Positions 1 to 64,000 of a DNA stretch of 64,000 nucleotides are shown here, piece after piece. Position numbers and translations under genes: made by a program. Each line of letters begins with the position of its first letter. Position 1 is the first letter of the stretch. This stretch comes from Solirubrobacter pauli (GTDB taxonomy: Bacteria; Actinomycetota; Thermoleophilia; Solirubrobacterales; Solirubrobacteraceae), in the NCBI RefSeq assembly GCF_003633755.1, contig NZ_RBIL01000001.1:2961426-3025425 (forward strand). Reading direction: 5' to 3'. Below the pieces are notes generated by a model. The model made no database searches. It had not been told where the DNA came from and worked only from the letters and a program-made list of their open reading frames with translations.

Positions 1-1
1 G

Positions 2-865
2 TATGCCGGGAGGCGGGTCACACCGGGCGAGTACCTGGCCACGAGCTACGGGCCGCCATGGGGCGGCATCCAGGGCGCAGGCCTCGCAACGAGCGGCGGT
101 CTTCGCATCGGCGGCGGCGCACCCCGCTGGTACCAGGTCGCCGTCGACCCCCAGCTGATCAGCCACGGCACGCTCGTGTACCTGTGGCCCAACCCGTTCA
201 GCTGGACGGGGCCGTTTCTCGCCGCCGACACCGGCGGCGCGATTCGAGGCCGTCGGATCGACTTCTATGACTGGCGCGGCCGCCTTGCGCAGTACGCCTG
301 GGGTCATCGCCACACCGCGGTCAGCGAGTGGCCGCGCGCCGATGAGCCAGACGAGGCCGGGTTGGCGTGCGAGAGAGCAAACGCGGCCGCCGGTGACAAG
401 CCTGCTCTCGCTCTCCCGGGCGCGCGCGGCCGCGTCACGGTCGCCCCACTGGCCAACGCGCCCGGCCGTCCGTTGCTTCCTGAGCTGCTCGAGCTGCTCG
501 AGCGAGTGGCGGGGATCGCTGGTCGTGACATCGTGCTCACGACCGGAACGAACCATGGCGAGCGGACCAGCTCGGGCCGGATCTCCGATCACGTCCTCGG
601 CCTTGCGGGCGACTTCGGCTCCGTCGCGAACCAGTTCCCGCTTGGAGGCGGCTTCGGCACGCGGCTGGCAGCAGCCGGTCTTCGGGCTGCGGGCGTCTCC
701 GAATCCGAGGCGTGGCGACTCGCGCAAGCAGGCGGCGGCCATGACGTCTGCTTCGACGGCTGGCGCGTCCAGGTGATCTGGCGCACCGGTGACCACTTCG
801 ACCACGTCCACATCGGGCTCCGCAGAGGCTGCGGGTTCGGTGGCGTGCGGACCTTCCAGATCTGA
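2..865 (+). CDS. Peptidoglycan hydrolase, 3D domain plus M15-like domain (5' end missing)
   Basis: The reading frame is open to the first base, so the gene starts outside the window. The N-terminal part reads as a 3D (MltA/RpfB-type) domain: TSYGPP, then VAVDPQLISHGTLVY, then AADTGGAIRGRRIDFY, with the expected aspartates. The C-terminal half carries a zinc D,D-peptidase (M15/VanY-like) pattern: SDHVLGLAGDF followed about 60 residues later by HFDHVHIG. Seen together, these imply an exported enzyme that opens the cell wall. In conjugative elements such hydrolases act like VirB1, making room for the secretion channel. The stop overlaps the ATG of the next gene (TGATG), so the two are translationally coupled. 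GTG 176 is a possible but unnecessary internal start, since conserved 3D motifs lie upstream of it. Confidence 0.75.
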   Translation, partial: YAGRRVTPGEYLATSYGPPWGGIQGAGLATSGGLRIGGGAPRWYQVAVDPQLISHGTLVYLWPNPFSWTGPFLAADTGGAIRGRRIDFYDWRGRLAQYAWGHRHTAVSEWPRADEPDEAGLACERANAAAGDKPALALPGARGRVTVAPLANAPGRPLLPELLELLERVAGIAGRDIVLTTGTNHGERTSSGRISDHVLGLAGDFGSVANQFPLGGGFGTRLAAAGLRAAGVSESEAWRLAQAGGGHDVCFDGWRVQVIWRTGDHFDHVHIGLRRGCGFGGVRTFQI

Positions 866-1347
866 TGCATCGGAGGCTCCTGCTACCGATTCTCGCTGCG
901 GGCCTGGTCGCCGGCGTCGCGGCGACGAACGTCACGCATCCATCGGTCGAGCCGGGTGCTTCGCGGGCCGCACGTCCTGAAGCTCCGAGCCAGGTCGCCG
1001 CCGCCTATGCCGTCGCAGCTCGCAGCTGGACGGCGGGCACGCGGATGACCGCTTGGCGTCGAGAGCTCGCGCTGGCGACGCCGGCGTATCGACGGGAACT
1101 GAGAACCACGCGACCGACACGATCCCAGCTTCGGACGCTTCGTCGGGAACGCGCTGCGAGTGCCGCGACGGTACTCGGCACGCATCGTGAGCCGCAGACG
1201 GGAGATGCTCGGACCCGGGTGCTCGTGACGCTGCGCGAGCGCGTTGCGGTCGGCGGTGAGCGCCTCGACTCCCGCACGAGGTACGAGGTCCTCCTTCAGC
1301 TGACGCAAGGCCGTTGGCGAGTTGCCCGGTGGACGGTCGCGGAGTAG
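865..1347 (+). CDS. Small exported or membrane-anchored hypothetical protein
   Basis: 160 residues. A positively charged start (MHRR) is followed by a hydrophobic segment to about residue 20, consistent with a signal peptide or single membrane anchor. The rest is basic and alanine/arginine rich and ends in a beta-type sequence (TRYEVLLQLTQGRWRVARW), which resembles the last strands of NTF2/VirB8-like folds found in conjugation proteins. That comparison is from general shape only. It overlaps the cell-wall hydrolase upstream by one base and is followed within 6 nt by a membrane protein, so it probably belongs to the same transfer operon. No catalytic motif seen. Confidence 0.6.
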   Translation: MHRRLLLPILAAGLVAGVAATNVTHPSVEPGASRAARPEAPSQVAAAYAVAARSWTAGTRMTAWRRELALATPAYRRELRTTRPTRSQLRTLRRERAASAATVLGTHREPQTGDARTRVLVTLRERVAVGGERLDSRTRYEVLLQLTQGRWRVARWTVAE

Positions 1348-1352
1348 GCGCC

Positions 1353-1841
1353 GTGACTGCGGCTTTGCGCACGATCGGTGCGGCGCTGACCGCGGCCAGC
1401 GTGATGGGCGCAATCGCCGCCCTCGCGGGCGTGGACGTCATCCGAGTGGGTCGGCCACACGACGCGCTGCCCAACGAGCTGGCTGTTGCGGCGGATCTCC
1501 TCCGGCACAACCTCGTCGTTGCGCTATGGCCGCTTGCGCTCGTGGCGCTTCGCTGGCCATCCATACCGGGGATCTGCCACGTCGCCGACGCCCTGGTGGC
1601 AGGCCAACTGCTCCTGCACGGCGTGACCCTCGGCAGTGCGCTGGCGCAGCAGCCGACCCTCTGGCGCTTCCTTCCGCACCTGCCGCTCGAGTGGCTGGCG
1701 CTCGCCCTGCCGGCAGCGACGTGGACGCTCGCGCGCCGCGGCGAGATGGTGAGTCAAGGGCGGCTCGTCGGGGTCGCCGCGGCGGTAGCGGTGGCACTGG
1801 CCTTGGCGGCGCTGATCGAGACCTACGGAGCTCCGCTGTGA
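1353..1841 (+). CDS. Integral membrane protein, SpoIIM-like
   Basis: 163 residues with about four to five hydrophobic segments. GTG 1353 is chosen because it lies just after the preceding stop; an upstream GTG at 1314 would overlap the previous gene by 34 nt. The pattern LLRHNLVVALW...LLHGVTLGSALAQ...LPHLPLEWLALALPAATW resembles the SpoIIM/DUF95 family, where an N-terminal HN motif, a G-rich loop and an H-x-E-type loop between helices recur. Family assignment is tentative. Its place after the hydrolase and small exported protein suggests an envelope role in the same element. Confidence 0.55.
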   Translation: MTAALRTIGAALTAASVMGAIAALAGVDVIRVGRPHDALPNELAVAADLLRHNLVVALWPLALVALRWPSIPGICHVADALVAGQLLLHGVTLGSALAQQPTLWRFLPHLPLEWLALALPAATWTLARRGEMVSQGRLVGVAAAVAVALALAALIETYGAPL

Positions 1842-2117
1842 TGCGGCCCAGTCGGAGCGTCGCGCTCAGGTCGAGGACGCGGTTCCGTCGGCCGATGCGA
1901 CTGCCCCCACGGGCGGACGCTGGTCCTAGGCCGGGGCTGGTCCCCTTGTTAGTCGCCTTCAAGCATGGCCGCTCGCGGTCCGGCTGCAACCCCACACGTG
2001 GGGTTCCCCTCTCTTCGATCGGTTCCGCCGGCCGCTTCTGGAGCGGCCCAACTCGGCTCTCACCACAAGGGGACCAGCCACAGGGCCCGGTCCCGCAACC
2101 GCCCAAGGAGGCACGTC
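1842..2117 (+). promoter_or_regulatory. Leader region of ssb with two hairpins
   Basis: No gene seen. Two perfect 7-bp stems occur: AACCCCA/TGGGGTT (1988-2005, loop CACG) and GGCCGCT/AGCGGCC (2030-2048, loop TCTGG). Neither is followed by a T tract, so they look regulatory or origin-like rather than terminators. A strong Shine-Dalgarno AAGGAGG at 2105-2111 sits 6 nt before the GTG of ssb. Confidence 0.4.
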
Positions 2118-2543
2118 GTGTCGGCCAACAACATCAACCGCGTCGTTCTCACCGGCAACCTCACGCGCGACCCTGAGCTGCGCACCACCCCTTCCGGCGC
2201 CTCGGTCTGCTCGATGCGCCTCGCGTCCAACACCCGCCACAAGTCCGGCGGCCAGTGGGTCGACAAGCCCAACTACTTCAACGTCACCGTCTGGGGCGCC
2301 CAGGGCGAGAACTGCGCCCGCTTCCTGAGCAAGGGCCGCCCGGTCGCGGTCGACGGCCGCCTCGAGTGGCGCGAGTGGCAGCAGGACGACAGCAAGCGCG
2401 AGGCCGTCGAGATCGTCGCCGACTCCGTGCAGTTCCTGACGACGCCCGAGCGCGACGGCGACAGCAGCAGTCACGGCAACGGCAACGGCGCGATCGAGCC
2501 CACGCCCGTCGGCGCCGGCGACCCGGACGACATCCCCTTCTAG
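2118..2543 (+). CDS. ssb: Single-stranded DNA-binding protein
   Basis: 141 residues. GTG 2118 is preceded by AAGGAGG. The protein begins with the family pattern NNINRVVLTGNLTRDPELR, has the OB-fold strands WVDKPNYFNVTVWG and LSKGRPVAVDGRLEWREW, and ends in the acidic partner-binding tail DPDDIPF. It coats single-stranded DNA and recruits replication and repair proteins through that tail. The length is short of the usual 150-180 because the glycine-rich linker is brief. Its position next to a primase-polymerase suggests that this is the element's own copy, used during transfer or replication of the excised form. Confidence 0.95.
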   Translation: MSANNINRVVLTGNLTRDPELRTTPSGASVCSMRLASNTRHKSGGQWVDKPNYFNVTVWGAQGENCARFLSKGRPVAVDGRLEWREWQQDDSKREAVEIVADSVQFLTTPERDGDSSSHGNGNGAIEPTPVGAGDPDDIPF

Positions 2544-2593
2544 CCACTCGACACGGCGGGCCGCTCCTGCGGCCCGCCTCCAGGTCCACAGCC

Positions 2594-3529
2594 ATGTCAA
2601 ACCTCACCGCTACAGCCTCATCGGAGATCCGGTGCACGCCCGCGCTGGCCGCTCTCGCATACGCCGTCGCCGGCTGGCCGGTTCTTCCGATACACACGCC
2701 GACGCCGGACGGCGGATGCTCGTGCTCCCAGCGAGTCTGTCGGAACCCTGGCAAGCACCCACGCACGAAGCGAGGCCTCCTCCAGGCGACCACCGATCCG
2801 ACGACCATCGCGGCCTGGTGGAAGCGCTGGCCTGACGCGAACGTGGGCGTGCGCACCGGCCAGCTCATCGTCGTCGACGTCGACGGGCACGACGGAGCCC
2901 AGTCCCTCGCGGCGCTCGAAGCAGCGCATGGCGACCTGCCTCCGACTCGCCGGGTTCGCACAGCGAAGGGCGAGCACATCTACTTCCTCGCTGACGACCA
3001 CGTGATCAGCTGCTCAGCTGGGCAGCTGGGCAAAGGTCTCGACATCCGAGGACGGGGCGGCTACATCATCGCGCCGCCGAGCCAGCACGTCACCGGCCAT
3101 CGCTACGCGTGGTCGGATCTCCACGATCTGACGTCCCTCCCCGAGTGGCTAACCAAACTGCTGCCCGACCCAAAGGACGCCCCGACTCGTCGTCCGCTTC
3201 CGCGGACGGTGGCTGTAAGGGCCGGCGATCGAGCACGGCGGTACATGCAGGCCGCACTCGACGGCGAGCTTCAGAACATCGCACGGGCCCCCATAGGGAC
3301 TCGCAACATGACGCTGAATCGAGCCGCATTCCGGCTAGGGCAGCTCGTCGGCGCCGGTTTCGGCGAGTTCGAAGAGATTGCTCAGGCGCTCCACGTGGCG
3401 GCTCTGAGCTCGGGACTCACTGAGGGGGAAGCAGGGTCGACCATTCGATCTGGGTTAGGTGCAGGGAAGGCTCAGGCTCGCAACGGCCTACCAGAGGTTG
3501 GCGGCGACACTCGACCCGTTGGACCTTGA
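2594..3529 (+). CDS. Bifunctional DNA primase/polymerase (prim-pol)
   Basis: 311 residues. The N-terminal two-thirds match the archaeo-eukaryotic prim-pol domain: GWPVLPIHT, a zinc-type cysteine cluster (CSCSQRVCRNPGKHP), the metal-binding VVDVDGHDG (D95 and D97), TAKGEHIYFL, and DIRGRGGYIIAPPSQH. The last 70 residues (TRNMTLNRAAFRLGQLV, then AALSSGLTEGEA and TIRSGL) look like a primase C-terminal (PriCT) helical domain. No helicase domain follows. Such stand-alone prim-pols prime replication of plasmids and integrative elements. ATG 2594 lies in the AGCC-ATG context; no good Shine-Dalgarno is visible. It follows ssb by 50 nt and is likely co-transcribed. Confidence 0.88.
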   Translation: MSNLTATASSEIRCTPALAALAYAVAGWPVLPIHTPTPDGGCSCSQRVCRNPGKHPRTKRGLLQATTDPTTIAAWWKRWPDANVGVRTGQLIVVDVDGHDGAQSLAALEAAHGDLPPTRRVRTAKGEHIYFLADDHVISCSAGQLGKGLDIRGRGGYIIAPPSQHVTGHRYAWSDLHDLTSLPEWLTKLLPDPKDAPTRRPLPRTVAVRAGDRARRYMQAALDGELQNIARAPIGTRNMTLNRAAFRLGQLVGAGFGEFEEIAQALHVAALSSGLTEGEAGSTIRSGLGAGKAQARNGLPEVGGDTRPVGP

Positions 3530-3688
3530 TGGCGATTAGCGCGACTTCCCGAACTCGAGGCTTCGGCGGAGTAGAGCGCTACGTCCGGCGGTGCCGCGCT
3601 CAAGACACCCACCACCTCAACGAGACCTCGTGCGGACGCCTGAGCCATCGACGAGTCTGTCCGTTCGCGCGTTCATCATGATGCGGTC

Positions 3689-4579
3689 ATGAGCGAACCC
3701 GCCGAACCACTCGACGCACTTCGTGCTGATGTCGAGAAGGCGACTCGGGAACGCTTGCGCAGCGGCATGGCTTGGATTCGAAAGTGGACCGGCCTGCAAC
3801 TCATCAAGCTGCTTGGCGGCGGCGCAATCGGCGTAGGCGCGCTATGGGTCGCGTTCCCTTATGTCGCTGCCGGCTCGGTCACCGTGATCTTCGTCCTGCT
3901 CTCTGGCTACACCCTGTATCTCCGCAAGCAGTTGGTCGACGAACGCACTACGAGGAGATGGGCATGGGTCGGCAATAAGCGCCTTGAGCAACGTGCTCGC
4001 AGCCTGGAGCTAGCACTAGCGGAAGCGACGCTGGCGCTGGTCGGGCAACCGCAGGATCGTGAGTCACGCCATCGCATCAACGCGCCGGGTCGCAGCGAGT
4101 TCGTCGCAGCGTTGCGCTACGCGGAGGGACGCGCTCGAGCCGCAGCCCTGGATTCCAGACCTCAGCCTGCCAACGCAAGAACCCGGCGCCCAGCGGTGCC
4201 TCAGGCTCCAGATGTTTCTGGGGTGCGGCGCCGCCGTGAGCTGCTGGAGGCCGAGATCTCCAAGCTCGAGGCCGAGATTCAGAACCTGGCGGTGCCTGGC
4301 GAAGCAGACCTCGCACGGGCCGCGGAGGAGGCCGAGCGCTCATTCAAACAGCAACGCGACGCGGCGCACGAGGCCGACCGCGTCGCGCGAGGCCGCTACC
4401 ACGCGGGTAAGACACCGAGCCCAGCAACCTCGGGGCAGGGGGTGTCATTGACCTTCAAAGGCAATGGAGACGCAGTCGTTGGACGCCTCGTTTCCCCACA
4501 GACGCCCGAGCAGATCGCCCGCGGGGAGCAGGAGAGCTCAGGGCGTGACGAACGGGCGAAGACGCCCGAGCCAGACTGA
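3689..4579 (+). CDS. Membrane protein with long charged C-terminal region
   Basis: 296 residues, not recognised. Residues about 35-80 hold two hydrophobic segments (LLGGGAIGVGALWVAFPYVAAG, broken by a short turn, then VIFVLLSGYTLYL). From about 95 onward the protein is helical and charged, with a coiled-coil-like stretch rich in E, R, A and L (around 175-230), and ends in an acidic, low-complexity tail. This looks like an anchored protein with a cytoplasmic coiled coil. A CATGAT hexamer lies 6 nt before the ATG, compatible with a leaderless transcript as at other genes here. Codon use is slightly less GC-rich than its neighbours. No function is assigned. Confidence 0.6.
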   Translation: MSEPAEPLDALRADVEKATRERLRSGMAWIRKWTGLQLIKLLGGGAIGVGALWVAFPYVAAGSVTVIFVLLSGYTLYLRKQLVDERTTRRWAWVGNKRLEQRARSLELALAEATLALVGQPQDRESRHRINAPGRSEFVAALRYAEGRARAAALDSRPQPANARTRRPAVPQAPDVSGVRRRRELLEAEISKLEAEIQNLAVPGEADLARAAEEAERSFKQQRDAAHEADRVARGRYHAGKTPSPATSGQGVSLTFKGNGDAVVGRLVSPQTPEQIARGEQESSGRDERAKTPEPD

Positions 4580-4902
4580 ATCTCAGGCTTGGTCTGCAGC
4601 CTGAGGCCAGCGGGACTCGGTTGACGAGCCGACGGCTGGCGCATGCCTGTTGCTTCGGGCCACGGCTCGTTTCCTCGGACTGAACGCAGCGCGTCAACGC
4701 ATCGTCGGTTCGAGCACAACGACGCCGTGTGCTCGAGCAGGATCCCGTCGCGCGGCTGACTGGGCGGCGGGCCGACCCACCCCTACGGTGGCACGCCCGC
4801 GGAGCGGCAGCGAGGGTACGGCCCGGCGAAAGCGGGCGTGCGAACGGGGCGGGATCGGCCCGCCGCCCGGGCGGGCCCCGAAGGAAGGACGGCAAGACCG
4901 TC
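4580..4902 (+). promoter_or_regulatory. Intergenic region with hairpin before the ParB-like gene
   Basis: No convincing gene. A perfect 8-bp stem GGCCCGCC/GGCGGGCC (4857-4877, loop GCCCG) sits just upstream of a Shine-Dalgarno AAGGAAGGA (4881-4889) and the ATG at 4903. The hairpin could protect the mRNA start or control translation. No T tract follows. Confidence 0.35.
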
Positions 4903-6609
4903 ATGACCGCACCACCCGTACCTGCGAATGCTGCCTCGCGCGTCGCGCTGGACCGAATCGGCCTCCCCGAGAACGTCCGGCCTCTCGACATGCAGCACGT
5001 CGACGCGCTCGCCGGCTCCATCCGCCTGCAGGGCATCGTCGTGCCGCTCGTAGTTCGGGCCGCCGGCGACGACACCGACGCCTTCGAGCTCGTCGCGGGC
5101 TTCCACCGCTTTGCGGCCGCGCAAGCGCTGCAGCTGCCCGACGTCCCGGTCGTCGTCCGTGACGCTGATACCGAAGACGCCGACCGCGCGCTCGAGAACA
5201 TCGCTCGCAAGGCGCTCGACCCGCGTGAAGAGGCTCGCGCAGTCCAGGCGATGCTCGCCCGCGGCCTCACCGAGGACGGCGCGGCGCAGGCGCTCGGCTG
5301 GAGCCGTCAGCGAGTCGCTGCCCGCGTGAAGCTGCTCGAGCTGCCGGAGTCCGCTCAGCAGCTCGTCGGCGACGGCGTCGTCGCGCTGTCCGCGGTCGAT
5401 CGCCTGTTGGCGATAGGGCGCGTCTCGCAGCCGCTGCTCGATGCCCTGATCGCCTTCCTCGCCGACGGCAACGGATGGGCCGCCGAGCGGCTCGCGCGCG
5501 AGCCGGGCTGGGTGCTCGACTCCGCCCTGCGTCAGACGGACACCCAGGTCTTCGCGGCGCACCTGAGCAGCATCCGCGCCGACCAGATTGCCGAGCTCCG
5601 GCTTGGGAAGAAGGCCGACGCGCTCTACGAGCAGGCCACCAAGCTCCACAAGCAGCTCGATCGCCAGGCGTACGGCGCGCCCGAGATCCGGTTCAGCGAC
5701 GAAGACGTCGACCAGGCACGCGCCGCCGGCGTGCTCATCGAGTTCGAGCGGACACGCCCGATCATCACGGATCGGGCGCTGTACCGCGAGCTGACGAAGG
5801 CCGCGATCAAGCGCACGGTCGCCGAGCTCGAGGCCAGGATCGCCGCGGCCGCCGAGGCGAAGCAGCGGAGCCGCGCTGAGCGCCGCACGCAGCCGGACGA
5901 CCCGATGGCTGCGGCGGCACGTGAGCGCGATGCGTCCCTTCGGGGCCTCGCCGACCAGGCGCACGGGGCGAACCTCGACCTCGGCCAGAGCCTGCTCCAC
6001 GGGCTGTCGGTCGTCGACCCCGCGGACATGCACGTCGCACGATTCTTCGTCTACGGCCTCCTCGGGCCCGACTGGGACGCGTCGCCGTACACCCAGACGG
6101 GCGACCGCGTCCAGCGGCTCGCCGCCAACGGCATCCGCTTGGTCGTAGGCGAGTTGCGGCAGGACGTCACCAAGACGCGCAAGGACGGAACGCCCGGGCG
6201 CCTTCGCATGGACTACGGCGACCATCGCAAGCCCGAGGCCGCGGTGAAGTGGCTGTGGCGCTACATCGACGGCGCCAAGACCGCCGGCGAGCTCTACGGC
6301 CGCGCGCTAGTCGTGATCGCAGCCGAGCAGTACGCTAGCCGACTTGTCCTGCCCGCCGGCCACCGGATGCCAGCGACGAGGTGGAGCTCGCGCAAAGACG
6401 TCGCCGGCAAGGCGTTGAATCGGCTCGTCGGCCCGCACATGCCGGCGTCGCTGAAGCAGCTCGAGCGCGCGGTCAAGCGCGCCCACGAGACCTACGCCGA
6501 GTTGGAGCGTCCCACCGACGAGACGCCGGCGGAGCCAACGTCGAACGAAGCCGACGAGGACGACGACCTCGACGCCGCCCCAGCACCGGCTGCAGCCGAG
6601 CCGTCCTGA
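4903..6609 (+). CDS. ParB-like partition or replication protein, extended form
   Basis: 568 residues. ATG 4903 has a good Shine-Dalgarno; upstream in-frame starts lack one. The N-terminus is a ParB/Srx domain (VRPLDMQHVDALAGSI, GIVVPLVV, ELVAGFHRFAAAQ). A KorB/ParB helix-turn-helix region follows (LDPREEARAVQAML, EDGAAQALGWSRQRVAARVKLL). The remaining 350 residues are not standard ParB: a helical region, a charged coiled coil near 330-360, and a domain containing a tract of aromatic residues (VKWLWRYIDGAK). It ends in an acidic tail. The usual ParB is about 300 residues, so this is an enlarged element-type version. No ParA lies next to it in the window. It may bind the element's origin or control its copy number. 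Confidence 0.8.
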   Translation: MTAPPVPANAASRVALDRIGLPENVRPLDMQHVDALAGSIRLQGIVVPLVVRAAGDDTDAFELVAGFHRFAAAQALQLPDVPVVVRDADTEDADRALENIARKALDPREEARAVQAMLARGLTEDGAAQALGWSRQRVAARVKLLELPESAQQLVGDGVVALSAVDRLLAIGRVSQPLLDALIAFLADGNGWAAERLAREPGWVLDSALRQTDTQVFAAHLSSIRADQIAELRLGKKADALYEQATKLHKQLDRQAYGAPEIRFSDEDVDQARAAGVLIEFERTRPIITDRALYRELTKAAIKRTVAELEARIAAAAEAKQRSRAERRTQPDDPMAAAARERDASLRGLADQAHGANLDLGQSLLHGLSVVDPADMHVARFFVYGLLGPDWDASPYTQTGDRVQRLAANGIRLVVGELRQDVTKTRKDGTPGRLRMDYGDHRKPEAAVKWLWRYIDGAKTAGELYGRALVVIAAEQYASRLVLPAGHRMPATRWSSRKDVAGKALNRLVGPHMPASLKQLERAVKRAHETYAELERPTDETPAEPTSNEADEDDDLDAAPAPAAAEPS

Positions 6610-6671
6610 CCTAAGTCCCGGTGCGGGCCATCGGCGGCCCGCACCACCACCTTCGCTCCTGGAGGAGCGCC

Positions 6672-7598
6672 ATGCACACGAAGCGCCGCCTCACTGAGGC
6701 CGAGCGCGCGGAACGACGCGCCCAAGACCGTGAGCTGGCCATCCGCGCAGTTGCGCAGCTGCGCACGTCGGCCGGGTGGCAGGCCTGGCTCCGCGTGCGT
6801 GCGCGCACCGGACTGCGCCGCTACAGCGTCGGCAACCAGCTGTTGATCGCGCTGCAGGATCCGGCAGCAACGCGAGTCGCCGGCTTCCGCGCCTGGCTCG
6901 CCCTCGGCTATTGCGTTCGCAAGGGCGAGAGCAGCCGCATCCGCATATGGGCCCGCTGCGAGCCTTCGAAGAAGAAGCTGCAGGCCTGGCGCGACGCCGG
7001 CGCCATCGCAAGCGAGCGGCCGCGTCCGTTCTACCGGCTGGAGGCTGTGTTCGACCGGGCACAGGTCGAGCCGCTCCCGCCGCCAGCAACCCCTTGTCCG
7101 CTTGACCCTCCGATCGCTCCCATCACCGGCGAGACCCTCGCCTGGGCGATGCCCGAGCTCGAGCGCTTCGCCGCCGAGATCGACGTCAGCGTCGAGCGCA
7201 TCCCCATGGCGCCCGGCGTGGACGGTCTCTACGGGCCGAACGAGCGCCATACAGCGATCAACTCAGCGATGGCGATCAACCAACAGGTGGCGGCCCTGGT
7301 CCACGAACTCGGACACGCGCTCGTGCGAATCGACCATCAGGACGATGATCCGGAGCTCGACTACGCGACCGAAGAGCTCGTCGCTGAGTCGGTGGCATAC
7401 ACCGTGTGCGGGTTCCTCGGCCTGAACACGGCCGCGAACTCGGTGCCCTACCTCGCCGTCTGGAGCGAAGCCACTGCGGAGGACGCCTTCGAGCGGATCG
7501 CCGGTCTGATCGACCGGCTGGCACGGCGAGTGGAGGACGCCCTGGACCCGCGGGGTGTGACGCTCGGAGAACCAGCCAGCACGAGTGTGAGCGCGTAG
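6672..7598 (+). CDS. ArdC-like protein with ImmA/IrrE-type zinc peptidase domain
   Basis: 308 residues. ATG 6672 follows GGAGGAG by 6 nt. The N-terminal part fits the ArdC ssDNA-binding domain (RRYSVGNQLLIALQDP, VAGFRAWLALGYCVRKGE). The C-terminal half is a zinc metallopeptidase domain with HELGH at residues 211-215 and a downstream acidic helix EELVAESVAY that would give the third ligand. Known ArdC proteins protect incoming single-stranded plasmid DNA from restriction; ImmA/IrrE relatives cleave repressors. Here the likely role is protecting the element on entry or controlling its induction. Confidence 0.8.
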   Translation: MHTKRRLTEAERAERRAQDRELAIRAVAQLRTSAGWQAWLRVRARTGLRRYSVGNQLLIALQDPAATRVAGFRAWLALGYCVRKGESSRIRIWARCEPSKKKLQAWRDAGAIASERPRPFYRLEAVFDRAQVEPLPPPATPCPLDPPIAPITGETLAWAMPELERFAAEIDVSVERIPMAPGVDGLYGPNERHTAINSAMAINQQVAALVHELGHALVRIDHQDDDPELDYATEELVAESVAYTVCGFLGLNTAANSVPYLAVWSEATAEDAFERIAGLIDRLARRVEDALDPRGVTLGEPASTSVSA

Positions 7599-7770
7599 AA
7601 CATCGGGAGGTCCGCTTGGCCCCGAGGCTGGCGGACAGGGGACTGGGCTGCGCGGATGCTGCCTCAGCGGGCGCAATCCGCCACGCCACCTGCGCCCTAA
7701 GGGAAAGCGGCTCACTTGTTCGCGCCGCAGGTGGCGCGTGCGTTCGCGCCCACCGGGGCTCGGGCACCGC

Positions 7771-8097
7771 ATGCCCAGCCCCCAGCCCACCAGCCAGCGA
7801 AGCGCCGACAGGCCTACCGCGAAGCAGCTCCGGTACCTGCGGCGTCTCGCTCAGACGGCCGGCCAGACGTTCTCGTATCCGCGCACCAAGCGCCACGCCT
7901 CCGCCGAGATCCGTCGCCTGCTCGGCGTGATCGCGGACAAGCCGCTCGAGCACGTCATCGAAAGGCGCATCGAGCCCGAACGCCTGCGGGACGAGGCTCG
8001 GCGCACGCAGAGCGCGGCCGCGGTCCGTGACGACGAGGTCGAGGGCTACGGAGCGCATGCCCGCTGGACCCACCGCCGTGACCGGAGCGCGTCATGA
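7771..8097 (+). CDS. Small DUF3072-like protein
   Basis: 108 residues. The core (DRPTAKQLRYLRRLAQTAGQTFSYP written here in parts: PTAKQLRYLRRLAQ, GQTF, then HASAEIRRLLGVI) matches the DUF3072 pattern, in which a KQxxYLxxL helix precedes an ASxEIxxL helix. Function of that family is unknown. ATG 7771 precedes the conserved part; an upstream in-frame ATG at 7738 adds only poorly conserved residues. The stop overlaps the next gene (ATGA). Confidence 0.6.
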   Translation: MPSPQPTSQRSADRPTAKQLRYLRRLAQTAGQTFSYPRTKRHASAEIRRLLGVIADKPLEHVIERRIEPERLRDEARRTQSAAAVRDDEVEGYGAHARWTHRRDRSAS

Positions 8098-8351
8098 GCG
8101 CTGCGGGCGAACGTCGCCAACTCGGCCGCTACGAGCTCCCGGACGGCACCCAGCGCATCCTCTGCGCGCAGCGCATCAACGGTCGCGTCGCGATCAGCGA
8201 CGTGCCCGACGCCGATGAGGGCCGTGTCTATCTCGTCGAGCGTCACGTCGAGAGCCGTGCGGCGATGCAAGGGCTGGTCGACGCGTACATCGAGGACGCC
8301 ATGCAGCGCGGCGAGCCGGCCGCACTCGCCCCGACATGGGCGGGGGTGTGA
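8094..8351 (+). CDS. Small conserved hypothetical protein
   Basis: 85 residues, not recognised. Overlaps its upstream neighbour by 4 nt (ATGA), so it is translationally coupled. The sequence alternates beta-like stretches (GRYELPDGTQRILCAQRI, GRVAISDV, GRVYLVERHV) and ends with a helix (RAAMQGLVDAYIEDAMQRG). It looks like a compact alpha/beta protein. Small proteins of this kind accompany ArdC and sigma-like genes on actinobacterial elements; no function is assigned. Confidence 0.6.
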   Translation: MSAAGERRQLGRYELPDGTQRILCAQRINGRVAISDVPDADEGRVYLVERHVESRAAMQGLVDAYIEDAMQRGEPAALAPTWAGV

Positions 8352-8354
8352 CCA

Positions 8355-8891
8355 GTGACGGCTGCAGCGAGCCGTCGTGCCGCGCTTGGGCACTTCTACA
8401 CGGCCAACGACCGCAGACTGCATCGGCGTGTGCGCTATCTCGGCTGTCGATCGAACGACTCGGTCGTCGACGACGCGTGCGCGTATGCGTGGCTACAGCT
8501 CGTTCGCCGTAGCGACGTGCAGTTGGACCGGCACGGCTTCGCGTGGCTCACCCTCGTCGCGGTGCAGGAGGCATGGCGGATGGCTGGCCCGGCCCGTGAG
8601 CAGCCTGCAGGACTGTTCCTCGCCGAGCCCGAGTGCGAAGGAGAGCTCACCGAGCCCGCTGGCTTGGGCGACGATCCAATCGACCGCGTCATCGCTCATG
8701 AGCGACACGACCTGCGAGTCAAGTCCTTCGCGCGGCTAAAGCCACGGGAGCGCCAAGCGCTTCTCTTGCTTGCCGGCGGCTACCGGTACACCGAGATCGC
8801 GATACTCACCGGCAGCACGTACAGCGCCGTGAACCGCCGGCTCGCCGAGGGGCGTGCGCGACTTCGCGACTTTGAGGGGGCGAACTTTTGA
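8355..8891 (+). CDS. RNA polymerase sigma factor, small sigma-70 family
   Basis: 178 residues, GTG start 3 nt after the previous stop. The N-terminal half (DDACAYAWLQLVRR, then HGFAWLTLVAVQEAWR) fits region 2 of sigma-70 factors. The C-terminal half is a clear region 4 helix-turn-helix: LKPRERQALLLLAGGYRYTE, followed by IAILTGSTYSAVNRRLAEGRARLR. It probably directs polymerase to promoters of the element. No anti-sigma factor is evident beside it. Stop and the TTG of the next gene overlap by 4 nt. Confidence 0.78.
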   Translation: MTAAASRRAALGHFYTANDRRLHRRVRYLGCRSNDSVVDDACAYAWLQLVRRSDVQLDRHGFAWLTLVAVQEAWRMAGPAREQPAGLFLAEPECEGELTEPAGLGDDPIDRVIAHERHDLRVKSFARLKPRERQALLLLAGGYRYTEIAILTGSTYSAVNRRLAEGRARLRDFEGANF

Positions 8892-9316
8892 GCGCCGGGC
8901 CTCTAGCGAGCGTGGGCATCTTGCTGATCACCTACGAAGGGCGGCCACGTGCCGTGTGCACGACGCGTCGGGTCTTTCTCACCGACGACCCGGCATGTGA
9001 GCAATCGGACGCACGGTTCGTCATGGCCATGTGCATCTACGCGGGCGCCGTCTTGAACGCCGAACGGCCGGCACCGTATCGGGAGTCCGATGCGCGGGCG
9101 TACGCTCGTGCGTGTCTCATACCGGTCGGGCTGCTCGACCGGCGTCTCACGGCTGCCGAGTGGCGCTTGGCAGCCTTTGAGCTGGGCGTTCCGGCCCGTG
9201 AGCTCCGCCTCGCCCGCCATCGCCGCTGCGGGCGCCGACGGACGCGGGATCGGCGGCCTCGCAGCGGTGGGCGGTGCAAGCGCCGGCGTGGGCTCCCGCC
9301 AGCAGGAGACCGATGA
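8888..9316 (+). CDS. Hypothetical protein, degenerate ImmA/IrrE-like
   Basis: 142 residues with a TTG start inside the preceding stop codon region (4-nt overlap). The middle has the spacing of ImmA/IrrE peptidases after their metal site: DARAYARACLIPVGLLDRR, then WRLAAFELGVPARELRLAR. No HExxH is present, so if related it is not an active zinc peptidase. The last 35 residues are highly arginine-rich and may be unstructured. Context suggests element regulation. Assignment is weak. Confidence 0.5.
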   Translation: MSAGPLASVGILLITYEGRPRAVCTTRRVFLTDDPACEQSDARFVMAMCIYAGAVLNAERPAPYRESDARAYARACLIPVGLLDRRLTAAEWRLAAFELGVPARELRLARHRRCGRRRTRDRRPRSGGRCKRRRGLPPAGDR

Positions 9317-9417
9317 CGACGATTCGAGTGAGACGGTGGCGCACGTGAGCCTCGAGTGTTGGGGTTCAACACTCATAGGCCCGGGCCGCGAAAACTCTCC
9401 GTCCGCCGCGATTCCGG

Positions 9418-9600
9418 CTAGCTATCCGGGTACGGATCGTCGGCAGCGTCGCCGCCGGTGATCGTCTTGTACTCGCCGTTGCCGCAGGACGGACACGGCG
9501 GCAGGTGCTCCGTTGACCCGACCTTGAGGTCGTAGCCGCAGTTGGTGCATTTGTAGGTGCCCGACGAGACGTCGCTGCCGGCCGGAACGGGATCTGCCAT
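9418..9600 (-). CDS. Small zinc-ribbon protein
   Basis: 60 residues. A single zinc ribbon fills the protein: YKCTNCGYDLKVG followed by PPCPSCGNGEY, giving two CxxC knuckles 17 residues apart. The tail is acidic. Such lone ribbons bind zinc and often partner nucleic acid or other proteins; the exact role is unknown. It is on the strand opposite to the sigma-factor operon and convergent with it. Confidence 0.7.
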   Translation of the reverse strand: MADPVPAGSDVSSGTYKCTNCGYDLKVGSTEHLPPCPSCGNGEYKTITGGDAADDPYPDS

Positions 9601-9812
9601 CGAGGCTCCTGTGACGAGGGAAGGACAGCGTCGTCTTACCCAGATCCGCATTGAGCGGTCGCCATCGCTACGGGCGCAAGAGGTCCGCCGCGAACGACCT
9701 CCGCAGCCCGACACGGTCGGCACCAACGCGCAGGCCTATTCTCCGTCCCTGGAGACGTCGATCGAAGTTGCGACACGATCGCTTGGATCGACGACGGTGG
9801 ACCCTACGAGCG

Positions 9813-10184
9813 TCAGTTGGCTGATGTTCGACCAGCCTGGCGCGTCCCAACGCGCGCCTGCTGCAAAGGACGTCCGCAAAGCTCCCGCAGGACGCGGATT
9901 CCTGCGGGGTGCTGGGGCAGCAGCTTGCAGGCCGCGACGGCGAGTTCCAGCTCGGCCAGCGATGTCCCCCGCTCCACGACGAGCCTGCCGCACCAACGGG
10001 CGGCGGCGGCCGCGTATCGCTCAGGCGTGCTCTCCCCGGCCATCAGCGCCAGCACTTCAAGAGCGTCATCGAGTCCCAGCCGCGGAAGCTCGGCCGCGGC
10101 CGCGAGCACCATCGGGAGCTGCCCAATCTCAAGGGATCGGCGGAAGCGGGTGTACGGGTGGCCCTGGCTGGACACCGAACGCAT
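9813..10184 (-). CDS. Helical conserved hypothetical protein
   Basis: 123 residues from ATG 10184. It starts SVSSQGHPYTRFRRSLEIGQLPMVLAAAAELPRLGL-type sequence (given here only in outline), then a helix pair around YAAAAARWCGRLVVERG and LAELELAVAACKLLPQHP. The pattern HPYxRFxRALExG is one I associate with small proteins on actinobacterial mobile elements, but I know no function. It is divergent from the excisionase gene, with about 150 nt between the two starts. Internal charge and hydrophobic periodicity support a real protein. Confidence 0.6.
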   Translation of the reverse strand: MRSVSSQGHPYTRFRRSLEIGQLPMVLAAAAELPRLGLDDALEVLALMAGESTPERYAAAAARWCGRLVVERGTSLAELELAVAACKLLPQHPAGIRVLRELCGRPLQQARVGTRQAGRTSAN

Positions 10185-10338
10185 GTTCGCATGCGGGCCG
10201 CCGCGCGGAGGACGTGCCGCAGACGCTCGCGGGCCAGGATGGCGTCCTCCGTGAGTCCGTTGCGCTTCTCCGCTTCTGGTCGGGCTTAACGAACGACGCG
10301 CTTGCGAGGCAGCGATGGCAACGACGAGAGGAGACGCT

Positions 10339-10629
10339 GTGAGCGGAGTGCAGATCCTGACGGTGGCCCAGGTAGCCGAACGCGTCCAGCTGAGTGCGGA
10401 AACGGTGATGCGCGCAATCCGCGCCGGCGATCTCGAAGCCTCGCAGCTGACGCGAGCGCGCGGGGGCTGGCGAGTCCGCGAGGACGCGATCGCGACTTGG
10501 CTGGAGACTCGAAGCAACCGGACGCGTGAAGTCCCCCTTGCCGACGTCACGCCGCCTCGAGCGGGGCTGCCTCGCCGGCCAGCACAACGTTCGACAACGC
10601 CGCAGACGAGTGGGAGACTGGTCGCCTGA
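10339..10629 (+). CDS. Excisionase-like helix-turn-helix protein
   Basis: 96 residues. GTG 10339 is preceded by GAGGAG at good spacing; ATG 10315 in frame is an alternative. The N-terminal 55 residues are a winged helix-turn-helix of the HTH_17/MerR-excisionase class: LTVAQVAERVQLSAETVMRA, then IRAGDLEA, GGWRVREDAIATWLE. The rest is a basic tail. Located 38 nt before the integrase, it is best read as the recombination directionality factor that favours excision. Confidence 0.8.
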   Translation: MSGVQILTVAQVAERVQLSAETVMRAIRAGDLEASQLTRARGGWRVREDAIATWLETRSNRTREVPLADVTPPRAGLPRRPAQRSTTPQTSGRLVA

Positions 10630-10667
10630 GCCCTCGGCCAGGATCCAATCCTCCCCCGAAGCCAGAC

Positions 10668-11879
10668 GTGCCGCGGGGCGTCGAGCCACGCTTGCGCCGC
10701 GGTCCTGACCGCGGATGGGTGTGGAAGTTCCGCGTGCGCTGGAAGGAGCCGGGTACCGGTCGGCGTCCGGTCGAGGAGTTCGACTCCGTCGACGACGCGC
10801 TCGACTTCCTAGCGCACCTCCGTCTCGCGAAGCGCCGCGGCGTCCTCGCCGATCTCACGCGCGGCGACACGTCTTTGGCGGAGTTCTTCGAGACCGAGTA
10901 CTGGCCCAAGGACGCGAAGCGGAACTTGGCCCTAAACACGCGCAAGAGCTACCTCTCGGTCTGGTATGTGCATCTCAAGCCGCGGCTCGGCCATCTGCAG
11001 ATGCGGCAACTCAATCCGCCGACCGTCCAAATCTTTCGGGAGCAGATGGAGGAGGACGGCGTTGGCACATCGACCACGAAGCGGGCGATGGCGATCCTGC
11101 AAGCCGTGTGCCGCTACGCGCTCAGTAAGGGCGAGATTGTCTCCAACCCCGTCAAGGACGTGCGCAAGCCCACCGTTCGACGGGCTCTGGCCGTCCACGC
11201 GATCGCGCCGGCGCAGGTCGAGACGCTGAGGACGTTGCTGCTCGACGGCTACGTCGAGTTACGGCCACAGGCGGACGGCACGGCGAAACAGGTCCGCCAT
11301 GCCCCCGACCCGGTCGCCGCCATGTTGGTGTCCTTGCTGGCGTATGAGGGACTGCGTCCCGAGGAGGCACTCGCGCTCGAGGACCGGCATGCGGGCAAGG
11401 CGACGCTGTTGATCGAGCAGAAGAACATCGACGGTCAGATAGAGGCGGGTCAGAAGACGGGCAAGCCGCCTCGGTCGCCGGCGCTGTGGGCGCCGGTCCG
11501 CACTGATCTCGCAAGCTACCGTCTGGCCACTCGCCGCAGAACGGCTCGAGACGGCCGGCAGTTCCTGATCCAGCGGGCGGACGGCGAACCCTGGCGAGAG
11601 TACGACTACCGCAACTGGCGGAAGCGAGTTTTCAAGCCCGCCGTTGCCGCGGCGGGCCTGCCGATCACCCGCCCCTACGACCTTCGTCATGCGTGCGCGA
11701 GCCTTATGATCCACGCCGGCAAGCCGCTGACGGAGATTGCCGAGCACCTTGGTAACTCCGTCGCCGTGCTCTCGCAGACATACTCACACGTGATCAAAGA
11801 CATGCGGGACGAGCCGTCAGCGCCCGTGTCGGAGACGATCGTGTCTGCTCGAGCCGCGAGCCGCTTAATAAGCGCCTAG
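10668..11879 (+). CDS. int: Tyrosine recombinase (integrase)
   Basis: 403 residues, GTG start. N-terminal arm-binding part, SAM-like core-binding domain around 65-165 (SYLSVWYVHLKPRLG, TKRAMAILQAVCRYAL) and a C-terminal catalytic domain. Catalytic residues visible: R230 (YEGLRPEEAL), R340 in YDLRHACAS, H360 (EHLGN) and the nucleophile Y372 (TYSHV). The first His of the usual HxLR box is Tyr (Y337), a tolerated variant. It integrates and excises the element by site-specific recombination. The xis-int order, both on the plus strand, is standard. The usual attachment site directly downstream was not recognised, and cargo genes follow instead. Confidence 0.92.
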   Translation: MPRGVEPRLRRGPDRGWVWKFRVRWKEPGTGRRPVEEFDSVDDALDFLAHLRLAKRRGVLADLTRGDTSLAEFFETEYWPKDAKRNLALNTRKSYLSVWYVHLKPRLGHLQMRQLNPPTVQIFREQMEEDGVGTSTTKRAMAILQAVCRYALSKGEIVSNPVKDVRKPTVRRALAVHAIAPAQVETLRTLLLDGYVELRPQADGTAKQVRHAPDPVAAMLVSLLAYEGLRPEEALALEDRHAGKATLLIEQKNIDGQIEAGQKTGKPPRSPALWAPVRTDLASYRLATRRRTARDGRQFLIQRADGEPWREYDYRNWRKRVFKPAVAAAGLPITRPYDLRHACASLMIHAGKPLTEIAEHLGNSVAVLSQTYSHVIKDMRDEPSAPVSETIVSARAASRLISA

Positions 11880-11970
11880 CCGCGTGTGGACCTCTCATCG
11901 GACGATGCAACCAGGAGCTCGCGACTTGTGTGCGACCGACGTAGGCCCGGAGCCCGTCGGCCCAACCGGC

Positions 11971-12180
11971 TCACGCTGCGGCGTCAAGTGATCGCGCGAT
12001 GTTCGCGATACGTCGGCCCAAGTCGGCCGCGGCCTCGTCGGGAAGCTCAAGCGCCAGAACGGCCGCGCTCTCGACCGTCTCATACGGTAGTCCGGTGCGG
12101 TGGTAAACGGCAACCGCGGCCGTCACCACGTCCTCAACGTCCATGAGCGCAGAATCTCGGACAGCCAGGCCATTGGGCAT
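11971..12180 (-). CDS. Small acidic helical hypothetical protein
   Basis: 69 residues from ATG 12180 (or 57 from ATG 12144). The sequence MDVEDVVTAAVAVYHRTG, then YETVESAAVLALELPDEAAADLG is acidic and helical, unlike shadow translations nearby. It is opposite in strand to the integrase and could be a small regulator. The remaining part of the gap, 12181 to 12445, holds no convincing gene; its base composition is lower in GC than the flanks. Confidence 0.35.
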   Translation of the reverse strand: MPNGLAVRDSALMDVEDVVTAAVAVYHRTGLPYETVESAAVLALELPDEAAADLGRRIANIARSLDAAA

Positions 12181-12445
12181 CCCCAAGTCGCGGGAGCGCG
12201 CGGGGGATACCGATCGGCTGGACGGGACTGCGTCGCGTATCGAGCGGAATGGCGGAAAGGGCCATCGTGCAACCTCGATCCGACGGTTGGCCGACGGCTT
12301 GCTCCATCGAGTTCGAGCCTGAGCCCGGACGGCCTACACGAAAGGCACGTATTGCTTAGCCAGCGTTGACCGAGGGAACCTACGGTGCTACAAGAACACT
12401 CCAACTTGCCGATAACTCTACTTGAAGCCGCAGGGGCTACTAGCC

Positions 12446-13246
12446 ATGATTGCCGATCTACCCGAGCCACAGCACGAGCACCTAGCTAGCGCGCCCCTTG
12501 AGCTCGCGGTCTGGCAGCTGCAGTTCTCGGAGCCAGCGGCGGTTCAGGACCCGGCTGTGGGCACGCAAGTCGCGGAAGCGTTGGCGAGCGACGGACACGG
12601 TGCCTTCCAGCTCACGCGGCTATCCAGCCAGATGATCTTCGCCTTCGCTTCAGGGCAGGCACCCCAGCCGCCTGAGTCTGTAGAGCCGGATGGCTGGCAG
12701 CTACGCAGAGGTCAACTGGTGGTCAATCTCAATCGACAGTCGCTGTCGGTGGAGACCACGGCGTACCAGGGCTGGGATCGATTCAGCGCAGTCTTCGGAG
12801 CGCTCTGCCGGGCTCTTGAGGTTTCAGCTGTCGATCTGCCGGGAGAGCAGCGTCTCGGGCTTAGGTACGTCGATCGGATCTCTTTGCCCGGTGTTCGGAA
12901 GCCGGCCGATTGGGAGGGTCTACTCGCCCCGTGGCTCGTCGCTTCGATGACGCATGAGCACCTCGGTGACGCTGTCTTGGCGGCGGCCGGTCAGGTCGAG
13001 CTTGCCGTCGAGGAAGGCTCGCAGGCGACGTTGCGCTATCGCGCATTCCCAGACTTCGAGCGCCGTGGACGACAGACTGTGATGCTGGATTTCGACACCT
13101 TCCGTCAGGGGTATCGCACTTTCAGTACCCAAACTATTCTTGACACGAGCAATCAATTCCACGATGTTGCGCATCGCTTGTTCGAAGCGTCCATCACCTC
13201 TGAGCTACGCGCAGTATTTGGCCGAGAGAAGGAGGCCTCGGCATGA
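12446..13246 (+). CDS. TIGR04255-like protein, first gene of a three-gene cargo unit
   Basis: 266 residues. The layout fits the sporadic TIGR04255 family: an opening APLELAVWQLQFSEP, a central segment on beta-rich ground (GQLVVNLNRQSLSVETTAYQ, split by turns), and the signature LGLRYVDRISLP near residue 145, then a C-terminal domain ending in a helix (VAHRLFEASITSELRAVFG). The family is found in scattered genomes, often in variable islands, and its biochemical function is unknown. Its stop overlaps the next gene by 4 nt, and GC content is lower than in the rest of the window, indicating transferred cargo. Confidence 0.65.
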   Translation: MIADLPEPQHEHLASAPLELAVWQLQFSEPAAVQDPAVGTQVAEALASDGHGAFQLTRLSSQMIFAFASGQAPQPPESVEPDGWQLRRGQLVVNLNRQSLSVETTAYQGWDRFSAVFGALCRALEVSAVDLPGEQRLGLRYVDRISLPGVRKPADWEGLLAPWLVASMTHEHLGDAVLAAAGQVELAVEEGSQATLRYRAFPDFERRGRQTVMLDFDTFRQGYRTFSTQTILDTSNQFHDVAHRLFEASITSELRAVFGREKEASA

Positions 13247-13920
13247 CGTTTGAACGGCCGCTACCAGAGCTGCTGTCGACTTCTTCTGAGTCGCCCGCGG
13301 GCGAAACGCGGTCGTGCTTTTACGCGAAGACGCTGCATCATCTCTACGAGGTCGCCGACGCGGCTTTCGCGAGCGGCGGAACGTCAAAGATTGTTCCCTT
13401 GAAGCTCGCGCCGCGGACCAAGTCCTCCGCGACGGCTGATCCCGAGGTCATTGCGTCGATGTCGGATGCGCCGGCTCTCCGCGCGCTTGAGCAGCTCCGA
13501 GGATGGCTACACCTGTCGTACGAGCAGCTAGGAGCCGTCGTTGGGATCAGTCCTTCGGTGATCTACCACTGGCGCCGGCGACATCGCGAGAATGCACCGG
13601 TCCGTCCTCGGGCGTCGTCGGTGGAGCAGCTCTGGCGCGTCCACTCTGCGCTCCGCGCGGTCGCGGAAGCACTGGACGGCGATGACTCTGGATACGGCGT
13701 GCAGATGTGGGCTAGATCGGCTCGTGATGGAGCGAGCCCGCTCGATCTTCTCCTGCACGGACGCATCGAAGAAGTCGAGAAGCGCGCGGGAACGCTGCTC
13801 TTCGAACGCGACACGCCGCTCCAGCCGCGTTGGCAGCTCGCGACGCCAGAATTCGATGAGGACGACAGTTCGCTTTCGCCGGGCCCGGTCGCTGAGTTTG
13901 AGGACTCCGACTTCGGGTGA
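13243..13920 (+). CDS. HTH protein with MbcA/ParS-like C-terminus, second gene of the unit
   Basis: 225 residues. The middle contains a helix-turn-helix: LRGWLHLSYEQLGAVVGISP followed by SVIYHWRRRH. Near residue 165 the segment GASPLDLLLHGRIEEVEKRAG resembles the toxin-binding end of Xre-MbcA-ParS antitoxins (a PLDLL motif before a V...L helix). No RES-type toxin gene is adjacent, so the partner would be one of the overlapping genes on either side. ATG overlaps the stop of the TIGR04255-like gene, and its own stop overlaps the GTG of the next gene. Confidence 0.6.
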   Translation: MTFERPLPELLSTSSESPAGETRSCFYAKTLHHLYEVADAAFASGGTSKIVPLKLAPRTKSSATADPEVIASMSDAPALRALEQLRGWLHLSYEQLGAVVGISPSVIYHWRRRHRENAPVRPRASSVEQLWRVHSALRAVAEALDGDDSGYGVQMWARSARDGASPLDLLLHGRIEEVEKRAGTLLFERDTPLQPRWQLATPEFDEDDSSLSPGPVAEFEDSDFG

Positions 13921-14825
13921 GCGGCGAAGAACGGCCGTCTTGGTCGCTTCAAGCGGGCGTTGACCCGCGTGAGTGGCCAGAGGCTGCACGGGAAGCAACC
14001 AAGCCGCTTCGACAAGGTTCCCTTGTCGAGCGGCCGCCTCTTGTCTACGCGGCCGACGCCGCTCATCCGATCCACGCCACCACCCGAGCGTGGGCGGGCA
14101 GCAGCAGAGCTTCGAGTGGCGTCGTAAGCGTCCAAGCTGAGAAGCTGCGCCCCGCGTACGGGCTGGTCGTCACCCAGACGTGTGACCTCGTCGAGGAGGG
14201 CACGCCGAAGCGGCCTTGGGTTCACATCGCCCCTGTCTACGCGCTCGACGGCGACAAGGGTACGGTCAAACAGATTAAGCGTGGACGGGGCTTTACCTAC
14301 CTCTGCCACGTGACCGGCCTGGAGGCTCCAGACGCTGGGATCTGGGTGGCCGACCTGCGTCTGCTAGTGCCCGTCGAGAAGGGCTGGCTCGTAGGGCGAC
14401 CGGCGCAGGCCGGGTTTGCCGACGAAGACGGTTACGATCGGCTTCGAGTGCAGCTTGCTGCGACAGTTGCGCGCAAAGCTTTTGCGACGGTGATCAACCA
14501 CCATGTCCTAGGCCCGACCGTGGACCTTCTGCGGGAGCTTGCAGGCGAGTACGAAGGGAATGACCCGATCGTAGATGTCGGGCTCCTGCTTGGCCGGTCC
14601 CGCCTGGACCCTCAGTATGCGCAAGTCGTTTTTATGCTCGATAGCGAGCTTAGTCCCGACCTCCGGACTCGGATACTCGACTGGTGGGAAACGACCGCCG
14701 AAGTCGCACGTGCGGCAGGACTCGAGACGCTAGTTCCACGATTTGTTTCTCTGGACGAGCTCAGCGCTCGCGAATATCGCGCGCTCGACCTACTGGACGC
14801 CCAGTCGTTTTCGCCGGACGACTGA
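13917..14825 (+). CDS. Unknown 302-residue protein, third gene of the unit
   Basis: GTG 13917 overlaps the preceding stop (GTGA). Not recognised. Conserved-looking features are a GLVVTQTCDLVEEG motif near residue 80 followed by WVHIAPVYAL, a beta-rich middle (FTYLCHVTGL, IWVADLRLLVPVEKGW), and a C-terminal helical half with RKAFATVINHHVLGP. The TQTCD motif, with Cys and Asp in a loop after a strand, could be an active or metal site. Tight overlap of all three genes implies equal dosage and joint function. A regulator plus two effectors is a typical shape of toxin-antitoxin or phage-defence modules; that is inference only. Confidence 0.55.
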   Translation: MSGEERPSWSLQAGVDPREWPEAAREATKPLRQGSLVERPPLVYAADAAHPIHATTRAWAGSSRASSGVVSVQAEKLRPAYGLVVTQTCDLVEEGTPKRPWVHIAPVYALDGDKGTVKQIKRGRGFTYLCHVTGLEAPDAGIWVADLRLLVPVEKGWLVGRPAQAGFADEDGYDRLRVQLAATVARKAFATVINHHVLGPTVDLLRELAGEYEGNDPIVDVGLLLGRSRLDPQYAQVVFMLDSELSPDLRTRILDWWETTAEVARAAGLETLVPRFVSLDELSAREYRALDLLDAQSFSPDD

Positions 14826-15035
14826 GCTGCTCACGCACGCACGCAGGCGCTCGCGAGTGCCGTGCGATCCTCGCGTGGACAGACGTGCGTTCTGGCGGCT
14901 GGTGGACCTCGTCGTCTCGAACGTCCGGCGCGTCAGGTCAGTCGTCAATCGCGAGATGACTTGTGTGCGCTCCCCGCGGGCGCAGGCAAACCGACACCGC
15001 GCGAATCGATGTGCTTCCGCATCTCTCACCGATGC

Positions 15036-15041
15036 GACAAT
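15036..15041 (+). promoter_or_regulatory. -10 box GACAAT, leaderless-type promoter
   Basis: GACAAT matches five of six positions of TACAAT-type -10 elements and ends 6 nt before the GTG at 15048. This fixes that GTG as the likely transcription and translation start. Confidence 0.45.
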
Positions 15042-15047
15042 GCGTCT

Positions 15048-16295
15048 GTGACGCAAGAATTGCTACAGCGGATACTCGATCAGTACCGAGGTTCGCAGGA
15101 CTTCAACGGCTTGTATTTCGATGGAGCCTCGCCAGACGCGCGGGACGCAGCGTCCGGGCTAGTGCGCGACGGACTGGTTGAGATCGTGGCGGAGGAGGAC
15201 TTCCCGAACCCGCACATACGGCCCTGGCCATCGCGTCGAACTCGCGAACAGCAGGTGGCGTCACTCATGGAGCTTGACGGCACGGGCTACGGGGTTTGTC
15301 TGTACCCAACTCCCGAGGCGCTTGCTGCCAATCCGGCCGCCGAGGACTATGTGGACGAGCCATTTCGCCGCGCGATGGCCGACGGTCGTGGAAGTCTGGA
15401 ACTCGCGTACTTCAGCTTCGACGTGCTCGAGCAGTACCGCAACGACCCGCGGTTTAGCTTTCGCTTCTACGACTTCGGGGCCCAGACGGTCATCAGCGAT
15501 GACTCCTATGAGGACGAGAGCGAGCCGGAGCACGACAAGATCCTTATGGATCACATCGGGTTCGCCTACGACCTTTCCGACTACGACAAGGACGATCCGC
15601 AGTCGCCAATTGTGCGCCGGGTATGCGCGTTTTACGGGGACCTAGCCAAGCTCTCCCCGATTCATCAGCAAAGGTGGAGGACCTACCAGGTCCCTGACGA
15701 GCCCCTTCAGCCGCACCCGGTTTGGTGGGCACAGCAGGGTGGCCACTTCCCGGATGGCGTTGGGCCCTTCGAGAAGTTGTTCCACGAGCTCGACGCGCTG
15801 AATACGCTCTTCGACAAAGCCTTTGGCGCGAGCTTGCTGAAGTCCACCGAACGCCCGGCGGACCTCGGCTGGATTCTTAGGCCGTCACAGCGCGAGTGGG
15901 ATGCCTTCGTGCATCAGCTAGACAAGCTGCTGTCTGAGAATTTGGATCACAAGGCGCTGGATTCTGCTGGCGTGCCTCGAAAGGACGCTGCCCAGCAGAA
16001 CATTGGGAGTCTCAGGCGCTTAGGCGAGTTTCTCACGGCTAACGGCGTCGCCGAGGACGCGGCGAAGGCGGTTCTGAAGCCCCTCAGCGACGTCAGGAAC
16101 GCGCGGCAGAAACCAGCGCACACGTTGCGCAAGAACGTCAATGATCGATCTTTCGTACACCGACAGGTTGCGCTCCTCCAAGACCTCAACCTGAGTGTTG
16201 AGGCCCTCCGCCGATTCGTGCAGAGTCATCCGGCAAATCGGGAGTGGAGCGAGCCCGAATACCTCAAGGTCGGGGCGCGCGAGTATCGCTTCTGA
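15048..16295 (+). CDS. Unknown 415-residue protein with C-terminal R-x4-H motif
   Basis: GTG 15048 is chosen because of the -10 box 6 nt upstream and because upstream sequence is not protein-like. The first 270 residues are rich in aromatic and acidic residues (YFSFDVLEQYRND, FAYDLSDYDKDDP). The last third is helical and includes LSDVRNARQKPAHTLRK, with R353-x4-H358 preceded by R350. An R-x4-6-H in a late helix is the hallmark of HEPN domains, many of which are RNA-cutting toxins of defence systems; the same pattern can occur by chance. The gene is alone, ending 70 nt before the tail of an opposite-strand gene. Low GC relative to flanks supports recent transfer. Confidence 0.5.
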   Translation: MTQELLQRILDQYRGSQDFNGLYFDGASPDARDAASGLVRDGLVEIVAEEDFPNPHIRPWPSRRTREQQVASLMELDGTGYGVCLYPTPEALAANPAAEDYVDEPFRRAMADGRGSLELAYFSFDVLEQYRNDPRFSFRFYDFGAQTVISDDSYEDESEPEHDKILMDHIGFAYDLSDYDKDDPQSPIVRRVCAFYGDLAKLSPIHQQRWRTYQVPDEPLQPHPVWWAQQGGHFPDGVGPFEKLFHELDALNTLFDKAFGASLLKSTERPADLGWILRPSQREWDAFVHQLDKLLSENLDHKALDSAGVPRKDAAQQNIGSLRRLGEFLTANGVAEDAAKAVLKPLSDVRNARQKPAHTLRKNVNDRSFVHRQVALLQDLNLSVEALRRFVQSHPANREWSEPEYLKVGAREYRF

Positions 16296-16364
16296 GAAGC
16301 GAGGCACGGCGCGGCTGCGATCCGCGGTCCAAACTTCCGCGCCGCCTGGGCGAGCGGCCCGAAA

Positions 16365-17405
16365 CTACCTCAGATCCCGCTCGGCGACGATCCGGATCTC
16401 GAACCCTTCGCTATCTGACGATCGTGGGTCGACCTGTGGCCACCAATGTGACGGGCGAGTCTTGAAGACGCCGTGCGCAAGTGCCATCGGCCAGACGCCC
16501 CACTCGTCCAACAGGAGACCGTCCGTCGTCGGCGTCGTGTGCTGCTGGATGAACATCCCGCCGTTGGCATTGAAGCTTCCTGAGGTTGGGCACCAACGTT
16601 CGCGCCGCTCCGCATCGGGGCTTCGCCACGACGCCTTGTTGACGAGCACGTCATATGCCGCTTGTTCCATGCGATCGGTGACGGGTCTGACGTCGGCCTC
16701 CAGCAAGAACTCGTTTCGTGCGTCGGCGTGAGTTGCGGGATCTCGCATGGTCTCGAACCAGCCGACGAGCTCCGACCTGTCGTAGCCGAAGCGGCTGTGC
16801 AGAAACGCGGCCACCGGATCCGCTAGGCGTTTGGGCGGACATCTAAAAGCCCGCTCGAACAACCGCACGAACTCGCGGAACCGACCCATCGCTGACCGTT
16901 GGCCTAACGCCTCAACCATCAGGGAGAGTCCGTCGGCGCGGTCGCCCAGCTGTTGCAACACAGTCTCCGGCAAGTCGATCGTGTCCTTGGTGCGAATCTC
17001 GCGCTTCAACCTCCCACGCCGCAAACTCGTCTGTGTCGCGAGCCATCTTCGCCCTGCATCACCGGCACTGACAAGCACAGCCGGCGGCCACGGCGACGAA
17101 ATGTGTCGGCGGCGACCTTGCCCGACCGCGACCAAATTCGCCGCGAACTCGATCGCGCGCTCGGCCACGACGCGCTCCTTTTCGGGGAGGAAGACCTCTC
17201 CGCCACTGCCCTTCGGCGGATACTTCAGCGGGACGGCAGCCTGTACCAGGATCTCAGTCTGATGCTCGGACTCTTGTGCGACTGCGAACACGACTTCCGT
17301 ACCGTCGATATTGAGCGCCCAGTCCTTCCAGCGATCCGCGAGGCGCGGGGAGAACGCCACAAGTGCGAGTCGTACGAGCGCGAGATCGTTCGGCGGCACG
17401 GACAT
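16365..17405 (-). CDS. Unknown 346-residue protein with HEPN-like R-x4-H motif
   Basis: Convergent with the preceding gene. The N-terminal half is beta-rich, ending in SSPWPPAVLVSAGD; the C-terminal half is helical. It contains FETMRDPATHADARN, with R221-x4-H226, followed by a helix with MEQAAYDVLVNKASW. This arrangement (RDxxxH, then a bundle helix with AAYDVL) is what HEPN-type proteins show. The end of the protein has several tryptophans. No partner gene is obvious; the 415-residue neighbour carries a similar motif in an unrelated sequence. Candidate RNase or abortive-infection protein; function unproved. Confidence 0.5.
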   Translation of the reverse strand: MSVPPNDLALVRLALVAFSPRLADRWKDWALNIDGTEVVFAVAQESEHQTEILVQAAVPLKYPPKGSGGEVFLPEKERVVAERAIEFAANLVAVGQGRRRHISSPWPPAVLVSAGDAGRRWLATQTSLRRGRLKREIRTKDTIDLPETVLQQLGDRADGLSLMVEALGQRSAMGRFREFVRLFERAFRCPPKRLADPVAAFLHSRFGYDRSELVGWFETMRDPATHADARNEFLLEADVRPVTDRMEQAAYDVLVNKASWRSPDAERRERWCPTSGSFNANGGMFIQQHTTPTTDGLLLDEWGVWPMALAHGVFKTRPSHWWPQVDPRSSDSEGFEIRIVAERDLR

Positions 17406-17672
17406 GAGTCGTCAGCGTACGACCAGAACGCCTGCTCCTGCGCGTGCCCGCGTACTTCCTGGGCTTTGACGCAAGTGTTCGAGACCCGTGTGAAGGGGTC
17501 ATCTCCTCTCCGTGTCGTGGGCGTCCCGCTAGTAGGCGGCGAGGCGCTCGTGCGGCAGGGTGCTGCGCCGGCGGACGCCGTTGTCGTGTTCGTGCGGACG
17601 GCGCGTCGCGCCGGCTGGTATCCAGGTCATCGAGCAGCCTTTTCCCGGCCGCTGCCGAGGGTCAAGGGGGTT
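17406..17672. other. Intergenic region, no gene seen
   Basis: A long frame crosses this stretch but its composition and lack of conserved features do not support a gene. Possible old junction between the integrase-linked cargo and the redox island. Confidence 0.3.
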
Positions 17673-17712
17673 CTGACAGGGCACCCTTTCGCGCGCTTTG
17701 AGGCCCTAGTCT
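17673..17712 (+). promoter_or_regulatory. Promoter with shared 18-bp element, upstream of an aldo-keto reductase
   Basis: CTGACAGGGCACCCTTTC (17673-17690) is followed after 16 nt by the -10 TAGTCT (17707-17712). Exactly the same 18 bases, the same 16-nt gap and a TAGCCT occur on the minus strand at 26838-26799 before a regulator gene. The element covers the -35 region and is likely bound by an MmyB-like XRE regulator. Predicted leader to the ATG at 17855 is about 135 nt. Confidence 0.6.
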
Positions 17713-17728
17713 CGTACTCAGCGGCTGA

Positions 17729-18844
<1,116 letters not shown>

Positions 18845-18860
18845 CGCGATGCGGTCCGTC

Positions 18861-19727
18861 TCAGCCGACTGAAGCGTCCACCGCCTCTTGATCGGGTTGC
18901 CAGTCGGCCAGTGCCTGGAGGCGCTGTTCGGACTGGCTGCCCGGTGCGGCGCTGTAGGCGAGCAGCGTGAGTCCGCTGTCGGCGGCCAGCACCATCGCGT
19001 TGAAGGAGAGCTCGAGCTCTCCGACCACCGGGTGATGGAAACGCTTGAGCCCGGCGGCGTGTCGTCGGACTCGGTGCTCGGCCCACAGGTCGTGGAACTC
19101 GCGGCTGTCGCTGCGGAGGTCCTCGACCAGGCGAGTGAGCTCTGGGTCGTCGGGGTGGTTGGCCACTTCGGTGCGCAGCGCGGCGGCGACTTGCTGCGCG
19201 ATCGTGTCCCACTCGACGAAGAACTCGCGGGCGCGGGGCTCGAGGAAGATGAACCGGCACAGGCTCACCGGCCGGCGAGGGGTGCGGTACACCTCCGAGA
19301 ACAGTGCGCGGGCGAGATGGTTGGCGGCCAGGATCTCGCGGCGGTGGTTGCGGACGTACGCCGGGCACGCGGTCATGGCCTCGAGCACGCTGTGGACGCT
19401 GTCGCGGACCTGCTGGTCTGCGGTCTCGGTGCGATGGGCCGTGGGTGTGTCGACGCGGGCCAGGGCGAGCAGGTACTCGCGCTCGGCGTCGTCGAGCTGA
19501 AGTGCGGCAGCCAGGGCTTCAAGGACGCTGTCGGACACCCCGCTCAGGTGGCCGCGCTCCAGCCGCGTGTAGTAGTCGACGCTCACGCCGCTGAGCATCG
19601 CCACCTCCTCACGGCGCAGGCCTGGGACGCGTCGGTGCTCGCTCGGCGTCGACAGCCCCGCGTCGCGTGGCGTGATCCTGGCACGGCACGCGCTCAGGAA
19701 CTCTCGGATCTCGACCTTCGTGTCCAC
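18861..19727 (-). CDS. MmyB-like XRE family transcriptional regulator
   Basis: 288 residues from GTG 19727, chosen because it aligns with the start of the paralog at 26791 (both begin V/MD, then LxxxRxxxTPxxAGL). N-terminal helix-turn-helix: HRRVPGLRREEVAMLSGVS, then DYYTRLERGHLSGVSDSVL. The C-terminal MmyB-like ligand domain contains the typical FLEPRAREFFVEWD, HPDDPEL, FHHPVVGELELSFNAM and a final ADWQPDQ. These regulators usually control adjacent redox genes, probably in response to a lipid-like or small aromatic ligand. Paralog of the gene at 25.9 kb. Confidence 0.85.
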   Translation of the reverse strand: MDTKVEIREFLSACRARITPRDAGLSTPSEHRRVPGLRREEVAMLSGVSVDYYTRLERGHLSGVSDSVLEALAAALQLDDAEREYLLALARVDTPTAHRTETADQQVRDSVHSVLEAMTACPAYVRNHRREILAANHLARALFSEVYRTPRRPVSLCRFIFLEPRAREFFVEWDTIAQQVAAALRTEVANHPDDPELTRLVEDLRSDSREFHDLWAEHRVRRHAAGLKRFHHPVVGELELSFNAMVLAADSGLTLLAYSAAPGSQSEQRLQALADWQPDQEAVDASVG

Positions 19728-19814
19728 AGCCTGCCTACGAGCCTCCAACGGAGCTGGTCCAGAACGCTACTCCGAGATGGAGGCCGAGGACAGTGTGGTG
19801 GACAAGCTGACGCT

Positions 19815-19838
19815 GGGGCGCCCGATGGTGGGCGCCCC
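19815..19838 (-). terminator. Hairpin terminator after the glycosidase gene
   Basis: GGGGCGCCC/GGGCGCCCC, 9-bp perfect stem with loop GATGGT, just beyond the stop of the minus-strand gene at 19850. No long T tract, as is common in high-GC genomes. Confidence 0.6.
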
Positions 19839-19849
19839 CGATCAGACGT

Positions 19850-22800
19850 TCACAGGCGCACGCGACTCGCGCGAGCGACCGTCGCGGCCACCGTCCGGTT
19901 CTTGCCGGCGACCGTGATCTGCAGCCGGTACGAACCCGGACGCACTGCGCGCGTCCGCTTCAGGCGGACGTTCACCTTCCCGGCCTGCAGCACGGCGTGG
20001 CCGGTCGCGACGGTTCGGCCGCGGTGGAGCAGCCGCAGCGTCGCGGTGCGGGTGCTCGCGGGCGCCGTCGACCAACTGCCGTCCGCGAACAGCAGCGTGC
20101 AGAGCACGCGAGTCGCACCTGTCGGGCGGCAAGTCGCACGGCCCGCTGGCCCGGGCGGTCCCTGCACGCCGGCCGGCCCTACGGCCCCGGTCTGGCTCTG
20201 CGGACCTGTCGACCCCGGAGCCCCCGCGGTGCCCTGAGGCGCTACGGCCGTGGCTGTGTTCTGGACGCCGGCGCCGGTCGTGCCGACCCCGGTTCCGTTG
20301 TCGTCGCCGCCGTCCTCGCCGAGGATCGCGAGGTCGCTGCCTTCCGAGCACGTGCCGCCGCGCAGCGACGCCGTCGTGGTGAGACGGACGTCGGACACCG
20401 AGGAAGCGACGTACAGGGTCACACGGCCGTTGGGCGTGACCCAGTTGCCGTCGGTGTTGGTGCTCGGGGGATCGGTGCCGTTGGGGTTGGTCGCGTGCGC
20501 CTGGCCTTCGCTGTTGCCGGCGTCGGTGTTGGCGCCCGGGTCCCAGTAGGCGAGCGACTTGCACGCGAGCGGGACCGTCACGGTGCGGCTCTCGCCCGGT
20601 GCCAGCTGCACCTTGGTCCAGCCCGCGAGCTGCTTGGGCGGGGTCGCGACGCTCGTGGGGAGCGTTCCCGCGTAGACCTGAGCGATCTCGGCGCCGCTGC
20701 GCTCGCCGGTGTTGCGCAGCGTGAAGCTGACGCTGACCTGTCCGTCCTGGTTGGAGGCCGTGGCGTCGGTGTAGCCGAAGCTGGTGTACGAGAGCCCGTA
20801 GCCGAACGGGAACTGCAGCGCGGTGCGGTCGCGCTCGTAGCCGCGGTAGCCGACGAACACGCCCTCGGTGAAGGGCACGTCGAAGACCTCCGAGGTCAGC
20901 AGCGGGTTCTGAATGCCGAGCGCCTGCGGCTGGAAGTCGTACCGCGGGTAGGAGATCGGCAGCTTGCCGGACGGGTTGACGTCACCGAACAGGACGTCCG
21001 CGAGGGCCCGGCCTTGCTCGCCGCCGCCGTAGTAGAGCTGCATGATGCCGTCGACCTGGTTGATCCACGGCATCGTCACGGGGCCGCCGCTCTGCAGCAC
21101 GACGACCGTCCGAGGGTTCGCGCGGGAGACCGCGTCGATCAGCTCGTCCTGCTCGGTCGGCAGGTCGAGCTCACCGCGATCACGCGATTCCGCCTCGTAG
21201 AGCCCCGCCACTACGACGGCGACGTCGGAGCGCGAAGCGAGGCTGACCGCCGCTTGGATGTCGGGCGAGAGCGCGCCTGCGGGAGCCACCCAGCCCAGCC
21301 GGACGGAGCCGGGGTCCAAGGAGTCGCGCGGCGTCGTGGTCGCATACTCGACTCGGAACGTGTATGCGCGCCCGCCTACCAGCTGCTGGGGGGCCGACAC
21401 GTACGCGCGCGGCGCGATCTGGTTGGTGAACGACACGATCTGGCGCCCGTCGAAGATCAGTCGGCCGGTGCCGAAGCCCGAGAGCGACAGCTGGTAGGTG
21501 CCGGACTGCGGCGGGGTGATCGTGCCCGAGTAGCGGACGGACTGCGCGGTGGTGGGTGCCAGGACCGCCTCCGGATGGATCGCGAAGCCCGCGATGGCGC
21601 CGCGATCGAATGCCGGCCGAGGATCGACGCGGGTGATGAACGGCGTGCCGGCGAACGTCGTGTTGGTCCAGTACTCGGCACGGACGCCGGTCTGGCCGGC
21701 GGCGCCCGGCGGCGAGAGCACCGATGACGGGATCGCGTCCGGACCGGGCGCGAGATCCGCCGGGTTGGGCGGGTCCGAGCCTCGCTCGAAGCCGACGCTG
21801 ACGCCGCTCCCCGCTCGCTGACGGATGCCCTGCAGCGGCGAGATGGTGTACGTCGGATTCTGGATGGCCGCTGCGCAGCACTGCTGCGCTGCCCACGTCG
21901 CACCCTCGCCGATGACGGCGATCGATTGCGGCTGGCGCGGGCGCTGCAGCGGGAGGGCGGCGTTGCGGTTCTTGAGCAGCGTGATCGCTTCTTGCTCGAT
22001 CTCGCGCGCCATGCCGCCGTGCTCTTGCGTGGCCACGGGCTGATTCGTGGCCGGCAGTGGGTGATCGAAGATCCCGTTGCGGAAATAGATCCGCAGGATG
22101 TTGCGTACGCGCTGGTTGACGAGCGCTTCGCTCACCGTGCCCGCACGCACCGCCGCGAGCAGCGCGGGCCCGTAGGCGGCGATGGTGCCCGTCTCGAGAT
22201 CCATGCCATCTTCGATCGAGTCGACGGTGTGGTACGACGCGCCGAAGTCGGTGAGGATGAAGCCGTCGAAGCCGAGCTGACGGCGGAGCACCTGCTCCTG
22301 CAGGTACCCGTGCTCGCAGGCGTGCTCGCCGTTGATGCGGTTGTAGGCACACATGACGGAGGCCAGTTGCTCGCGCACCGAGGGCGCCCACGGGCGCGTG
22401 TAGATCTCTTGCAGCGTGCGCTCGTCGACGTCGGAGCTCTGCGTGTTCACGCCGCGCCGACGGTTGGTCTCCTGCGTGTAGGCGTTGTAGTGCTTGAGGT
22501 TGACGGCCATGTCGCCGTCGGCTTGGGCCGCGCGCACGAAGCGTGCTGCCATCACCCCGGACAGGAGCGGGTCCTCGCCGAACGTCTCACCGATGCGCGA
22601 CCAGAACGGGTTGCGCGCGATGTCGACGTTCGGGCCCAGCACCATGTTGTGCCGCGTCGCGCGCGCCTCGTCGGCGACCGCCGCGGCGAGTCGCTCGGCC
22701 AACCGGCTGTTCCAGGTGGCGGCGAGCGCGATGTCCATCGGGAACGCCGTGGTGGGCGACTGCACGAAGCGCACGCCGGGACCGATGTCGACGGTGCGCA

Positions 22801-23056
22801 ACTCCGGGATTCCGAGCCGAGGAATCGCGGCGTTGAAGTAGGCGCCAGTGCCTGGGGGCGGGTCGCCCGTCATCAACGCGACCTTCTCTTCCAGCGTCAT
22901 CTGCGGGAGCAGGGCATCGACCCGCTCCTCGGGAGACAGCGAGGGGTCCAACCACGGTTGTCCCTGCGCGCCGGCGACGCCCACCGGCACGGTCAATAGC
23001 ACCGCGACTGCGACCCCGGACAGGCCGACGCGGGCACGAGCACGCCGGGTGATCAC
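19850..23056 (-). CDS. Secreted family 3 glycoside hydrolase (beta-glucosidase type) with PA14 insert
   Basis: 1068 residues from GTG 23056, which has AAGGAG 6 nt upstream; a start at 23089 lacks one. Signal peptide to about residue 33 (cleavage after VAGA). GH3 N-terminal barrel with NVDIARNPFWSRIGETFGED, NLKHYNAYTQE and the nucleophile Asp in GFILTDFGASY. The alpha/beta domain carries ESRDRGELDLPTEQDELI, which supplies the acid/base Glu, and is split by a PA14-like insert (VRAEYWTNTTFAGTP to TFRVEYAT). A fibronectin-III-like domain follows, then an unusual collagen-like Gly-x-y linker (GAPGSTGPQ, GAVGPAGVQGPPGPAG) and an extra beta domain at the C-terminus. Exported and probably acts on plant or polysaccharide oligosaccharides. 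Confidence 0.9.
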   Translation of the reverse strand: MITRRARARVGLSGVAVAVLLTVPVGVAGAQGQPWLDPSLSPEERVDALLPQMTLEEKVALMTGDPPPGTGAYFNAAIPRLGIPELRTVDIGPGVRFVQSPTTAFPMDIALAATWNSRLAERLAAAVADEARATRHNMVLGPNVDIARNPFWSRIGETFGEDPLLSGVMAARFVRAAQADGDMAVNLKHYNAYTQETNRRRGVNTQSSDVDERTLQEIYTRPWAPSVREQLASVMCAYNRINGEHACEHGYLQEQVLRRQLGFDGFILTDFGASYHTVDSIEDGMDLETGTIAAYGPALLAAVRAGTVSEALVNQRVRNILRIYFRNGIFDHPLPATNQPVATQEHGGMAREIEQEAITLLKNRNAALPLQRPRQPQSIAVIGEGATWAAQQCCAAAIQNPTYTISPLQGIRQRAGSGVSVGFERGSDPPNPADLAPGPDAIPSSVLSPPGAAGQTGVRAEYWTNTTFAGTPFITRVDPRPAFDRGAIAGFAIHPEAVLAPTTAQSVRYSGTITPPQSGTYQLSLSGFGTGRLIFDGRQIVSFTNQIAPRAYVSAPQQLVGGRAYTFRVEYATTTPRDSLDPGSVRLGWVAPAGALSPDIQAAVSLASRSDVAVVVAGLYEAESRDRGELDLPTEQDELIDAVSRANPRTVVVLQSGGPVTMPWINQVDGIMQLYYGGGEQGRALADVLFGDVNPSGKLPISYPRYDFQPQALGIQNPLLTSEVFDVPFTEGVFVGYRGYERDRTALQFPFGYGLSYTSFGYTDATASNQDGQVSVSFTLRNTGERSGAEIAQVYAGTLPTSVATPPKQLAGWTKVQLAPGESRTVTVPLACKSLAYWDPGANTDAGNSEGQAHATNPNGTDPPSTNTDGNWVTPNGRVTLYVASSVSDVRLTTTASLRGGTCSEGSDLAILGEDGGDDNGTGVGTTGAGVQNTATAVAPQGTAGAPGSTGPQSQTGAVGPAGVQGPPGPAGRATCRPTGATRVLCTLLFADGSWSTAPASTRTATLRLLHRGRTVATGHAVLQAGKVNVRLKRTRAVRPGSYRLQITVAGKNRTVAATVARASRVRL

Positions 23057-23226
23057 GGCAGCTCCTTGGACATGCGCTCTCCTCTCCACCGGCGTCTGCC
23101 GGCCTACGCCAGACGCGCACCCCTACGTCCGCGCCTACGACGTCCTCACCCAATCACGTTGTCGGGCGGTTGTAAGGGAGCCTGTTGGTCCCGGTACCGG
23201 CAGTACCTCCCAGGCGCGGAAGCGGC

Positions 23227-23589
23227 TCAGTAGCCGTCTTGGCAGGCGTGCAGGCTGACGAGCTTCCAGCCGTCGGCACGCTGCGCGTAGACCTCGGTGC
23301 AGACGAGCTTGAACACCATGCCGCCGTTGATCGTGAACGTGCCGCGGGCCACGACGATCGCGGCGTCGCCGTAGACTCGCACAGACGTCTCGTGCGTCTC
23401 GATGCGGTCGTAGACGAAGCGCTGCGATCGCAGCTCGCCCATCCACTCTGGCTTGGAGGTGATGTGGCCGTTGAGGTGCACGAAGACCAGCTCGTCGTCG
23501 AAGAGGTCTTCCAGCCGGTCGAGCGGACCGTCGGTGGCCCAGCGCCACTTTGCGTCGGACAGGGCGCGGATCTCGTGCTCAGCCGGCAT
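23227..23589 (-). CDS. NTF2/SnoaL-like protein (DUF4440 type)
   Basis: 120 residues. Pattern of the NTF2-like cone fold: an opening helix (IRALSDAKWRWATDGPLDRL), LFDDELVFVHLNGHITSK, MGELRS, and strands SVRVYGDAAIVVARGTF and WKLVSLHAC. Members are small-molecule-binding enzymes or stress proteins of varied activity. It overlaps the end of the cupin gene by 11 nt and is the last gene of the operon running from the regulator at 26791. Confidence 0.78.
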   Translation of the reverse strand: MPAEHEIRALSDAKWRWATDGPLDRLEDLFDDELVFVHLNGHITSKPEWMGELRSQRFVYDRIETHETSVRVYGDAAIVVARGTFTINGGMVFKLVCTEVYAQRADGWKLVSLHACQDGY

Positions 23590-23980
23590 TCGGGTATTCG
23601 CCGTCGGTGACGTGCCGCCCCCAGTTGACCGTGCTGCCGCTTGCGTCGGTCTGCTGCATGGCGATGTGGACCATGAAGCGGTTCGGCGCGGCGCCGTGCC
23701 AGTGGTTCTCGCCGGGTTCGAAGAACACCCGGTCGCCGGGGCGGAGCTCCTCGAGCGGACCGCCTTCGCGCTGGCAGAGCCCTACGCCCTCGGTGACGAA
23801 GATGGTCTGACCGTGCGGGTGCGTGTGCCAGGCCGTACGCGCCCCCGGAGTGAAGTGCACCGCGGCGGCGGCGAAGACCGAGCTGCCGGCGGGCGCGGCG
23901 ACGGCGTCGATGTAGACGTCCCCGGTGAACCAGTCCGACGGGCCCTTCTGGGTATCCATGCTGCTCCGCGTGATTTGCAT
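23579..23980 (-). CDS. Cupin-domain protein
   Basis: 133 residues. Cupin motif 1 is complete: PGARTAWHTHPHGQTIFVTEG supplies three His and, by position, the fourth acidic or polar ligand; motif 2 is PGDRVFFEPGENHWHGA. The pattern matches the QdoI/YhhW-like 'cupin with AxxHxHxxxQ' proteins near redox operons. It could bind a metal and act on or sense a small aldehyde or quinone. It lies in an operon with two aldo-keto reductases (9 nt from the upstream gene). Confidence 0.82.
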   Translation of the reverse strand: MQITRSSMDTQKGPSDWFTGDVYIDAVAAPAGSSVFAAAAVHFTPGARTAWHTHPHGQTIFVTEGVGLCQREGGPLEELRPGDRVFFEPGENHWHGAAPNRFMVHIAMQQTDASGSTVNWGRHVTDGEYPNAG

Positions 23981-23988
23981 GAGGTCTC

Positions 23989-25005
23989 CTAGCGGCGCCG
24001 CAGGGCCGGGGCGAGGACCTGCTCGCCGTAGCTGGTGTCGGCCGGGTTGATGGTCACGCCCGGCTTGACGATCTCGTCGATGCGGTCGAGCACCTCGGCG
24101 CTCAGCTGCACCTCCGCGGCCGGGAGCTGGCTCTCGAGCTGCTCCATAGTGCGCGGGCCGACGATCGCCGACGTCACGCCCGGGTGGTTGATGACGAACG
24201 CGATCGCGAGCTCGATCATGGTCAGGCCGGCGTCGTCGGCGACCTGCTGGAGCGCTTGGACGGCTTCGAGCTTGGCCTGGTTCTCGGGCAGGGCCATGTC
24301 GAAGCGCTTGGCGAGGCGCTGGCGGGCCGGTGAGGTGGGCGAGCTGTCGGCGCTCCAGCTCCCGGACAGCCAGCCGCCGCCGAGCGGGCTGTAGGTGAGG
24401 ATGCCCATGCCGTGGCGTTGGGCGGTGGGGAGGACGTCGAGCTCGATGCTGCGCGTGAGCAGCGAGTAGGGCGGTTGCTCGGTGCGGTAGCGCTCGAGGT
24501 TGCGGTCGCGGGCGGCGATCTGCGCCTCGACAATCTGGCTGCCGCTGAATGAGGAGGACCCGATGTACCGGACCTTGCCCTGGCGGACGAGGTCGGTGAG
24601 CGCGCCGAGGGTCTCCTCGTAGTCGACGGCCGGGTCGGGGCGATGGACCTGGTAGAGGTCGATGTGATCGGTCTGCAGGCGTCGGAGGGAGTCCTCGACC
24701 GCGGTCATGATCCAGCGTCGCGAGGGCCCGCGCCGGTTGACGTCGTCGCCCATCGGCATGAAGAACTTGGTCGCGAGCACGACGTCGTCGCGGCGGCCCT
24801 TGAGTGCCTTGCCGAGAATCTCCTCGGACTCGCCGGCCGAGTAGACGTCGGCGGTGTCGACGAAGTTGACGCCGGCGTCGAGCGCGGCGTGGATGATGCG
24901 GACCGAGTCGTCGTGGTCGCTGTTGCCCCAGGCGCCGAACATCATCGTGCCGAGGCAGAGGCTGGGGACCTGGACGCCGGTGCGTCCGAGCGGGCGGTAC
25001 TGCAT
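23989..25005 (-). CDS. Aldo-keto reductase
   Basis: 338 residues. Starts MQYRPLGRTGVQVPSLCLG. The tetrad residues are Asp and Tyr in FVDTADVYSAGESE, Lys in VLATKFFMPMGD and His in LYQVHRPDP. Cofactor site: TSAIVGPRTMEQLESQL. This is the YajO/YghZ-like group. It lies 1 nt downstream of a second reductase gene of a different subgroup (25007-25903), so the operon makes two distinct carbonyl reductases. Confidence 0.9.
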   Translation of the reverse strand: MQYRPLGRTGVQVPSLCLGTMMFGAWGNSDHDDSVRIIHAALDAGVNFVDTADVYSAGESEEILGKALKGRRDDVVLATKFFMPMGDDVNRRGPSRRWIMTAVEDSLRRLQTDHIDLYQVHRPDPAVDYEETLGALTDLVRQGKVRYIGSSSFSGSQIVEAQIAARDRNLERYRTEQPPYSLLTRSIELDVLPTAQRHGMGILTYSPLGGGWLSGSWSADSSPTSPARQRLAKRFDMALPENQAKLEAVQALQQVADDAGLTMIELAIAFVINHPGVTSAIVGPRTMEQLESQLPAAEVQLSAEVLDRIDEIVKPGVTINPADTSYGEQVLAPALRRR

Positions 25006-25006
25006 C

Positions 25007-25903
25007 TCAGGCCTCCGGGATGTCGCGGCCGAACGTCTCCAGCGTGATGTCCTCGGGCTCAGGGCCGCCGCGCTTGCCGGTTTCCAGGCCGTCGATGGCG
25101 GCCAGCTGCTCGGGGGTGAGCTCGAAGTCGAAGACGTCGAGGTTCTCGGCGATGCGTGCCGGCTTGGTGGACTTGGGGATGACCGAGCGACCGTGCTGGA
25201 GCCCCCAGCGCAGCATCACCTGAGCGGGTGTCTTGCCGTGCGCGGCGGCGATCTTGGTGATCACCGGGTCCTGGAGCGTGCTCGTGTGGCCGCTGTCGCG
25301 GTAGAAGGTGATGCCGCCGATCGGCGACCACGCCTGGGCGAGGATGCCGTGACGCTCGCCGAAGGCCTGGACCTCGGCCTGCTGGAAGTACGGGTGCTGC
25401 TCGATCTGGTTTACGGCCGGAACGACCGACGTTTGGTCGAGCAGTTGCTCCAGGTGATTGACCATGAAGTTGCTGACGCCGATCGCGCGGACCTTGCCGT
25501 CGGCCAGCAGCGTCTCCAGGGCCCGGTAGGCCTCGAGCGTCTTGTCGAAGGCCGAGGGCAGCGCCTGGTGCAGGATTAGGAGGTCGATCTGCTCCACGCC
25601 GAGCTTGGCGGCGCTCTTCTCGAACCCGTGCAGGGTCTCGTCGTAGCCGTAGTCGGAGATCCAGATCTTGGTCTCCAGGAACACCTCAGAGCGATCGAGG
25701 CCGGACGCGCGGACGGCATCGCCGACCTCGCGCTCGTTGCCGTAGGCCGCGGCGGTGTCGATATGGCGATAGCCGGCGCCCAGTGCCGCCTGCACGGCCG
25801 CTGTGGTCTCCTCCGGCGGGCTTTGGAAGACCCCAAGGCCGAGGGCGGGCATGGTGACGCCGTTGTTGAGCTCCAGTGACGGAGCGGCGGTTGCAGGGGC
25901 CAT
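25007..25903 (-). CDS. Aldo-keto reductase, 2,5-diketo-D-gluconate reductase type
   Basis: 298 residues. AKR5-like signatures: NNGVTMPALGLGVFQ, GYRHIDTAAAYGNEREVG, VFLETKIWISDYG, LLILHQALP, IGVSNFMVNHLEQLL and the NADPH motif SVIPKSTKPARIAENL. Tetrad Asp, Tyr, Lys and His all present. Reduces keto sugars or small aldehydes with NADPH. It directly follows the MmyB-like regulator gene in the same operon (33 nt gap). Confidence 0.9.
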   Translation of the reverse strand: MAPATAAPSLELNNGVTMPALGLGVFQSPPEETTAAVQAALGAGYRHIDTAAAYGNEREVGDAVRASGLDRSEVFLETKIWISDYGYDETLHGFEKSAAKLGVEQIDLLILHQALPSAFDKTLEAYRALETLLADGKVRAIGVSNFMVNHLEQLLDQTSVVPAVNQIEQHPYFQQAEVQAFGERHGILAQAWSPIGGITFYRDSGHTSTLQDPVITKIAAAHGKTPAQVMLRWGLQHGRSVIPKSTKPARIAENLDVFDFELTPEQLAAIDGLETGKRGGPEPEDITLETFGRDIPEA

Positions 25904-25936
25904 CGTCGAGGCTCCTTTCGTCTCGAGTTGATGCGC

Positions 25937-26791
25937 TTAGCTGCGGGAAGTGGCGGGTGTGGCCGTCCAGCTGGCGAGGAGGTTCAGCGCCTCCTCGGAA
26001 CGACTGCCCTGCTCGGCGCTGTAGACGCTGATGCTCAGGCCGGTGTCGGCGGGCAGCTCCATCACGTCGTAGCTGAGCTCGAGCTCGCCGACCACCGGGT
26101 GGCGCAGCTTCTTGGTGCCGGTCTGGTGGAAGCGCACGTTGTGGGCCGCCCACCAGGTGCGGAAGTCATCGCTGCGCATGGACAGCTCACCGACCAAGTC
26201 GGTGAGGCCGGGGTCGTACGGGTTGCGGCCCGCCTGTGAACGCAAGTGCGCAACCAGGTCACGAGCGACCCGCTCCCAATCGACATAGAACTCCGTCGCT
26301 GCCGGGTCCAGGAACGTGAAACGGGCGCTGTTGGTCGGCTGCTCACGGCTCTCGAACAACGGCGCATACAGCGCGCGGCCCAGCGCGTTCGCGGACAGGT
26401 AGTCAACCCGGCTGTTGCGCACGATCGCCGGGTTGGTCATCCCGTCCACGATGCGCTGCACCGCGGGCCGTACAGCCTTTGCAGCCGGCTTGCGACGCCG
26501 CGGCGCGGCCGGGTTGACCGCGCGGGCGAGGTCGAACAGGTGCGCCCGTTCGGCGTCGTCGAGCTGCAACGCTCCGGCCACGGCTTCGAGCACGTTGTCT
26601 GAGACGCCGCTGAGGTGTCCGCGCTCCAGCCGCTTGTAGTAGTCGATGCTTACGCCGGCGAGCGTCGCGACTTCTTCGCGACGCAGACCGGGAACCCGGC
26701 GCTTGCCGGTGACGTGCAGGCCCGCCTGCTCGGGCGTGACGTTCGCACGCCGCGAGGCCAGGAACGTTGCGATGTCGTCTGTCCTGTCCAC
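25937..26791 (-). CDS. MmyB-like XRE family transcriptional regulator
   Basis: 284 residues, GTG start. Helix-turn-helix: RRVPGLRREEVATLAGVSID, then YYKRLERGHLSGVSDNVLEA. MmyB-like ligand domain: FLDPAATEFYVDWERV, NPYDPGLTDLVGEL, RHPVVGELELSYDVMELP. The -10 TAGCCT ends 7 nt before the GTG, so the mRNA is probably leaderless. First gene of the operon with the two reductases, cupin and NTF2-like protein, and divergent from the alcohol dehydrogenase operon. Paralog of the gene at 18.9 kb. Confidence 0.88.
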   Translation of the reverse strand: MDRTDDIATFLASRRANVTPEQAGLHVTGKRRVPGLRREEVATLAGVSIDYYKRLERGHLSGVSDNVLEAVAGALQLDDAERAHLFDLARAVNPAAPRRRKPAAKAVRPAVQRIVDGMTNPAIVRNSRVDYLSANALGRALYAPLFESREQPTNSARFTFLDPAATEFYVDWERVARDLVAHLRSQAGRNPYDPGLTDLVGELSMRSDDFRTWWAAHNVRFHQTGTKKLRHPVVGELELSYDVMELPADTGLSISVYSAEQGSRSEEALNLLASWTATPATSRS

Positions 26792-26798
26792 GTTGTCC

Positions 26799-26838
26799 AG
26801 GCTAGGCGCGTTGAGGCCGAGAAAGGGTGCCCTGTCAG
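26799..26838 (-). promoter_or_regulatory. Promoter of the regulator operon with shared 18-bp element
   Basis: On the minus strand CTGACAGGGCACCCTTTC (26838-26821), 16 nt, TAGCCT (26804-26799), 7 nt, GTG. Sequence and gap are identical to the promoter at 17673-17712. The divergent alcohol dehydrogenase promoter lies on the other side, with ACCCTTTT and a weak TTCAGT 7 nt before its ATG. A single regulator protein could control both directions. Confidence 0.6.
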
Positions 26839-26893
26839 TACCCCGTTCGCAGAACCCTTTTGCCGTCTGTGCACGCGCGCTTCAGTGGCCGTC

Positions 26894-27931
26894 ATGCGTG
26901 CAGCCCTCTTCAACGAGCCCCGCTCGATCACCGTCGGCGACCGGCCGGACCCGGTGATCGTCGAGCCGACCGACGCGATCGTCCGCGTCGTGCTGGCCTG
27001 CGTGTGCGGCTCAGACCTCTGGTACTTCCGCGGCGACTCCGAGTTCGCGCCCGGTCCGATCGGCCACGAGTTCGTCGGTGTCGTCGAAGACGCCGGCGCC
27101 GCCGTGACCCACGTCAAGCGCGGCGACTTCGTCATCGCCCCGTTCGCCTTCAGCGACGGCACCTGCCCCAACTGCCAGCACGGCGTTACCACCGCGTGCA
27201 TGACGGGGGGCTTCTATCCGTCTAACGGCGATGGCGGCCAAGGCGAAGCGGTCCGCGTGCCGCTCGCTGACAGCTCGCTCGTGACCGTCCCTGGCAGCGG
27301 CCACTCCGAGGAGATGCTCCGCTCGCTGCTCACGCTGTCTGACGTCATGGCCACCGGCCACCACGCCGCCGTCTGCGCGAACGTGCAGGCGGGCGGCACG
27401 GTCGCGGTCGTGGGCGACGGCGCGGTCGGCCTCTCCGCCGTGCTCGCCGCCAAGCGCCTCGGCGCCGACCGCATCATTGCCCTGAGCCGCCACGCCAACC
27501 GCCAGGCGCTCGCCACGGAGTTCGGCGCCACCGACATCGTCGCCGGCCGCGGCGAGGAGGCGATCGAGGCCGTGCGCGAGATGACCAACGGCGTCGGCGT
27601 CGACGCCACCATGGAGTGCGTCGGCACCGACCAGTCGATGAAGACCGCGATCGGCATCGCCCGCGCCGGCTCGATGGTCGGCTACGTCGGCGTCCCACAC
27701 GGCGTCGAGCTGCCGATTAGCCAGATGTTCTTCCAGACCGTCGGCGTCCGCGGCGGCGGCGCCCCCGCCCGCGTCTACATCCCGCAGCTGCTGCCCGACG
27801 TGCTCGAAGGCCGCATCAACCCCGGCCTGGTCCTCAACTACGAGACCGACCTCGAGGGCATTGCCGACGCCTACGCCGCCATGGACGAGCGCCGCGCGAT
27901 CAAGTCCCTCGTGCGCGTGGGGACGATCTGA
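26894..27931 (+). CDS. Zinc-dependent alcohol dehydrogenase family protein
   Basis: 345 residues. MDR fold: catalytic zinc ligands in CVCGSDLWYF and GHEFVGVVEDAG, structural-zinc loop reduced to CPNCQHGVTTAC (three cysteines instead of four), Rossmann motif VAVVGDGAVGLSAVLAAKRLG and C-terminal PQLLPDVLEGRINPGLV. Oxidises or reduces alcohols/aldehydes with NAD(P). Transcribed away from the MmyB-like regulator; stop overlaps the ATG of the DUF2255 gene (TGATG). The start at 26894 is preferred because only upstream nonsense precedes it. Confidence 0.88.
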   Translation: MRAALFNEPRSITVGDRPDPVIVEPTDAIVRVVLACVCGSDLWYFRGDSEFAPGPIGHEFVGVVEDAGAAVTHVKRGDFVIAPFAFSDGTCPNCQHGVTTACMTGGFYPSNGDGGQGEAVRVPLADSSLVTVPGSGHSEEMLRSLLTLSDVMATGHHAAVCANVQAGGTVAVVGDGAVGLSAVLAAKRLGADRIIALSRHANRQALATEFGATDIVAGRGEEAIEAVREMTNGVGVDATMECVGTDQSMKTAIGIARAGSMVGYVGVPHGVELPISQMFFQTVGVRGGGAPARVYIPQLLPDVLEGRINPGLVLNYETDLEGIADAYAAMDERRAIKSLVRVGTI

Positions 27932-28299
27932 TGGGCGCCTGGACCGAAGACGAACTGCGCCGCATCGACGGCGTCCAAGAGCTCGCCATCGCACCAGTGC
28001 GCCGCAACGGCGAGCTGCGTCGCGCGACCCCGATCTGGGTCGTGCGCGTCGATGACGACCTCTACGTCCGCGCCGCCTACGGCGCGAACAAGGGGTGGCA
28101 CGGCGTCGCCCGCTCCAGCCACCAGGCGCAGATCCGAGCCGGCGGCGTGCAGAAGGACGTCGCGATCGAGGACGCCGACGCTGCGGTCAACGACGCCGTC
28201 GACGCCGCTTACCGCACCAAGTACGGCCACTACGCCAGCATCGTGGACAGCATCAACGACGCCGAGCACCGGACGACGACGCTCCGGCTCGTCCCGTAG
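27931..28299 (+). CDS. DUF2255 family protein
   Basis: 122 residues. Pattern WTEDELRRIDGVQELAIAP, then IWVVRVDDDLYVRAAYG, GWHGVARSSHQAQIRAGGVQ and AYRTKYGHY matches the DUF2255 family, related in fold to flavin-binding split-barrel nitroreductase-like (F420/FMN) proteins. Usually found beside alcohol dehydrogenases and MFS genes as here; biochemical role is not established. Coupled to the dehydrogenase gene by one-base overlap. Confidence 0.85.
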   Translation: MGAWTEDELRRIDGVQELAIAPVRRNGELRRATPIWVVRVDDDLYVRAAYGANKGWHGVARSSHQAQIRAGGVQKDVAIEDADAAVNDAVDAAYRTKYGHYASIVDSINDAEHRTTTLRLVP

Positions 28300-28308
28300 G
28301 CAACGATC

Positions 28309-29736
28309 GTGCCCACCACGGACAAGCTGCGCACCGGCCCGGTGCTGGCGATCGTGCTCGTCAGCTACGCGATGATCGTGCTCGACATCTCGATCGTCAT
28401 CACCGCGCTGCCGCAGATCCATCGCACGCTGGACTTCTCGGCCACCGCGCTCTCCTGGGTCCAGAACGCCTACCTCCTCGCCTTCGGCGGGCTGCTGCTG
28501 CTCGGCGCTCGCGCCGGTGACCTGTTTGGCCGCCGCCGCATGTTCACGATCGGCCTGGCGCTGTTCACGCTGGCCTCGGTTGCCGTCGGCAGCGCTCAGA
28601 CCGAACTGTGGCTGATCGCCGCCCGTGCCGCCCAAGGCGTCGGCGCCGCGATCCTCGCTCCCTCCACGCTCGCGCTCTTGCAGACCAGCTTCGCCGAAGG
28701 ACCCGAACGCACGCGCGCGGTGTCCCTCTACGCGGCGGTCGCCGGTGTCGGCGCCACCGTCGGCCTTGTCGTCGGAGGCATCTTCGCCGGCTGGCTGTCC
28801 TGGCGCGTCGGCTTCTTCATCAACGCTCCGATCGGCCTGGCGATGATCCTCGCCGCGCTGCGCTTCCTCCCCGAGACGACTCCACGGCGGGGCGCCACTG
28901 ACGCCACCGGTGTCATCGCCTCCACGCTCGGCATGACTGCCCTGGTCTTCGGCATCGTCCGCTCCGCCGACGCCGGCTGGACCGATCCGCTGACGCTGGT
29001 CACGATCGCCGTCGGCGTGCTCGGGCTCGTCCTGTTCGTCGCCAACGAGCGCCGCGCCGCCCAACCGGTCATGCCGCTGCGACTGTTCTCCAGTCGTGAG
29101 CGCTCCGGCGCCTACGCCGCGCGCCTGCTCTTCCTCGCCGCCATGGCCCCGTTCTGGTTCTTCACGACCCAGTGGCTGCAAAGCGTCGCCGGCTACAGCC
29201 CCGTGCAGGCCGGCCTGGCCTTTCTTCCCGTCACCCTGCCCAACTTCGCCGCAGCGCTCGTCATCCCGCACCTGACCCGCCGCTACGGCAACCCCACCGT
29301 GCTGATCGCCGGCCTCACCCTCTCGGTGATCGGCATGGCCTGGCTCGGCCGCCTCGGCCCGGACACGTCCTACTTCACCGGCATCGCCCTCCCGATGATC
29401 CTCATCGGCATCGGCCAGGGAGGCTCGCTTGGCCCGCTGACGGCGGGCGGGCTCACCGGAGTTAGGTCCGAGGACGCCGGCGCTGCCGGCGGGGTCACCA
29501 ACGTCGCGCACCAGATCGGCGGCTCCCTCGGCCTCGCCGTCTTGGTCGCGGTCTTCGCCGCCGCCGACTCCGACACGCTCAGCGGCGCCGCGCTGCTGGC
29601 CCACCGCATCTCCGCCTCCCTCACGGTGGCCGCCGTGCTCTTGGCGGTCGCGCTCATCGTCGCTCTGGTCGTCCATCCGCGGCGTCACGCCGCGGCCGCA
29701 CCGCAGCTGGCAACGTCCGCGCTGACCGAGCGCTGA
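28309..29736 (+). CDS. MFS drug exporter, DHA2-type
   Basis: 475 residues, GTG start, with about 14 hydrophobic segments. Signatures: motif near the first helix LDISIVITALPQIHRTL, motif A GARAGDLFGRRRMF between helices 2 and 3, motif C-like region AAVAGVGATVGLVVGG. Exports drugs or toxic metabolites by proton antiport across the cytoplasmic membrane. Third gene of the alcohol dehydrogenase operon; the start lies 9 nt after the DUF2255 stop. Confidence 0.88.
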   Translation: MPTTDKLRTGPVLAIVLVSYAMIVLDISIVITALPQIHRTLDFSATALSWVQNAYLLAFGGLLLLGARAGDLFGRRRMFTIGLALFTLASVAVGSAQTELWLIAARAAQGVGAAILAPSTLALLQTSFAEGPERTRAVSLYAAVAGVGATVGLVVGGIFAGWLSWRVGFFINAPIGLAMILAALRFLPETTPRRGATDATGVIASTLGMTALVFGIVRSADAGWTDPLTLVTIAVGVLGLVLFVANERRAAQPVMPLRLFSSRERSGAYAARLLFLAAMAPFWFFTTQWLQSVAGYSPVQAGLAFLPVTLPNFAAALVIPHLTRRYGNPTVLIAGLTLSVIGMAWLGRLGPDTSYFTGIALPMILIGIGQGGSLGPLTAGGLTGVRSEDAGAAGGVTNVAHQIGGSLGLAVLVAVFAAADSDTLSGAALLAHRISASLTVAAVLLAVALIVALVVHPRRHAAAAPQLATSALTER

Positions 29737-29748
29737 GCAGGGTCGGAC

Positions 29749-31317
29749 ATGGAACACGTCGAGCTCGTTCTGCTGTTCCTGCTGGTGGCGGTGGCGGCGT
29801 TGACCTGGCTGTCATCGGCCCTTGACGTCCCGTACCCGATCCTGCTCGTCCTCGGCGGCAGCGTGCTCGGCTTCGTTCCCGGCGTGCCAGAGGTCGAGCT
29901 CAATCCAGATCTCGTCCTGCTGATCGTCCTGCCGCCGCTGTTGTTCCACGCCGCGTACTTCGCGTCCCTGCGCGAGTTGCGAGCAAATGCGCGCGCGATC
30001 TCCCTGAACGCCTGCGCGTTGGTGCTGCTCACCATGAGTGCCGTCGCGGTCGTCACGCATGCTGTCGTGCCCGGGATGCCCTGGGTCGCGGCGTTTGCCT
30101 TCGGGGCGATCGTCTCCCCGACCGACCCGCTTGCCGCCGTGACCATCGCCCGTCGGCTCGGCGTGCCTCACCGGCTGATCGTCCTCATCGAGGGCGAGTC
30201 GCTGATCAACGACGGCACGGCGCTGGTTGCGTACCGCACCGCGCTGGCCGCTGCCGTCGGCGGGTCCTTCAGCCTGCTCGACGCCGCCGGCGACTTTGTC
30301 CTGAACGTGGTCGGCGGCGTGGTCGTCGGCGTCATCGTCGCGCAGGTGTTGCTGTGGGTGTTCCGCCGGATCGTGGGCGACGACCTGCTCGGCGTCACGG
30401 TCTCCCTCATCGCCGGCTTCGCCGCCTACGTCCCCGCCGAAGAACTCGGCGTCTCTGGCGTCATCGCCGCCGTCACCGTCGGCCTGCTCGTCGGCCACCG
30501 CGCCGCCGAGCACTCCACCGCCAGCTCCCGCCTACGCAGCTTCGCCTTCTGGGACGTCCTCGTCTTCCTGCTCAACGCCCTGCTGTTCGTCCTCGTCGGC
30601 CTCCAGCTGCCCAGCGTGCTCGAAGACCAAGACCGATCCGCCGCCACGTTGATCGGGCTCGGGGCGCTCGCCGGCGCCGTCGTGATCGGCGTCCGCCTGC
30701 TGTGGTCACACACGATCCCGTACCTCATCCGCGCACTCGACCGACGCCCTCGACAGGTCGCCATGCGCGTCGCTTGGCGCGAGCGCATGGTGCTCGCCTG
30801 GGGCGGCCTCCGAGGCGCCGTCTCCCTCGCCGCCGCGCTCGCGCTCCCGCGAGACTTCCCGGAGCGCGACCTCATCATCTGGCTGACGCTCTGCGTGATC
30901 CTCGCCACGCTCGTGCTGCAGGGCGTCACGCTGCCGGCCCTCATCCGCACCCTCGGCATCCGCGAAGACGAGTCCGCCGCGCTCGATGAGCTCCGCGCAC
31001 GCAAGGCCGCCGCCCGTGCCGCGCTGCATCGCATCGACACGCTGCGCAAGGAGGACTGGACGCGGCCCGACAGCTTGGACCGGCTGCACGCGATGTACGA
31101 GTTCCGTTACAACCGCCTCGCCCAACGCGCCGGCGCGCTCGAAGCCGACGAGAACCTCGACGAGCGCTCTGCCACCTACCAGCGCACCGTCCGAGACCTC
31201 CTGGACACCCAACGGCGGGAGCTCGTCCGCCTGCGCGACGACGGCCAGGTCTCCGACGAAATCCTCCACGCCCTCACCCGCGAGATCGACCTTGAGGACC
31301 AACGCCTTGAAATCTGA
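29749..31317 (+). CDS. Na+/H+ antiporter, CPA1 family
   Basis: 522 residues with about 12 membrane segments followed by a soluble helical tail from residue 410. Diagnostic sequence: AIVSPTDPLAAVTIARRLG and LIEGESLINDGTALVAY, containing the TDP and ND ion-binding residues. C-terminal tail contains MYEFRYNRLAQRAGALE and DLLDTQRRELVRLRDDG, as in bacterial NhaP-like exchangers with a cytoplasmic tail. Exchanges Na+ for protons. Follows the MFS gene by 12 nt. Confidence 0.9.
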   Translation: MEHVELVLLFLLVAVAALTWLSSALDVPYPILLVLGGSVLGFVPGVPEVELNPDLVLLIVLPPLLFHAAYFASLRELRANARAISLNACALVLLTMSAVAVVTHAVVPGMPWVAAFAFGAIVSPTDPLAAVTIARRLGVPHRLIVLIEGESLINDGTALVAYRTALAAAVGGSFSLLDAAGDFVLNVVGGVVVGVIVAQVLLWVFRRIVGDDLLGVTVSLIAGFAAYVPAEELGVSGVIAAVTVGLLVGHRAAEHSTASSRLRSFAFWDVLVFLLNALLFVLVGLQLPSVLEDQDRSAATLIGLGALAGAVVIGVRLLWSHTIPYLIRALDRRPRQVAMRVAWRERMVLAWGGLRGAVSLAAALALPRDFPERDLIIWLTLCVILATLVLQGVTLPALIRTLGIREDESAALDELRARKAAARAALHRIDTLRKEDWTRPDSLDRLHAMYEFRYNRLAQRAGALEADENLDERSATYQRTVRDLLDTQRRELVRLRDDGQVSDEILHALTREIDLEDQRLEI

Positions 31318-31327
31318 CCCGGCCGCC

Positions 31328-31990
31328 ATGTCACGACGCGCGCTGCTCCACCGCGCCATCCTCGGCGCGGAAGGGCTCACGCTTGCCGCCGCGCTCAGCG
31401 CATGCTCGACGTCGGAGGAAGCCGTACGCCCGTCAGGCGCCGCGACGTCGACGCCCGAAGCGCGCCGGACCATCCTCCTCGCGTACTTCTCCCGGCCCGG
31501 CGAGAACTACTGGTACGGCGGCCGCCGCAACCTGCGCACCGGCAACACCGAGATCCTCGCCCGCATGATCCGCGAGCGGCTCGACTGCGACGTGCACCGC
31601 ATCCTCGCCGCACGGCCCTACCCACGCGACTACGAGCAAACCGTCGAGCGCAACGTGCGAGAACAAGATGCCGACGAACGTCCCGAGGTCGCCAACCCGC
31701 TGCGAGCGATCGACCGCTACGACACGATCCTGCTCGCCAGCCCGATCTGGAACGTGCGCGCGCCGATGATCATGACCACGTTCACCGAGAGCTACGACTT
31801 CACCGACAAGACCGTGCATCCCATCACCACGCACGCCATGAGCGGCCTCGGCAATACCGAAGAGGACTACGCCCGAACTTGCCGAGGCGCACGGATCGGC
31901 GCCGGACTGGCGATCCAGGGCGAGACGGTGCGCGACGCCTCCGCCGAGGGAGATCTCGAGGCGTGGCTGAGCCGAGTCGGTCTCGGCTGA
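31328..31990 (+). CDS. Flavodoxin-like lipoprotein
   Basis: 220 residues from ATG 31328. The signal RRALLHRAILGAEGLTLAAALSAC is a lipoprotein-type signal (given as RRALLHR, then LTLAAALSAC, lipobox LSAC) with a twin-arginine-like start. The mature part is a flavodoxin_4 domain: ILLAYFSRPGENYWYG, TGNTEILARMI, YDTILLASPIWNVRAPMIM, TFTESYDFTDKTVHPI. It would bind FMN on the outer face of the membrane and act as quinone or disulfide-type reductase partner. Last gene of the operon, 10 nt after the antiporter. Confidence 0.82.
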   Translation: MSRRALLHRAILGAEGLTLAAALSACSTSEEAVRPSGAATSTPEARRTILLAYFSRPGENYWYGGRRNLRTGNTEILARMIRERLDCDVHRILAARPYPRDYEQTVERNVREQDADERPEVANPLRAIDRYDTILLASPIWNVRAPMIMTTFTESYDFTDKTVHPITTHAMSGLGNTEEDYARTCRGARIGAGLAIQGETVRDASAEGDLEAWLSRVGLG

Positions 31991-32185
31991 CGCGCCGATG
32001 TGATTGCGCCAAGACCCTGCTTGGCGGGCTTCAGTGATGTGAAGGGGTGCGAGACTAGCCGGCGACGTCCGTCAGAAGCGGCATCATGTCGAAGCCTCAT
32101 GCCACGCGCTCGCTCACACGCCGCTCCGCGCGCCGACGCGAACACTTGGGACTCTGGGGGCGTTCTGGGGGCACGCGTCGTGCCA

Positions 32186-32221
32186 CGTCAGGCGTCGTCA
32201 GGCTCGTTCAGGAGCGTCAGG
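32186..32221 (+). repeat. Four phased CGTCAGG-type repeats
   Basis: CGTCAGG at 32186, 32196 and 32215, and GTTCAGG at 32206, spaced 10, 10 and 9 nt, about one helical turn. They lie 50-85 nt left of the tRNA fragment, where integrase arm-type sites would be expected. No other function is visible. Confidence 0.35.
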
Positions 32222-32269
32222 TTGGCTCTGGAGCGTCCTGAAGCGGCTGGACGTGGCATTTCTGGTGCG

Positions 32270-32311
32270 CTCGTAATGAAGGGGTCCCCGGTTCGAGTCC
32301 GGGTGTCGGCT
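32270..32311 (+). other. Displaced 3' fragment of a tRNA-Thr(CGU) gene, likely attachment site
   Basis: The stretch reads as the 3' part of a tRNA: anticodon loop CTCGTAA (anticodon CGT at 32272-32274), TGAAG, variable GGGTC, T stem CCCGG / loop TTCGAGT / CCGGG, then acceptor strand TGTCGGC and discriminator T. The bases left of the loop do not pair with TGAAG, and no D arm is present, so the gene is broken inside the anticodon loop. A tRNA-type terminator follows. This is how the displaced end of a tRNA looks after a tyrosine-recombinase element integrates. The rebuilt full tRNA should lie left of the element, outside this window. Confidence 0.75.
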
Positions 32312-32317
32312 CCTCTC

Positions 32318-32343
32318 GAAAGCCTCGCGTTCGCGGGGCTTTC
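32318..32343 (+). terminator. Intrinsic terminator of the broken tRNA gene
   Basis: Stem GAAAGCCTCG paired with CGGGGCTTTC (one T-G pair), loop CGTTCG, followed by TCGTCGTTT. Six nt after the tRNA 3' end. Confidence 0.75.
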
Positions 32344-32408
32344 GTCGTTTGAGGGCACGTCTGCGCATCGCGCCTGACTTGATCTCTGGGGGGTGCTCGG
32401 GGGCGTTT

Positions 32409-32469
32409 TGACCCCTTCACCCCCTTGCGACCACGCCGCTGGACTGAGTGCCAAACGGTGAAGGGGTCA
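32409..32469. repeat. 12-bp inverted repeat
   Basis: TGACCCCTTCAC (32409-32420) and its exact complement GTGAAGGGGTCA (32458-32469), 37 nt apart, just right of the tRNA fragment. The spacing is long for a terminator; might be a protein-binding site or element scar. Confidence 0.35.
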
Positions 32470-32670
32470 GGGCCGGCGTCGTCGCCGATCTTCATCGGGG
32501 TTCCGACACCGCCGATGGGGTGGAAGGAATCGAACCCGCTGATGGCGGCGTCGACTTCGTCCTCGGCGGCGGCGACGGTCTGGGTGATGAAGAACGTGGC
32601 GCGGTTCAGGTCAGGGTGGCGTCGGCGTGCTGGTTGCTGAGCTGCTCGCAGCGCCGCACTGCTGCCGCCG

Positions 32671-32908
32671 ATGACGATGAGCGGCGAGGTGGCCGTTCAA
32701 CGGGAGGCGCTCGAGGGCGGCGACGCGCGCGCGTTCATCGAGTCCACCATCGCCTTCCATCGCTCGTTCGTGCGAGCCGGCCGCGATCACGGTCGAGCAT
32801 CTGCGTACCGGCGACACGGACACGTTCTCGGAGCCACTCGCGCACCACGTCGGCGACACGCTGGGCACGCCGCTGGACGAGGTCCACGCGGCGCGCCCGC
32901 CGGCCTAG
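32671..32908 (+). pseudogene. Possible GntR-type (FCD) regulator remnant
   Basis: One frame reads QREALEGGDARAFIESTIAF then HRSFVRAG, like the FCD ligand domain of GntR regulators (A-x-GD-...-N-x-FH). Another frame then continues to the stop ([25 protein letters not shown]). No intact gene or DNA-binding domain is present. The area from 32470 to 32670 also shows only broken coding potential on the minus strand. I interpret 32.4-32.9 kb as decayed sequence beside the integration site. Confidence 0.35.
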
Positions 32909-33354
32909 GGTGCTTCGGGGAGCGGGCGCGTCGGGACGACCTGCTTCATCACGATCGTGGAGCTGATGCGGCTGACGCCCGGCAGGCGGATGAGCGTCTC
33001 CTCGTAGAACCGCTGGTAGGCGGCGAGGTCGGCGGCGACGACGCGTAGGAGGTAGTCGGGGTCGCCGAACAGGCGTTGGGCCTCGATGATCTGGGGCGCG
33101 TCGCCCACGGCGGCATCGAACTCGGGGACGTCAGGGTGGCTCAGCGAGGCGAACACGAGCACCTCGAAGCCGAAGCCGACGGCTGCCGGGTCGACCTGCG
33201 CGTGGTAGCCGCGGATGACGCCGGCGCGTTCGAGCTCGCGCACACGCCGCTGGCAGCGGGAGAGGCTCAGGCGCACCCGTTCGCTGAGTTGGGTGAGCGT
33301 GAGGCGGCCGTCCGCTTGGAGATGCGCAAGGATCTTGCGGTCGATGGCGTCGAT
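32905..33354 (-). CDS. Lrp/AsnC family transcriptional regulator with apparent ATC start
   Basis: 149 residues. Sequence begins (as M) [20 protein letters not shown], the exact place where Lrp proteins normally start, continues with the helix-turn-helix [28 protein letters not shown], split here as [14 protein letters not shown] and [10 protein letters not shown], and ends with the ligand (RAM) domain [11 protein letters not shown] and [20 protein letters not shown]. The codon at that position is ATC. A TAGCTT box ends 7 nt upstream, which suggests a leaderless transcript starting at ATC. The nearest in-frame alternative is CTG 33387 without a Shine-Dalgarno. Divergent from, and likely regulating, the MalY-type lyase operon. 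Confidence 0.85.
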
Positions 33355-33361
33355 GCGGAAG

Positions 33362-33436
33362 AAGCTAGCGTCTCCGACCGATCTCAGGCAAGGAAAGGCA
33401 AGAACCTTGCTCGCGTCCGGGACTAGTGTGCCGGTG
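33362..33436. promoter_or_regulatory. Divergent leaderless promoters of lrp-like and malY-like genes
   Basis: Minus strand: TAGCTT (33367-33362), 7 nt, ATC 33354. Plus strand: TAGTGT (33424-33429), 7 nt, ATG 33437. Both have the 7-nt distance typical of leaderless actinobacterial promoters. Intervening sequence contains the Lrp operator by position; no clear dyad is obvious. Confidence 0.55.
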
Positions 33437-34594
33437 ATGACCGCGACGTTCGCCGCGACCTCGGGGAACCCGCTCGAGCGGCTCTCGATCGAGCGACTGC
33501 GCACCCGCACCAGCGAGAAGTGGCGCAAGTACCCGGCCGACGTGCTGCCGCTCTGGCTGGCGGAGATGGACGTGACGCTCGCGCCGCCGATCGCGGCCGC
33601 GGTGCACGCCGCGGTCGACGCCGGGGACACGGGCTACCCGTGCGGTGGCGAGTACGCCGCGGCGGTGCGCGAGTTCGCCGCGTGCCGCTGGGGCTGGAGC
33701 TTCGACGTGGCGAACACGGCGGTGGTCGCCGACGTCATGACCGGCGTGGTCGAGGCGCTGGAGCTGTTGACCGAGCCGGGTGATCCCGTCGTGGTCTGCG
33801 CGCCCGTGTATCCGCCCTTCTACTGGTTCACCACGCGCGCCGGCCGTCGCGTGCTGGAGGCCCCGCTCGGCCCGGAGGGTCGCCTGGACCCGGCCACGAT
33901 CGACGCGACCCTCGCCGAGGCGCGTCGCCGATCCCCGCGCCCGGTCCTGCTGCTCGCGAACCCGCACAACCCGACCGGCGTCGCGCACACCCGCGCCGAG
34001 CTGGAAGCCGTGGCCGCCGTCGCGGTCCGCCACGACGCGCGCGTGATCTCCGACGAGATCCACGCGCCGCTCGTGCTGGACGGGGCGACGTTCACGCCGT
34101 ACCTGAGCGTCGACGACCGCGCGTTCGCGCTGATCTCCGGGTCCAAGGGCTGGAACCTCGCCGGCATCAAGGCCGCGCTGCTGATCGCCGGCCGGGACGC
34201 GGCCGACGACCTGCGCCGTCTCCCGGCCGAGCTGAGCCACGGGCCGTGCCATCTCGGCGTGATCGCCCACACCACGGCGTTCCGCGACGGCGGGCCCTGG
34301 CTCGATGAGCTGCGAGCAGGGCTGGTCGCCAACCGAGCGCTGCTCGGCCGGCTCCTGGCCGACGAGCTTCCGCACGTGGGCTACCGCGCACCGGACGCGA
34401 CCTACCTGGCCTGGCTCGACTGCCGCGCGCTCGACGCGGACCCGGCCCGCCTGTTCCTGGACCGCGCGCGCGTGGCGGTCAACTGCGGACGCGCGTTCGG
34501 TGCCGGCGGCGCGGGCTACGTGCGGCTGAACTTCGGGACCTCCGCGGCGATCCTGAGCGAGGCCATCGGGCGCATGGGCGACGCCGCGCGGTGA
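33437..34594 (+). CDS. PLP-dependent C-S lyase / aminotransferase, MalY/PatB type
   Basis: 385 residues. Fold type I aminotransferase: [15 protein letters not shown] (a MalY/PatB hallmark), [46 protein letters not shown] and the PLP lysine in [16 protein letters not shown]-terminal Arg for carboxylate binding in YVRLNFGTS. Enzymes of this group are cystathionine beta-lyases or cysteine-S-conjugate lyases. ATG 33437 lies 7 nt after TAGTGT. First of a three-gene overlapping operon with an MFS exporter and an amine oxidase; divergent Lrp-type regulator suggests amino acid control. Confidence 0.88.
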
Positions 34595-35832
34595 GCACCG
34601 AGGCGCTGTACCGCAGGACGTTGCGCGTCCTGCTCGTCTCGCAGGTGCTGGCCGGCGCCGGGCTCGCCGCCGGCGTCACGGTGGGCGCGCTGCTGGCCGA
34701 GGACATGCTGGGCTCGACCGGCACCGCAGGCCTGCCGGCCGCGTTGCTGACGCTCGGGTCCGCGGCGGCTGCGACGGGTGTCGGCCGACTCTCGCAGCGC
34801 CTGGGCCGACGCCCCGGGCTCGCGGCCGGGTATGCCGTCGGCGCGATCGGTGGCGCGGGCGTCGTGCTCGCCGCGACCATCGACAGCGTCCCGCTGCTGC
34901 TGGCGTCGTTGCTGCTCTACGGCTCGGGAACGGCGACCAACCTGCAGGCCCGCTACGCCGGCGCTGATCTCGCGCCCGCCGACCGGCGCGGCCGAGCGGT
35001 CAGCACCGTGCTCGTCGCTACCACGCTGGGAGCGGTCCTGGGTCCGAACCTCGTGGAGCCGATGGGCGACGTCGCGTCCGCGCTGGACGTCCCGCGGCTG
35101 GCTGGACCGTTCATCCTCGCCACCGCGGCCTACGCGCTGGCGGCGATCACCGTGCTGATCGTGCTCCGTCCTGACCCGCTGCTCGTCGCGCGCGCCGCCG
35201 GCGCGCGCCACGCGGCGGAGGACACGAGCCCGGCGGCGCCGGTCGCGGCCGCCTCGCTCAGGCTTGCGGCCGTCGCGATGGTCGTCACGCAGCTCGTGAT
35301 GGTGGCGGTGATGACGATGACCCCGGTGCACATGCGCGATCACGGTCACAGCATCAGCGCCGCCGGGCTGGTCATCTCGATCCACGTGGCCGCGATGTTC
35401 CTGCCGTCGCCGCTCACCGGACAGCTGGTCGACCGTCTCGGGCGCAGGCCGATCCTCGCCGCCGGCGGCTGCACGCTGCTGCTCGCGGGCGTGATCGCTG
35501 CCACCGCGCCCGCCGATTCGATGGTTCTGCTCACCGTGGCCCTCGCGCTGCTCGGGCTCGGCTGGAACTTCGGCCTGGTGGCAGGGACGGCGCTCGTCAC
35601 AGACGCCGTTCCGCTCGCGCAGCGCGCGAAGACGCAGGGGACGATCGATGTCGCGGTCGCGCTCTCCGGCGCCACCGGCGGCCTGTCGAGTGGGCTCGTC
35701 GTCGCGGGCGCCGGTTACTCCACCCTCGCGCTGACCGGCGGCCTCATGGCCCTCGCCATCCTTCCTGCTCTGCTCGCCGAGCATCGCGTCACCGACCCTG
35801 GGAGTCCCGAAGCCCGTGCCGCACGAAGCTGA
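34591..35832 (+). CDS. MFS transporter
   Basis: 413 residues, GTG overlapping the stop of the lyase gene (GTGA). About 12 membrane segments. Motif A-like [19 protein letters not shown] and a second in the other half [15 protein letters not shown] are visible. Substrate unknown; by context a small amine or amino acid derivative. Its end overlaps the start of the oxidase gene by 17 nt. Confidence 0.85.
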
Positions 35833-36880
35833 GGTCGTCGTCATCGGAGCCGGCCTCGCCGGCCTGACCGCGGCTGCGTCGCTGCAAGCGAGTGGCGTGG
35901 ACGTCGTCTGCCTCGAAGCCCGCGAGCGGGTGGGCGGACGGGCGAGCAGCGTCGGCGGCTGGCTGGACCTGGGAGCGACGTGGTTCTGGGACGGCCAGGC
36001 CGCGATCGCCGAGACCGTCGCGGCGCTCGGCCTGGCCACCTACCCGCAGGTGCTCGACGGCGACGCGCTGATCGAGCGGGCCCCCGGCGAGGCGCTGCGG
36101 ATGGACGGGAACCCGATCGACCGTCCGGGCCGGCGGTTGCGCGAGGGGATGCAGTCCGTCCCGCTCGCGCTGGCGCGCTCACTGACGGTCAAGACCTCGG
36201 CCCCGGTCCGCTCGATCACCTTCCGCGCGGACTCGCTCGCCGAGGTCGCGACCGACGACGAGACCTACGTGGCCTCAACGGTGCTGTTGGCCGTCCCGCC
36301 CCGGCTCGCGGTCGAGTCGATCGACTTCCAGCCGGCACTACCACCCGGCGTGGTCGACGCGGCGCGGGCCGTGCACACCTGGATGAGCGACACCGTGAAG
36401 GTCGTCGCCCGCTACGCGACGGCGTTCTGGCGTGACGCCGGATGGGCGGGAGCCGCCCTCAGCCACGCGGGGCCCTTCTGCGAGTTCCATGATCACAGCG
36501 GCCCTGAAGCGAACCAGGCCGCCCTGTTCGGCTTCGCGCCGGCGGCCCGGCTCGGCGGGGCCGCGCAGGACGAGATCGTCGAGCGGTTCTGCGGGCACGT
36601 CGAACGCCTGTGGGGACCTGGCGCTCCGGCTCCGCTCGAGGTGCACGTCGCGGACTGGAGCGCCGACGGTTACACCACCGCGGGCGTCGCGACTTCCTCG
36701 ACGGCGTGGTACTACGGCACGCCACTGCTCCGCCTGCCTCACTTCGGCGGCCGACTCGTCTTCTGCTCGACGGAAACCGCCCCGGCGTTTCCGGGCTACC
36801 TCGAAGGGGCCGTCCTGGCCGGCCGCCGCGCCGCCGGCCAGGCGCAGGAGCACCTCGCCGGCGTCGGTCGGCAGGCGTAG
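35816..36880 (+). CDS. FAD-dependent amine oxidase
   Basis: 354 residues, GTG start within the end of the transporter gene. Dinucleotide motif VVVIGAGLAGLTAAASLQASG, then CLEARERVGGRASSVGG and DLGATWFW typical of flavin monoamine oxidases; a C-terminal flavin motif GRLVFCSTETAPAFPGYLEGAVLAG (seen as RLVFCSTETAP and GYLEGAVLAG). Shorter than most family members (about 450), mainly in the substrate domain. Oxidises amines to imines in the cytoplasm. Convergent with the aldehyde dehydrogenase gene. Confidence 0.86.
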   Translation: MPHEAEVVVIGAGLAGLTAAASLQASGVDVVCLEARERVGGRASSVGGWLDLGATWFWDGQAAIAETVAALGLATYPQVLDGDALIERAPGEALRMDGNPIDRPGRRLREGMQSVPLALARSLTVKTSAPVRSITFRADSLAEVATDDETYVASTVLLAVPPRLAVESIDFQPALPPGVVDAARAVHTWMSDTVKVVARYATAFWRDAGWAGAALSHAGPFCEFHDHSGPEANQAALFGFAPAARLGGAAQDEIVERFCGHVERLWGPGAPAPLEVHVADWSADGYTTAGVATSSTAWYYGTPLLRLPHFGGRLVFCSTETAPAFPGYLEGAVLAGRRAAGQAQEHLAGVGRQA

Positions 36881-36903
36881 CCGCCGGCACGGCGGGGCGT
36901 GAG

Positions 36904-38351
36904 TCAGGTCAGGTTGATCATCGCGTGCTTGACGCGCGTGTAGTCGTCGAGCGCGTAGGTGGACAGGTCCTTGCCGTAACCGGACTCCTTGAAGCCGCCG
37001 TGTGGCATCTCCGACAGGAACGGCAGGTGGTCGTTGACCCATACGCAGCCGAAGTCGAGCGTGCGGATGGCGTTCATGGCCGTCCCGACGTCGCGCGTCC
37101 AGACCGAGGCGGCCAAGCCGTAGGGCACGTCGTTGGCGTAGCGGATCGCCTCGTCGGCGTCGGCGACGCGCTGCACGGTGACCACGGGCCCGAACACCTC
37201 TCCTTGGACGATCTCGGCGTCCTGGGTGACGCGGGTGACGATCGTCGGCTCCACGAACGCGCCGGTCGAGCGGCCGGTGGAGCCGCCGAGCAGCAGGTTC
37301 GCGCCCGCGTCGACCGCGCGGTCGAGGAAGCCGAGCACGCGCTGCTGCTGGGCCGTCGACACGACCGGGCCCATCTCGATCGCATCGCCCTCCGCAGGAT
37401 CGCCGACGCGCAACGAGGCCGCAGCCGGGACGAGCGCCTCGAGCAGCGCGTCGTACACGCCGGACGTGGCGATCACTCGCGTGGCCGCGGTGCAGTCCTG
37501 GCCGGAGTTGCAGAAGCTCGCCACCCGCAGGCCGGCGGCGACCGCGGCGGGGTCGGCGTCGTCGAGCACCACCACGGGCGCCTTTCCGCCGAGCTCGAGA
37601 TGCACGCGCTTGAGCGTGTCGGCCGCGGCCTGGGCGATCCACTTGCCCGTCGGCACGGAGCCGGTGAGCGAGACCAGCGAGACGTCGCGGTGGGTGACGA
37701 TCCCGCGGCCGACCGGATCACCGGCGCCGGTGATGACGTTCAGCACGCCGGACGGCAGGATGTCGGCCGCCAGCTCCGCGAGCCGCAGCGTGCTCAGCGG
37801 CGTCATCTCCGACGGCTTGAGCACGACGACGTTGCCGGTCGCGAGCGCCGGCGCGATCTTCCAGATGGCCATCATCAGCGGGTAGTTCCACGGCGCGATC
37901 TGGCCGACGATGCCCACCGGCTCACGGCGCACGAACGACGTGTGAGTCGGGCTGTACTCGCCCGCTGCGGGCGCGTGCTGGGTGCGCGCGGCGCCGGCGA
38001 AGAAGCGCAGCTCGTCAGCGCAGATCGGCAGCTCCTCCGCGGCCAGCGAGCGCGGCTTGCCGACGTTGGCGACCTCGAGCGCGGCCAGCTCGGCGGCGTT
38101 CGCATCGACGGCGTCGGCAAGGGCGAGCAGGGCCTCCATCCGCTGCTGCGGGGTGGTGTCGCGCCAGCCGACCCGCGCGGCGCGGGCGGCGTCGAGCGCC
38201 CGCTCGACATCGCCTGGGTGCCCTCGGGCACGCGTCCGATCGTCTCGCCGTTCGCCGGGTTCAGGATCTCGCGCGTCTGGCCTTCGACCGCGTCGACCAG
38301 CTCGCCGCCGACGAGGTTGGGCAGCGTCCGCGGCTCCACGGCGGTGCTCAT
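36904..38351 (-). pseudogene. Aldehyde dehydrogenase with a frameshift near 38212
   Basis: From ATG 38351 the frame gives TLPNLVGGELVDAVEGQTRE and ILNPANGETIGRVPEGTQA, a normal dehydrogenase beginning. At about 38210-38213 the similarity jumps to another frame (DVERALDAARAARVGWRD) and continues to the end with all family motifs: APWNYPLMMAIWKIAPAL, LTGSVPTGKWI, LELGGKAPVVV (general base Glu) and NSGQDC (catalytic Cys). One base seems missing. Either the gene is inactive or the base was lost in sequencing. Otherwise it would oxidise an aldehyde with NAD(P), probably aminobutyraldehyde- or betaine-aldehyde-like. Last gene of the operon after a DapA-family enzyme (stop/start overlap). Confidence 0.78.
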
Positions 38352-39232
38352 CGCACGGCCTGCGCGGCGGTCGCCTGCTCGATCGCGGCGGCGAGGCGCT
38401 GGACGTCGGTCGGCTCGACGTCGAGCAGCGGCTCGCGCACCGGACCGGTGGTGAAGCCGGTGAGGCGCGCCGCGGCCTTGACGGCGGCCGGGTAGCTGAG
38501 CGACTCGAGCACCTGGCACAGCGGGAACAGGCGGGCCCACAGCTCACGCGCGGCCGGCAGGTCGATGTCGTCGATGAGCAGCCGGTGCAGCTCGACGCAC
38601 TGCTCGGGCACGATCGAGGCGACGCCCCACACGACGGCCTCGCAGCCCGACGCGAGCGCGATGAACGTGTGCGTGTCCCAGCCGTTCAGCACCACGGGAC
38701 CGCCGGTCTGGATCAGCTCCTGCGCAGCGGTGGCGTCGCCGCCGGTGTCCTTCAGACACGTCACGCCCGGGAGCTCGGCCAGCTGCTCGGCGGTGAGCGT
38801 GACGCCCGTGGCGCCCGGGAGGTTGTAGTACATGATCGGGACCGAGATCGCGTTGGCGACGGCCTGGAAGTGGGCCTTCAGCTCGCGCCAGGACGGCGCG
38901 TCGTAGAAGGGCGGGACGACCATGACCGCGGCGGCGCCGGCCTGCTCGGCGTGCACGCTCAGGTCGACCGTCTCGCGCGTGCTGAGCGCGCCCGTCCCGG
39001 CGATGACGGGCACGCGGCCCGCGGCCGTGTCGACGACCGTCTCGACCAGGAGCTTGCGCTCCGCGACGCTGAGCGTCGTGAACTCGCCGGTGCTGCCGCC
39101 GGGGACCAGGCCGCCGACGCCCGCGGCGATGAGGCGCTCGACGCCCGCCTCGAGCGCCTCGGTGTCGATGGCGCTGCCGTCCTCGGTGAAGGGGGTGATG
39201 AGCGCGGGCAGGACGCCGTGGAACTCAGACAT
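38348..39232 (-). CDS. DapA-family lyase/aldolase
   Basis: 294 residues. Class I aldolase barrel of the dihydrodipicolinate synthase/N-acetylneuraminate lyase family: GVLPALITPFTEDG, GLVPGGSTGEFTTLS, the catalytic Tyr in MYYNLPGATG and the Schiff-base Lys in VTCLKDTGGD. The operon (FAD oxidase, this enzyme, aldehyde dehydrogenase, LysR regulator divergent) points to catabolism of a keto acid or amine rather than lysine synthesis. It overlaps the FAD oxidase gene upstream by 8 nt. Confidence 0.86.
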   Translation of the reverse strand: MSEFHGVLPALITPFTEDGSAIDTEALEAGVERLIAAGVGGLVPGGSTGEFTTLSVAERKLLVETVVDTAAGRVPVIAGTGALSTRETVDLSVHAEQAGAAAVMVVPPFYDAPSWRELKAHFQAVANAISVPIMYYNLPGATGVTLTAEQLAELPGVTCLKDTGGDATAAQELIQTGGPVVLNGWDTHTFIALASGCEAVVWGVASIVPEQCVELHRLLIDDIDLPAARELWARLFPLCQVLESLSYPAAVKAAARLTGFTTGPVREPLLDVEPTDVQRLAAAIEQATAAQAVR

Positions 39233-40550
39233 GGGTGACCTCTCGGATTCGTGCTTCCACTCGTTCGGCGGCCGCCATACCGGTCTGGGCGGCAGCTTCC
39301 ATCGTCCCCAGCTCGGCGAAGTAGTCGCCGGCCAGGTGCAGGTTCTCGTGGGTGCCCAAGGCGCCCTCCAGCGCGGGTTGCAGCGCGCCGCGTCCCGGGC
39401 TCGCGTAGACGTTCCCCAGCGGCCAACGGCGCACCGTCGCCTTCGCGATTCGTCCGCGTGTCTCCGGGTACATCGCGTGCAGGTCCGCGAGGAACCGCTC
39501 GGCGATCACCTCGTCGCTCTCGCGCATCAGGGCCGCGGCTTTCTGGGCGCCGGTGAAGAGCATGAGCGAACCGCCGGGCTGTCGGGGGCCGACGCGGAGC
39601 GCATGCGCTTGGTTGGTGAACATGTCGAACGTCCGGCCGGGCGTCGCGATGGCGTAGACGCCGTCGTAGGGCATCGCGGAGGTCTCGTTGGTCTCGACGG
39701 CGACGCTCAGGAACGCGCCGTAGGTGAGCTTGGCGAGAGCGTCCGCGGCCTGGGGAGCCACCGGGCCGACCAGCGGCGCGGCGAACGGCGCGTTCGCGGC
39801 CATGATCACGTGCCGAGCGCGGATCTCCTCGTCGCCGGCCCGGACCACCAGGTGATCGCCGTCGGGCCGGACCGCGTCCACCGGGCTGCTGGTGCGCGCC
39901 CGCTCGCCCAGCACCTGGCCGAGGGCCGCGGGCAGCTGTCCGGTTCCACCGCGGAGGTTGCGGGCGATCAGCGACCCCTTGCCCGCCCACACGAGCGCGA
40001 ACAGGCCGATGCCGGCGCCGGCGGCGAGCTCGTCGAGCTCGCCCGTCGCCCGTCGTGCGGCGCAGGCGAAGATCTCGCGTACCTTGGGCGGGAGCGGACC
40101 GAGGAACTCCGCGAATGTGCGGTCGTTCTCGAACTCGTAGCGGTTGGGCGCGGCGTGATAGCGGCGCACGGCCAGCTGGACCTTCAAGCCTGCGCGCGCG
40201 AACGCCACCCGCTCGCGCACCGACAGCGGCAACCGGAAGGGGTAGGACTCCACCCGCCCACCCTCGAGGACGGCGCCGTCGACGGCGAGGCCCATCATCC
40301 CGCCCGTGACCGGCACGGTCTCGAGCGCGAGCTCCTGGGTGATCCGATCGACGAGCGTGCCCGGGGCAGGGAACAGGTGCGCGCCGTAGTTGAGCCAGTA
40401 GTCGCCGCACGGATCCGATCGCATGCGGCCGCCCAGCCGGTCGCCGGCCTCCAGTAGCAGCACGTCGTGGCGGCGCAGCCGCCACGCAGCCGACAGGCCG
40501 GCGATCCCGCCGCCCACGATCACCACGTCCCGAGTCATGTCGAGCATCAT
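39225..40550 (-). CDS. FAD-dependent oxidase, protoporphyrinogen oxidase-like
   Basis: 441 residues from ATG 40550 (ATG 40538 also possible, giving MTRDVVIVGGG). Flavin motif VVIVGGGIAGLSAAWRL, LLEAGDRLGGRMRSD, RHVIMAANAPFAAPL, and the C-terminal flavin-binding end LHLAGDYFAELGTMEAAAQTG (seen in parts). This is the HemY/amine oxidase superfamily; with DapA- and aldehyde dehydrogenase-like neighbours, amine or phytoene-type substrates are as likely as protoporphyrinogen. No haem genes are nearby. First gene of an operon controlled by the divergent LysR gene. Confidence 0.8.
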   Translation of the reverse strand: MMLDMTRDVVIVGGGIAGLSAAWRLRRHDVLLLEAGDRLGGRMRSDPCGDYWLNYGAHLFPAPGTLVDRITQELALETVPVTGGMMGLAVDGAVLEGGRVESYPFRLPLSVRERVAFARAGLKVQLAVRRYHAAPNRYEFENDRTFAEFLGPLPPKVREIFACAARRATGELDELAAGAGIGLFALVWAGKGSLIARNLRGGTGQLPAALGQVLGERARTSSPVDAVRPDGDHLVVRAGDEEIRARHVIMAANAPFAAPLVGPVAPQAADALAKLTYGAFLSVAVETNETSAMPYDGVYAIATPGRTFDMFTNQAHALRVGPRQPGGSLMLFTGAQKAAALMRESDEVIAERFLADLHAMYPETRGRIAKATVRRWPLGNVYASPGRGALQPALEGALGTHENLHLAGDYFAELGTMEAAAQTGMAAAERVEARIREVTHV

Positions 40551-40553
40551 CGG

Positions 40554-40578
40554 GGCCTCGCGAGGCCTGAGGTAGGCT
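40554..40578. promoter_or_regulatory. Palindrome and leaderless promoter between the oxidase operon and the LysR gene
   Basis: GGCCTCGCGAGGCC (40554-40567) is a perfect 14-bp palindrome. TAGGCT (40573-40578) then 7 nt then TTG 40586 gives a leaderless start for the LysR gene. The palindrome overlaps its -35 area and could be an operator. Confidence 0.5.
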
Positions 40579-40585
40579 CCGTTGC

Positions 40586-41527
40586 TTGGCGCAGTCCAAA
40601 GCAGAGCTTTTGTCTCTTCAGCAGCTTCGCTGCTTCTGCGCTGCCCTCGAGCTGGGGTCGTTCACCGCCGCCGCTGAGACGCTCCGCGTGTCCCAACCCG
40701 CGGTGGCCGAGCAGATCCGCAAGCTCGAAGCCGCGCTCGGCCTGGACCTGTTCGTGCGCGCGGGCCGCGGCGTCCAGGCCACCGAGGCCGGCCGCCGGTT
40801 CGCCGAGCACGCGACGCGGAGCCTGCAGGCGCTCGAAGACGCCGCCGCCAGCATCACGGAGTTGACCGAGCTGCAGACCGGCACGCTCGCGATCGGCGTG
40901 TTCGGCGGCCCGGCGGCCTGGCGACTCGATGAGCTGGCATTGGCGTTCCTACGCGCCCATCCCGACGTCTCGCTGCGGTTCGTCGGCCTGAACTCGTCGG
41001 TCATCGCCGACCGCGTTCGCGAGGGCGAGCTCGAAGCCGCGCTGGTCGTGCTCCCGATCGACGACGACCGGCTCGACGTGCGGCCGATCGTGCGCGACGA
41101 AGTCGTGTACGTGAGCGCCGACCCCGAGCGAACACGCGAGCCGGCGACCATCGCGCGGCTCGCGGCCACGCCGCTGATCTTCTACGACGCCGAGTCCGCC
41201 GACCACGACCCGATCCGCCGGCAACTCGCCGAACGCGCGCAGGCGCTCGGGCTAAGACTGCAGCCCAAGGTCGAGGTCGAGCTCAAGGACATCGCCCTGC
41301 GGCTCGTCGCCGCGGGCCTCGGCGACACGTACCTGCCGAGTGCGTTCACGCGGCTGCCGTACTACCCGGACGGTCTGCACACCGCCTCATTCGAGCCGGC
41401 CATGTACGACACATTCGCCGTCGTCACGCGAACCGGGGCGCGACTCTCAGCCGGCATGCGTCGGCTGCTCGACGACCTCGAGACGCACATGCGCCGCGTC
41501 GCCGACGAGCTCGACGAGCGCCGCTGA
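40586..41527 (+). CDS. LysR family transcriptional regulator
   Basis: 313 residues, TTG start supported by TAGGCT 7 nt upstream. N-terminal winged helix: LLSLQQLRCFCAALELGSF, TAAAETLRVSQPAVAEQIRK, LEAALGLDLFVRAGRGVQAT. Effector domain: LAIGVFGGPAAWRLDELALAFL, RFVGLNSSVIADRVREGELEAALVVLP (in parts). Likely controls the divergent oxidase/DapA/aldehyde dehydrogenase operon in response to its substrate. Confidence 0.9.
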   Translation: MAQSKAELLSLQQLRCFCAALELGSFTAAAETLRVSQPAVAEQIRKLEAALGLDLFVRAGRGVQATEAGRRFAEHATRSLQALEDAAASITELTELQTGTLAIGVFGGPAAWRLDELALAFLRAHPDVSLRFVGLNSSVIADRVREGELEAALVVLPIDDDRLDVRPIVRDEVVYVSADPERTREPATIARLAATPLIFYDAESADHDPIRRQLAERAQALGLRLQPKVEVELKDIALRLVAAGLGDTYLPSAFTRLPYYPDGLHTASFEPAMYDTFAVVTRTGARLSAGMRRLLDDLETHMRRVADELDERR

Positions 41528-41819
41528 CCCAAGCTTCGCCTTCGGCTGCCCCAAGCAGGTCCGTCTACCGCGCAAGCAGGGCCTCGCCCTCCCGCTGTGG
41601 GACGACGGCCCAGCTGCCCTGCGCGGTCGACGTCGCCGACTGCCGGGTCTCCGTCGTGAAGGTCACCCAGTCCGGGTCGGAGGACCAGCTGCGGGACGCT
41701 CGACCAGCGCCGTCACGGCGTCGGGACGATGCAGCACCCACGTGAGGTGGAACGTTCGCTGCACCTGTCGTGCCGCACCCGTTGCCAGTCCCCCAAGCGC
41801 AACGCTTCGGGAACGAGCT

Positions 41820-42071
41820 TCACCACCGCGCGAGCGGGATGGTCGCGGCGCTGCGCGTCGCCTGCACCCAGTCCGTCAGCGCGCCGCCGGCTTCCTGGGC
41901 AGCCACCACCTCGCGCACGAGACACGACTTGCCGATCCCCGCGGCGGCCTCCACCACCACGCTGCGATCACGCAGCGCGGCGTCGATCTCCTCGAGCTGC
42001 GCCCGCCGCCCGATCGCCGCGCCAACGTACTCGATCGCCTGCGGAGGACAAGTCCGGCGACGAAGATGCAC
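41820..42071 (-). pseudogene. N-terminal remnant of a LuxR-type ATPase regulator
   Basis: Minus strand reads IGRRAQLEEIDAALRDRSVV, then VEAAAGIGKSCLVREVVAAQ and GGALTDWVQATRSAATIPLA, which matches the P-loop start of the regulators at 43460-45991 and 61381-63972 (VQATRSAA-IPLA is shared by all). The match stops about 80 residues in and nothing like the rest of the protein follows. The whole stretch from 41528 to 42138 holds no intact gene; upstream minus-strand fragments (WVTFTTETRQSATSTAQGSW) suggest another decayed gene. Confidence 0.55.
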
Positions 42072-42138
42072 CTGAAGAACGCCACGCCCAGCTCATGTCC
42101 ACGAGATCGGCAGGCGGAGCGGGTGTCTGCACGTCCGT

Positions 42139-42540
42139 TCACGGCGTCGGTGCCCGCAAGAGTCGAGTCGTGGCGAGCGCCGCGAGCAGGCTCATGCAGA
42201 CGGCCGAGCCGACGCACCAGACGCAGATGGCGTTCAGCTCGAACACCTCGGCGTAGGTCAGCCAGGCGGAGAACGCGAGTCCGCACAGCGCCAGCAGCGC
42301 GGTGATCGAGCGCGTGGTCTCGGTGTCCCGGAACAGCGAGCCGAGAATCGCGGCGTAGCCGAGGAGGCCGAGCAGCGCGACCGGGACGCCGATGAGCTCC
42401 GCGTAGCTCGACTTCTGGACCGTCGCGCAGCCGTGGGCGATCGCGCAGACGGGCTCGGCGCCCGCGTAGTGCACGATCGTCAGATAGCTCGCGATCGCCA
42501 GGCCGGCGACGGCGACGGCGAACGTCGCGAGGCGGGTCAC
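42139..42540 (-). CDS. Vitamin K epoxide reductase (VKOR) family protein
   Basis: 133 residues from GTG 42540, overlapping the stop of the dsbA-like gene. Four membrane segments. VKOR signatures: CAIAHGCATVQKSSYAELIG (conserved Cys pair, Ser and the following GVPVALLGLLGY) and the active-site CVWC near the end. It re-oxidises DsbA by passing electrons to quinone, as DsbB does in other bacteria, at the cytoplasmic membrane. Coupled gene order dsbA-VKOR supports this directly. Confidence 0.9.
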   Translation of the reverse strand: MTRLATFAVAVAGLAIASYLTIVHYAGAEPVCAIAHGCATVQKSSYAELIGVPVALLGLLGYAAILGSLFRDTETTRSITALLALCGLAFSAWLTYAEVFELNAICVWCVGSAVCMSLLAALATTRLLRAPTP

Positions 42541-43289
42541 AGCGCCTTCTCCAGCGCGGCGTGGATGTCGCCCGCGCCGACCAGCAGGACGTGCGGCTTG
42601 CCGTTGCCCTTCGTGATCGTGAACGTCGGCGTCGCGTTGGCGCCGACGGCCTTCGCGTCGCGGTCGGCGGTCACGATGGCCCGCGCGGCGGCGTCCGACT
42701 TCGCGTAGGCGAGCGCGGCGTCCGCGTTCACTCCCGCGGTGGTGGCGACGCTCTTGAGGAAGCCGTCGGTGGCGTAGCCGGAGTTCTCGGTGCCCTGGTT
42801 GGCGTAGAAGGTCTCGACGAAGCGCCACAGCTTGCTCTGCTGCCGTGCGCCGGCGGCGACGCGGGCCGCACGCACGGAGTCCGGGCCGATGAAGTGCAGT
42901 GTGCGCAGTTGGAGCTTGACCTTGCCGGTCTTGACGTAGTCGTTGACGAGCGTCGGCAGCATCGTGGTGGAGGCTTCGGCGCAGATCGGGCACTGGAGGT
43001 CGACGTACTCGGTGACGGTGACCGGTGCCTTGGGGTTGCCGAGGACGCCGTGCGTCTCGGGTACGCCGTCGACGACGGTGCTGCGGGTGAGGTGTGCGGT
43101 CGGCGTGGCGCTGCGGCTGGGCCCGGCAGAGACCAGCGTGGCGATGGCCACCACCGCGGCGGCGGCGACGAGGGCTGCGCCGAGGACGCTCAGGCGGCGA
43201 CGACGGGCGGACTTGGCGGCTCGCGCGGCTTCAAGCGCCTGACGATGGGCACGGCGCTGCTCGCGTTCGCTCTTGTTCGTGCTGGGCAT
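42537..43289 (-). CDS. DsbA-like thiol-disulfide oxidoreductase
   Basis: 250 residues from ATG 43289. A charged N-terminus (KSEREQRRAHRQ) precedes a membrane anchor (LSVLGAALVAAAAVVAIATLV), so the enzyme faces outward. Thioredoxin-fold domain: VTVTEYVDLQCPICAEAST with CPIC active site, LRTLHFIGPDSVRAARVA, and cis-Pro loop in ANATPTFTITKG. It forms disulfides in exported proteins and is recycled by the VKOR protein encoded next. The start codon lies 52 nt from a CAGTA-N6-TACTG dyad with a GAGGGT -10, and no Shine-Dalgarno is present. Confidence 0.9.
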   Translation of the reverse strand: MPSTNKSEREQRRAHRQALEAARAAKSARRRRLSVLGAALVAAAAVVAIATLVSAGPSRSATPTAHLTRSTVVDGVPETHGVLGNPKAPVTVTEYVDLQCPICAEASTTMLPTLVNDYVKTGKVKLQLRTLHFIGPDSVRAARVAAGARQQSKLWRFVETFYANQGTENSGYATDGFLKSVATTAGVNADAALAYAKSDAAARAIVTADRDAKAVGANATPTFTITKGNGKPHVLLVGAGDIHAALEKAL

Positions 43290-43296
43290 GGAGGGA

Positions 43297-43341
43297 ACCC
43301 TCGCGCCGCGGGGCGCCGGCGTCGTCAGTACACGGCTACTG
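43297..43341 (-). promoter_or_regulatory. CAGTA-N6-TACTG promoter of the dsbA/VKOR operon
   Basis: Perfect dyad CAGTA-GCCGTG-TACTG on the minus strand (43341-43326), 22 nt, CGAGGGT (43303-43297, hexamer GAGGGT), 7 nt, ATG 43289. Same layout as five other promoters up to 59.7 kb. Confidence 0.6.
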
Positions 43342-43459
43342 GTCGTGCGCCGGCGCACTACGTACTGCGCGCCGACCGCCGGGCACGAAGGTGGCCGTCA
43401 AGCCACGAAACGGAGCCGCAGATGTCCATTGCCCCGCTGCGCGAGATGGTCGACCGCCG

Positions 43460-45991
43460 TCACAGCCGGCGGCGGTCGCTGACACCGGACTTGATCATCG
43501 CCCGGTAGACGAGGTTCTCGACCGTGCGGACGGAGATCGCGAGCCGCTCCGCGATCTGGGGGTTCGACAGCCCGCGGCGGACGAGCTGGACGATCTGCTG
43601 CTCGCGCGGCGTGAGCGCGACCGCCGGCGCGTCCAGGCCGTCGATCACGGGCGGCTCGGTGCCCTGGTCGGGCTGGTGGAGCTCGGCGGCGCGCGCGGCC
43701 GCGCGGCGGGCGGAGTCGTGGCGTGCCTCGTCGAGGAAGCGCGCCGCGGCCTCGGTCGCGGCTTCCATGGCGAAGCACACCCGCTCCATGCCCGCCAGCT
43801 GCTCGGCGACGGCGAGCAGGCCCGGGCCGTCGCCGTGGGCTCGGGCGGCGGCGTGTGCGGCGAATGCCGCCACGAGCCGGCTGCGGCTACGCGCGGTCGC
43901 CGCGCGCAGCTCCGCCGCCACGTCGACACCGCAGCGCAACGCTTCGTAGAGGAGGTGGGCGCTGTGCACCGGGAGTTGCTCGATCTGCGCGGCGCCGGCC
44001 ACGAACACGTCGCCCGCCTCGGCGTCGCTGCGCAGCCGCGCGGCCCAGCCCCGTGCGCGCAGCACCTGGGGCAGCTCACGGGCGAGCGGCGCACCCCCGC
44101 CCAGCGCCGCGTCCACGCCGGCCATCGCCGTCTGCGCGCCCTCGAAGTCGCCCAGCGCCGAGGCCACGCCGACCTGGTAGGCGCGGACGTACAGCAGCAC
44201 GCCGGCGTGATCGTGCCGCGCCGCGTGCGTCTCGGCTTCCGCCAGGTGCAGCGCGGCGTCGCGGTAGCGCCCGCGCATCAGCTCCCGGTAGCCCAACGCG
44301 GTCGCGGCGAGCGCGGCGCCGTCGTGGTCGCCGCGTCGGACCCTGGCGCGCAGGACCGTCACCGCCTGCGCGCGCATGTCGGCCGCGCCCTCGCCCGTCT
44401 CCTGCTCGATCTGGCCCGCGACCGCGAACGCGGCCACGCCGAGCGGGCTGTCCGGGTCGAGCGACGCGCACGTCCGGAGCGCGATCGCGGCGGCGGTCTC
44501 CCCGTCACCGGCGAACAGCGCCGACATCGCGGCGAACGCTTCCAGGTTGAAGCGCTCGCCGTCCGGCAGCGTCGGGTCGGCGAGCGCCGGCTCGAGCTCG
44601 GCCACGACGGAGTAGCCCTCATTGATCGCGGTCTCCATGCGCCGGGCCAGCGCTACGCGACCCGTCCACGCGGGGTCCGGCGACCAGGTGAGTGCGCGGT
44701 CCAGCAGGGCGACCGCGTCCTCGAGGCGGCGCAGCTTCCAGGTCAGGTTCCAGGCTCGCTGCTGGACGTAGGGGAACGCGAGCGGCTCGCCCGGGGCGAG
44801 CGGCTCGGCGCGGGCCAGGACGGCCTCCGCCTCCGCGTTGCCGTTGCGCAGGATGTGCGCGCGAGCGAGCGCCATGGCCGCCCGCAGGCCGGCCACGGGC
44901 GCGACCAGCTCGGCGGCCAGGTCCGGATCGCCGGCCCCGTTGGCCGCCTCGGCCGCGTCGAGGCGCAGCACGTCGGGCAGCTCGGCGCCGGCGTCGAGCC
45001 GCAGGCGCGCGACGCGCAGCGTGTCGCCCGGCGCACGCGGCGAGCGGCGTTCGAGGGCGTCAGCGAGCTGGACGCGCAGCCGGCGTCCGCGCAGCACCGG
45101 CAGCGTTCCGGCGACCACCTCCCCGAACAGCGGATGCCCGAGCCGCGCCGCGCCGTCCGGCTCCAGGGCGACGAGGCCACGCTGCTCGACGTCCCGCAGC
45201 GCCGAAGGCGAGGTGAGCGCCGTCAGCTCCGCGTGGGCGAGCGGCTCGCACAGCGACAGCAGCTCCAGCGGGGCGCGCTGGGCTGAGTCGAGGTCCTCCA
45301 GGCGGGTGGTGAGGAGCTCCCGCAGCGAGGTGCTCACACTCGGCTTGCCGGTCAGCCGCCAGAGGCCGTGCGCCGCCGAGAGCGCGCCCGACTCGACCGC
45401 GCCACTGACCAGCTCCTCCACGTAGAGCGCGTTGCCCCCGCTGGTCTCGCGCACCCAGTGGCGCGCCATCTCGTCGGCCGGGCCGCCGAGCAGGCCTTCC
45501 ACGAACGCGTCCACCGCCACCGGGTCGAGCGGGCCCAGCTCGATCCGGTGCGCGCTCTCGGCGACCGCCGCGATGGCGTCAGGCAGCGCCTCCCCGGAGC
45601 GGACGGTGGCCAGGACGCACACCTCGCGCTCGGCGAGGTGCAGGACGAGCGCGGCGGAGACGGGATCCAACCGCGGCGCGTCGTCGACGGCCAGCACGAT
45701 CCGGCGCCCGTCCGCCTGCTTGCGCAGCGCGTCGAGGCTGCCGCTGTGCACGTCGTCCACGCGCGCGTCCTCGGGCAGGAGGCCGACGAACGCGGCGAGC
45801 GGGATGGCCGCGGCGCTGCGGGTCGCCTGCACCCAGGCCGTGAACGCGCCTCCCGCCGCCTCGGCCGCGAGCGCCTCGCGCGCCAGCCGCGACTTGCCCT
45901 CGCCCGCGGGCGCGATCACCACCACGCTCCCGGCGCGCAGCGCGGCGGCGGCCTCCTGCAGCTCGGACGCGCGGCCGACGAGCGGTGCCAT
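43460..45991 (-). CDS. LuxR-type regulator with AAA ATPase domain
   Basis: 843 residues. N-terminal P-loop VIAPAGEGKSRLAREAL, Walker B IVLAVDDAPRLDP; a long helical repeat (TPR-like) middle; C-terminal LuxR helix-turn-helix: LTPREQQIVQLVRRGLSN, PQIAERLAISVRTVENLVYRAM. Large ATP-binding LuxR (LAL/MalT-like) proteins activate transcription when bound by a ligand or partner. Related in order and sequence to the 863-residue protein at 61381. It is a candidate activator of the CAGTA-N6-TACTG promoters that surround it. TTACAT lies 8 nt before the ATG, again suggesting a leaderless start. Confidence 0.9.
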   Translation of the reverse strand: MAPLVGRASELQEAAAALRAGSVVVIAPAGEGKSRLAREALAAEAAGGAFTAWVQATRSAAAIPLAAFVGLLPEDARVDDVHSGSLDALRKQADGRRIVLAVDDAPRLDPVSAALVLHLAEREVCVLATVRSGEALPDAIAAVAESAHRIELGPLDPVAVDAFVEGLLGGPADEMARHWVRETSGGNALYVEELVSGAVESGALSAAHGLWRLTGKPSVSTSLRELLTTRLEDLDSAQRAPLELLSLCEPLAHAELTALTSPSALRDVEQRGLVALEPDGAARLGHPLFGEVVAGTLPVLRGRRLRVQLADALERRSPRAPGDTLRVARLRLDAGAELPDVLRLDAAEAANGAGDPDLAAELVAPVAGLRAAMALARAHILRNGNAEAEAVLARAEPLAPGEPLAFPYVQQRAWNLTWKLRRLEDAVALLDRALTWSPDPAWTGRVALARRMETAINEGYSVVAELEPALADPTLPDGERFNLEAFAAMSALFAGDGETAAAIALRTCASLDPDSPLGVAAFAVAGQIEQETGEGAADMRAQAVTVLRARVRRGDHDGAALAATALGYRELMRGRYRDAALHLAEAETHAARHDHAGVLLYVRAYQVGVASALGDFEGAQTAMAGVDAALGGGAPLARELPQVLRARGWAARLRSDAEAGDVFVAGAAQIEQLPVHSAHLLYEALRCGVDVAAELRAATARSRSRLVAAFAAHAAARAHGDGPGLLAVAEQLAGMERVCFAMEAATEAAARFLDEARHDSARRAAARAAELHQPDQGTEPPVIDGLDAPAVALTPREQQIVQLVRRGLSNPQIAERLAISVRTVENLVYRAMIKSGVSDRRRL

Positions 45992-46030
45992 GTCCGTAGA
46001 TGTAACCGGACGCGGCGGCCGGGGACGCGT

Positions 46031-46056
46031 GAGGCCCCGCCGTGGGGCGGGGCCTC
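46031..46056 (-). terminator. Hairpin terminator after the large secreted protein gene
   Basis: GAGGCCCCGCC/GGCGGGGCCTC, 11-bp perfect stem with loop GTGG, between the secreted-protein gene (ending at 46085) and the regulator start. Confidence 0.7.
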
Positions 46057-46084
46057 GTGTGTGACCGGGTGTCGCGCGTTGCGC

Positions 46085-49000
46085 CTAGTAGGGCTGGCAG
46101 CCCCGTGGCGCCGGGCTCGCGTGCCACTGGTTCTGCGGCGCGAGCGGCAGTGACTTGATCCGCAGGTAGTCGAGCGCGAAGTAGGGCATCATCGCGCCGG
46201 CGTTGGTGGTCGCCGACGGGTCCGTCGTGGTGGAGACCGGCAGCCCGAACACCGGGTTGGTGAGCGTGGGCGGCATCCCGATCTGCTTGAGGTTGTCGGT
46301 CATGCCGTCACGCGTCGCCCAGCCCTCGCCACTGCCGTTGTCCATGCCGAGCAGCCAGTTCGCCGGGGTGGTGGTGCCGTCGGTGCCGCTGCTGGGCCAC
46401 TGGCCGCCGCCGGTGAGGTTGCTGAACGGGTGGCCGGCGGCGCCCATGTTGGCGGAGCAATACGGGTTGGTGCCGATGGACGGGTCGGCGGAATAGGCGC
46501 TGTAGGCCGTCCCGAGCATCGTGCCCCACAGCCACTGGGCGGTGGCGTAGGAGGCGCCGCGGACGAACGTCGACTGGCTGTTCGTCGTGTCCGGGGTGTG
46601 GTTGAGGAAGAAGCGCGCGCCCTGCTGGAGCTTGACCGGATCGGCGTCGATCAGGTCGCCGTAGTAGCTCAGGTCGGTCGACGCCTGCTGCAGCGCGGAG
46701 TTGAGCGTCGCTGCGGCGGTGTCCCGGGTGACCGTCACGTTGTCCATCAGCGGCTGCGGGTTCCAGCCGGGCTCGGTGGTGCCGAGGAGCGAGAAGGCGC
46801 CGGAGAGGAACGTCATCGGCGCGCCGATCTCGGGGAGCACGGACGCCATGTCGGTCATCGCGCTGAGGTAGGCGGGCAGGTTCGAGGGCGTCGCGTCGTC
46901 CGCGGTGCCGCCGAGCGCCTTGTTGATCGCGTCGCCGATCGTCGCGGCGTCGACGATGCCGTTGACCTTGGTGGTGCCGAACAGGTTCTGGAACTGGATG
47001 ATCGAGGAGCGGACGTTGAGGACGTCGGTGAGCTCGGCGAAGAGCGTGGTCTTGGCGGTCGTCATGTCCGCGGCGGTGTATCCCGGGCCGGCGGCGGGCG
47101 TGATCGCGTTGACGTCGTCCTTGAGGTTCTGGACCGAGGTGGTGTTGGTGTTGCAGTAGTCGCCGCGGATGACGTCGGGCGCGTCCGGGCAGGTCGGGAC
47201 GGTCGGGACCCAGCCCTGCGCGGTGGCCTCGGCGGCGATCGCCGCCAGCGCGGCGTTCTCGCCCGCCGTGCCGGCGCGCAGCGTGCCGTCGGGGTTCCGG
47301 ACCCAGTTCGCCCAGCTCGACGGGGCGCCGTAGATGAGCGGCATCAGGCCGTAGCGGTTCTGGCCGTTGGGGTCGGGGGTGGCGGAGTCGGCGTTGAACG
47401 GGATGTAGTCGTTCGCGTTGGCGTCGCGCACGAGCAGCGCGGTCTGCGTGCCGGTCGTGCCGGTGCGCTCGAAGCTGGCCTCGGCGGCCGCCCAGGCGCT
47501 CCACTTGTTGTTGGCGGTCGGCGACTGGGCGGTGATCAGCGAGTACACGCCGCCGGTCGGGTCCGCCTTGCCGTTGAAGCGGCTGACCACGTCCGCGCGG
47601 CCGCCGAAGTTCTGCAGCGTCTGGGCGATGTAGGAGGTCACCGGGATGGGCGGCAGCTGCCCGAAGCCCTGCAGGAGGAACGTGGTGTTCTGGGCCGCGT
47701 GCTCCATGTCGTACGCGAGGTGGCCCGGGCCCTGGTCGTCCAGCGACGTCTGGTCCGAGGCGTTGACGCCGTAGACCTGGCTCGACTGGACGTTGCCGTC
47801 GTTGTCGAGCACGACCAGCTGGTAGCCGCCCGTCATGCCGTCGGGCAGGGTGACGGGGAAGGTGTTGGCGCCGACCTGCATCGTGTTGGTGGTCGGCGTG
47901 TCGGTGCCCTCGCGCGTCTTGACCTGCAACATGTCGCTGCCCACCCAGGTCGCGTCGTCGGCGCTGTCGCTCGACGCGGGCTTGATCCAGCCGTGCAGGT
48001 TCGTGAACGGGTTGCCGATGGTCAGGCTGCCGGAGGGTGCGTTCGGGGACGCGTTGTAGGCGACCTGCTGGTTGCCGATCCAGATCGCCGACCCGAAGTT
48101 GTCGGACGAGTAGCGGACGCCGTGGTTGAACCAGGCGCCGATCGTGATCGTCCCGGGCGTCGGTGTGATGTTCTGGTCGGTGCCGTTGGCGATCGGGGCG
48201 AGCGTGGTCTCGTCCAGCTGGACGAACGTGTCGGTGGTGCTGTCGGTGAAGTTGGTGTCGCCGGCGTAGGGCTGACCCTCGATGTAGAGCTTGTTCTCGG
48301 GCGGACCCTGCTGGCCCGGGTAGCCCTCCAGGTCCGTGCCGACGTACAGCCCGGACGCACCGACCGTCGGGGCCGCGTCGAGCGTGATGGTGTCCTGGCC
48401 GGCGGTGTTGGCGGCGGCCGCCGACGCCTGACCGGGCTTGGCCTGCGTGGCGCGCAGCGCGAGCTTGTACACGCCCGGCTTGTCGGCCTTGAACTGCGGC
48501 TTGACCGCGTTGGCGTTGCGCAGCACCGGCTTGGAGCCGGCGGGCTGCTTGACGATCCGCCATGCGTAGCCGAGCTTGGCGCCCTTCTGCGTCGCCTTGG
48601 AGGAGCTGGCGTCCAGGGTCATCCACTGCTTGGGCACGATGGCCTGCTCGCCCGGCCCCGCGTCGGCGAGGGGGCGCGCGGCGCTGCGGTTGAAGGTCCA
48701 CCGCTTGACGGCGTAGTTGCCCTTGCTGTCCCACGTCTCGGCGACGAACTGGTTCGGGCCCACCTTCAGCCCGTCGCGAGCGGAGACGACCCACTGGCGG
48801 GCGTCGAGCGGACGGTTCGCGCGCAGATCGCTGACCGTGCGGCCGTTGACCGACAGCCGCGCGTAGGTGGGGGTCTTGGAGCGGACGGAGACGGACGCGC
48901 CGGCTCCGGTGCGCACCCGCAGCCGCGAGGCCTTCCCCTTCGGGATGATGAACGCGATCCGCGACGCGGCGCCGCCCTTGCCGCCACGGCCTCGCGCCTG

Positions 49001-49297
49001 CATCAGCAGCGTGTTCTGGCCGGGCTTGAACAGCGAGCGCGGCAGGTTGGCCACGAAGGCGTTGCCGCGCTTGGTGAAGCGCTTGGAGATGTCCTGCGTG
49101 CCGTTGAACACCTGCACGCGGGTGACGCCGGGGCCGACGCTGATCCGGACGGGCACGGTGTTGGTCTGGATCAGCGCGGCGTTGCTCGGCGTCGCGAAGC
49201 TCGCGGTGAGCGAGTTGGTAGGGGCGGCGGCGGCCTGCGCGGTGCCGGCGCCGACGAGTGAGGCCATGGCCGCGAGGGCCAGGGAAGCCTTGAGCAT
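46085..49297 (-). CDS. Large secreted multidomain protein of unknown function
   Basis: 1070 residues from ATG 49297 (Shine-Dalgarno-like GAAAGG 6 nt upstream). Signal peptide LKASLALAAMASLVGAGTAQA. Then an Ig-like domain (VPVRISVGPGVTRVQVFNG, QNTLLMQARGRGGKGG), a PKD/K319-like domain (LDASSSKATQKGAKLGYAWR, GVYKLALRATQAKPGQ), and about 750 residues without recognised motif, rich in N, T, D, G and aromatic residues (typical extracellular). Near the end a CSANMGAAGHPFSNLTGGGQW stretch (in parts) is notable. Could be an adhesin or an enzyme for a plant or environmental polymer; no catalytic motif recognised. Its upstream region holds a weaker form of the shared dyad. Confidence 0.7.
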   Translation of the reverse strand: MLKASLALAAMASLVGAGTAQAAAAPTNSLTASFATPSNAALIQTNTVPVRISVGPGVTRVQVFNGTQDISKRFTKRGNAFVANLPRSLFKPGQNTLLMQARGRGGKGGAASRIAFIIPKGKASRLRVRTGAGASVSVRSKTPTYARLSVNGRTVSDLRANRPLDARQWVVSARDGLKVGPNQFVAETWDSKGNYAVKRWTFNRSAARPLADAGPGEQAIVPKQWMTLDASSSKATQKGAKLGYAWRIVKQPAGSKPVLRNANAVKPQFKADKPGVYKLALRATQAKPGQASAAAANTAGQDTITLDAAPTVGASGLYVGTDLEGYPGQQGPPENKLYIEGQPYAGDTNFTDSTTDTFVQLDETTLAPIANGTDQNITPTPGTITIGAWFNHGVRYSSDNFGSAIWIGNQQVAYNASPNAPSGSLTIGNPFTNLHGWIKPASSDSADDATWVGSDMLQVKTREGTDTPTTNTMQVGANTFPVTLPDGMTGGYQLVVLDNDGNVQSSQVYGVNASDQTSLDDQGPGHLAYDMEHAAQNTTFLLQGFGQLPPIPVTSYIAQTLQNFGGRADVVSRFNGKADPTGGVYSLITAQSPTANNKWSAWAAAEASFERTGTTGTQTALLVRDANANDYIPFNADSATPDPNGQNRYGLMPLIYGAPSSWANWVRNPDGTLRAGTAGENAALAAIAAEATAQGWVPTVPTCPDAPDVIRGDYCNTNTTSVQNLKDDVNAITPAAGPGYTAADMTTAKTTLFAELTDVLNVRSSIIQFQNLFGTTKVNGIVDAATIGDAINKALGGTADDATPSNLPAYLSAMTDMASVLPEIGAPMTFLSGAFSLLGTTEPGWNPQPLMDNVTVTRDTAAATLNSALQQASTDLSYYGDLIDADPVKLQQGARFFLNHTPDTTNSQSTFVRGASYATAQWLWGTMLGTAYSAYSADPSIGTNPYCSANMGAAGHPFSNLTGGGQWPSSGTDGTTTPANWLLGMDNGSGEGWATRDGMTDNLKQIGMPPTLTNPVFGLPVSTTTDPSATTNAGAMMPYFALDYLRIKSLPLAPQNQWHASPAPRGCQPY

Positions 49298-49335
49298 CTG
49301 GTGCCTTTCGACTGGGGAGGAGTGCAACGTCAGTC

Positions 49336-49380
49336 ATGCTCCACCCGCCGGAGGAGGCGGCTGTAGGTACGCCGCCACTG
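49336..49380 (-). promoter_or_regulatory. Weak copy of the shared dyad upstream of the large secreted protein
   Basis: CAGTG-GCGGCG-TACCT (49380-49365) and, at the usual distance, GAGCAT (49341-49336). Two of ten dyad bases differ from the consensus. The predicted transcript would start near 49328, about 30 nt before the ATG. Further TACTG/CAGTA-like half sites occur at 49397-49412. Confidence 0.35.
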
Positions 49381-49443
49381 CTCTTGTCCCGGCCCGTACT
49401 GAGGTGTGAGTACGGCGATTACGTAGCGGTCCTGGAACGCCAG

Positions 49444-49469
49444 AGCGCCCGGCACTTCGGCCGGGCGCT
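49444..49469 (-). terminator. Hairpin terminator after the two-gene secreted-protein operon
   Basis: AGCGCCCGGC/GCCGGGCGCT, 10-bp perfect stem, loop ACTTCG, 50 nt beyond the stop at 49519. Confidence 0.7.
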
Positions 49470-49518
49470 GAGGGGGGAGGATCGTGGTCGGCCGCTGGGC
49501 GGCAGCGGGCCCTGCGGG

Positions 49519-50352
49519 TCAGTCGAGCGGGATGCTGAAGGCCCCGTTGGTGATCGGGATCGGGCGGCCGTTGCCCACGGTGGCCGTCACGGTGGCGCCG
49601 TCCGGGATGGTGGCCGTCCCCGAGATCGAGTCCGCGCCGGCCGGCGTGTAGCCCGTCAGCACCCCCTGCATGGCCGCCGGAGCGCTCACGCCGATGCCGT
49701 TGGCGCTGACGGTCAGGCCGCCGGCCGCGTTCGTGGTCCAGACGAGCGGGCCGCCGGTGAGCGTCATGTCGGAGGGGTCGAAGTTGACGTCGACGTTCTT
49801 GTACGCCGGCACGTCGACGCTGATCCTGACCGGCTGCACGGCGGCCGCGCCGGAGTCGATGAACAGCTCGGCCTTGCCGAACGTCAGCGGCAGCCTGGGG
49901 TCGGCACGGCGCGAGAAGGCGGCCAGCGAGCCCGAAGCCGGTCCGGGCACGCGCCGCGCCCGCAGGGTCAGCGCGCCTGAGCGCGTGAGCTGCGGGTGGG
50001 TCAGCTCGACGATCATCGTGTCGTGTCGCGCCGGGGCGCCGTCGATGGTGAGCGCCGCGTTCGGCGGGTCCGCCGCGAAGCCCGCTTCGTCCCACCCGGA
50101 GACGAAGCGCCGCAGCGGCACGCTGGACGAGGTACGTGCCGGACGGTCGGTGAACGCGGTCAGCTCCGCGGCGGGATCGCGCAGCGTGAGGCGGTAGGTG
50201 TCGTGGCCGGTGGGCGTCAGCGCGCCCGCGCCGGCGGTCGCGAGGTAGAGGTCGCCGCCCGGGGTGGTGGCGGCATGCGCCGCGGGAGCGGTCAGGGCGC
50301 CGGCGAAGGCCAGCGCGGTGGCGGCCGTCGCGACGCGACGGAAGGAGGACAT
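49519..50352 (-). CDS. Secreted protein of unknown function
   Basis: 277 residues from ATG 50352, with AGGAG 6 nt upstream. Signal peptide ends near AAHAATT. A conserved-looking segment LTAFTDRPARTSSS...FVSGWDEAGFAADPPNAAL resembles a widespread but uncharacterised extracellular domain (DRPxR, later W and DPPNA). The C-terminal half is beta-rich with repeated V-T-V-x-G pattern (VSVDVPAYKNVDVNF, GTATIPDGATVTATVGNG). Second gene after the duplicated-domain protein, from which it is separated by 34 nt. Confidence 0.65.
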   Translation of the reverse strand: MSSFRRVATAATALAFAGALTAPAAHAATTPGGDLYLATAGAGALTPTGHDTYRLTLRDPAAELTAFTDRPARTSSSVPLRRFVSGWDEAGFAADPPNAALTIDGAPARHDTMIVELTHPQLTRSGALTLRARRVPGPASGSLAAFSRRADPRLPLTFGKAELFIDSGAAAVQPVRISVDVPAYKNVDVNFDPSDMTLTGGPLVWTTNAAGGLTVSANGIGVSAPAAMQGVLTGYTPAGADSISGTATIPDGATVTATVGNGRPIPITNGAFSIPLD

Positions 50353-50386
50353 GACGATCTCCTGGTGGTGGTTGGCAGAGGGGAGG

Positions 50387-51001
50387 TCAGGCGGCCGGCT
50401 TGACCTGGAAGCGGGCACCGGCGGCCGTCGAGAAGGTGCCGGTCTGCGCGTTCAGGGACCACGGGGCGGGCAGCGTGCTGCCCGGACGGGCGAGCAGGCG
50501 GCGGAACGAGCTCATGTTCGTCGAGCAGGTGCTGCGCAGGCTGGTGAACTGGTACGCCCCGGCCGGGAAGGCGATGCCCGCGATGCGGTCGTCGTGCTCG
50601 ACCTGGAAGACGCCGGGGCAGCGGCGGCCGGGCGTGGTCGCCGAGGCGGGGGTGCCGGGCGCGGCCGGCGCGATCGTGAATCCGAGCGTGCCGGCGGAGA
50701 ACGTCATGGTCGCCGGATCGAGCGTCCAGGGAGCGGGCAGCACGCCGTCGTAGTCCTGCAGGAAGCGGCTGAAGCGCTGCGTCGCCTGCGTGCTGGTGAG
50801 GCCACCGAACGGCGTCAGCGTGTAGGCGCCGGCGGGCACGCCGACCGCTCCGATGTGGTCGTTGTGCAGCACCTGGAACGTCGGGGCCGGCGGGGAGGCG
50901 ACGGGGGCGGCCAGCGCGCGCGGCGCCAGCACGACCATCGAGGTGAACGCGGCGATCGCGGCGACGCGGGCCGTGGCGAGGAGGAGGCTGGTGCGGAACA
51001 T
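50387..51001 (-). CDS. Secreted protein with two repeated domains
   Basis: 204 residues from ATG 51001. Signal peptide VAAIAAFTSMVVLAPRALA. Two tandem copies of about 70 residues are clear: FQVLHNDHIGAVGVPAGAY...LPAPWTLDPATMTFSAG and FQVEHDDRIAGIAFPAGAY...LPAPWSLNAQTGTFSTA. Cysteines in the second copy could form a disulfide. Function unknown. The ATG lies 53 nt from a dyad and 7 nt after GATCGT, so the mRNA should be leaderless. Confidence 0.7.
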   Translation of the reverse strand: MFRTSLLLATARVAAIAAFTSMVVLAPRALAAPVASPPAPTFQVLHNDHIGAVGVPAGAYTLTPFGGLTSTQATQRFSRFLQDYDGVLPAPWTLDPATMTFSAGTLGFTIAPAAPGTPASATTPGRRCPGVFQVEHDDRIAGIAFPAGAYQFTSLRSTCSTNMSSFRRLLARPGSTLPAPWSLNAQTGTFSTAAGARFQVKPAA

Positions 51002-51008
51002 GGTCACC

Positions 51009-51054
51009 ACGATCGCGGCGATCGGCCGACCGGTCTTCAGTACGCGACTACGCA
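51009..51054 (-). promoter_or_regulatory. Dyad promoter of the duplicated-domain secreted protein
   Basis: Minus strand: GCGTA-GTCGCG-TACTG (51054-51039), 23 nt, CGATCGT (51015-51009, hexamer GATCGT), 7 nt, ATG 51001. One base longer in each gap than the two best examples. Confidence 0.55.
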
Positions 51055-51146
51055 TCTCGCTCGCGTCACGTACGCAGGATCGAGCTCGTCGTCGCGGTTG
51101 CAGCGTTCGCCCGGCGGCTGGTCCGCTCCGGCCGGTCGCCGCCACG

Positions 51147-51212
51147 CAGTACGGGCGACCGCGAGTGCAGTACCGAGCTACTGAAGATCCGCGCCCGGAA
51201 CGCGTCGATGCT
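51147..51212 (+). promoter_or_regulatory. Double dyad promoter before the FAD oxidase gene
   Basis: Perfect CAGTA-CCGAGC-TACTG at 51168-51183 with a poorer CAGTA half site at 51147, then after 22 nt CGATGCT (51206-51212, hexamer GATGCT). The transcript should begin near 51219, and translation uses a downstream site (AAGGAG at 51239). Confidence 0.55.
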
Positions 51213-51249
51213 CCATGTCGACCTGATCCTTCCTCCCCAAGGAGCCCCG

Positions 51250-51345
51250 ATGCGCACCAGAGCCGTCACCGCCCCGCCGCCGCCGCTCTTGGCCTGTAGC
51301 GGCGCCTTCGTCCTCCCCCTGAAGCCGGTGCGATGCCCGCGCTGA
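51250..51345 (+). CDS. Possible short leader peptide
   Basis: 31 codons. ATG 51250 has a good Shine-Dalgarno (CAAGGAG, 5-6 nt away) and the frame (MRTRAVTAPPPPLLACSGAF...) ends with TGA overlapping the start of the FAD oxidase gene by 13 nt. Could couple translation of the oxidase to a leader, or be an artefact. Confidence 0.3.
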   Translation: MRTRAVTAPPPPLLACSGAFVLPLKPVRCPR

Positions 51346-52493
51346 TCACACCCACCGACCCCGGCTACGACCAGGCCCGGCAGGCGTGGAACCGGAGCGC
51401 CGACCAGCGCCCCGCGCTGATCGCCGAGGCCGAGTCCGAAGCCGACGTGGCGGAGGCGTTCCGCGTCGCCCGCGCGGCCGGTCTGCGGGTCGTGCCCCAG
51501 GGCACGGGCCACGGTGTCGCCGCGCTGCCGGACCTCAGCGACGCGCTGCTCCTGCGCACGGCTCGGATGGACGCCGTCAGCGTCGATCCGCCGACCCGGC
51601 TCGCGCGCGTCGGAGCGGGCGCGGTGTGGCGCGACGTGATCGCGGCCGCCGCTCCGCACGGCCTCGCCGCGCCGCACGGGTTCGCCGCCGGCGTGGGCGT
51701 GACCGGCTACCTGCTCGGCGGCGGCCTCGGATGGCTCGCGCGCAGCCATGGCTTCGGCTCCTCCCGCGTACGGGCCTTCGACGTCGTGACCGATGACGGC
51801 GAGCGCCAGCGGGTCGATGCCGAGCAGCGTCCGGAGCGGTTCCGGGCGATGCGCGGCGGCGGCCCGGACGGGGTCGTCGTGACCGCGATCGAGCTCGAGC
51901 TGATCGCACTGCGCGAGCTGTACGCCGGGACGCTGCTGTGGCCGTTCACGCAGGCCATGGACGTGTTCGAGGCGTACCGCGCCTGGATCGCCACCGTGCC
52001 CGACACGGTCACGTCCTCGCTGCGGCTCCTGCACCTGCCGGACGGGCGGGCGCTGGTGCAGATCACGCTCGCCTACCAAGGCGCGGACGGTGACGCGCTC
52101 GTCGCTCCGCTGCGGGCCGTCGCGCCGCGCCTGGCCGACACAGCGGCGATCGTCCCGGCGTGCACGCTGGGGACGATCGCGGGCGACCCCGAGGCCCCGA
52201 TGCCGGCCGCGAGCCAGAGCCTGCTGGTGCGCGAGATCCCGCCCGCCGAGGCGTTCGTCGCCCTGGCCGGGCCGACGGTCGGCATGCTCGAGCTGCGCCA
52301 CCTCGGCGGGGCTCTGCGCGAGCAGCCCGGCGCGATCGGCGGCGTGGACGCAGCCGGGCTCGTGTTCGCCTCAGCAAGCCCGGGGACGGCCGCGTTGGAC
52401 GCCGTCCGGCCCGCACTGGTCCCGTGGGCGCACGCGCGCGAGACCCTGCCGACGTTCGACGAGCGGGTCGGGGCGGCACTGACCGCCGCCTAG
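51333..52493 (+). CDS. FAD-binding oxidoreductase (FAD_binding_4 type)
   Basis: 386 residues. PCMH-type FAD domain: AEAESEADVAEAFRVARAAG, VVPQGTGHGVAALPDLSDAL, ARVGAGAVWRDVIAAAAPHG and the long GVGVTGYLLGGGLGWLARSHG. No BBE C-terminal motif. Covalent-flavin residues cannot be confirmed, though the His in GTGHG is at the expected place. It is likely an oxidase of small alcohols or sugars. Translational start ATG 51333 overlaps the putative leader peptide; upstream promoter carries the shared dyad. Confidence 0.84.
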   Translation: MPALITPTDPGYDQARQAWNRSADQRPALIAEAESEADVAEAFRVARAAGLRVVPQGTGHGVAALPDLSDALLLRTARMDAVSVDPPTRLARVGAGAVWRDVIAAAAPHGLAAPHGFAAGVGVTGYLLGGGLGWLARSHGFGSSRVRAFDVVTDDGERQRVDAEQRPERFRAMRGGGPDGVVVTAIELELIALRELYAGTLLWPFTQAMDVFEAYRAWIATVPDTVTSSLRLLHLPDGRALVQITLAYQGADGDALVAPLRAVAPRLADTAAIVPACTLGTIAGDPEAPMPAASQSLLVREIPPAEAFVALAGPTVGMLELRHLGGALREQPGAIGGVDAAGLVFASASPGTAALDAVRPALVPWAHARETLPTFDERVGAALTAA

Positions 52494-52578
52494 CGCTCGT
52501 CACCGCAACCTCAGTCCCGGAGCACCGCACGGCGGCTGCTCCCCTCTCCCCTCCAAGCCCCCGCGAAGGAGCTCCTCC

Positions 52579-52986
52579 ATGTTCCGCAAGACCGCCATCG
52601 TCGCCGCGCTCGCCGCGCTCGCCATCCCCGCCACGGCCAACGCCGCCACCCCGCCGATCCAGAGCCACACGTACCACGTGTCGGTCAAGCCCGGCACCCT
52701 CGCCAACGGCCAGGACACGGTCACCGCCAACGTCAAGGTCACGAACCCGGAGAACAGCGTGCGTCGCTTCTGGAGCCGCTCGACGATCCAGTCGATGGTG
52801 CGCGAGGGCATCGACAACGGCTACGAGATGCCGTACATGAGCCAGGGCTTCCGCTGCACCCCGGTGCTCGACGGCAGCATGAACGCCAGCACGGCGCACT
52901 TCACCTGCAAGCTGCAGGGCGCCGACGTCCCGACCGGGGTGACCGTGACGTTCACGGCTCCGTACCTCCCGCCCACGGCCGGCTGA
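52579..52986 (+). CDS. Small secreted protein with two cysteines
   Basis: 135 residues with AAGGAG 8 nt before the ATG. Signal peptide ends at ATANAAT. Mature part beta-type: TYHVSVKPGTLANGQDTVTA, NVKVTNPENSVRRFWSRSTI, and GFRCTPVLDG, then HFTCKLQGADVPTGVTVTFTA. Two Cys 22 residues apart probably form a disulfide, a likely client of the DsbA/VKOR pair encoded nearby. Unknown function. Followed by a terminator hairpin. Confidence 0.7.
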   Translation: MFRKTAIVAALAALAIPATANAATPPIQSHTYHVSVKPGTLANGQDTVTANVKVTNPENSVRRFWSRSTIQSMVREGIDNGYEMPYMSQGFRCTPVLDGSMNASTAHFTCKLQGADVPTGVTVTFTAPYLPPTAG

Positions 52987-53028
52987 GCACCCACCCGCTC
53001 GCGCACGCGCCGGCGCCATGAAGTCACG

Positions 53029-53060
53029 GAGAGGCCCCGCCCCGGCGGGGCCTCTCGTCG
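53029..53060 (+). terminator. Intrinsic terminator after the small secreted protein gene
   Basis: Stem GAGAGGCCCCG/CGGGGCCTCTC (11 bp), loop CCCCGG, followed by GTCGTTCT. Confidence 0.7.
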
Positions 53061-53088
53061 TTCTACGTAGCTGCGTCGGTGGCGAATG

Positions 53089-53133
53089 CAGTAGCGCGTT
53101 ACTGACGAACGGGGGCGCCGCAGCGTCGATCGT
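53089..53133 (+). promoter_or_regulatory. Dyad promoter of the PaaK-like ligase gene
   Basis: CAGTA-GCGCGT-TACTG (53089-53104), 22 nt, CGATCGT (53127-53133), 6 nt, ATG 53140. Preceded by GCGAATG exactly as the box at 59688, and identical in all distances. Confidence 0.65.
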
Positions 53134-53139
53134 TGCCCT

Positions 53140-54321
53140 ATGCCAACGACCACCATCGAAGCCCCGCTGCGCTCGGCTCTGCACGAGCTGCAGCTGCGGC
53201 GGCTGCGCACGGCGCTCGCCCGGCGTGAAGTCGCCGTCCCCGTCGAGACGCTCGCCGACCTGCGCCGGGTCCCCTTCACCACGAAGGACGACCTGCGCGC
53301 CCAGTACCCGCTCGGGATGATGACCGTGCCCACCGACGAGCTCGCGCGGCTGCACTCCTCCAGCGGGACGAGCGGCCGGCCGACGATCGTCGGCCACACC
53401 TACCGAGACCTCGAGATCTGGGCCGACCTGATGGCCCGCAGCCTCGAAGCCGCCGGTGTGCGTCCCGGGACGATCGTGCACAACGCCTATCCCTACGGGC
53501 TCACGACCGGCGGCTTCGGCTTCCAGCAGGGCGCCGAGCGCCTGGGCGCGACGGTCGTGCCCGCCGCGGGCGCGCCGCTCGAGGTGCAGGCCGCGCTCAT
53601 CCGCGACCTGGGCGCGCAGGTGCTCTGCTGCTCGCCGTCGTTCGCCGCCCAGCTCGCCGACGTGCTCGGCGACAGTGCGCTGGAGATCGGCCTGTTCGGC
53701 GGCGAGATGTGGACGCCGAGGCTGGGCCGGCGGCTCGAAGCGGCGCTCGGCCTCAAAGCGCTCAACACCTACGGGCTGAGCGAGGTCATCGGGCCGGGCG
53801 TGGCGAGCGAGTGCCACCTCGGTTGCGGCATGCACGTCAACGAGGACCACTTCCTCGTCGAGGTCGTCGATCCGGCGACGCTCGAGCCGCTCGGCGACGA
53901 CGCGCTCGGCGAGCTCGTCATCACGACGCTCACGCGCGAGGCGATGCCCCTGATCCGCTACCGGACGGGCGACCTCACCTCGCTCACGACGCAACCGTGC
54001 GCGTGCGGCCGGGTGACGGCTCGCCTGCACTCGTTGCTCGGCCGCCGCGCCGACTCGCTCGGCGGGCTGTTCCCCTCGCAGATCGAGGAGGTCCTGCTCG
54101 CGGAGCCCGGCGCCGGGCTGACCTACCAGATCGTCGTCGGTCCCTCGCAGCTCGAGCTGCGCTGCGAGCCCGTCGACCGCTCCGTCGACCCCTCGGCGCT
54201 CGCCGACCGCATCGCGGCGGCGCTGCGCAAGCAGCTCGGCCTGGACCCGGTCGTCTTCGTCGCACCCCCGGGCTCGCTCCCCCGCTCGCCCGGCAAGGCC
54301 GTCCGCGTCGTCCACGCGTAG
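53140..54321 (+). CDS. PaaK-like AMP-forming acyl-CoA ligase
   Basis: 393 residues. ANL-type motifs: phosphate-binding LHSSSGTSGRPTIVGHT, YPYGLTTGGFGFQQGAERLG, the adenine-side NTYGLSEVIGPGVASEC, and RYRTGDLT followed by CACGR. Typical of phenylacetate-CoA ligase (PaaK), though shorter than the usual 430 by loss of N-terminal residues. Activates an aromatic or other carboxylic acid as acyl-AMP then CoA ester. No paa operon nearby, so the natural substrate is open. Likely leaderless start (see promoter). Confidence 0.82.
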   Translation: MPTTTIEAPLRSALHELQLRRLRTALARREVAVPVETLADLRRVPFTTKDDLRAQYPLGMMTVPTDELARLHSSSGTSGRPTIVGHTYRDLEIWADLMARSLEAAGVRPGTIVHNAYPYGLTTGGFGFQQGAERLGATVVPAAGAPLEVQAALIRDLGAQVLCCSPSFAAQLADVLGDSALEIGLFGGEMWTPRLGRRLEAALGLKALNTYGLSEVIGPGVASECHLGCGMHVNEDHFLVEVVDPATLEPLGDDALGELVITTLTREAMPLIRYRTGDLTSLTTQPCACGRVTARLHSLLGRRADSLGGLFPSQIEEVLLAEPGAGLTYQIVVGPSQLELRCEPVDRSVDPSALADRIAAALRKQLGLDPVVFVAPPGSLPRSPGKAVRVVHA

Positions 54322-54351
54322 TTCCTCCCCAACCCCACCAAGGAGTCCCTC

Positions 54352-54870
54352 ATGAACCGCAACACCGCCCTCGCCGGCCTGGCCGCCACGGTGGCCGCCG
54401 TCGCCATCACCGCGCCCGCCGCCCAGGCCCAAGAGATCATCGCGCCGGACCCGACCCCGACGCCCACGCCGGTCCCGTTCATCTCGCCGGCCAACCCGGC
54501 CGTGCCGAACGCCGGCCCGGCCGTCCGCTTCGGCCAGTGCAAGGTCGCGCGCAGCGCGCACGGGTACACGTACGCGGTCTGCTCGATCAGCGCCGATGAC
54601 GTGCCCTACCTGCAGACGGTCGGCGTCGGCTACGCGTCCAGCTTGAAGACGTTCACTCCGCGCACGAAGGCCAAGTGGGCGACGCAGCGCGGCACGCTCT
54701 CGCTGACGAACGACATGGACGGCGAGGCACCGGGCCCCGGCACCATCACGGGCACCGTCAAGCTCGCGTTCAAGGGCCTGTCCGCGGCGCAGGTGCGCTC
54801 GTCACTCGTCCTCGCGTCGACGGGCGCCACCGGCGCCGCGGTGCTCCAGCCGATCGCCACGACCGTCTGA
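54352..54870 (+). CDS. Small secreted protein with two cysteines
   Basis: 172 residues, AAGGAG 7 nt upstream, in an operon with the ligase (30 nt apart). Signal peptide ends at PAAQA. Low-complexity PTPTPTPVPF linker, then a domain with CKVARSAHGYTYAVC (two Cys). The domain ends LAFKGLSAAQVRSSLV. Unknown function. Second likely DsbA client. Confidence 0.7.
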   Translation: MNRNTALAGLAATVAAVAITAPAAQAQEIIAPDPTPTPTPVPFISPANPAVPNAGPAVRFGQCKVARSAHGYTYAVCSISADDVPYLQTVGVGYASSLKTFTPRTKAKWATQRGTLSLTNDMDGEAPGPGTITGTVKLAFKGLSAAQVRSSLVLASTGATGAAVLQPIATTV

Positions 54871-54876
54871 ACGAGC

Positions 54877-55623
54877 ATGCGGTCGCCGATCTCCTCATTG
54901 GTCGCCGTCGATCCGTTCGGCGACCGCCTGCATCCCGGCCCAGGGGCGGCGTTCGTCGTCCTCGCGGCCTTCCTCGTCTCCTTCCTGGTCATCCGCACCA
55001 GCGCCCGCATGACGCGCAGCGTGTCGTGGTGGCCGGGCGGGATCGAGACGCGCGGCGTGCACGTCCACCACCTCGTCTGGGGGATCGGGCTGCTGCTGCT
55101 GACGGGCTTCCTGTCGTTCGCCGCGCCGCTGGAGGCGCCCTGGTGGCATCTCGTCGCGATCGGCTTCGGCGTCGGCGCCGGCCTCACGCTCGACGAGTTC
55201 GCGCTGTGGGTGCACCTGGACGACGTCTACTGGCAGGAGCAGGGCCGCACGTCGTTCGACGCCGTGGCGTGCTCACTGGCCTTCGGGGCGCTCGTCGTGC
55301 TGGGCACGCGCCCGTTCGGGCTGGACGAGCCCCTGTCGCTCTGGGGCACCTGCGCCGTCGTCGCGGGCGTCGTCGCCCTCTCCGGCGTGGCGTTCGCGAA
55401 GGGGCGCGTGCTGCTCGGCGTGATCGGGCTCTTCGCACCGATCGCCGCGCTGTACGGCGCCGCGCGCCTGGCGCGGCCGGCGTCGCCCTGGGCGCTGTGG
55501 CGCTATGACGCCGACCAGCGGGCGCGGGCCGCGGCGCGCTTCGACGCCTCGCGGCCGATCGAACGTCTACGGATTCGTCTCGGGGACCTGATCGCGGGGC
55601 GCCCATCCGAGGTGCGGTCATGA
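54877..55623 (+). CDS. Integral membrane protein linked to the lysyl synthetase fusion
   Basis: 248 residues with about six membrane segments. Conserved-looking histidine motif GVHVHHLVWGIGLLL and an acidic loop GLTLDEFALWVHLDDVYW. The same kind of protein (HVHHxxxG and LDEFALW) sits beside lysX-type genes in other actinobacteria as I recall, implying a shared role in lipid modification; not proven here. ATG is 6 nt after the upstream stop, and its end overlaps the next start by 4 nt (ATGA). Confidence 0.7.
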   Translation: MRSPISSLVAVDPFGDRLHPGPGAAFVVLAAFLVSFLVIRTSARMTRSVSWWPGGIETRGVHVHHLVWGIGLLLLTGFLSFAAPLEAPWWHLVAIGFGVGAGLTLDEFALWVHLDDVYWQEQGRTSFDAVACSLAFGALVVLGTRPFGLDEPLSLWGTCAVVAGVVALSGVAFAKGRVLLGVIGLFAPIAALYGAARLARPASPWALWRYDADQRARAAARFDASRPIERLRIRLGDLIAGRPSEVRS

Positions 55624-58349
55624 CCGCTCTCGGGACACCCACGCGCTATGAGCGCGACCACACCGCAGCCGATCTGCACGGCCGCTTCGCCGGCCTGGAA
55701 CCGGACGCGTGCACGAACGTCTCCGTCCGGGTCGCCGGCCGGCTGATGCTGATCCGGCGCCACGGCGGCCTGGTGTTCGCCACCCTGCACGACCAGACCG
55801 GCGACGTCCAGGTCATGGTCTCGCGCGCGATGGACGCGTTCGCGGACGCCGAAGGGCTCGACCGCGGCGACTGGATCGGCGTCGCGGGCACCGTGATCAC
55901 CACGCACACGGGCGAGCTGACCGTGCAGGCGGACGAGATCCGCCTGCTCGCCAAGGCACACCGGGCGCTGCCGGACAAGCACCGTGGCCTGGTCGACCCC
56001 GAGCTGCGGCTGCGCGAGCGTCACCTCGACCTGATCGCCAACCCCGCGACGCGACACGTCTTCGACGTGCGCTCGGCCGTCGTCTCCTCGGTGCGCTCGA
56101 CGCTCATCGAGCGCGGCTTCACCGAGGTCGAGACGCCGGTGCTGGAGGCGTCGGCCGGCGGGGCGACCGCCCGGCCGTTCACGACCCACCACAACGCCCT
56201 CGACACCGACTTCTACCTGCGGATCGCCCTGGAGCTGCCGCTGAAGCGCCTGGTGGTCGGCGGCTTCGAGCGCGTGTTCGAGATCGGCCGGGTCTTCCGC
56301 AACGAAGGCATCGATACCTCGCACAACCCCGAGTTCACGCTGCTGGAGGCCTACCAGGCCTTCGCGGACTACGAGGACATGATGGAGCTGGTCGAGACGA
56401 TCGTCGCCCGCGCCGCGCTGGCCGCCACCGGCAGCACCCGCGTGGGCGGCATCGACCTCGCCCCGCCCTGGCGACGGGTGACGATGGCCGAGCTCGTGGC
56501 CGAGCACGCCGGCGTGGCGATGCACCCGTCGATGCCGCTGGCGGAGGCGCGCGCGATCTGCGACGAGCTCGGGATCCTGTACGAGACCGGGTGGGGGGCC
56601 GGCAAGCTGATGGCCGAGGTCTTCGAGGCCACGGCCGAGCACACGCTGATCGAGCCGACGTTCGTGCTCGACCACCCGCGGGAGATCTCCCCGCTGGCCC
56701 GTGCCCACCGAGACGATCCGCACCTGACCGAGCGCTTCGAGGCCTTCGTCGGCGGTCGCGAGCTCGCCAACGCCTACAGCGAGCTCAACGACCCCGTCGA
56801 TCAGCGCGCGCGCTTCGAGGCCGAGGGCTTCGTGGACGAGAGCTACGTGCGCGCGCTCGAGTGCGGGCTGCCGCCGACGGGTGGGCTCGGGATCGGCATC
56901 GATCGGCTCGTGATGCTGATCGCGGACGTGCCGAGCATCCGCGACGTGATCCTGTTCCCGGCCCTGCGGCCGGAGCGGGGCGAGGTGCAGGGGGAGCCCG
57001 AGCCGGCAACGGCTCTCGAGGTCGACGCCGAGCCGCCGATCCGTCGCCCGCGGCTGCCACGCGTCCTCGGCGCGGTCACCGGCCTGGCGGGCGCGAGCCT
57101 CGTGGCCGAGCATGCCTTCGGCTCCGTCGACCACGTCCCGACGGCGGTCATCGGCGTGCTGCTCGTCGTCCTCGCCACCGGCCTGTGGGCCGCGCGTCGG
57201 CGGGCGTGGACAGCCGCGGTGATCCTCACGGCCATGATCGCGGCACTGCGGTCCTCGGATCCGCAGGTCCTGTTCCCGGCCGTGGCGCTGCTCGTGACGC
57301 TCGTCTGGCACCGCCGCGCGTTCGACGTCCGCCGACGGCGCCGAGCGGGGGCGACGACCGACGCCGATCGCGAGCGCGCCCGCGCGCTGGTGCTCGCGCA
57401 CGGCACCGGCACGCTGGACTACTTCGCGCTGCGCCCGGACAAGCAGTACTTCTTCACGCGCGCCGGGGACGCGATGCTCGCCTACCGGACCATGGCCGGG
57501 CACGCGTTGGTCTCCGGTGACCCCGTCGGGCCGCCCGAGGCGCACGAACGGCTGCTGGGCGAGTTCCTCGACCACTGCCGCCGGCATGGACGGCGCGCGG
57601 CGTTCCTCGGCGCGCGTGAGGCGGACCTGCCGCTGTACCGGCGCCACGGGCTGCGCTCGGTGTACCTGGGCGACGAGGCCGTGGTGCGCTGCGACGCCTT
57701 CACGTTGGAGAACAAGAGCGTGCGGACGGCGGTCAACCGCGTCGGCCGCCAGTGCAGCTTCCGCCTGATGCGCGAGGTCGATGCGCCCGAGCCGTTGCGT
57801 GACGCGCTGAACGCGCTGCGCGAGCGGTGGCGCGACGGCGCGCAGGAGCGCGGCTTCACGATGGAGCTGGGCGGCGGCGTGCGCGGCGAGGACCCGGAGC
57901 TGCTGCTCGCGGTCGCGTTCGCCACCAACGGACGCCCGCTCGGGTTCCTGCGGCTCGTGCCGTGCTGTGGGAGCGAGCCCGGCTGGTCGCTGGACCTCAT
58001 GCAGCACGACCCGGACGCGCCGAACGGGATGACCGAGTACCTGATCGCCATGACGGCGACCGAGCTGCACGGACGCGGCGACAAGCGCCTGTCCCTGAAC
58101 TTCGCCACCTGGGGCCGCCTGTTCGCGCAGGACGCGCGGCTGAGCGTGCCCGAGCGGGCGCAGCGCCGGCTCGCGCACGTGCTCAACCCGTACTTCCAGA
58201 TCGAGTCGCTGCGCGACTTCAACGCGAAGTTCGACCCGGAGTGGGTGCCGCGCTCGATCGTCGTCCAGGACCCCGAGGACCTTCCGTGGGTCGGCGTGCT
58301 CTACGCCGCCGTCGAAGGGTTCATCGCGTTGCCGCGGCGCGGGCGCTGA
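55620..58349 (+). CDS. Lysyl-tRNA synthetase fused to DUF2156 lysyltransferase domain
   Basis: 909 residues. N-terminal 455: complete class II LysRS, OB domain (VSVRVAGRLMLIRRHGGLVF), motif 2 FEIGRVFRNEGIDTSHNPEF and motif 3 GLGIGIDRLVMLIADVPS, IRDVILFPALRP. Residues about 480-560: two or three membrane helices. Residues about 583-907: DUF2156/MprF-type transferase domain (DYFALRPDKQYFF, AGHALVSGDPVGPPEAHERL, LPLYRRHGLRSVYLGDEAVV, LNFATWGRLFAQ). It would charge tRNA with lysine and pass lysine to phosphatidylglycerol at the membrane, raising resistance to cationic peptides. Order of domains is inverted with respect to mycobacterial LysX (transferase first). A housekeeping LysRS should exist elsewhere. 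Confidence 0.88.
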   Translation: MTALGTPTRYERDHTAADLHGRFAGLEPDACTNVSVRVAGRLMLIRRHGGLVFATLHDQTGDVQVMVSRAMDAFADAEGLDRGDWIGVAGTVITTHTGELTVQADEIRLLAKAHRALPDKHRGLVDPELRLRERHLDLIANPATRHVFDVRSAVVSSVRSTLIERGFTEVETPVLEASAGGATARPFTTHHNALDTDFYLRIALELPLKRLVVGGFERVFEIGRVFRNEGIDTSHNPEFTLLEAYQAFADYEDMMELVETIVARAALAATGSTRVGGIDLAPPWRRVTMAELVAEHAGVAMHPSMPLAEARAICDELGILYETGWGAGKLMAEVFEATAEHTLIEPTFVLDHPREISPLARAHRDDPHLTERFEAFVGGRELANAYSELNDPVDQRARFEAEGFVDESYVRALECGLPPTGGLGIGIDRLVMLIADVPSIRDVILFPALRPERGEVQGEPEPATALEVDAEPPIRRPRLPRVLGAVTGLAGASLVAEHAFGSVDHVPTAVIGVLLVVLATGLWAARRRAWTAAVILTAMIAALRSSDPQVLFPAVALLVTLVWHRRAFDVRRRRRAGATTDADRERARALVLAHGTGTLDYFALRPDKQYFFTRAGDAMLAYRTMAGHALVSGDPVGPPEAHERLLGEFLDHCRRHGRRAAFLGAREADLPLYRRHGLRSVYLGDEAVVRCDAFTLENKSVRTAVNRVGRQCSFRLMREVDAPEPLRDALNALRERWRDGAQERGFTMELGGGVRGEDPELLLAVAFATNGRPLGFLRLVPCCGSEPGWSLDLMQHDPDAPNGMTEYLIAMTATELHGRGDKRLSLNFATWGRLFAQDARLSVPERAQRRLAHVLNPYFQIESLRDFNAKFDPEWVPRSIVVQDPEDLPWVGVLYAAVEGFIALPRRGR

Positions 58350-58878
58350 GCGCGCCGAGCACGACCGCCAGCGGGTGCTCGATCCCGAGCCAGCTGAGCG
58401 ACACCGGCAGCAACGCCACCGCGCCGACCACGCCGACCGCCCGTCCGAGGCGGTCGTGCGTGGTCATCAGCGCGCCGAGGGTCGCCCCGAGCACGCACGA
58501 GACGCCGTAGTCCGGCTCGCGCGTCGCCGCCTCGGCGCCCGCCAGCAGCATCAACGCGTAGGCGACGAGCGCCGAGCCGACGTGGCCGACGAGCGCGGCG
58601 CGCCACCAGGCGCCCGCTCCGACACGGCGGATCGCGAGGGCGGCGACCGCCGCGGTCAGCCCGACCTGTGCGAGCGGCAGCGGCGGCTGCGCGGCCAGCG
58701 CGCTCGTGAGCAGCAGCCACACGCGCCCGTGCGCGACCGCCTCCGCGGTCGCGGGCGCCACGACGCCCACCGCGGCGACCGCGAAGTAGCCGCCGGCGAG
58801 CGCGACGAGCACGCGGTCGCGCCTCACGCGAGGCCGGTGATGCCGGACGGCCACGAGTACGCCGTCCCGGCGCGTCAC
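58321..58878 (-). CDS. Rhomboid-like membrane protein
   Basis: 185 residues, GTG 58878 overlapping the stop of the transporter gene. About six membrane segments. Candidate catalytic residues: Ser in DYGVSCVLGATLGAL and His in GIEHPLAVVLGAL. The pattern D-x-GxS with a late His helix fits the divergent rhomboid-like group in actinobacteria; proteolytic activity is unproved. Ends where the synthetase fusion ends on the other strand (29-nt overlap, convergent). Confidence 0.55.
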   Translation of the reverse strand: MTRRDGVLVAVRHHRPRVRRDRVLVALAGGYFAVAAVGVVAPATAEAVAHGRVWLLLTSALAAQPPLPLAQVGLTAAVAALAIRRVGAGAWWRAALVGHVGSALVAYALMLLAGAEAATREPDYGVSCVLGATLGALMTTHDRLGRAVGVVGAVALLPVSLSWLGIEHPLAVVLGALSARAAATR

Positions 58879-59624
58879 GTGGCCCTCGCGAGGCCGAGGA
58901 TGCCGCCCAGCGCGACGCCCAGCGCGACGAGCGCCGCGACGACCAGCGGCGGGCTCGTGTGCAGGCGCTCGCCGAAGGCGAGCACGCCGATCAGCACGCT
59001 CGTCAGCGCGTCGAAGGCCATCTGGGCGCCGACCGCGATGCCGAGCGAACCGGCGCGCAGCGAGGCCTGCGAGCGCTCGAGGCTCGCGGCGCCGACGACC
59101 GCCAGCGCGACCAGGTGCCAATCGAGGAGTGTGTGGTCGGCGACGACCACCTTGGTCAGCGCGGCGCTGACGCCGAACAGGACGCCGGTCGCGCAGCCGA
59201 TCCTGACGGCGCCGCCGCGCAGGCCGAGGACGGCGACGGCGCACGCCCCGAAGATCGCCACCCACGCGGCCGGCGCAGCGTCGCGGTGCCCGCCCGCCGG
59301 GTCGGCCAGCGTGACGAACACCGCCAACCCGGCCAGGACGGCGACCGCCGCCAGCGCCTCGCGGCGTGCCACCCGCCGGCGCTCGAGTGGGAGCGCGAAC
59401 ACGACCGTCGACACCAGCAGCGGCTGCACCACGGCGAGCCGGCCGACGGTCAGCGCCGCGGCCTGCGCGAGGAACCCGAACACGTCGGCGGCGATCCCGG
59501 CGAGCCAGCGCGGCCGCCGCAGCAGGCCGAGCGTCGAGGTGTGCTCGACCGCCACGCGCTGCTGCAGCGCGGAGCCGACGGCGTAGAGCAGCGCGGCGCC
59601 GAGCGCGAGCGAGATGGAGAGCAT
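58875..59624 (-). CDS. DMT-superfamily membrane transporter-like protein
   Basis: 249 residues with about nine hydrophobic segments. Pattern ALGAALLYAVGSALQQRVAVE, then QAAALTVGRLAVVQPLLVST and GVLAFGERLHTSPPLVVAAL is that of EamA-like or MMPL-unrelated DMT carriers (E near membrane centre in FGERL). Substrate unknown. The ATG lies 51 nt from a dyad (see promoter) with CAAGCT 6 nt upstream, hence leaderless. Confidence 0.75.
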   Translation of the reverse strand: MLSISLALGAALLYAVGSALQQRVAVEHTSTLGLLRRPRWLAGIAADVFGFLAQAAALTVGRLAVVQPLLVSTVVFALPLERRRVARREALAAVAVLAGLAVFVTLADPAGGHRDAAPAAWVAIFGACAVAVLGLRGGAVRIGCATGVLFGVSAALTKVVVADHTLLDWHLVALAVVGAASLERSQASLRAGSLGIAVGAQMAFDALTSVLIGVLAFGERLHTSPPLVVAALVALGVALGGILGLARAT

Positions 59625-59630
59625 GCCCGG

Positions 59631-59732
59631 AGCTTGGGCCCGGGCCCGCCCGCCGTCATCAGTACTGCGCTACGGCACTTGCGAATGCAGTAGTCCACTA
59701 CCGATGCCGTACGGCCGCGGCGACGCGATCGT
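59631..59732. promoter_or_regulatory. Divergent promoters with two dyads between the transporter and hydrolase genes
   Basis: Minus: CCGTA-GCGCAG-TACTG (59675-59660), CCAAGCT (59637-59631), 6 nt, ATG 59624. Plus: CAGTA-GTCCAC-TACCG (59688-59703), 22 nt, CGATCGT (59726-59732), 6 nt, ATG 59739. Both dyads begin exactly 51 nt from their start codons. Confidence 0.65.
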
Positions 59733-59738
59733 GATGGC

Positions 59739-60848
59739 ATGGACTTCACCACCGACACCTTCCGGGAGGGCTTCGACGCGCTCCTGGCAGCCGCTGCCGC
59801 GGGCGCCGCGGATCTCGGGGAGGTGTTGGAGACCTCCGCCCGTGTCGAGGACGGTGACGCGGACTCGTGGCTGCGCGAGTGGACCGCCGCCGGCGGCGTC
59901 GCGTGGGCCGAGGCGAACCGCCGCCAGGACGCCCGCCGCTACCTGCACGCGGCCACGTACTACGCGGCGCCGCTGCCACTGATCGGCGACACCGACGGCT
60001 CGGTCTCCGAGACGGCGCTGTGGCGCCGTCAGCGCACCTGCTGGGAACGCGCCGTCGAGCTGTTCGGCGGCGAGCGGATCGCGCTGCCGTACGAGCGCGC
60101 GACGCTGCCCGGCTTTTTCTTCCGCGCGGCGGGCGCGGGCCGCCGGCCGCTCGTGATCGTCGATCACGGCGGACGCGAAGCGACGTCGCAGGCCTGGGCT
60201 CGCGAAGGCGCCGCTGCACACGCCCGCGGCTACCACTGGATGACCTTCGACGGCCCGGGGCGCCAGGCGGCGCTCGTCGAGCAGGGGCTCGTGCTGCGGC
60301 CCGACTGGGAGGCCGTCATGACGCCGGTGCTCGACGCGCTGATCGCCCGCGACGACGTCGACAGCACGCGCATCGCGGCCGTCGGGGTCGAGCACGCCGG
60401 CTACGGCGTCGCCCGCGCCCTCGCGTTCGAACACCGGTTCGTCGCGGCGGTCGCCGATCCCGGCGTCCTCGACGTCTCGACGCTCTGGACGGATGCTCTG
60501 CCGGCGCGCGCCCACGAGGCGCTGGTCGCGGGCGCCCGCGAGCACTTCAACCGCGAGATGCACCTCGCGGGTCTGTTCGACCCGGCCGCGAACGCCCTGC
60601 TCCGCGGTCGCGGCCGTTGGTACGGGCTGGTCGGGCGGACGCCGTTCGACCTCTACTCGCGCGTCCGCGAGTTCCGGCTCGACGACGAGCTGGAACGCAT
60701 CACCACCCCCATCCTCGTCCGCGAGGACCCCGACGAACGCCGCTGGCCTGGCCAGGCACGCACGCTCTTCGACCGCCTGCCGACCGGTGGGCATCTGCTT
60801 GGCGCCGTCGACCCCTTCGACTGGCTCGACCGCATCCTCACCCCGTAA
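59739..60848 (+). CDS. Alpha/beta hydrolase, FrsA/C-C hydrolase-like, lacking the nucleophile Ser
   Basis: 369 residues. Layout as in the 2,6-dihydropseudooxynicotine hydrolase group: helical N-terminal domain, then the core LVIVDHGGREATSQAWA and WMTFDGPGRQAALVEQGL. The nucleophile elbow, normally GxSxGGY, reads GVEHAGY with Glu at residue 218. Acid (EDPDERR) and His (GGHLLGAVDPFDW) positions are kept. It may use another nucleophile or be a non-catalytic relative. Start of an operon with the membrane protein downstream. Confidence 0.8.
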   Translation: MDFTTDTFREGFDALLAAAAAGAADLGEVLETSARVEDGDADSWLREWTAAGGVAWAEANRRQDARRYLHAATYYAAPLPLIGDTDGSVSETALWRRQRTCWERAVELFGGERIALPYERATLPGFFFRAAGAGRRPLVIVDHGGREATSQAWAREGAAAHARGYHWMTFDGPGRQAALVEQGLVLRPDWEAVMTPVLDALIARDDVDSTRIAAVGVEHAGYGVARALAFEHRFVAAVADPGVLDVSTLWTDALPARAHEALVAGAREHFNREMHLAGLFDPAANALLRGRGRWYGLVGRTPFDLYSRVREFRLDDELERITTPILVREDPDERRWPGQARTLFDRLPTGGHLLGAVDPFDWLDRILTP

Positions 60849-60856
60849 GGAGCCCC

Positions 60857-61333
60857 ATGACCGTTCTGCCGATCCTCCTCTTCGTCATTCCCTGGTCGAT
60901 CTGGCGTCAGATGCACGCTCGACCCGTGACGGTGGAAGCCCTCGTGAAGCTGCCGTTGATCTTCGGCGTGGTGGCGACCGTGGTCGCGCTCACCGCTCAC
61001 ACGCACACGGTCACCGTCGCCGCGGTCGTCTACAACGCCGCCTGCGCCGTGCTGGCGATCGCGTTCGGCGCCTGGCGCGGCACCCGCGTGTCGATCTGGC
61101 ACGAGCAGGACACGCCCATGCAGCGCGGCAACCGCACCACGCTGACGCTGTGGATCGTGATGATCGCGCTCAAGATCGGGCTCGGGACGCTGGCCGCCGT
61201 CACGGGCTGGATCCCGGCGGAGGGCGCGGCCGCGATCCTCGCCTTCTTCGCGCTGACGATGGCGATCCAGAACGTCGCCGTCGCCCGCCGCACTCTGTGG
61301 GCGCCACGTACGCCGGTGGGAGCCGCCGCGTGA
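60857..61333 (+). CDS. Small integral membrane protein
   Basis: 158 residues, AAGGAG 5 nt before the ATG, 8 nt after the hydrolase stop. About four membrane segments (PILLFVIPWSIW, LIFGVVATVVALTA, VYNAACAVLAIAFGAW, LWIVMIALKIGLGTLAAVTG). Resembles CcdC/DUF1453-type proteins by size and layout; uncertain. Confidence 0.65.
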   Translation: MTVLPILLFVIPWSIWRQMHARPVTVEALVKLPLIFGVVATVVALTAHTHTVTVAAVVYNAACAVLAIAFGAWRGTRVSIWHEQDTPMQRGNRTTLTLWIVMIALKIGLGTLAAVTGWIPAEGAAAILAFFALTMAIQNVAVARRTLWAPRTPVGAAA

Positions 61334-61367
61334 GCCGGTAGGGGTTCACAGGGGCAACACCGGCCCG

Positions 61368-61373
61368 TAGAGT
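61368..61373 (+). promoter_or_regulatory. -10 box TAGAGT of a leaderless regulator gene
   Basis: TAGAGT then 7 nt (CCGGTCT) then GTG 61381. Supports that start for the LuxR-type gene. Confidence 0.6.
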
Positions 61374-61380
61374 CCGGTCT

Positions 61381-63972
61381 GTGCGTGAGGCACTGGTGAG
61401 CCCCGATTGGCCGCTCGTCGGTCGCGACCAGGAGCTGACGGCGATCGCTCGGGCGCGCTCAGAAGGGCATTGGGGCGTCGTCGTCAGTGCCGACGCCGGG
61501 ACCGGCAAGTCGCGGCTCGGCCGCGAGGCGCTGGCCGCGTTCGAACGCGACGGAGCGATGACGGAGTGGGTGCAGGCCACGCGCAGCGCGGCGATGATCC
61601 CGCTCGGCGCGTTCGCGCGCCTGCTCCCGGACTCCGTGCGCTCCGACCAGGCGTTCAACCTGCTGCGCGACTCCGCGCGCGCCCTCGAGGAGCAGGCGGC
61701 AGGGCGGCCGATCGTCCTCGGCGTCGACGACGCCCAGCGCCTGGATCCCGCGTCGGCCGCGCTGGTCCTGCACCTGGCCTCGCGCGCCGGCGTGTTCGTC
61801 GTCGCCACGATCCGGACGGGTGAGCCGTGTCCGGACGCGATCGTCGCGCTGCACAAGGACGGTCACGCGCTCCGCCTGGAGCTCGCACCGCTCGGCGACG
61901 CCGCCCTCCGGTCCATGGTGGAGACGGCGCTCGACGGCCCGGTGGAGGAAGCGGCGTACCGCTGGATCGTCGACCGCAGCCAGGGGAACCCGCTGTACGC
62001 GCGCGAGCTGGTGACCGGCGCGCTGGCCGGCGGCCAGCTGGTCGACGACCGCGGTCTCTGGCGGCTCGCCGGCCGCCCGGCCGTCGCGGCCTCGCTGATC
62101 GAGCTCGTGGGCCACCGGATGGACGAGCTCAGCGGCGAGCAGCGCGCGCCGGCCGAGCTGCTCGCGCTGGCGGAGCCGTTGCGGCTGACCGAGATCGAGG
62201 GCCTCACGTCCTACGACGCGCTCGCCGACGCCGAGGCCCGTGGCCTGATCGCGCTCGACACGGGCGGCGACGTCCGGCTCGCGCACCCGCTCTACGGCGA
62301 CATCCTGCGCGCCGCGATGCCGACGCTCCGCTGCCGCGCGCTGCGGCTGCGCCTGGCGGCCGCGCTGCAGGAACGCCGCCCGATGGCCCCCGACGACGCG
62401 TTGCGCGTCGTTCGGCTGCTGCTGGACGCCGGTGCGCCGATCCCGCCGCAGCTGCTGGTGGACGCGGCGCGTGCGGCCAACCTCGCCGGCGACCCCGAGC
62501 TCGGTGCGCAGCTCGGCGAGCTGGCCGTGGCCGACGGCGGCGGCTTGGACGCCGTCCTCGCACTCGCCCGCGCGAACGCGATCCGCGGTCGCTTCGACGA
62601 GGCCGAGGCCGCGCTGGATGCGGTCGAGGCCGAGGTGCCCGGCCACCCCGCGGCGGTGGCCTACCTCGAGCAGCGGGTGCGGATCCTGTACTGGGGGATC
62701 GGCGACCGCGGCGCGACGGAAGCGCTGCTCACGCGCGCCGCCGCATGGGTGGACCGGCCTTGGCGGCTCGCGCTGCGGATGCCGATCGCCGTCGCCGCCG
62801 ACCTGGCCGGGACGATCGCCGAGGCGGAGGCCACGCTGGCCGGCGACCTGGAGCCCGAGAGCCGCCGGGTGCTGGAGACGCGGCTCGCGATGGCGCTGTT
62901 CTACGCCGGCCGCTGGACCGACGCGCGCAGGCTCGCCCACCGGCACCGGCCGCCGATCCCCCTCCAGGACTACACGGCCCTGATGACGCTGCCGGCCTAC
63001 CGGATGGTCGGTGCCGAGTCCGGGATCGACTGGCCCGACCTGGCCGCCGATCTCAAGCGCGCGCTGGCCGAGAGCATTCGCTGCCATGACCACGAGGCCG
63101 CGGCGCAGGCGGCGGTGGGCCTCGCCCACCTGGACTTCTTCGCCGCGCGCTTCTGCGACGCCGAGCGCTGGCTCGCCGAGGCCGAGCTGCACTTCGAGCG
63201 CGAGGACGCGTTCGGGCTGATCGCCGACGTCCACATGCTGCGCATCGGGATCGCCGCCGCCACGCGCGACGCCGCCGGCGTCGAGGAGCCGTTGCGGCGG
63301 CTGCGCGCGCACGCGGGACGGGACCGTCCGCAGCCGCTGGCGCGTGCCGCCTACGTCGCGCGGGCCGAAGGGTGGGCGGCCTGGGTGCGCAACCCGCAGC
63401 TGGGCGCGGCGCAGCTGCTCGAGGGCGCGCAGGCCTTCGCCGCCGACATGCCGGGCTTCACGCTGCTGATCGGCCACGACGCGCTGGTCGCCGGCGCGTC
63501 CGCATCGCGCGTCGCCGCGCTGCTCACGGAGGCCCGGCCCGGCTGCGCCGCGCCGCTGCTGGACGCGTACGCCGCGCACGCCGAAGCGGCGGCCGCGCGC
63601 GACGGGGACGCCGTGCTCGCCGTTGCCGACACGTTCGCGCGGATCGGCGCGACGTTCTACGCGCTGCAGGCGGCCACGCGCGCGGCGGCCTGCTTCGTCG
63701 AGGACGGCCGGCAGGACTCCGCGCGCCGCGCCGCCGCCCGGGTACGTGAGCTGCACGTCGCCGGGCAGGGCACCGAGCCGCCGGTGATCGACGGCCTCGA
63801 CGGCTCCGCGGTGTCGCTGACCGCTCGCGAGGCCCAGCTCGTCGACCTCGCCCGCCAGGGCCTGTCGAACGCCGACATCGCCGACCGGCTCGTGCTCTCG
63901 GTCCGCACGGTCGAGTCGCACCTGTACCGCGCGATGCAGAAGCTCGGCGTCCGCGACCGCCGCGACCTGTGA
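61381..63972 (+). CDS. LuxR-type regulator with AAA ATPase domain
   Basis: 863 residues, GTG start. Starts DWPLVGRDQELTAIARARS, P-loop VVSADAGTGKSRLGREAL, Walker B IVLGVDDAQRLDPAS, long TPR-like middle, C-terminal LuxR domain LTAREAQLVDLARQGLSN, ADIADRLVLSVRTVESHLYRAM. About the same layout as the protein at 43460-45991, with matching pieces such as WVQATRSAAMIPL. Likely activates neighbouring genes; it follows the hydrolase/membrane protein operon by 47 nt. Its stop overlaps a further start (GTGA). Confidence 0.9.
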   Translation: MREALVSPDWPLVGRDQELTAIARARSEGHWGVVVSADAGTGKSRLGREALAAFERDGAMTEWVQATRSAAMIPLGAFARLLPDSVRSDQAFNLLRDSARALEEQAAGRPIVLGVDDAQRLDPASAALVLHLASRAGVFVVATIRTGEPCPDAIVALHKDGHALRLELAPLGDAALRSMVETALDGPVEEAAYRWIVDRSQGNPLYARELVTGALAGGQLVDDRGLWRLAGRPAVAASLIELVGHRMDELSGEQRAPAELLALAEPLRLTEIEGLTSYDALADAEARGLIALDTGGDVRLAHPLYGDILRAAMPTLRCRALRLRLAAALQERRPMAPDDALRVVRLLLDAGAPIPPQLLVDAARAANLAGDPELGAQLGELAVADGGGLDAVLALARANAIRGRFDEAEAALDAVEAEVPGHPAAVAYLEQRVRILYWGIGDRGATEALLTRAAAWVDRPWRLALRMPIAVAADLAGTIAEAEATLAGDLEPESRRVLETRLAMALFYAGRWTDARRLAHRHRPPIPLQDYTALMTLPAYRMVGAESGIDWPDLAADLKRALAESIRCHDHEAAAQAAVGLAHLDFFAARFCDAERWLAEAELHFEREDAFGLIADVHMLRIGIAAATRDAAGVEEPLRRLRAHAGRDRPQPLARAAYVARAEGWAAWVRNPQLGAAQLLEGAQAFAADMPGFTLLIGHDALVAGASASRVAALLTEARPGCAAPLLDAYAAHAEAAAARDGDAVLAVADTFARIGATFYALQAATRAAACFVEDGRQDSARRAAARVRELHVAGQGTEPPVIDGLDGSAVSLTAREAQLVDLARQGLSNADIADRLVLSVRTVESHLYRAMQKLGVRDRRDL

Positions 63973-64000
63973 CCGCGGCGGGCGCATGGCCCCTCGTCGG
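63969..64000 (+). CDS. Start of another LuxR-type ATPase regulator (cut by the window end)
   Basis: GTG 63969 overlaps the stop of the preceding gene. The ten following codons give TAAGAWPLVG, matching the WPLVGR opening of the gene at 61381. So at least two such regulators are in tandem. Only the first residues are visible. Confidence 0.55.
   Translation, partial: MTAAGAWPLV

Follow-up and report, generated by a model that had tools for sequence, protein, structure and literature searches.

Three overlapping genes at positions 12,446-14,825 of the window (the whole 64,000-nucleotide stretch analysed, from Solirubrobacter pauli) form a real, mobile and co-inherited three-gene module. Since widely differing bacteria carry this trio, its gene order unchanged, on their plasmids, prophages and genomic islands, we probably have here an immunity or toxin-antitoxin (TA) module that has not been described before. 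We give a probability of about 0.55 to the best-supported reading, a TA-like or anti-phage module that is mobile and regulates itself; the mobile location would also suit a cargo without a defence role.

A compact operon in an island with conjugation genes

The first gene (12446-13246, + strand) encodes a TIGR04255 protein of 266 aa. The second (13243-13920, + strand) encodes a 225-aa HTH regulator of the Xre/MbcA/ParS-antitoxin type, assigned by a borderline PF20432 score and profile comparison. The third (13917-14825, + strand) starts with GTG and encodes an unnamed 302-aa protein, the proposed output protein. Both junctions are 4-nt overlaps (ATGA and GTGA); the ORFs are exactly those described in the initial annotation. 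For gene 1, the ATG at 12446 is favoured over a TTG at 12422, since the Svornostia homologue supports the ATG.

As the same annotation stated, an integrase lies in front of the trio. This tyrosine integrase (phrog_1, Phage_int_M; 10668-11879, + strand) ends 566 nt upstream of gene 1 and follows an excisionase-type HTH_17 protein (10315-10629, + strand). The trio had also been said to have a lower GC than its flanks. That holds against the left side (0.63-0.64 across the trio vs 0.68-0.72 leftward), but the low-GC stretch continues to about 17 kb and is therefore no peculiarity of the trio. Behind the trio lie two orphan genes. One (15051-16295, + strand) encodes a 414-aa protein with one relative (33%) among 198 genomes and a conserved RQ[KR]PAH, which by eye resembles the HEPN Rx4H motif; the other (16368-17405, - strand) encodes a 346-aa protein without a family and with one short, weak match among the same number of genomes.

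An intact tRNA-Thr(CGT) gene is found about 19 kb upstream of the window (L109:981-1055, L109 being the 20 kb upstream). Its 3' half and flank are repeated at 32270-32356 (+ strand), with the first 52 nt identical and 80/90 overall. This duplicate is the likely right end (att) of an island, and the two copies likely mark the ends of about 51 kb. The ends were set by this duplication, not by empty-site comparison; the empty site, sought through relatives, returned paralogous matches only. Between the tRNA-Thr copies are ParA, a T4SS coupling protein, SSB, Prim-Pol, ParB, ArdC, the excisionase-type HTH and the integrase, together with a TraG/VirB4-like ATPase just below the Pfam cut-off. The island looks like an integrative and conjugative element (ICE) carrying the trio as cargo. 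The integrase sits in the middle of the island and not at its end, so the island may be composite.

Upstream of gene 1, a promoter- or operator-like block (12364-12412, + strand) is common to the window and Svornostia. Both carry TTGA, ACCTAC and an identical GTGCTACAAGAACACT. Read by eye, TTGACC-17 nt-TACAAG in this block can be taken as a -35/-10 pair with 17-nt spacing, and the imperfect palindrome GTGCTACAAGAACAC (12385-12399, + strand) lies over the putative -10. A consensus promoter scan flagged no promoter at 12364-12412. At other loci (L007 and L009), 11-nt spaced direct repeats were seen by eye.

Recurrence and co-inheritance of the trio

Searching genome contigs with gene 3, we found five loci, all with TIGR04255 and HTH genes in front. 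The trio of Svornostia abyssi, which belongs to the same family as S. pauli (genome 7.1 Mb), shares 59, 56 and 64% identity with window genes 1, 2 and 3, respectively; the four other loci share about 30%. A broad gene-3 profile run over 396 actinobacterial genomes gave 16 loci in 15 genomes. These were found by gene 3 alone, and a TIGR04255 gene lies just upstream on the same strand in 12 of the 16 (G000, G314, G383, G452, G579, G370, L133, L134, L135, L138, L139 and L140; the L140 locus is incomplete, and gene 3 of L133 contains a stop). In three of the remaining loci (L132, L136 and L137), the upstream gene is of the MerR-like/HTH_17 type. In the last (L141:778-1974), a gene-3-like core is fused behind a receiver-like domain (PF00072, weak, E 0.037), and the fusion sits behind a histidine-kinase-like ORF. 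A gene-3 relative without TIGR04255 also occurs in the family of the window's genome (L022 and L023).

The same gene order is present on cyanobacterial, alpha- and gammaproteobacterial plasmids, including conjugative ones (Chroococcidiopsis, Rhizobium etli, Sinorhizobium, Sphingomonas, Acinetobacter), and on plasmids within Actinomycetota (Paenarthrobacter, Kocuria). Three viral contigs also carry trios: the one in L066 follows an endolysin, that in L067 has a tail gene nearby and that in L057 adjoins a serine integrase. Scans of viral contigs with the window-type gene 3 and with the L064 gene 3 gave no match, and neither did a scan of INPHARED phages with the R. etli gene 3. One further viral contig has a low-GC TIGR04255 gene (L052:7725-8543) inserted where morons typically lie, with the phage terminase gene on one side and the portal gene on the other.

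In four loci (L042, L050, L053 and L056) the TIGR04255-HTH pair precedes a protein with HPC in place of QTC, and in L044 the third protein has HDC. The HPC proteins may or may not be homologues of gene 3; hhalign aligned their motifs with those of the full gene-3 profile at 22.6%. In all, more than 20 loci have these three genes in this order, a recurrence beyond chance. Orthologues are thus not always single or confined to core loci, as the 12 of 16 gene-3 loci adjoining TIGR04255 show.

Such company raises the idea that the trio controls or maintains its mobile element (transfer, excision or lysogeny control), with gene 2 as a repressor, gene 1 as a co-regulator that binds a ligand or DNA, and gene 3 as an accessory factor. 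The trio adjoins xis and int in the window, has integrases near it in L058 and L044 and the serine integrase in L057, and resides on plasmids. Gene 2 is a repressor-type HTH protein, and TBPs, which bind DNA, are among the fold matches of gene 1. Yet the trio occurs in unrelated settings (ICE, conjugative plasmids, prophages and a chromosome without visible mobile genes), its position within the elements varies as for cargo, and its flanks differ. We consider element control unlikely, if the strongest of the alternatives to a TA-like or anti-phage module.

The three genes also travel together. In 17 loci their order is constant and the spacing ranges from -29 to +40 nt, mostly -4 to +12. Divergences across the 17 loci correlate between genes 1 and 3 (r = 0.88), 2 and 3 (0.79) and 1 and 2 (0.73), with Mantel p = 2e-4 each and median identities of 18-24%; this correlation shows co-inheritance, not physical contact, and plain vertical descent would also yield it. 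The trio is under purifying selection. Between the window and Svornostia, dN/dS is 0.11, 0.29 and 0.10 for genes 1, 2 and 3 (dS is saturated in the first and third); in L007/L008, a less diverged pair, the values are 0.09 and 0.08. Overall, dN/dS is about 0.1 for genes 1 and 3 and 0.2-0.3 for gene 2.

The three proteins and their predicted roles

Gene 1 had been called TIGR04255-like, and it scores 96 bits against the NCBIfam model (cut-off 30), residues 13-258 covering model positions 2-251 of 252. Sixteen sequences share the invariant residues Y107, R136, G138, R140, D215 and D217 (R136-x-G-x-R140 and D215-x-D217). Predicted from 16 sequences (pLDDT 86.7, pTM 0.83), the structure consists of two similar halves made of sheets and helices and is confidently modelled as a curved-sheet fold like those of TBP, guanido kinase and AdoMetDC. 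These structural neighbours are tied (Z 6.8-8.0; rmsd 3.8, 167-181 residues aligned), and in that range they may share a common arrangement alone. Foldseek gave the AdoMetDC prozyme at E 3e-6 but TM 0.3; the best BFVD match was an unnamed protein (E 3.5e-8, TM 0.46). A PDB sequence search with TIGR04255 gave no match.

TIGR04255 genes are present in just 15 of 198 genomes. Gene 1 is not reserved for the trio: TIGR04255 proteins also stand by themselves in Mycobacterium-like L040, L041 and L043, and beside other partners in L046-L048. In L046, L047 and L048, divergent TIGR04255 genes are followed by a different partner of about 170 aa that has a GGxQxxWH motif, and an HTH is lacking; these loci may represent a second kind of TIGR04255-based module. 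On a Rhizobium plasmid (L063:4186-9168), a TIGR04255 gene and two other unknown partners lie directly behind a multiubiquitin/ThiF/DUF6527 operon.

Gene 2 scores 25.4 bits against the Xre-like HTH PF20432, just below the cut-off of 25.8, and 8 of 23 gene-2 family members match this model at E<=0.05. PF09722 (Xre_MbcA_ParS_C) gave no direct match in gene 2 and does not figure among the families listed for 23 relatives at E 0.05. When the family profile (23 proteins) was compared with PF09722-bearing proteins, the probability was 97.5% over the HTH and C-terminus together and 84% over the C-terminal part by itself, against 0.4% for control profiles. The earlier impression of an MbcA/ParS-like end is therefore right as a remote similarity, and by profile comparison gene 2 resembles Xre/MbcA/ParS antitoxins. 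Its type and the conserved promoter block suggest that gene 2 autoregulates the operon.

Gene 3, noted at first as an unknown protein with a TQTCD motif, indeed carries this motif at residues 86-90 and falls into no family: Pfam, NCBIfam, PADLOC and PHROGs gave no match, and a PDB sequence search gave one chance match only. The family core is QG[D/S]...Q-x-C-D. In the window protein, QG[D/S] occupies residues 33-35 (S35, not D), followed by T-Q-T-C-D, D146 and R186. Over 18 sequences, Q33, G34, Q87, C89 and D90 are invariant and D146 and R186 nearly so. Structure prediction, which the initial annotation had proposed for this protein, was carried out with five sequences and gave a poor model (pLDDT 55), too poor for use of the motif region. 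A likeness of the C-terminal part to MNT nucleotidyltransferases (Z 7.6) was rejected: GS...DxD is absent by eye and the Z score is in the noise range.

We take gene 3 as the output protein, because the same core sits under other sensors (a MerR-like HTH, a receiver domain). The product of gene 2 would bind the operon's own promoter and probably restrain the system. Gene 1, whose curved-sheet protein has two lobes and an invariant R-x-G-x-R/D-x-D patch, may be the sensor or adaptor for a trigger and, once the trigger is recognised, would act via gene 2 and/or gene 3. Gene 3, with its QG[D/S]...QxCD core, one invariant cysteine and, in some members, a further C-terminal domain, would then provide the output; its pairing with TIGR04255 plus HTH, a MerR-like HTH or a receiver domain suggests that its activity is released on the trigger.

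The same features could also describe a stress- or metabolite-responsive operon, in which gene 1 binds a small ligand, gene 2 regulates and the cysteine of gene 3 belongs to the active site of a metabolic or redox enzyme. The invariant cysteine and aspartate of gene 3 fit such a role, as do the likeness of the gene-1 fold to guanido kinase, AdoMetDC and similar ligand-binding proteins and the occurrence, behind a histidine kinase, of a gene-3 core fused to a receiver-like domain. Against this, the distribution is very patchy (about 4% of genomes), no metabolic neighbour is common to the loci, and the tie to mobile elements is strong, which makes a metabolite operon slightly less probable still than element control. 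A further proposal makes the gene-3 core a MazF/PemK-like RNase toxin, gene 2 its antitoxin and gene 1 a third, regulatory component. The motif order (GD ... sheet ending before C-D ... P ... D ... K) parallels that of PemK, and hhalign gave 8% vs 0.1-0.5% for controls. The 8% is not significant, the RP motif of PemK is absent from gene 3, and gene 3 has no PF02452 match, so we regard a MazF/PemK-like RNase as improbable, the least probable of the readings weighed.

Relation to known systems

Neither the window trio nor its relatives gave a significant match in PADLOC-DB 2.0.0 (PADLOC 2023), the best scores of the HTH proteins being Csa3 (E 0.035) and RmrA (E 0.015). A search of freely available journal articles found no paper on gene 3, the trio or TIGR04255/CHP04255/IPR026349. 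The initial annotation had also held that the usual RES toxin is absent, and indeed neither the trio nor the integrase nor the two genes that come after the trio (15051-16295 and 16368-17405) gave a RES match. Its suggestion that the other two genes are novel stands in part. Gene 1 belongs to the existing TIGR04255 family, which is known and also found alone or with other partners, so that the new part is the fixed trio, above all gene 3.

Close to one HPC-form trio (L042), ThsB (Thoeris, 5e-115), AbiEii (3e-97) and a PDC-M30A-like protein lie in the same 11-kb contig stretch. Other TIGR04255 genes neighbour a type I MTase (L064), a type I REase (L039), a type IIG enzyme (L045) and an E1-like protein (L063). 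These defence neighbours were picked by eye and without a background rate, and only L042 (HPC form) and L064 among the loci listed have the full three-gene arrangement.

More tentatively, at somewhat less than even odds, the loci may represent a widespread undescribed three-component immunity/TA class with a TIGR04255 curved-sheet sensor, an Xre-type regulator and a QxCD output (a new enzyme family), present in at least three phyla and in prophages and with swappable outputs (QTCD long, QTCD short, HPC, HDC). If the trio is a defence or TA system, it would show what TIGR04255 does, a family that is found across bacteria and prophages and has a name but no known role; it would also add a new family of output proteins (QGD...QxCD) seemingly controlled by several kinds of sensor. 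The trio is compact (2.4 kb), and its relatives on rhizobial and cyanobacterial plasmids are open to testing in ordinary laboratory strains.

Gene 1 is a clear member of TIGR04255, an NCBIfam family of unknown function whose name is silent on partners and function; only some members belong to such a trio. To MazF/PemK toxins, the gene-3 core is only faintly and non-significantly similar, and it lacks their key motif. The RES-Xre systems (ParST/MbcTA) are alike in the tight operon and the mobility, and probably in the Xre-like HTH of gene 2 (just below the model's cut-off) and its MbcA/ParS-type C-terminus (a remote similarity by profile comparison). They differ in that the trio lacks a RES toxin and has three genes, among them one for a TIGR04255 protein and one for an unrelated output. 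In arrangement, the trio can be likened to CapK/CapS, a regulator pair described upstream of varied immune operons (PMC13373217): a conserved sensor/regulator pair stands before differing outputs, which in the trio are the QxCD long, QxCD short, HPC and HDC forms.

What the first reader, a model, noticed from the sequence alone, without database searches (positions are those of the whole stretch)
32186..32343. Broken tRNA-Thr(CGU) 3' end with terminator marks an island boundary
The T arm, acceptor strand and terminator are intact but the 5' half is missing and the break lies in the anticodon loop. This is the expected displaced copy after integration at a tRNA. The island should extend left from here, so the redox island (17.7-32 kb) and perhaps the integrase-bearing element at 1-17 kb may belong to one composite element whose integrase is now internal.
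Basis: partly seen in the sequence, partly recalled or inferred. Interest (0 to 1): 0.62.

Follow-up and report, generated by a model that had tools for sequence, protein, structure and literature searches.

The report
tRNA-Thr fragment ending a mobile island
The broken tRNA piece is the right-hand scar of a 51-kb mobile DNA island, with genes for DNA transfer and redox enzymes, that inserted into a threonine tRNA gene in a soil bacterium related to Solirubrobacter; it is a well-placed example of a known way in which bacteria gain genes.

Summary
Confirmed. Window 32270-32321 is an exact 52-nt direct repeat of the 3' part of an intact tRNA-Thr(CGT) gene left of the window (C1:2942406-2942480, same strand). 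The repeat starts at C32, the first base of the anticodon loop, and runs 8 nt past the gene. The 51,258 bp between the copies hold an ICE-like backbone (coupling protein, VirB4-like ATPase, pilin, ParA/ParB, SSB, Prim-Pol, ArdC), an intact tyrosine integrase and the redox genes. A 17-nt repeat flanks both ends like an integrase arm site. Four of six congeners (G001, G003, G005, G006) have one copy only. The tRNA is a recurrent target: 39 of 232 genomes of the order have two or more copies of the 17-nt core. Of 80 integrase relatives, 49 have an intact tRNA within 1 kb, tRNA-Thr in 27. How the redox block joined is open; it is syntenic with DNA elsewhere in two congeners. Known kind.

The parts
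32270..32321 (+). attR core: displaced 3' part of tRNA-Thr(CGT), C32 to 8 nt past the gene end (tRNA part 32270-32313); left partner C1:2942437-2942488 (L040:438-489), outside the window
   Evidence: 52-nt exact direct repeat
32320..32341 (+). transcription terminator hairpin of the displaced copy, probably the original chromosomal one
   Evidence: fold; closer to the single-copy sites of G006 (43 of 51 columns) and G003 (38 of 50) than the attL-side terminator is (37 of 51, 35 of 50); G004, itself occupied, goes the other way (34 of 49 against 37 of 51)
32156..32172 (+). putative integrase arm-type site GGGGGCGTTCTGGGGGC, repeated exactly 75 nt past the tRNA gene end at the other end (L040:557-573)
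10719..11879 (+). tyrosine integrase (386 aa; longer start 10668)
   Evidence: Pfam PF22022, PF14659 and PF00589 (PF00589 below its cut-off); conserved R, H/Y-x-L-R-H and Y residues in the alignment; relatives mostly beside tRNA-Thr
1..9316 (+). right part of the ICE-like backbone: 3D-domain protein, SSB, Prim-Pol, ParB, ArdC, sigma-70 region 4 (left part outside the window: ParA, TrwB-like coupling protein, TrbC pilin, VirB4-like ATPase)
   Evidence: Pfam/NCBIfam; 52-81% aa identity to an ICE in G001/G006
12422..17405 (.). accessory genes between integrase and redox block, mostly unknown, low GC3
17855..31990 (.). redox block: three aldo-keto reductases, two MmyB-like regulators, GH3 glycosidase, SnoaL-like, cupin, zinc ADH, DUF2255, MFS, Na+/H+ exchanger, flavodoxin
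   Evidence: Pfam; 23.6-29.7 kb syntenic in G003 and 23.6-28.3 kb in G005

Best explanation
Window 32270-32321 is attR of a 51.3-kb composite integrative element of ICE type. A tyrosine integrase recombined attP with attB in tRNA-Thr(CGT), with the crossover in the 7-nt anticodon loop (CTCGTAA), which lies between the inverted stem arms CTTCA and TGAAG. The element brought its own tRNA 3' half and terminator, so a complete tRNA remains at the left end, while the original 3' half and terminator were pushed to the right end. Shown: the paired att sites, their orientation, shared end repeats, gene content and single-copy relatives. Inferred: the exact crossover point, that this integrase did it, that the element can still excise, and that the redox genes are cargo gained by an older conjugative backbone.
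For: Exact 52-nt direct repeat, same strand, starting at C32. 17-nt repeat at both inner ends; 0 of 397 random 200 x 200 nt pairs reach 17; TTCTGGGGGC has 3 copies in 99 kb, all at the att flanks. Intact integrase inside; 27 of the 49 relatives with an intact tRNA within 1 kb sit at tRNA-Thr, out of 80 loci. Displaced fragments in this genome and relatives share the break: 6 of 7 inspected start at C32. T4SS and maintenance genes. GC3 0.805 in the backbone against 0.943-0.949 in the flanks. The attR terminator is nearer to two single-copy congeners.
Against: The chromosome right of attR (33-64 kb) has no synteny within 40 kb of the tRNA in G001, G003 or G006 (20 kb in G005), so a clean empty site was not reconstructed. 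G001 and G004 share a right flank that is not in this window. The integrase is 20.4 kb from the nearer att, whereas in 49 of 80 relatives a tRNA lies within 1 kb. No relaxase was recognised. The terminator difference is small, and G004 goes the other way.
Confidence: 0.88

Rival explanations
1. Tandem accretion: an older element (the redox block, 17.8-32.3 kb) with its own att scar sat at tRNA-Thr(CGT), and the ICE (left end to 17.4 kb) later entered at the same site; the inner att site was lost, so the outer pair now bounds both. This is a variant of the best explanation, not its opposite.
For: GC3 steps from 0.805 to 0.903 at 17.4-17.8 kb. Tandem scars exist at this tRNA in relatives: G035 has two displaced copies, and BLAST also gives two in G027. 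A 10-mer of the core, TGAAGGGGTC, lies at 17491, between ICE and redox block. Accretion with decayed elements is described for IMEs (PMC5704250, passages).
Against: A gapped scan for a decayed inner core scores 15.0 at 17.4 kb, below the 99th percentile of 15.6. The 17-nt repeat pairs the outermost ends, as one attP would.
Confidence: 0.35
2. The fragment is the scar of an older, unrelated element; the redox block is native chromosome and the ICE boundary is near 17.4 kb.
For: Redox genes have nearly host-like GC3 (0.903) and are syntenic elsewhere in G003 (79-85% nt) and G005 (80% nt).
Against: In those two congeners the block is on other contigs than this tRNA. The end repeat pairs the left end with 32.16 kb, not with 17.4 kb.
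Confidence: 0.08
3. Chance resemblance, or a duplicated tRNA piece without an island.
For: None found beyond the general abundance of T-arm-like sequence.
Against: 52 of 52 identical, same strand, integrase between.
Confidence: 0.01

Closest known systems
tDNA-targeted genomic islands of the Islander class, anticodon-centred (A) site, 3' fragment (PMC4383910)
   Same: Intact tDNA, displaced 3' fragment downstream in the same orientation, integrase inside, 2-200 kb, crossover at the anticodon loop.
   Different: Integrase 20 kb or more from either end; this host order is not mentioned in the part I read.
T4SS-type ICEs of Actinobacteria (PMC3218068)
   Same: Tyrosine integrase, VirD4-like coupling protein, VirB4/TraC-like ATPase in an actinobacterial chromosome.
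   Different: No relaxase recognised; carries ParA/ParB, SSB and Prim-Pol as well.
AICEs (FtsK type; PMC3218068)
   Same: tRNA target (a group of pSE211-type integrases uses tRNA-Thr), Prim-Pol.
   Different: T4SS ATPases and a pilin rather than a single FtsK-like translocator.

Membership tests
tDNA-integrated genomic island (Islander criteria) | Intact tDNA plus its fragment in the same replicon, same orientation, 3' fragment downstream | tested here: met
tDNA-integrated genomic island (Islander criteria) | Integrase gene between them | tested here: met
   window 10719-11879; Pfam integrase families, PF22022 above its cut-off, PF00589 below
tDNA-integrated genomic island (Islander criteria) | Length 2-200 kb; fragment not inside a full tRNA gene | tested here: met
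   51,258 bp; ARAGORN finds no tRNA in the window
Integrative and conjugative element (T4SS type) | Integrase, VirD4-like coupling protein, VirB4-like ATPase | tested here: met
   Pfam and NCBIfam matches; the VirB4 call rests on matches below curated cut-offs, plus homologues in 26 further genomes of 399
Integrative and conjugative element (T4SS type) | Relaxase | tested here: inconclusive
   no relaxase family among the island ORFs scanned; not every ORF was scanned and unknown proteins remain
Integrative and conjugative element (T4SS type) | Excision and transfer between cells | not testable with these tools
   needs cells or reads
AICE (FtsK-type) | Single FtsK/SpoIIIE translocator, no T4SS | tested here: not met
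   coupling protein matches TrwB best, PF01580 below cut-off; VirB4-like ATPase and pilin-like gene present

The most novel reading that the evidence does not exclude
tRNA-Thr(CGT) is a standing docking site in Solirubrobacterales, where one integrase clade stacks conjugative elements in tandem. Here the ICE has taken a host-genus redox gene block between its integrase and attR, and the inner att site has been erased, so that host genes can now be carried as part of one large conjugative unit of a lineage with no recognisable relaxase.
Probability: 0.25. Interest if true: 0.5.

Novelty: new member of a known kind. Interest (0 to 1): 0.35.

Why it matters
It turns a small oddity into a mapped 51-kb element with exact ends, gives a testable attB/attP pair for a little-studied soil class (the full-text searches listed no paper whose title concerns ICEs or islands of this group), and shows a repeatedly used tRNA-Thr site through which gene blocks enter these genomes.

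Tried and rejected
Two pattern searches used a wrong gap (5 instead of 3); their zero counts mean nothing and are not used. A search for a decayed inner att at the ICE/redox junction gave no score above background. Homology between the stretches right of attL and right of attR was weak (34 of 1000 shuffles and 16 of 1012 windows as good) and is not used. In six other islands the two ends share only 8-9 nt, no more than random pairs. A first reading that some integrase relatives leave 5' halves was an orientation error in my tRNA library (minus-strand tRNAs were stored reverse-complemented) and was withdrawn. A PADLOC scan of unknown genes gave only weak Csa3 matches; PDB searches with two unknown proteins gave none.

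Full report
What is there. The window is C1:2961426-3025425 of a 7.1-Mb, 4-contig genome. At window 32270-32313 lies the 3' half of a tRNA-Thr(CGT), starting at C32, the first base of the anticodon loop, and followed by a terminator hairpin. No complete tRNA is in the window. The genome has one long second copy: the intact tRNA-Thr(CGT) at C1:2942406-2942480, same strand. The two agree without a mismatch over 52 nt, from C32 to 8 nt past the gene, and differ beyond it. The distance between the two cores is 51,258 bp; the left end lies about 19 kb left of the window.

What lies between. A self-trained gene call with Pfam and NCBIfam scans gives, from left to right: ParA, a TrwB/TraD-like coupling protein, a TrbC-like pilin (just below its cut-off), a VirB4/TraC-like ATPase, a 3D-domain protein, SSB, Prim-Pol, ParB, ArdC, a sigma-70 region 4 protein, a tyrosine integrase (10719-11879), unknown accessory genes to 17.4 kb, then the redox block (17.9-32.0 kb). 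GC3 is 0.805 in the first part (23 genes), 0.903 in the redox block (13 genes), and 0.949 and 0.943 in the left and right flanks (11 and 24 genes).

The integrase and its target. In 80 loci fetched from named genomes with an alignment of 13 integrases, 49 have an intact tRNA within 1 kb; 27 of the 49 are tRNA-Thr (14 CGT, 13 GGT), and 39 of the 49 lie on the integrase's C-terminal side. Here the integrase is 20.4 kb from attR and 29.7 kb from attL, so it is unusually internal. A 17-nt sequence is repeated 75 nt past the tRNA gene end at the left end and 114 nt before the core at the right end; none of 397 random pairs reach that length. This is what arm-type integrase sites of one attP would look like; binding is not shown.

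Relatives. Of the six congeners searched, G001, G003, G005 and G006 have one copy of the 17-nt core, and G002 and G004 have two. Left of the tRNA, synteny is clear (84.0% over 1626 bp in G003). Right of attR it is not: no right-flank protein has an orthologue-like match within 40 kb of the tRNA in G001, G003 or G006, while G001 and G004 share a right flank of their own. The terminator right of attR matches G006 in 43 of 51 columns and G003 in 38 of 50, against 37 of 51 and 35 of 50 for the attL one; G004, which is occupied, goes the other way. This fits the expected swap but is modest.

A recurrent site. In 232 genomes of the order, 146 have the 17-nt core and 39 have two or more copies; the reversed control pattern was found in none (the 39 is my tally of its table). 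For 19 genomes I can place at least two copies on one contig (15 from the listed rows; G000, G002, G004 and G022); in all 19 they are on the same strand. For the other 20, copies were on different contigs or not listed, and extra complete genes were not excluded. Of 7 displaced fragments read base by base, 6 start at C32 and one (in G035) starts earlier.

A related ICE. G001 and G006 carry a backbone 52-81% identical in protein from the pilin to window 9.3 kb, followed by about 21 kb of other genes and a tRNA-Asp 3' half that also starts at C32. So the same backbone type sits at another tRNA with another accessory block.

The redox block. Window 24.0-29.7 kb is syntenic in G003:C166 (85.1% over 3002 bp, 78.6% over 2318 bp) and 23.6-28.3 kb in G005:C9 (80.3% over 4749 bp), on other contigs than this tRNA. 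It is therefore probably host-genus DNA. Whether it was picked up by the ICE or came by tandem accretion with loss of the inner att is not decided; the scan for an inner att was negative.

Literature. PMC4383910 (first of three parts of the text, and passages) defines the class and the anticodon-centred site. PMC3218068 (passages) separates AICEs from T4SS ICEs and lists a relaxase among the marks of the latter. PMC5704250 (passages) describes accretion. PMC11476347 (passages) concerns tRNA hot spots in another genus. Six searches listed no title on this site in Solirubrobacterales; I did not read the other listed papers.

Verdict. The observation and the main interpretation are right. It is a new member of a known kind, with good boundaries and an unsettled origin of the cargo.

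Noticed in passing
window 17490, 32039, 32411(-), 32458: The 10-mer GTGAAGGGGT occurs at these four places in 99 kb, at the edges of the redox block and beside attR, and not in about 312 kb of other sequence checked; the 12-mer GTGAAGGGGTCA has 4 copies in the whole genome, 3 of them here. It shares TGAAGGGGT with the tRNA core. Unexplained.
   Followed up: partly
window 32409-32421 and 32457-32469: Perfect 13-nt inverted repeat 35 nt apart, just right of attR; possibly a small mobile-element remnant or a hairpin.
   Followed up: partly
window 32181-32258: Long imperfect hairpin directly left of the fragment, folding far better than shuffles (z -5.15 as DNA).
   Followed up: no
window 32344-33200: Stretch between attR and the first right-flank gene; the ORFs tested there (32000-32377, 32448-32966) match no Pfam family and it looks like decayed genes.
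   Followed up: no
G000:C1:342864-345500: Second VirB4-like gene in the same genome (36% identical), with an SSB and other backbone homologues nearby: probably a second conjugative element.
   Followed up: partly
window 18864-19748 and 25940-26791: Two MmyB-like regulators in the redox block; both match the same regions of G003 and G005 (51-53% and 76-84% aa identity), suggesting a paralogous pair.
   Followed up: no
L164 (G006:C416:40164-40205): tRNA-Asp(GTC) 3' half starting at C32, followed by a terminator and a convergent integrase-like gene, apparently of the next element in a tandem.
   Followed up: partly
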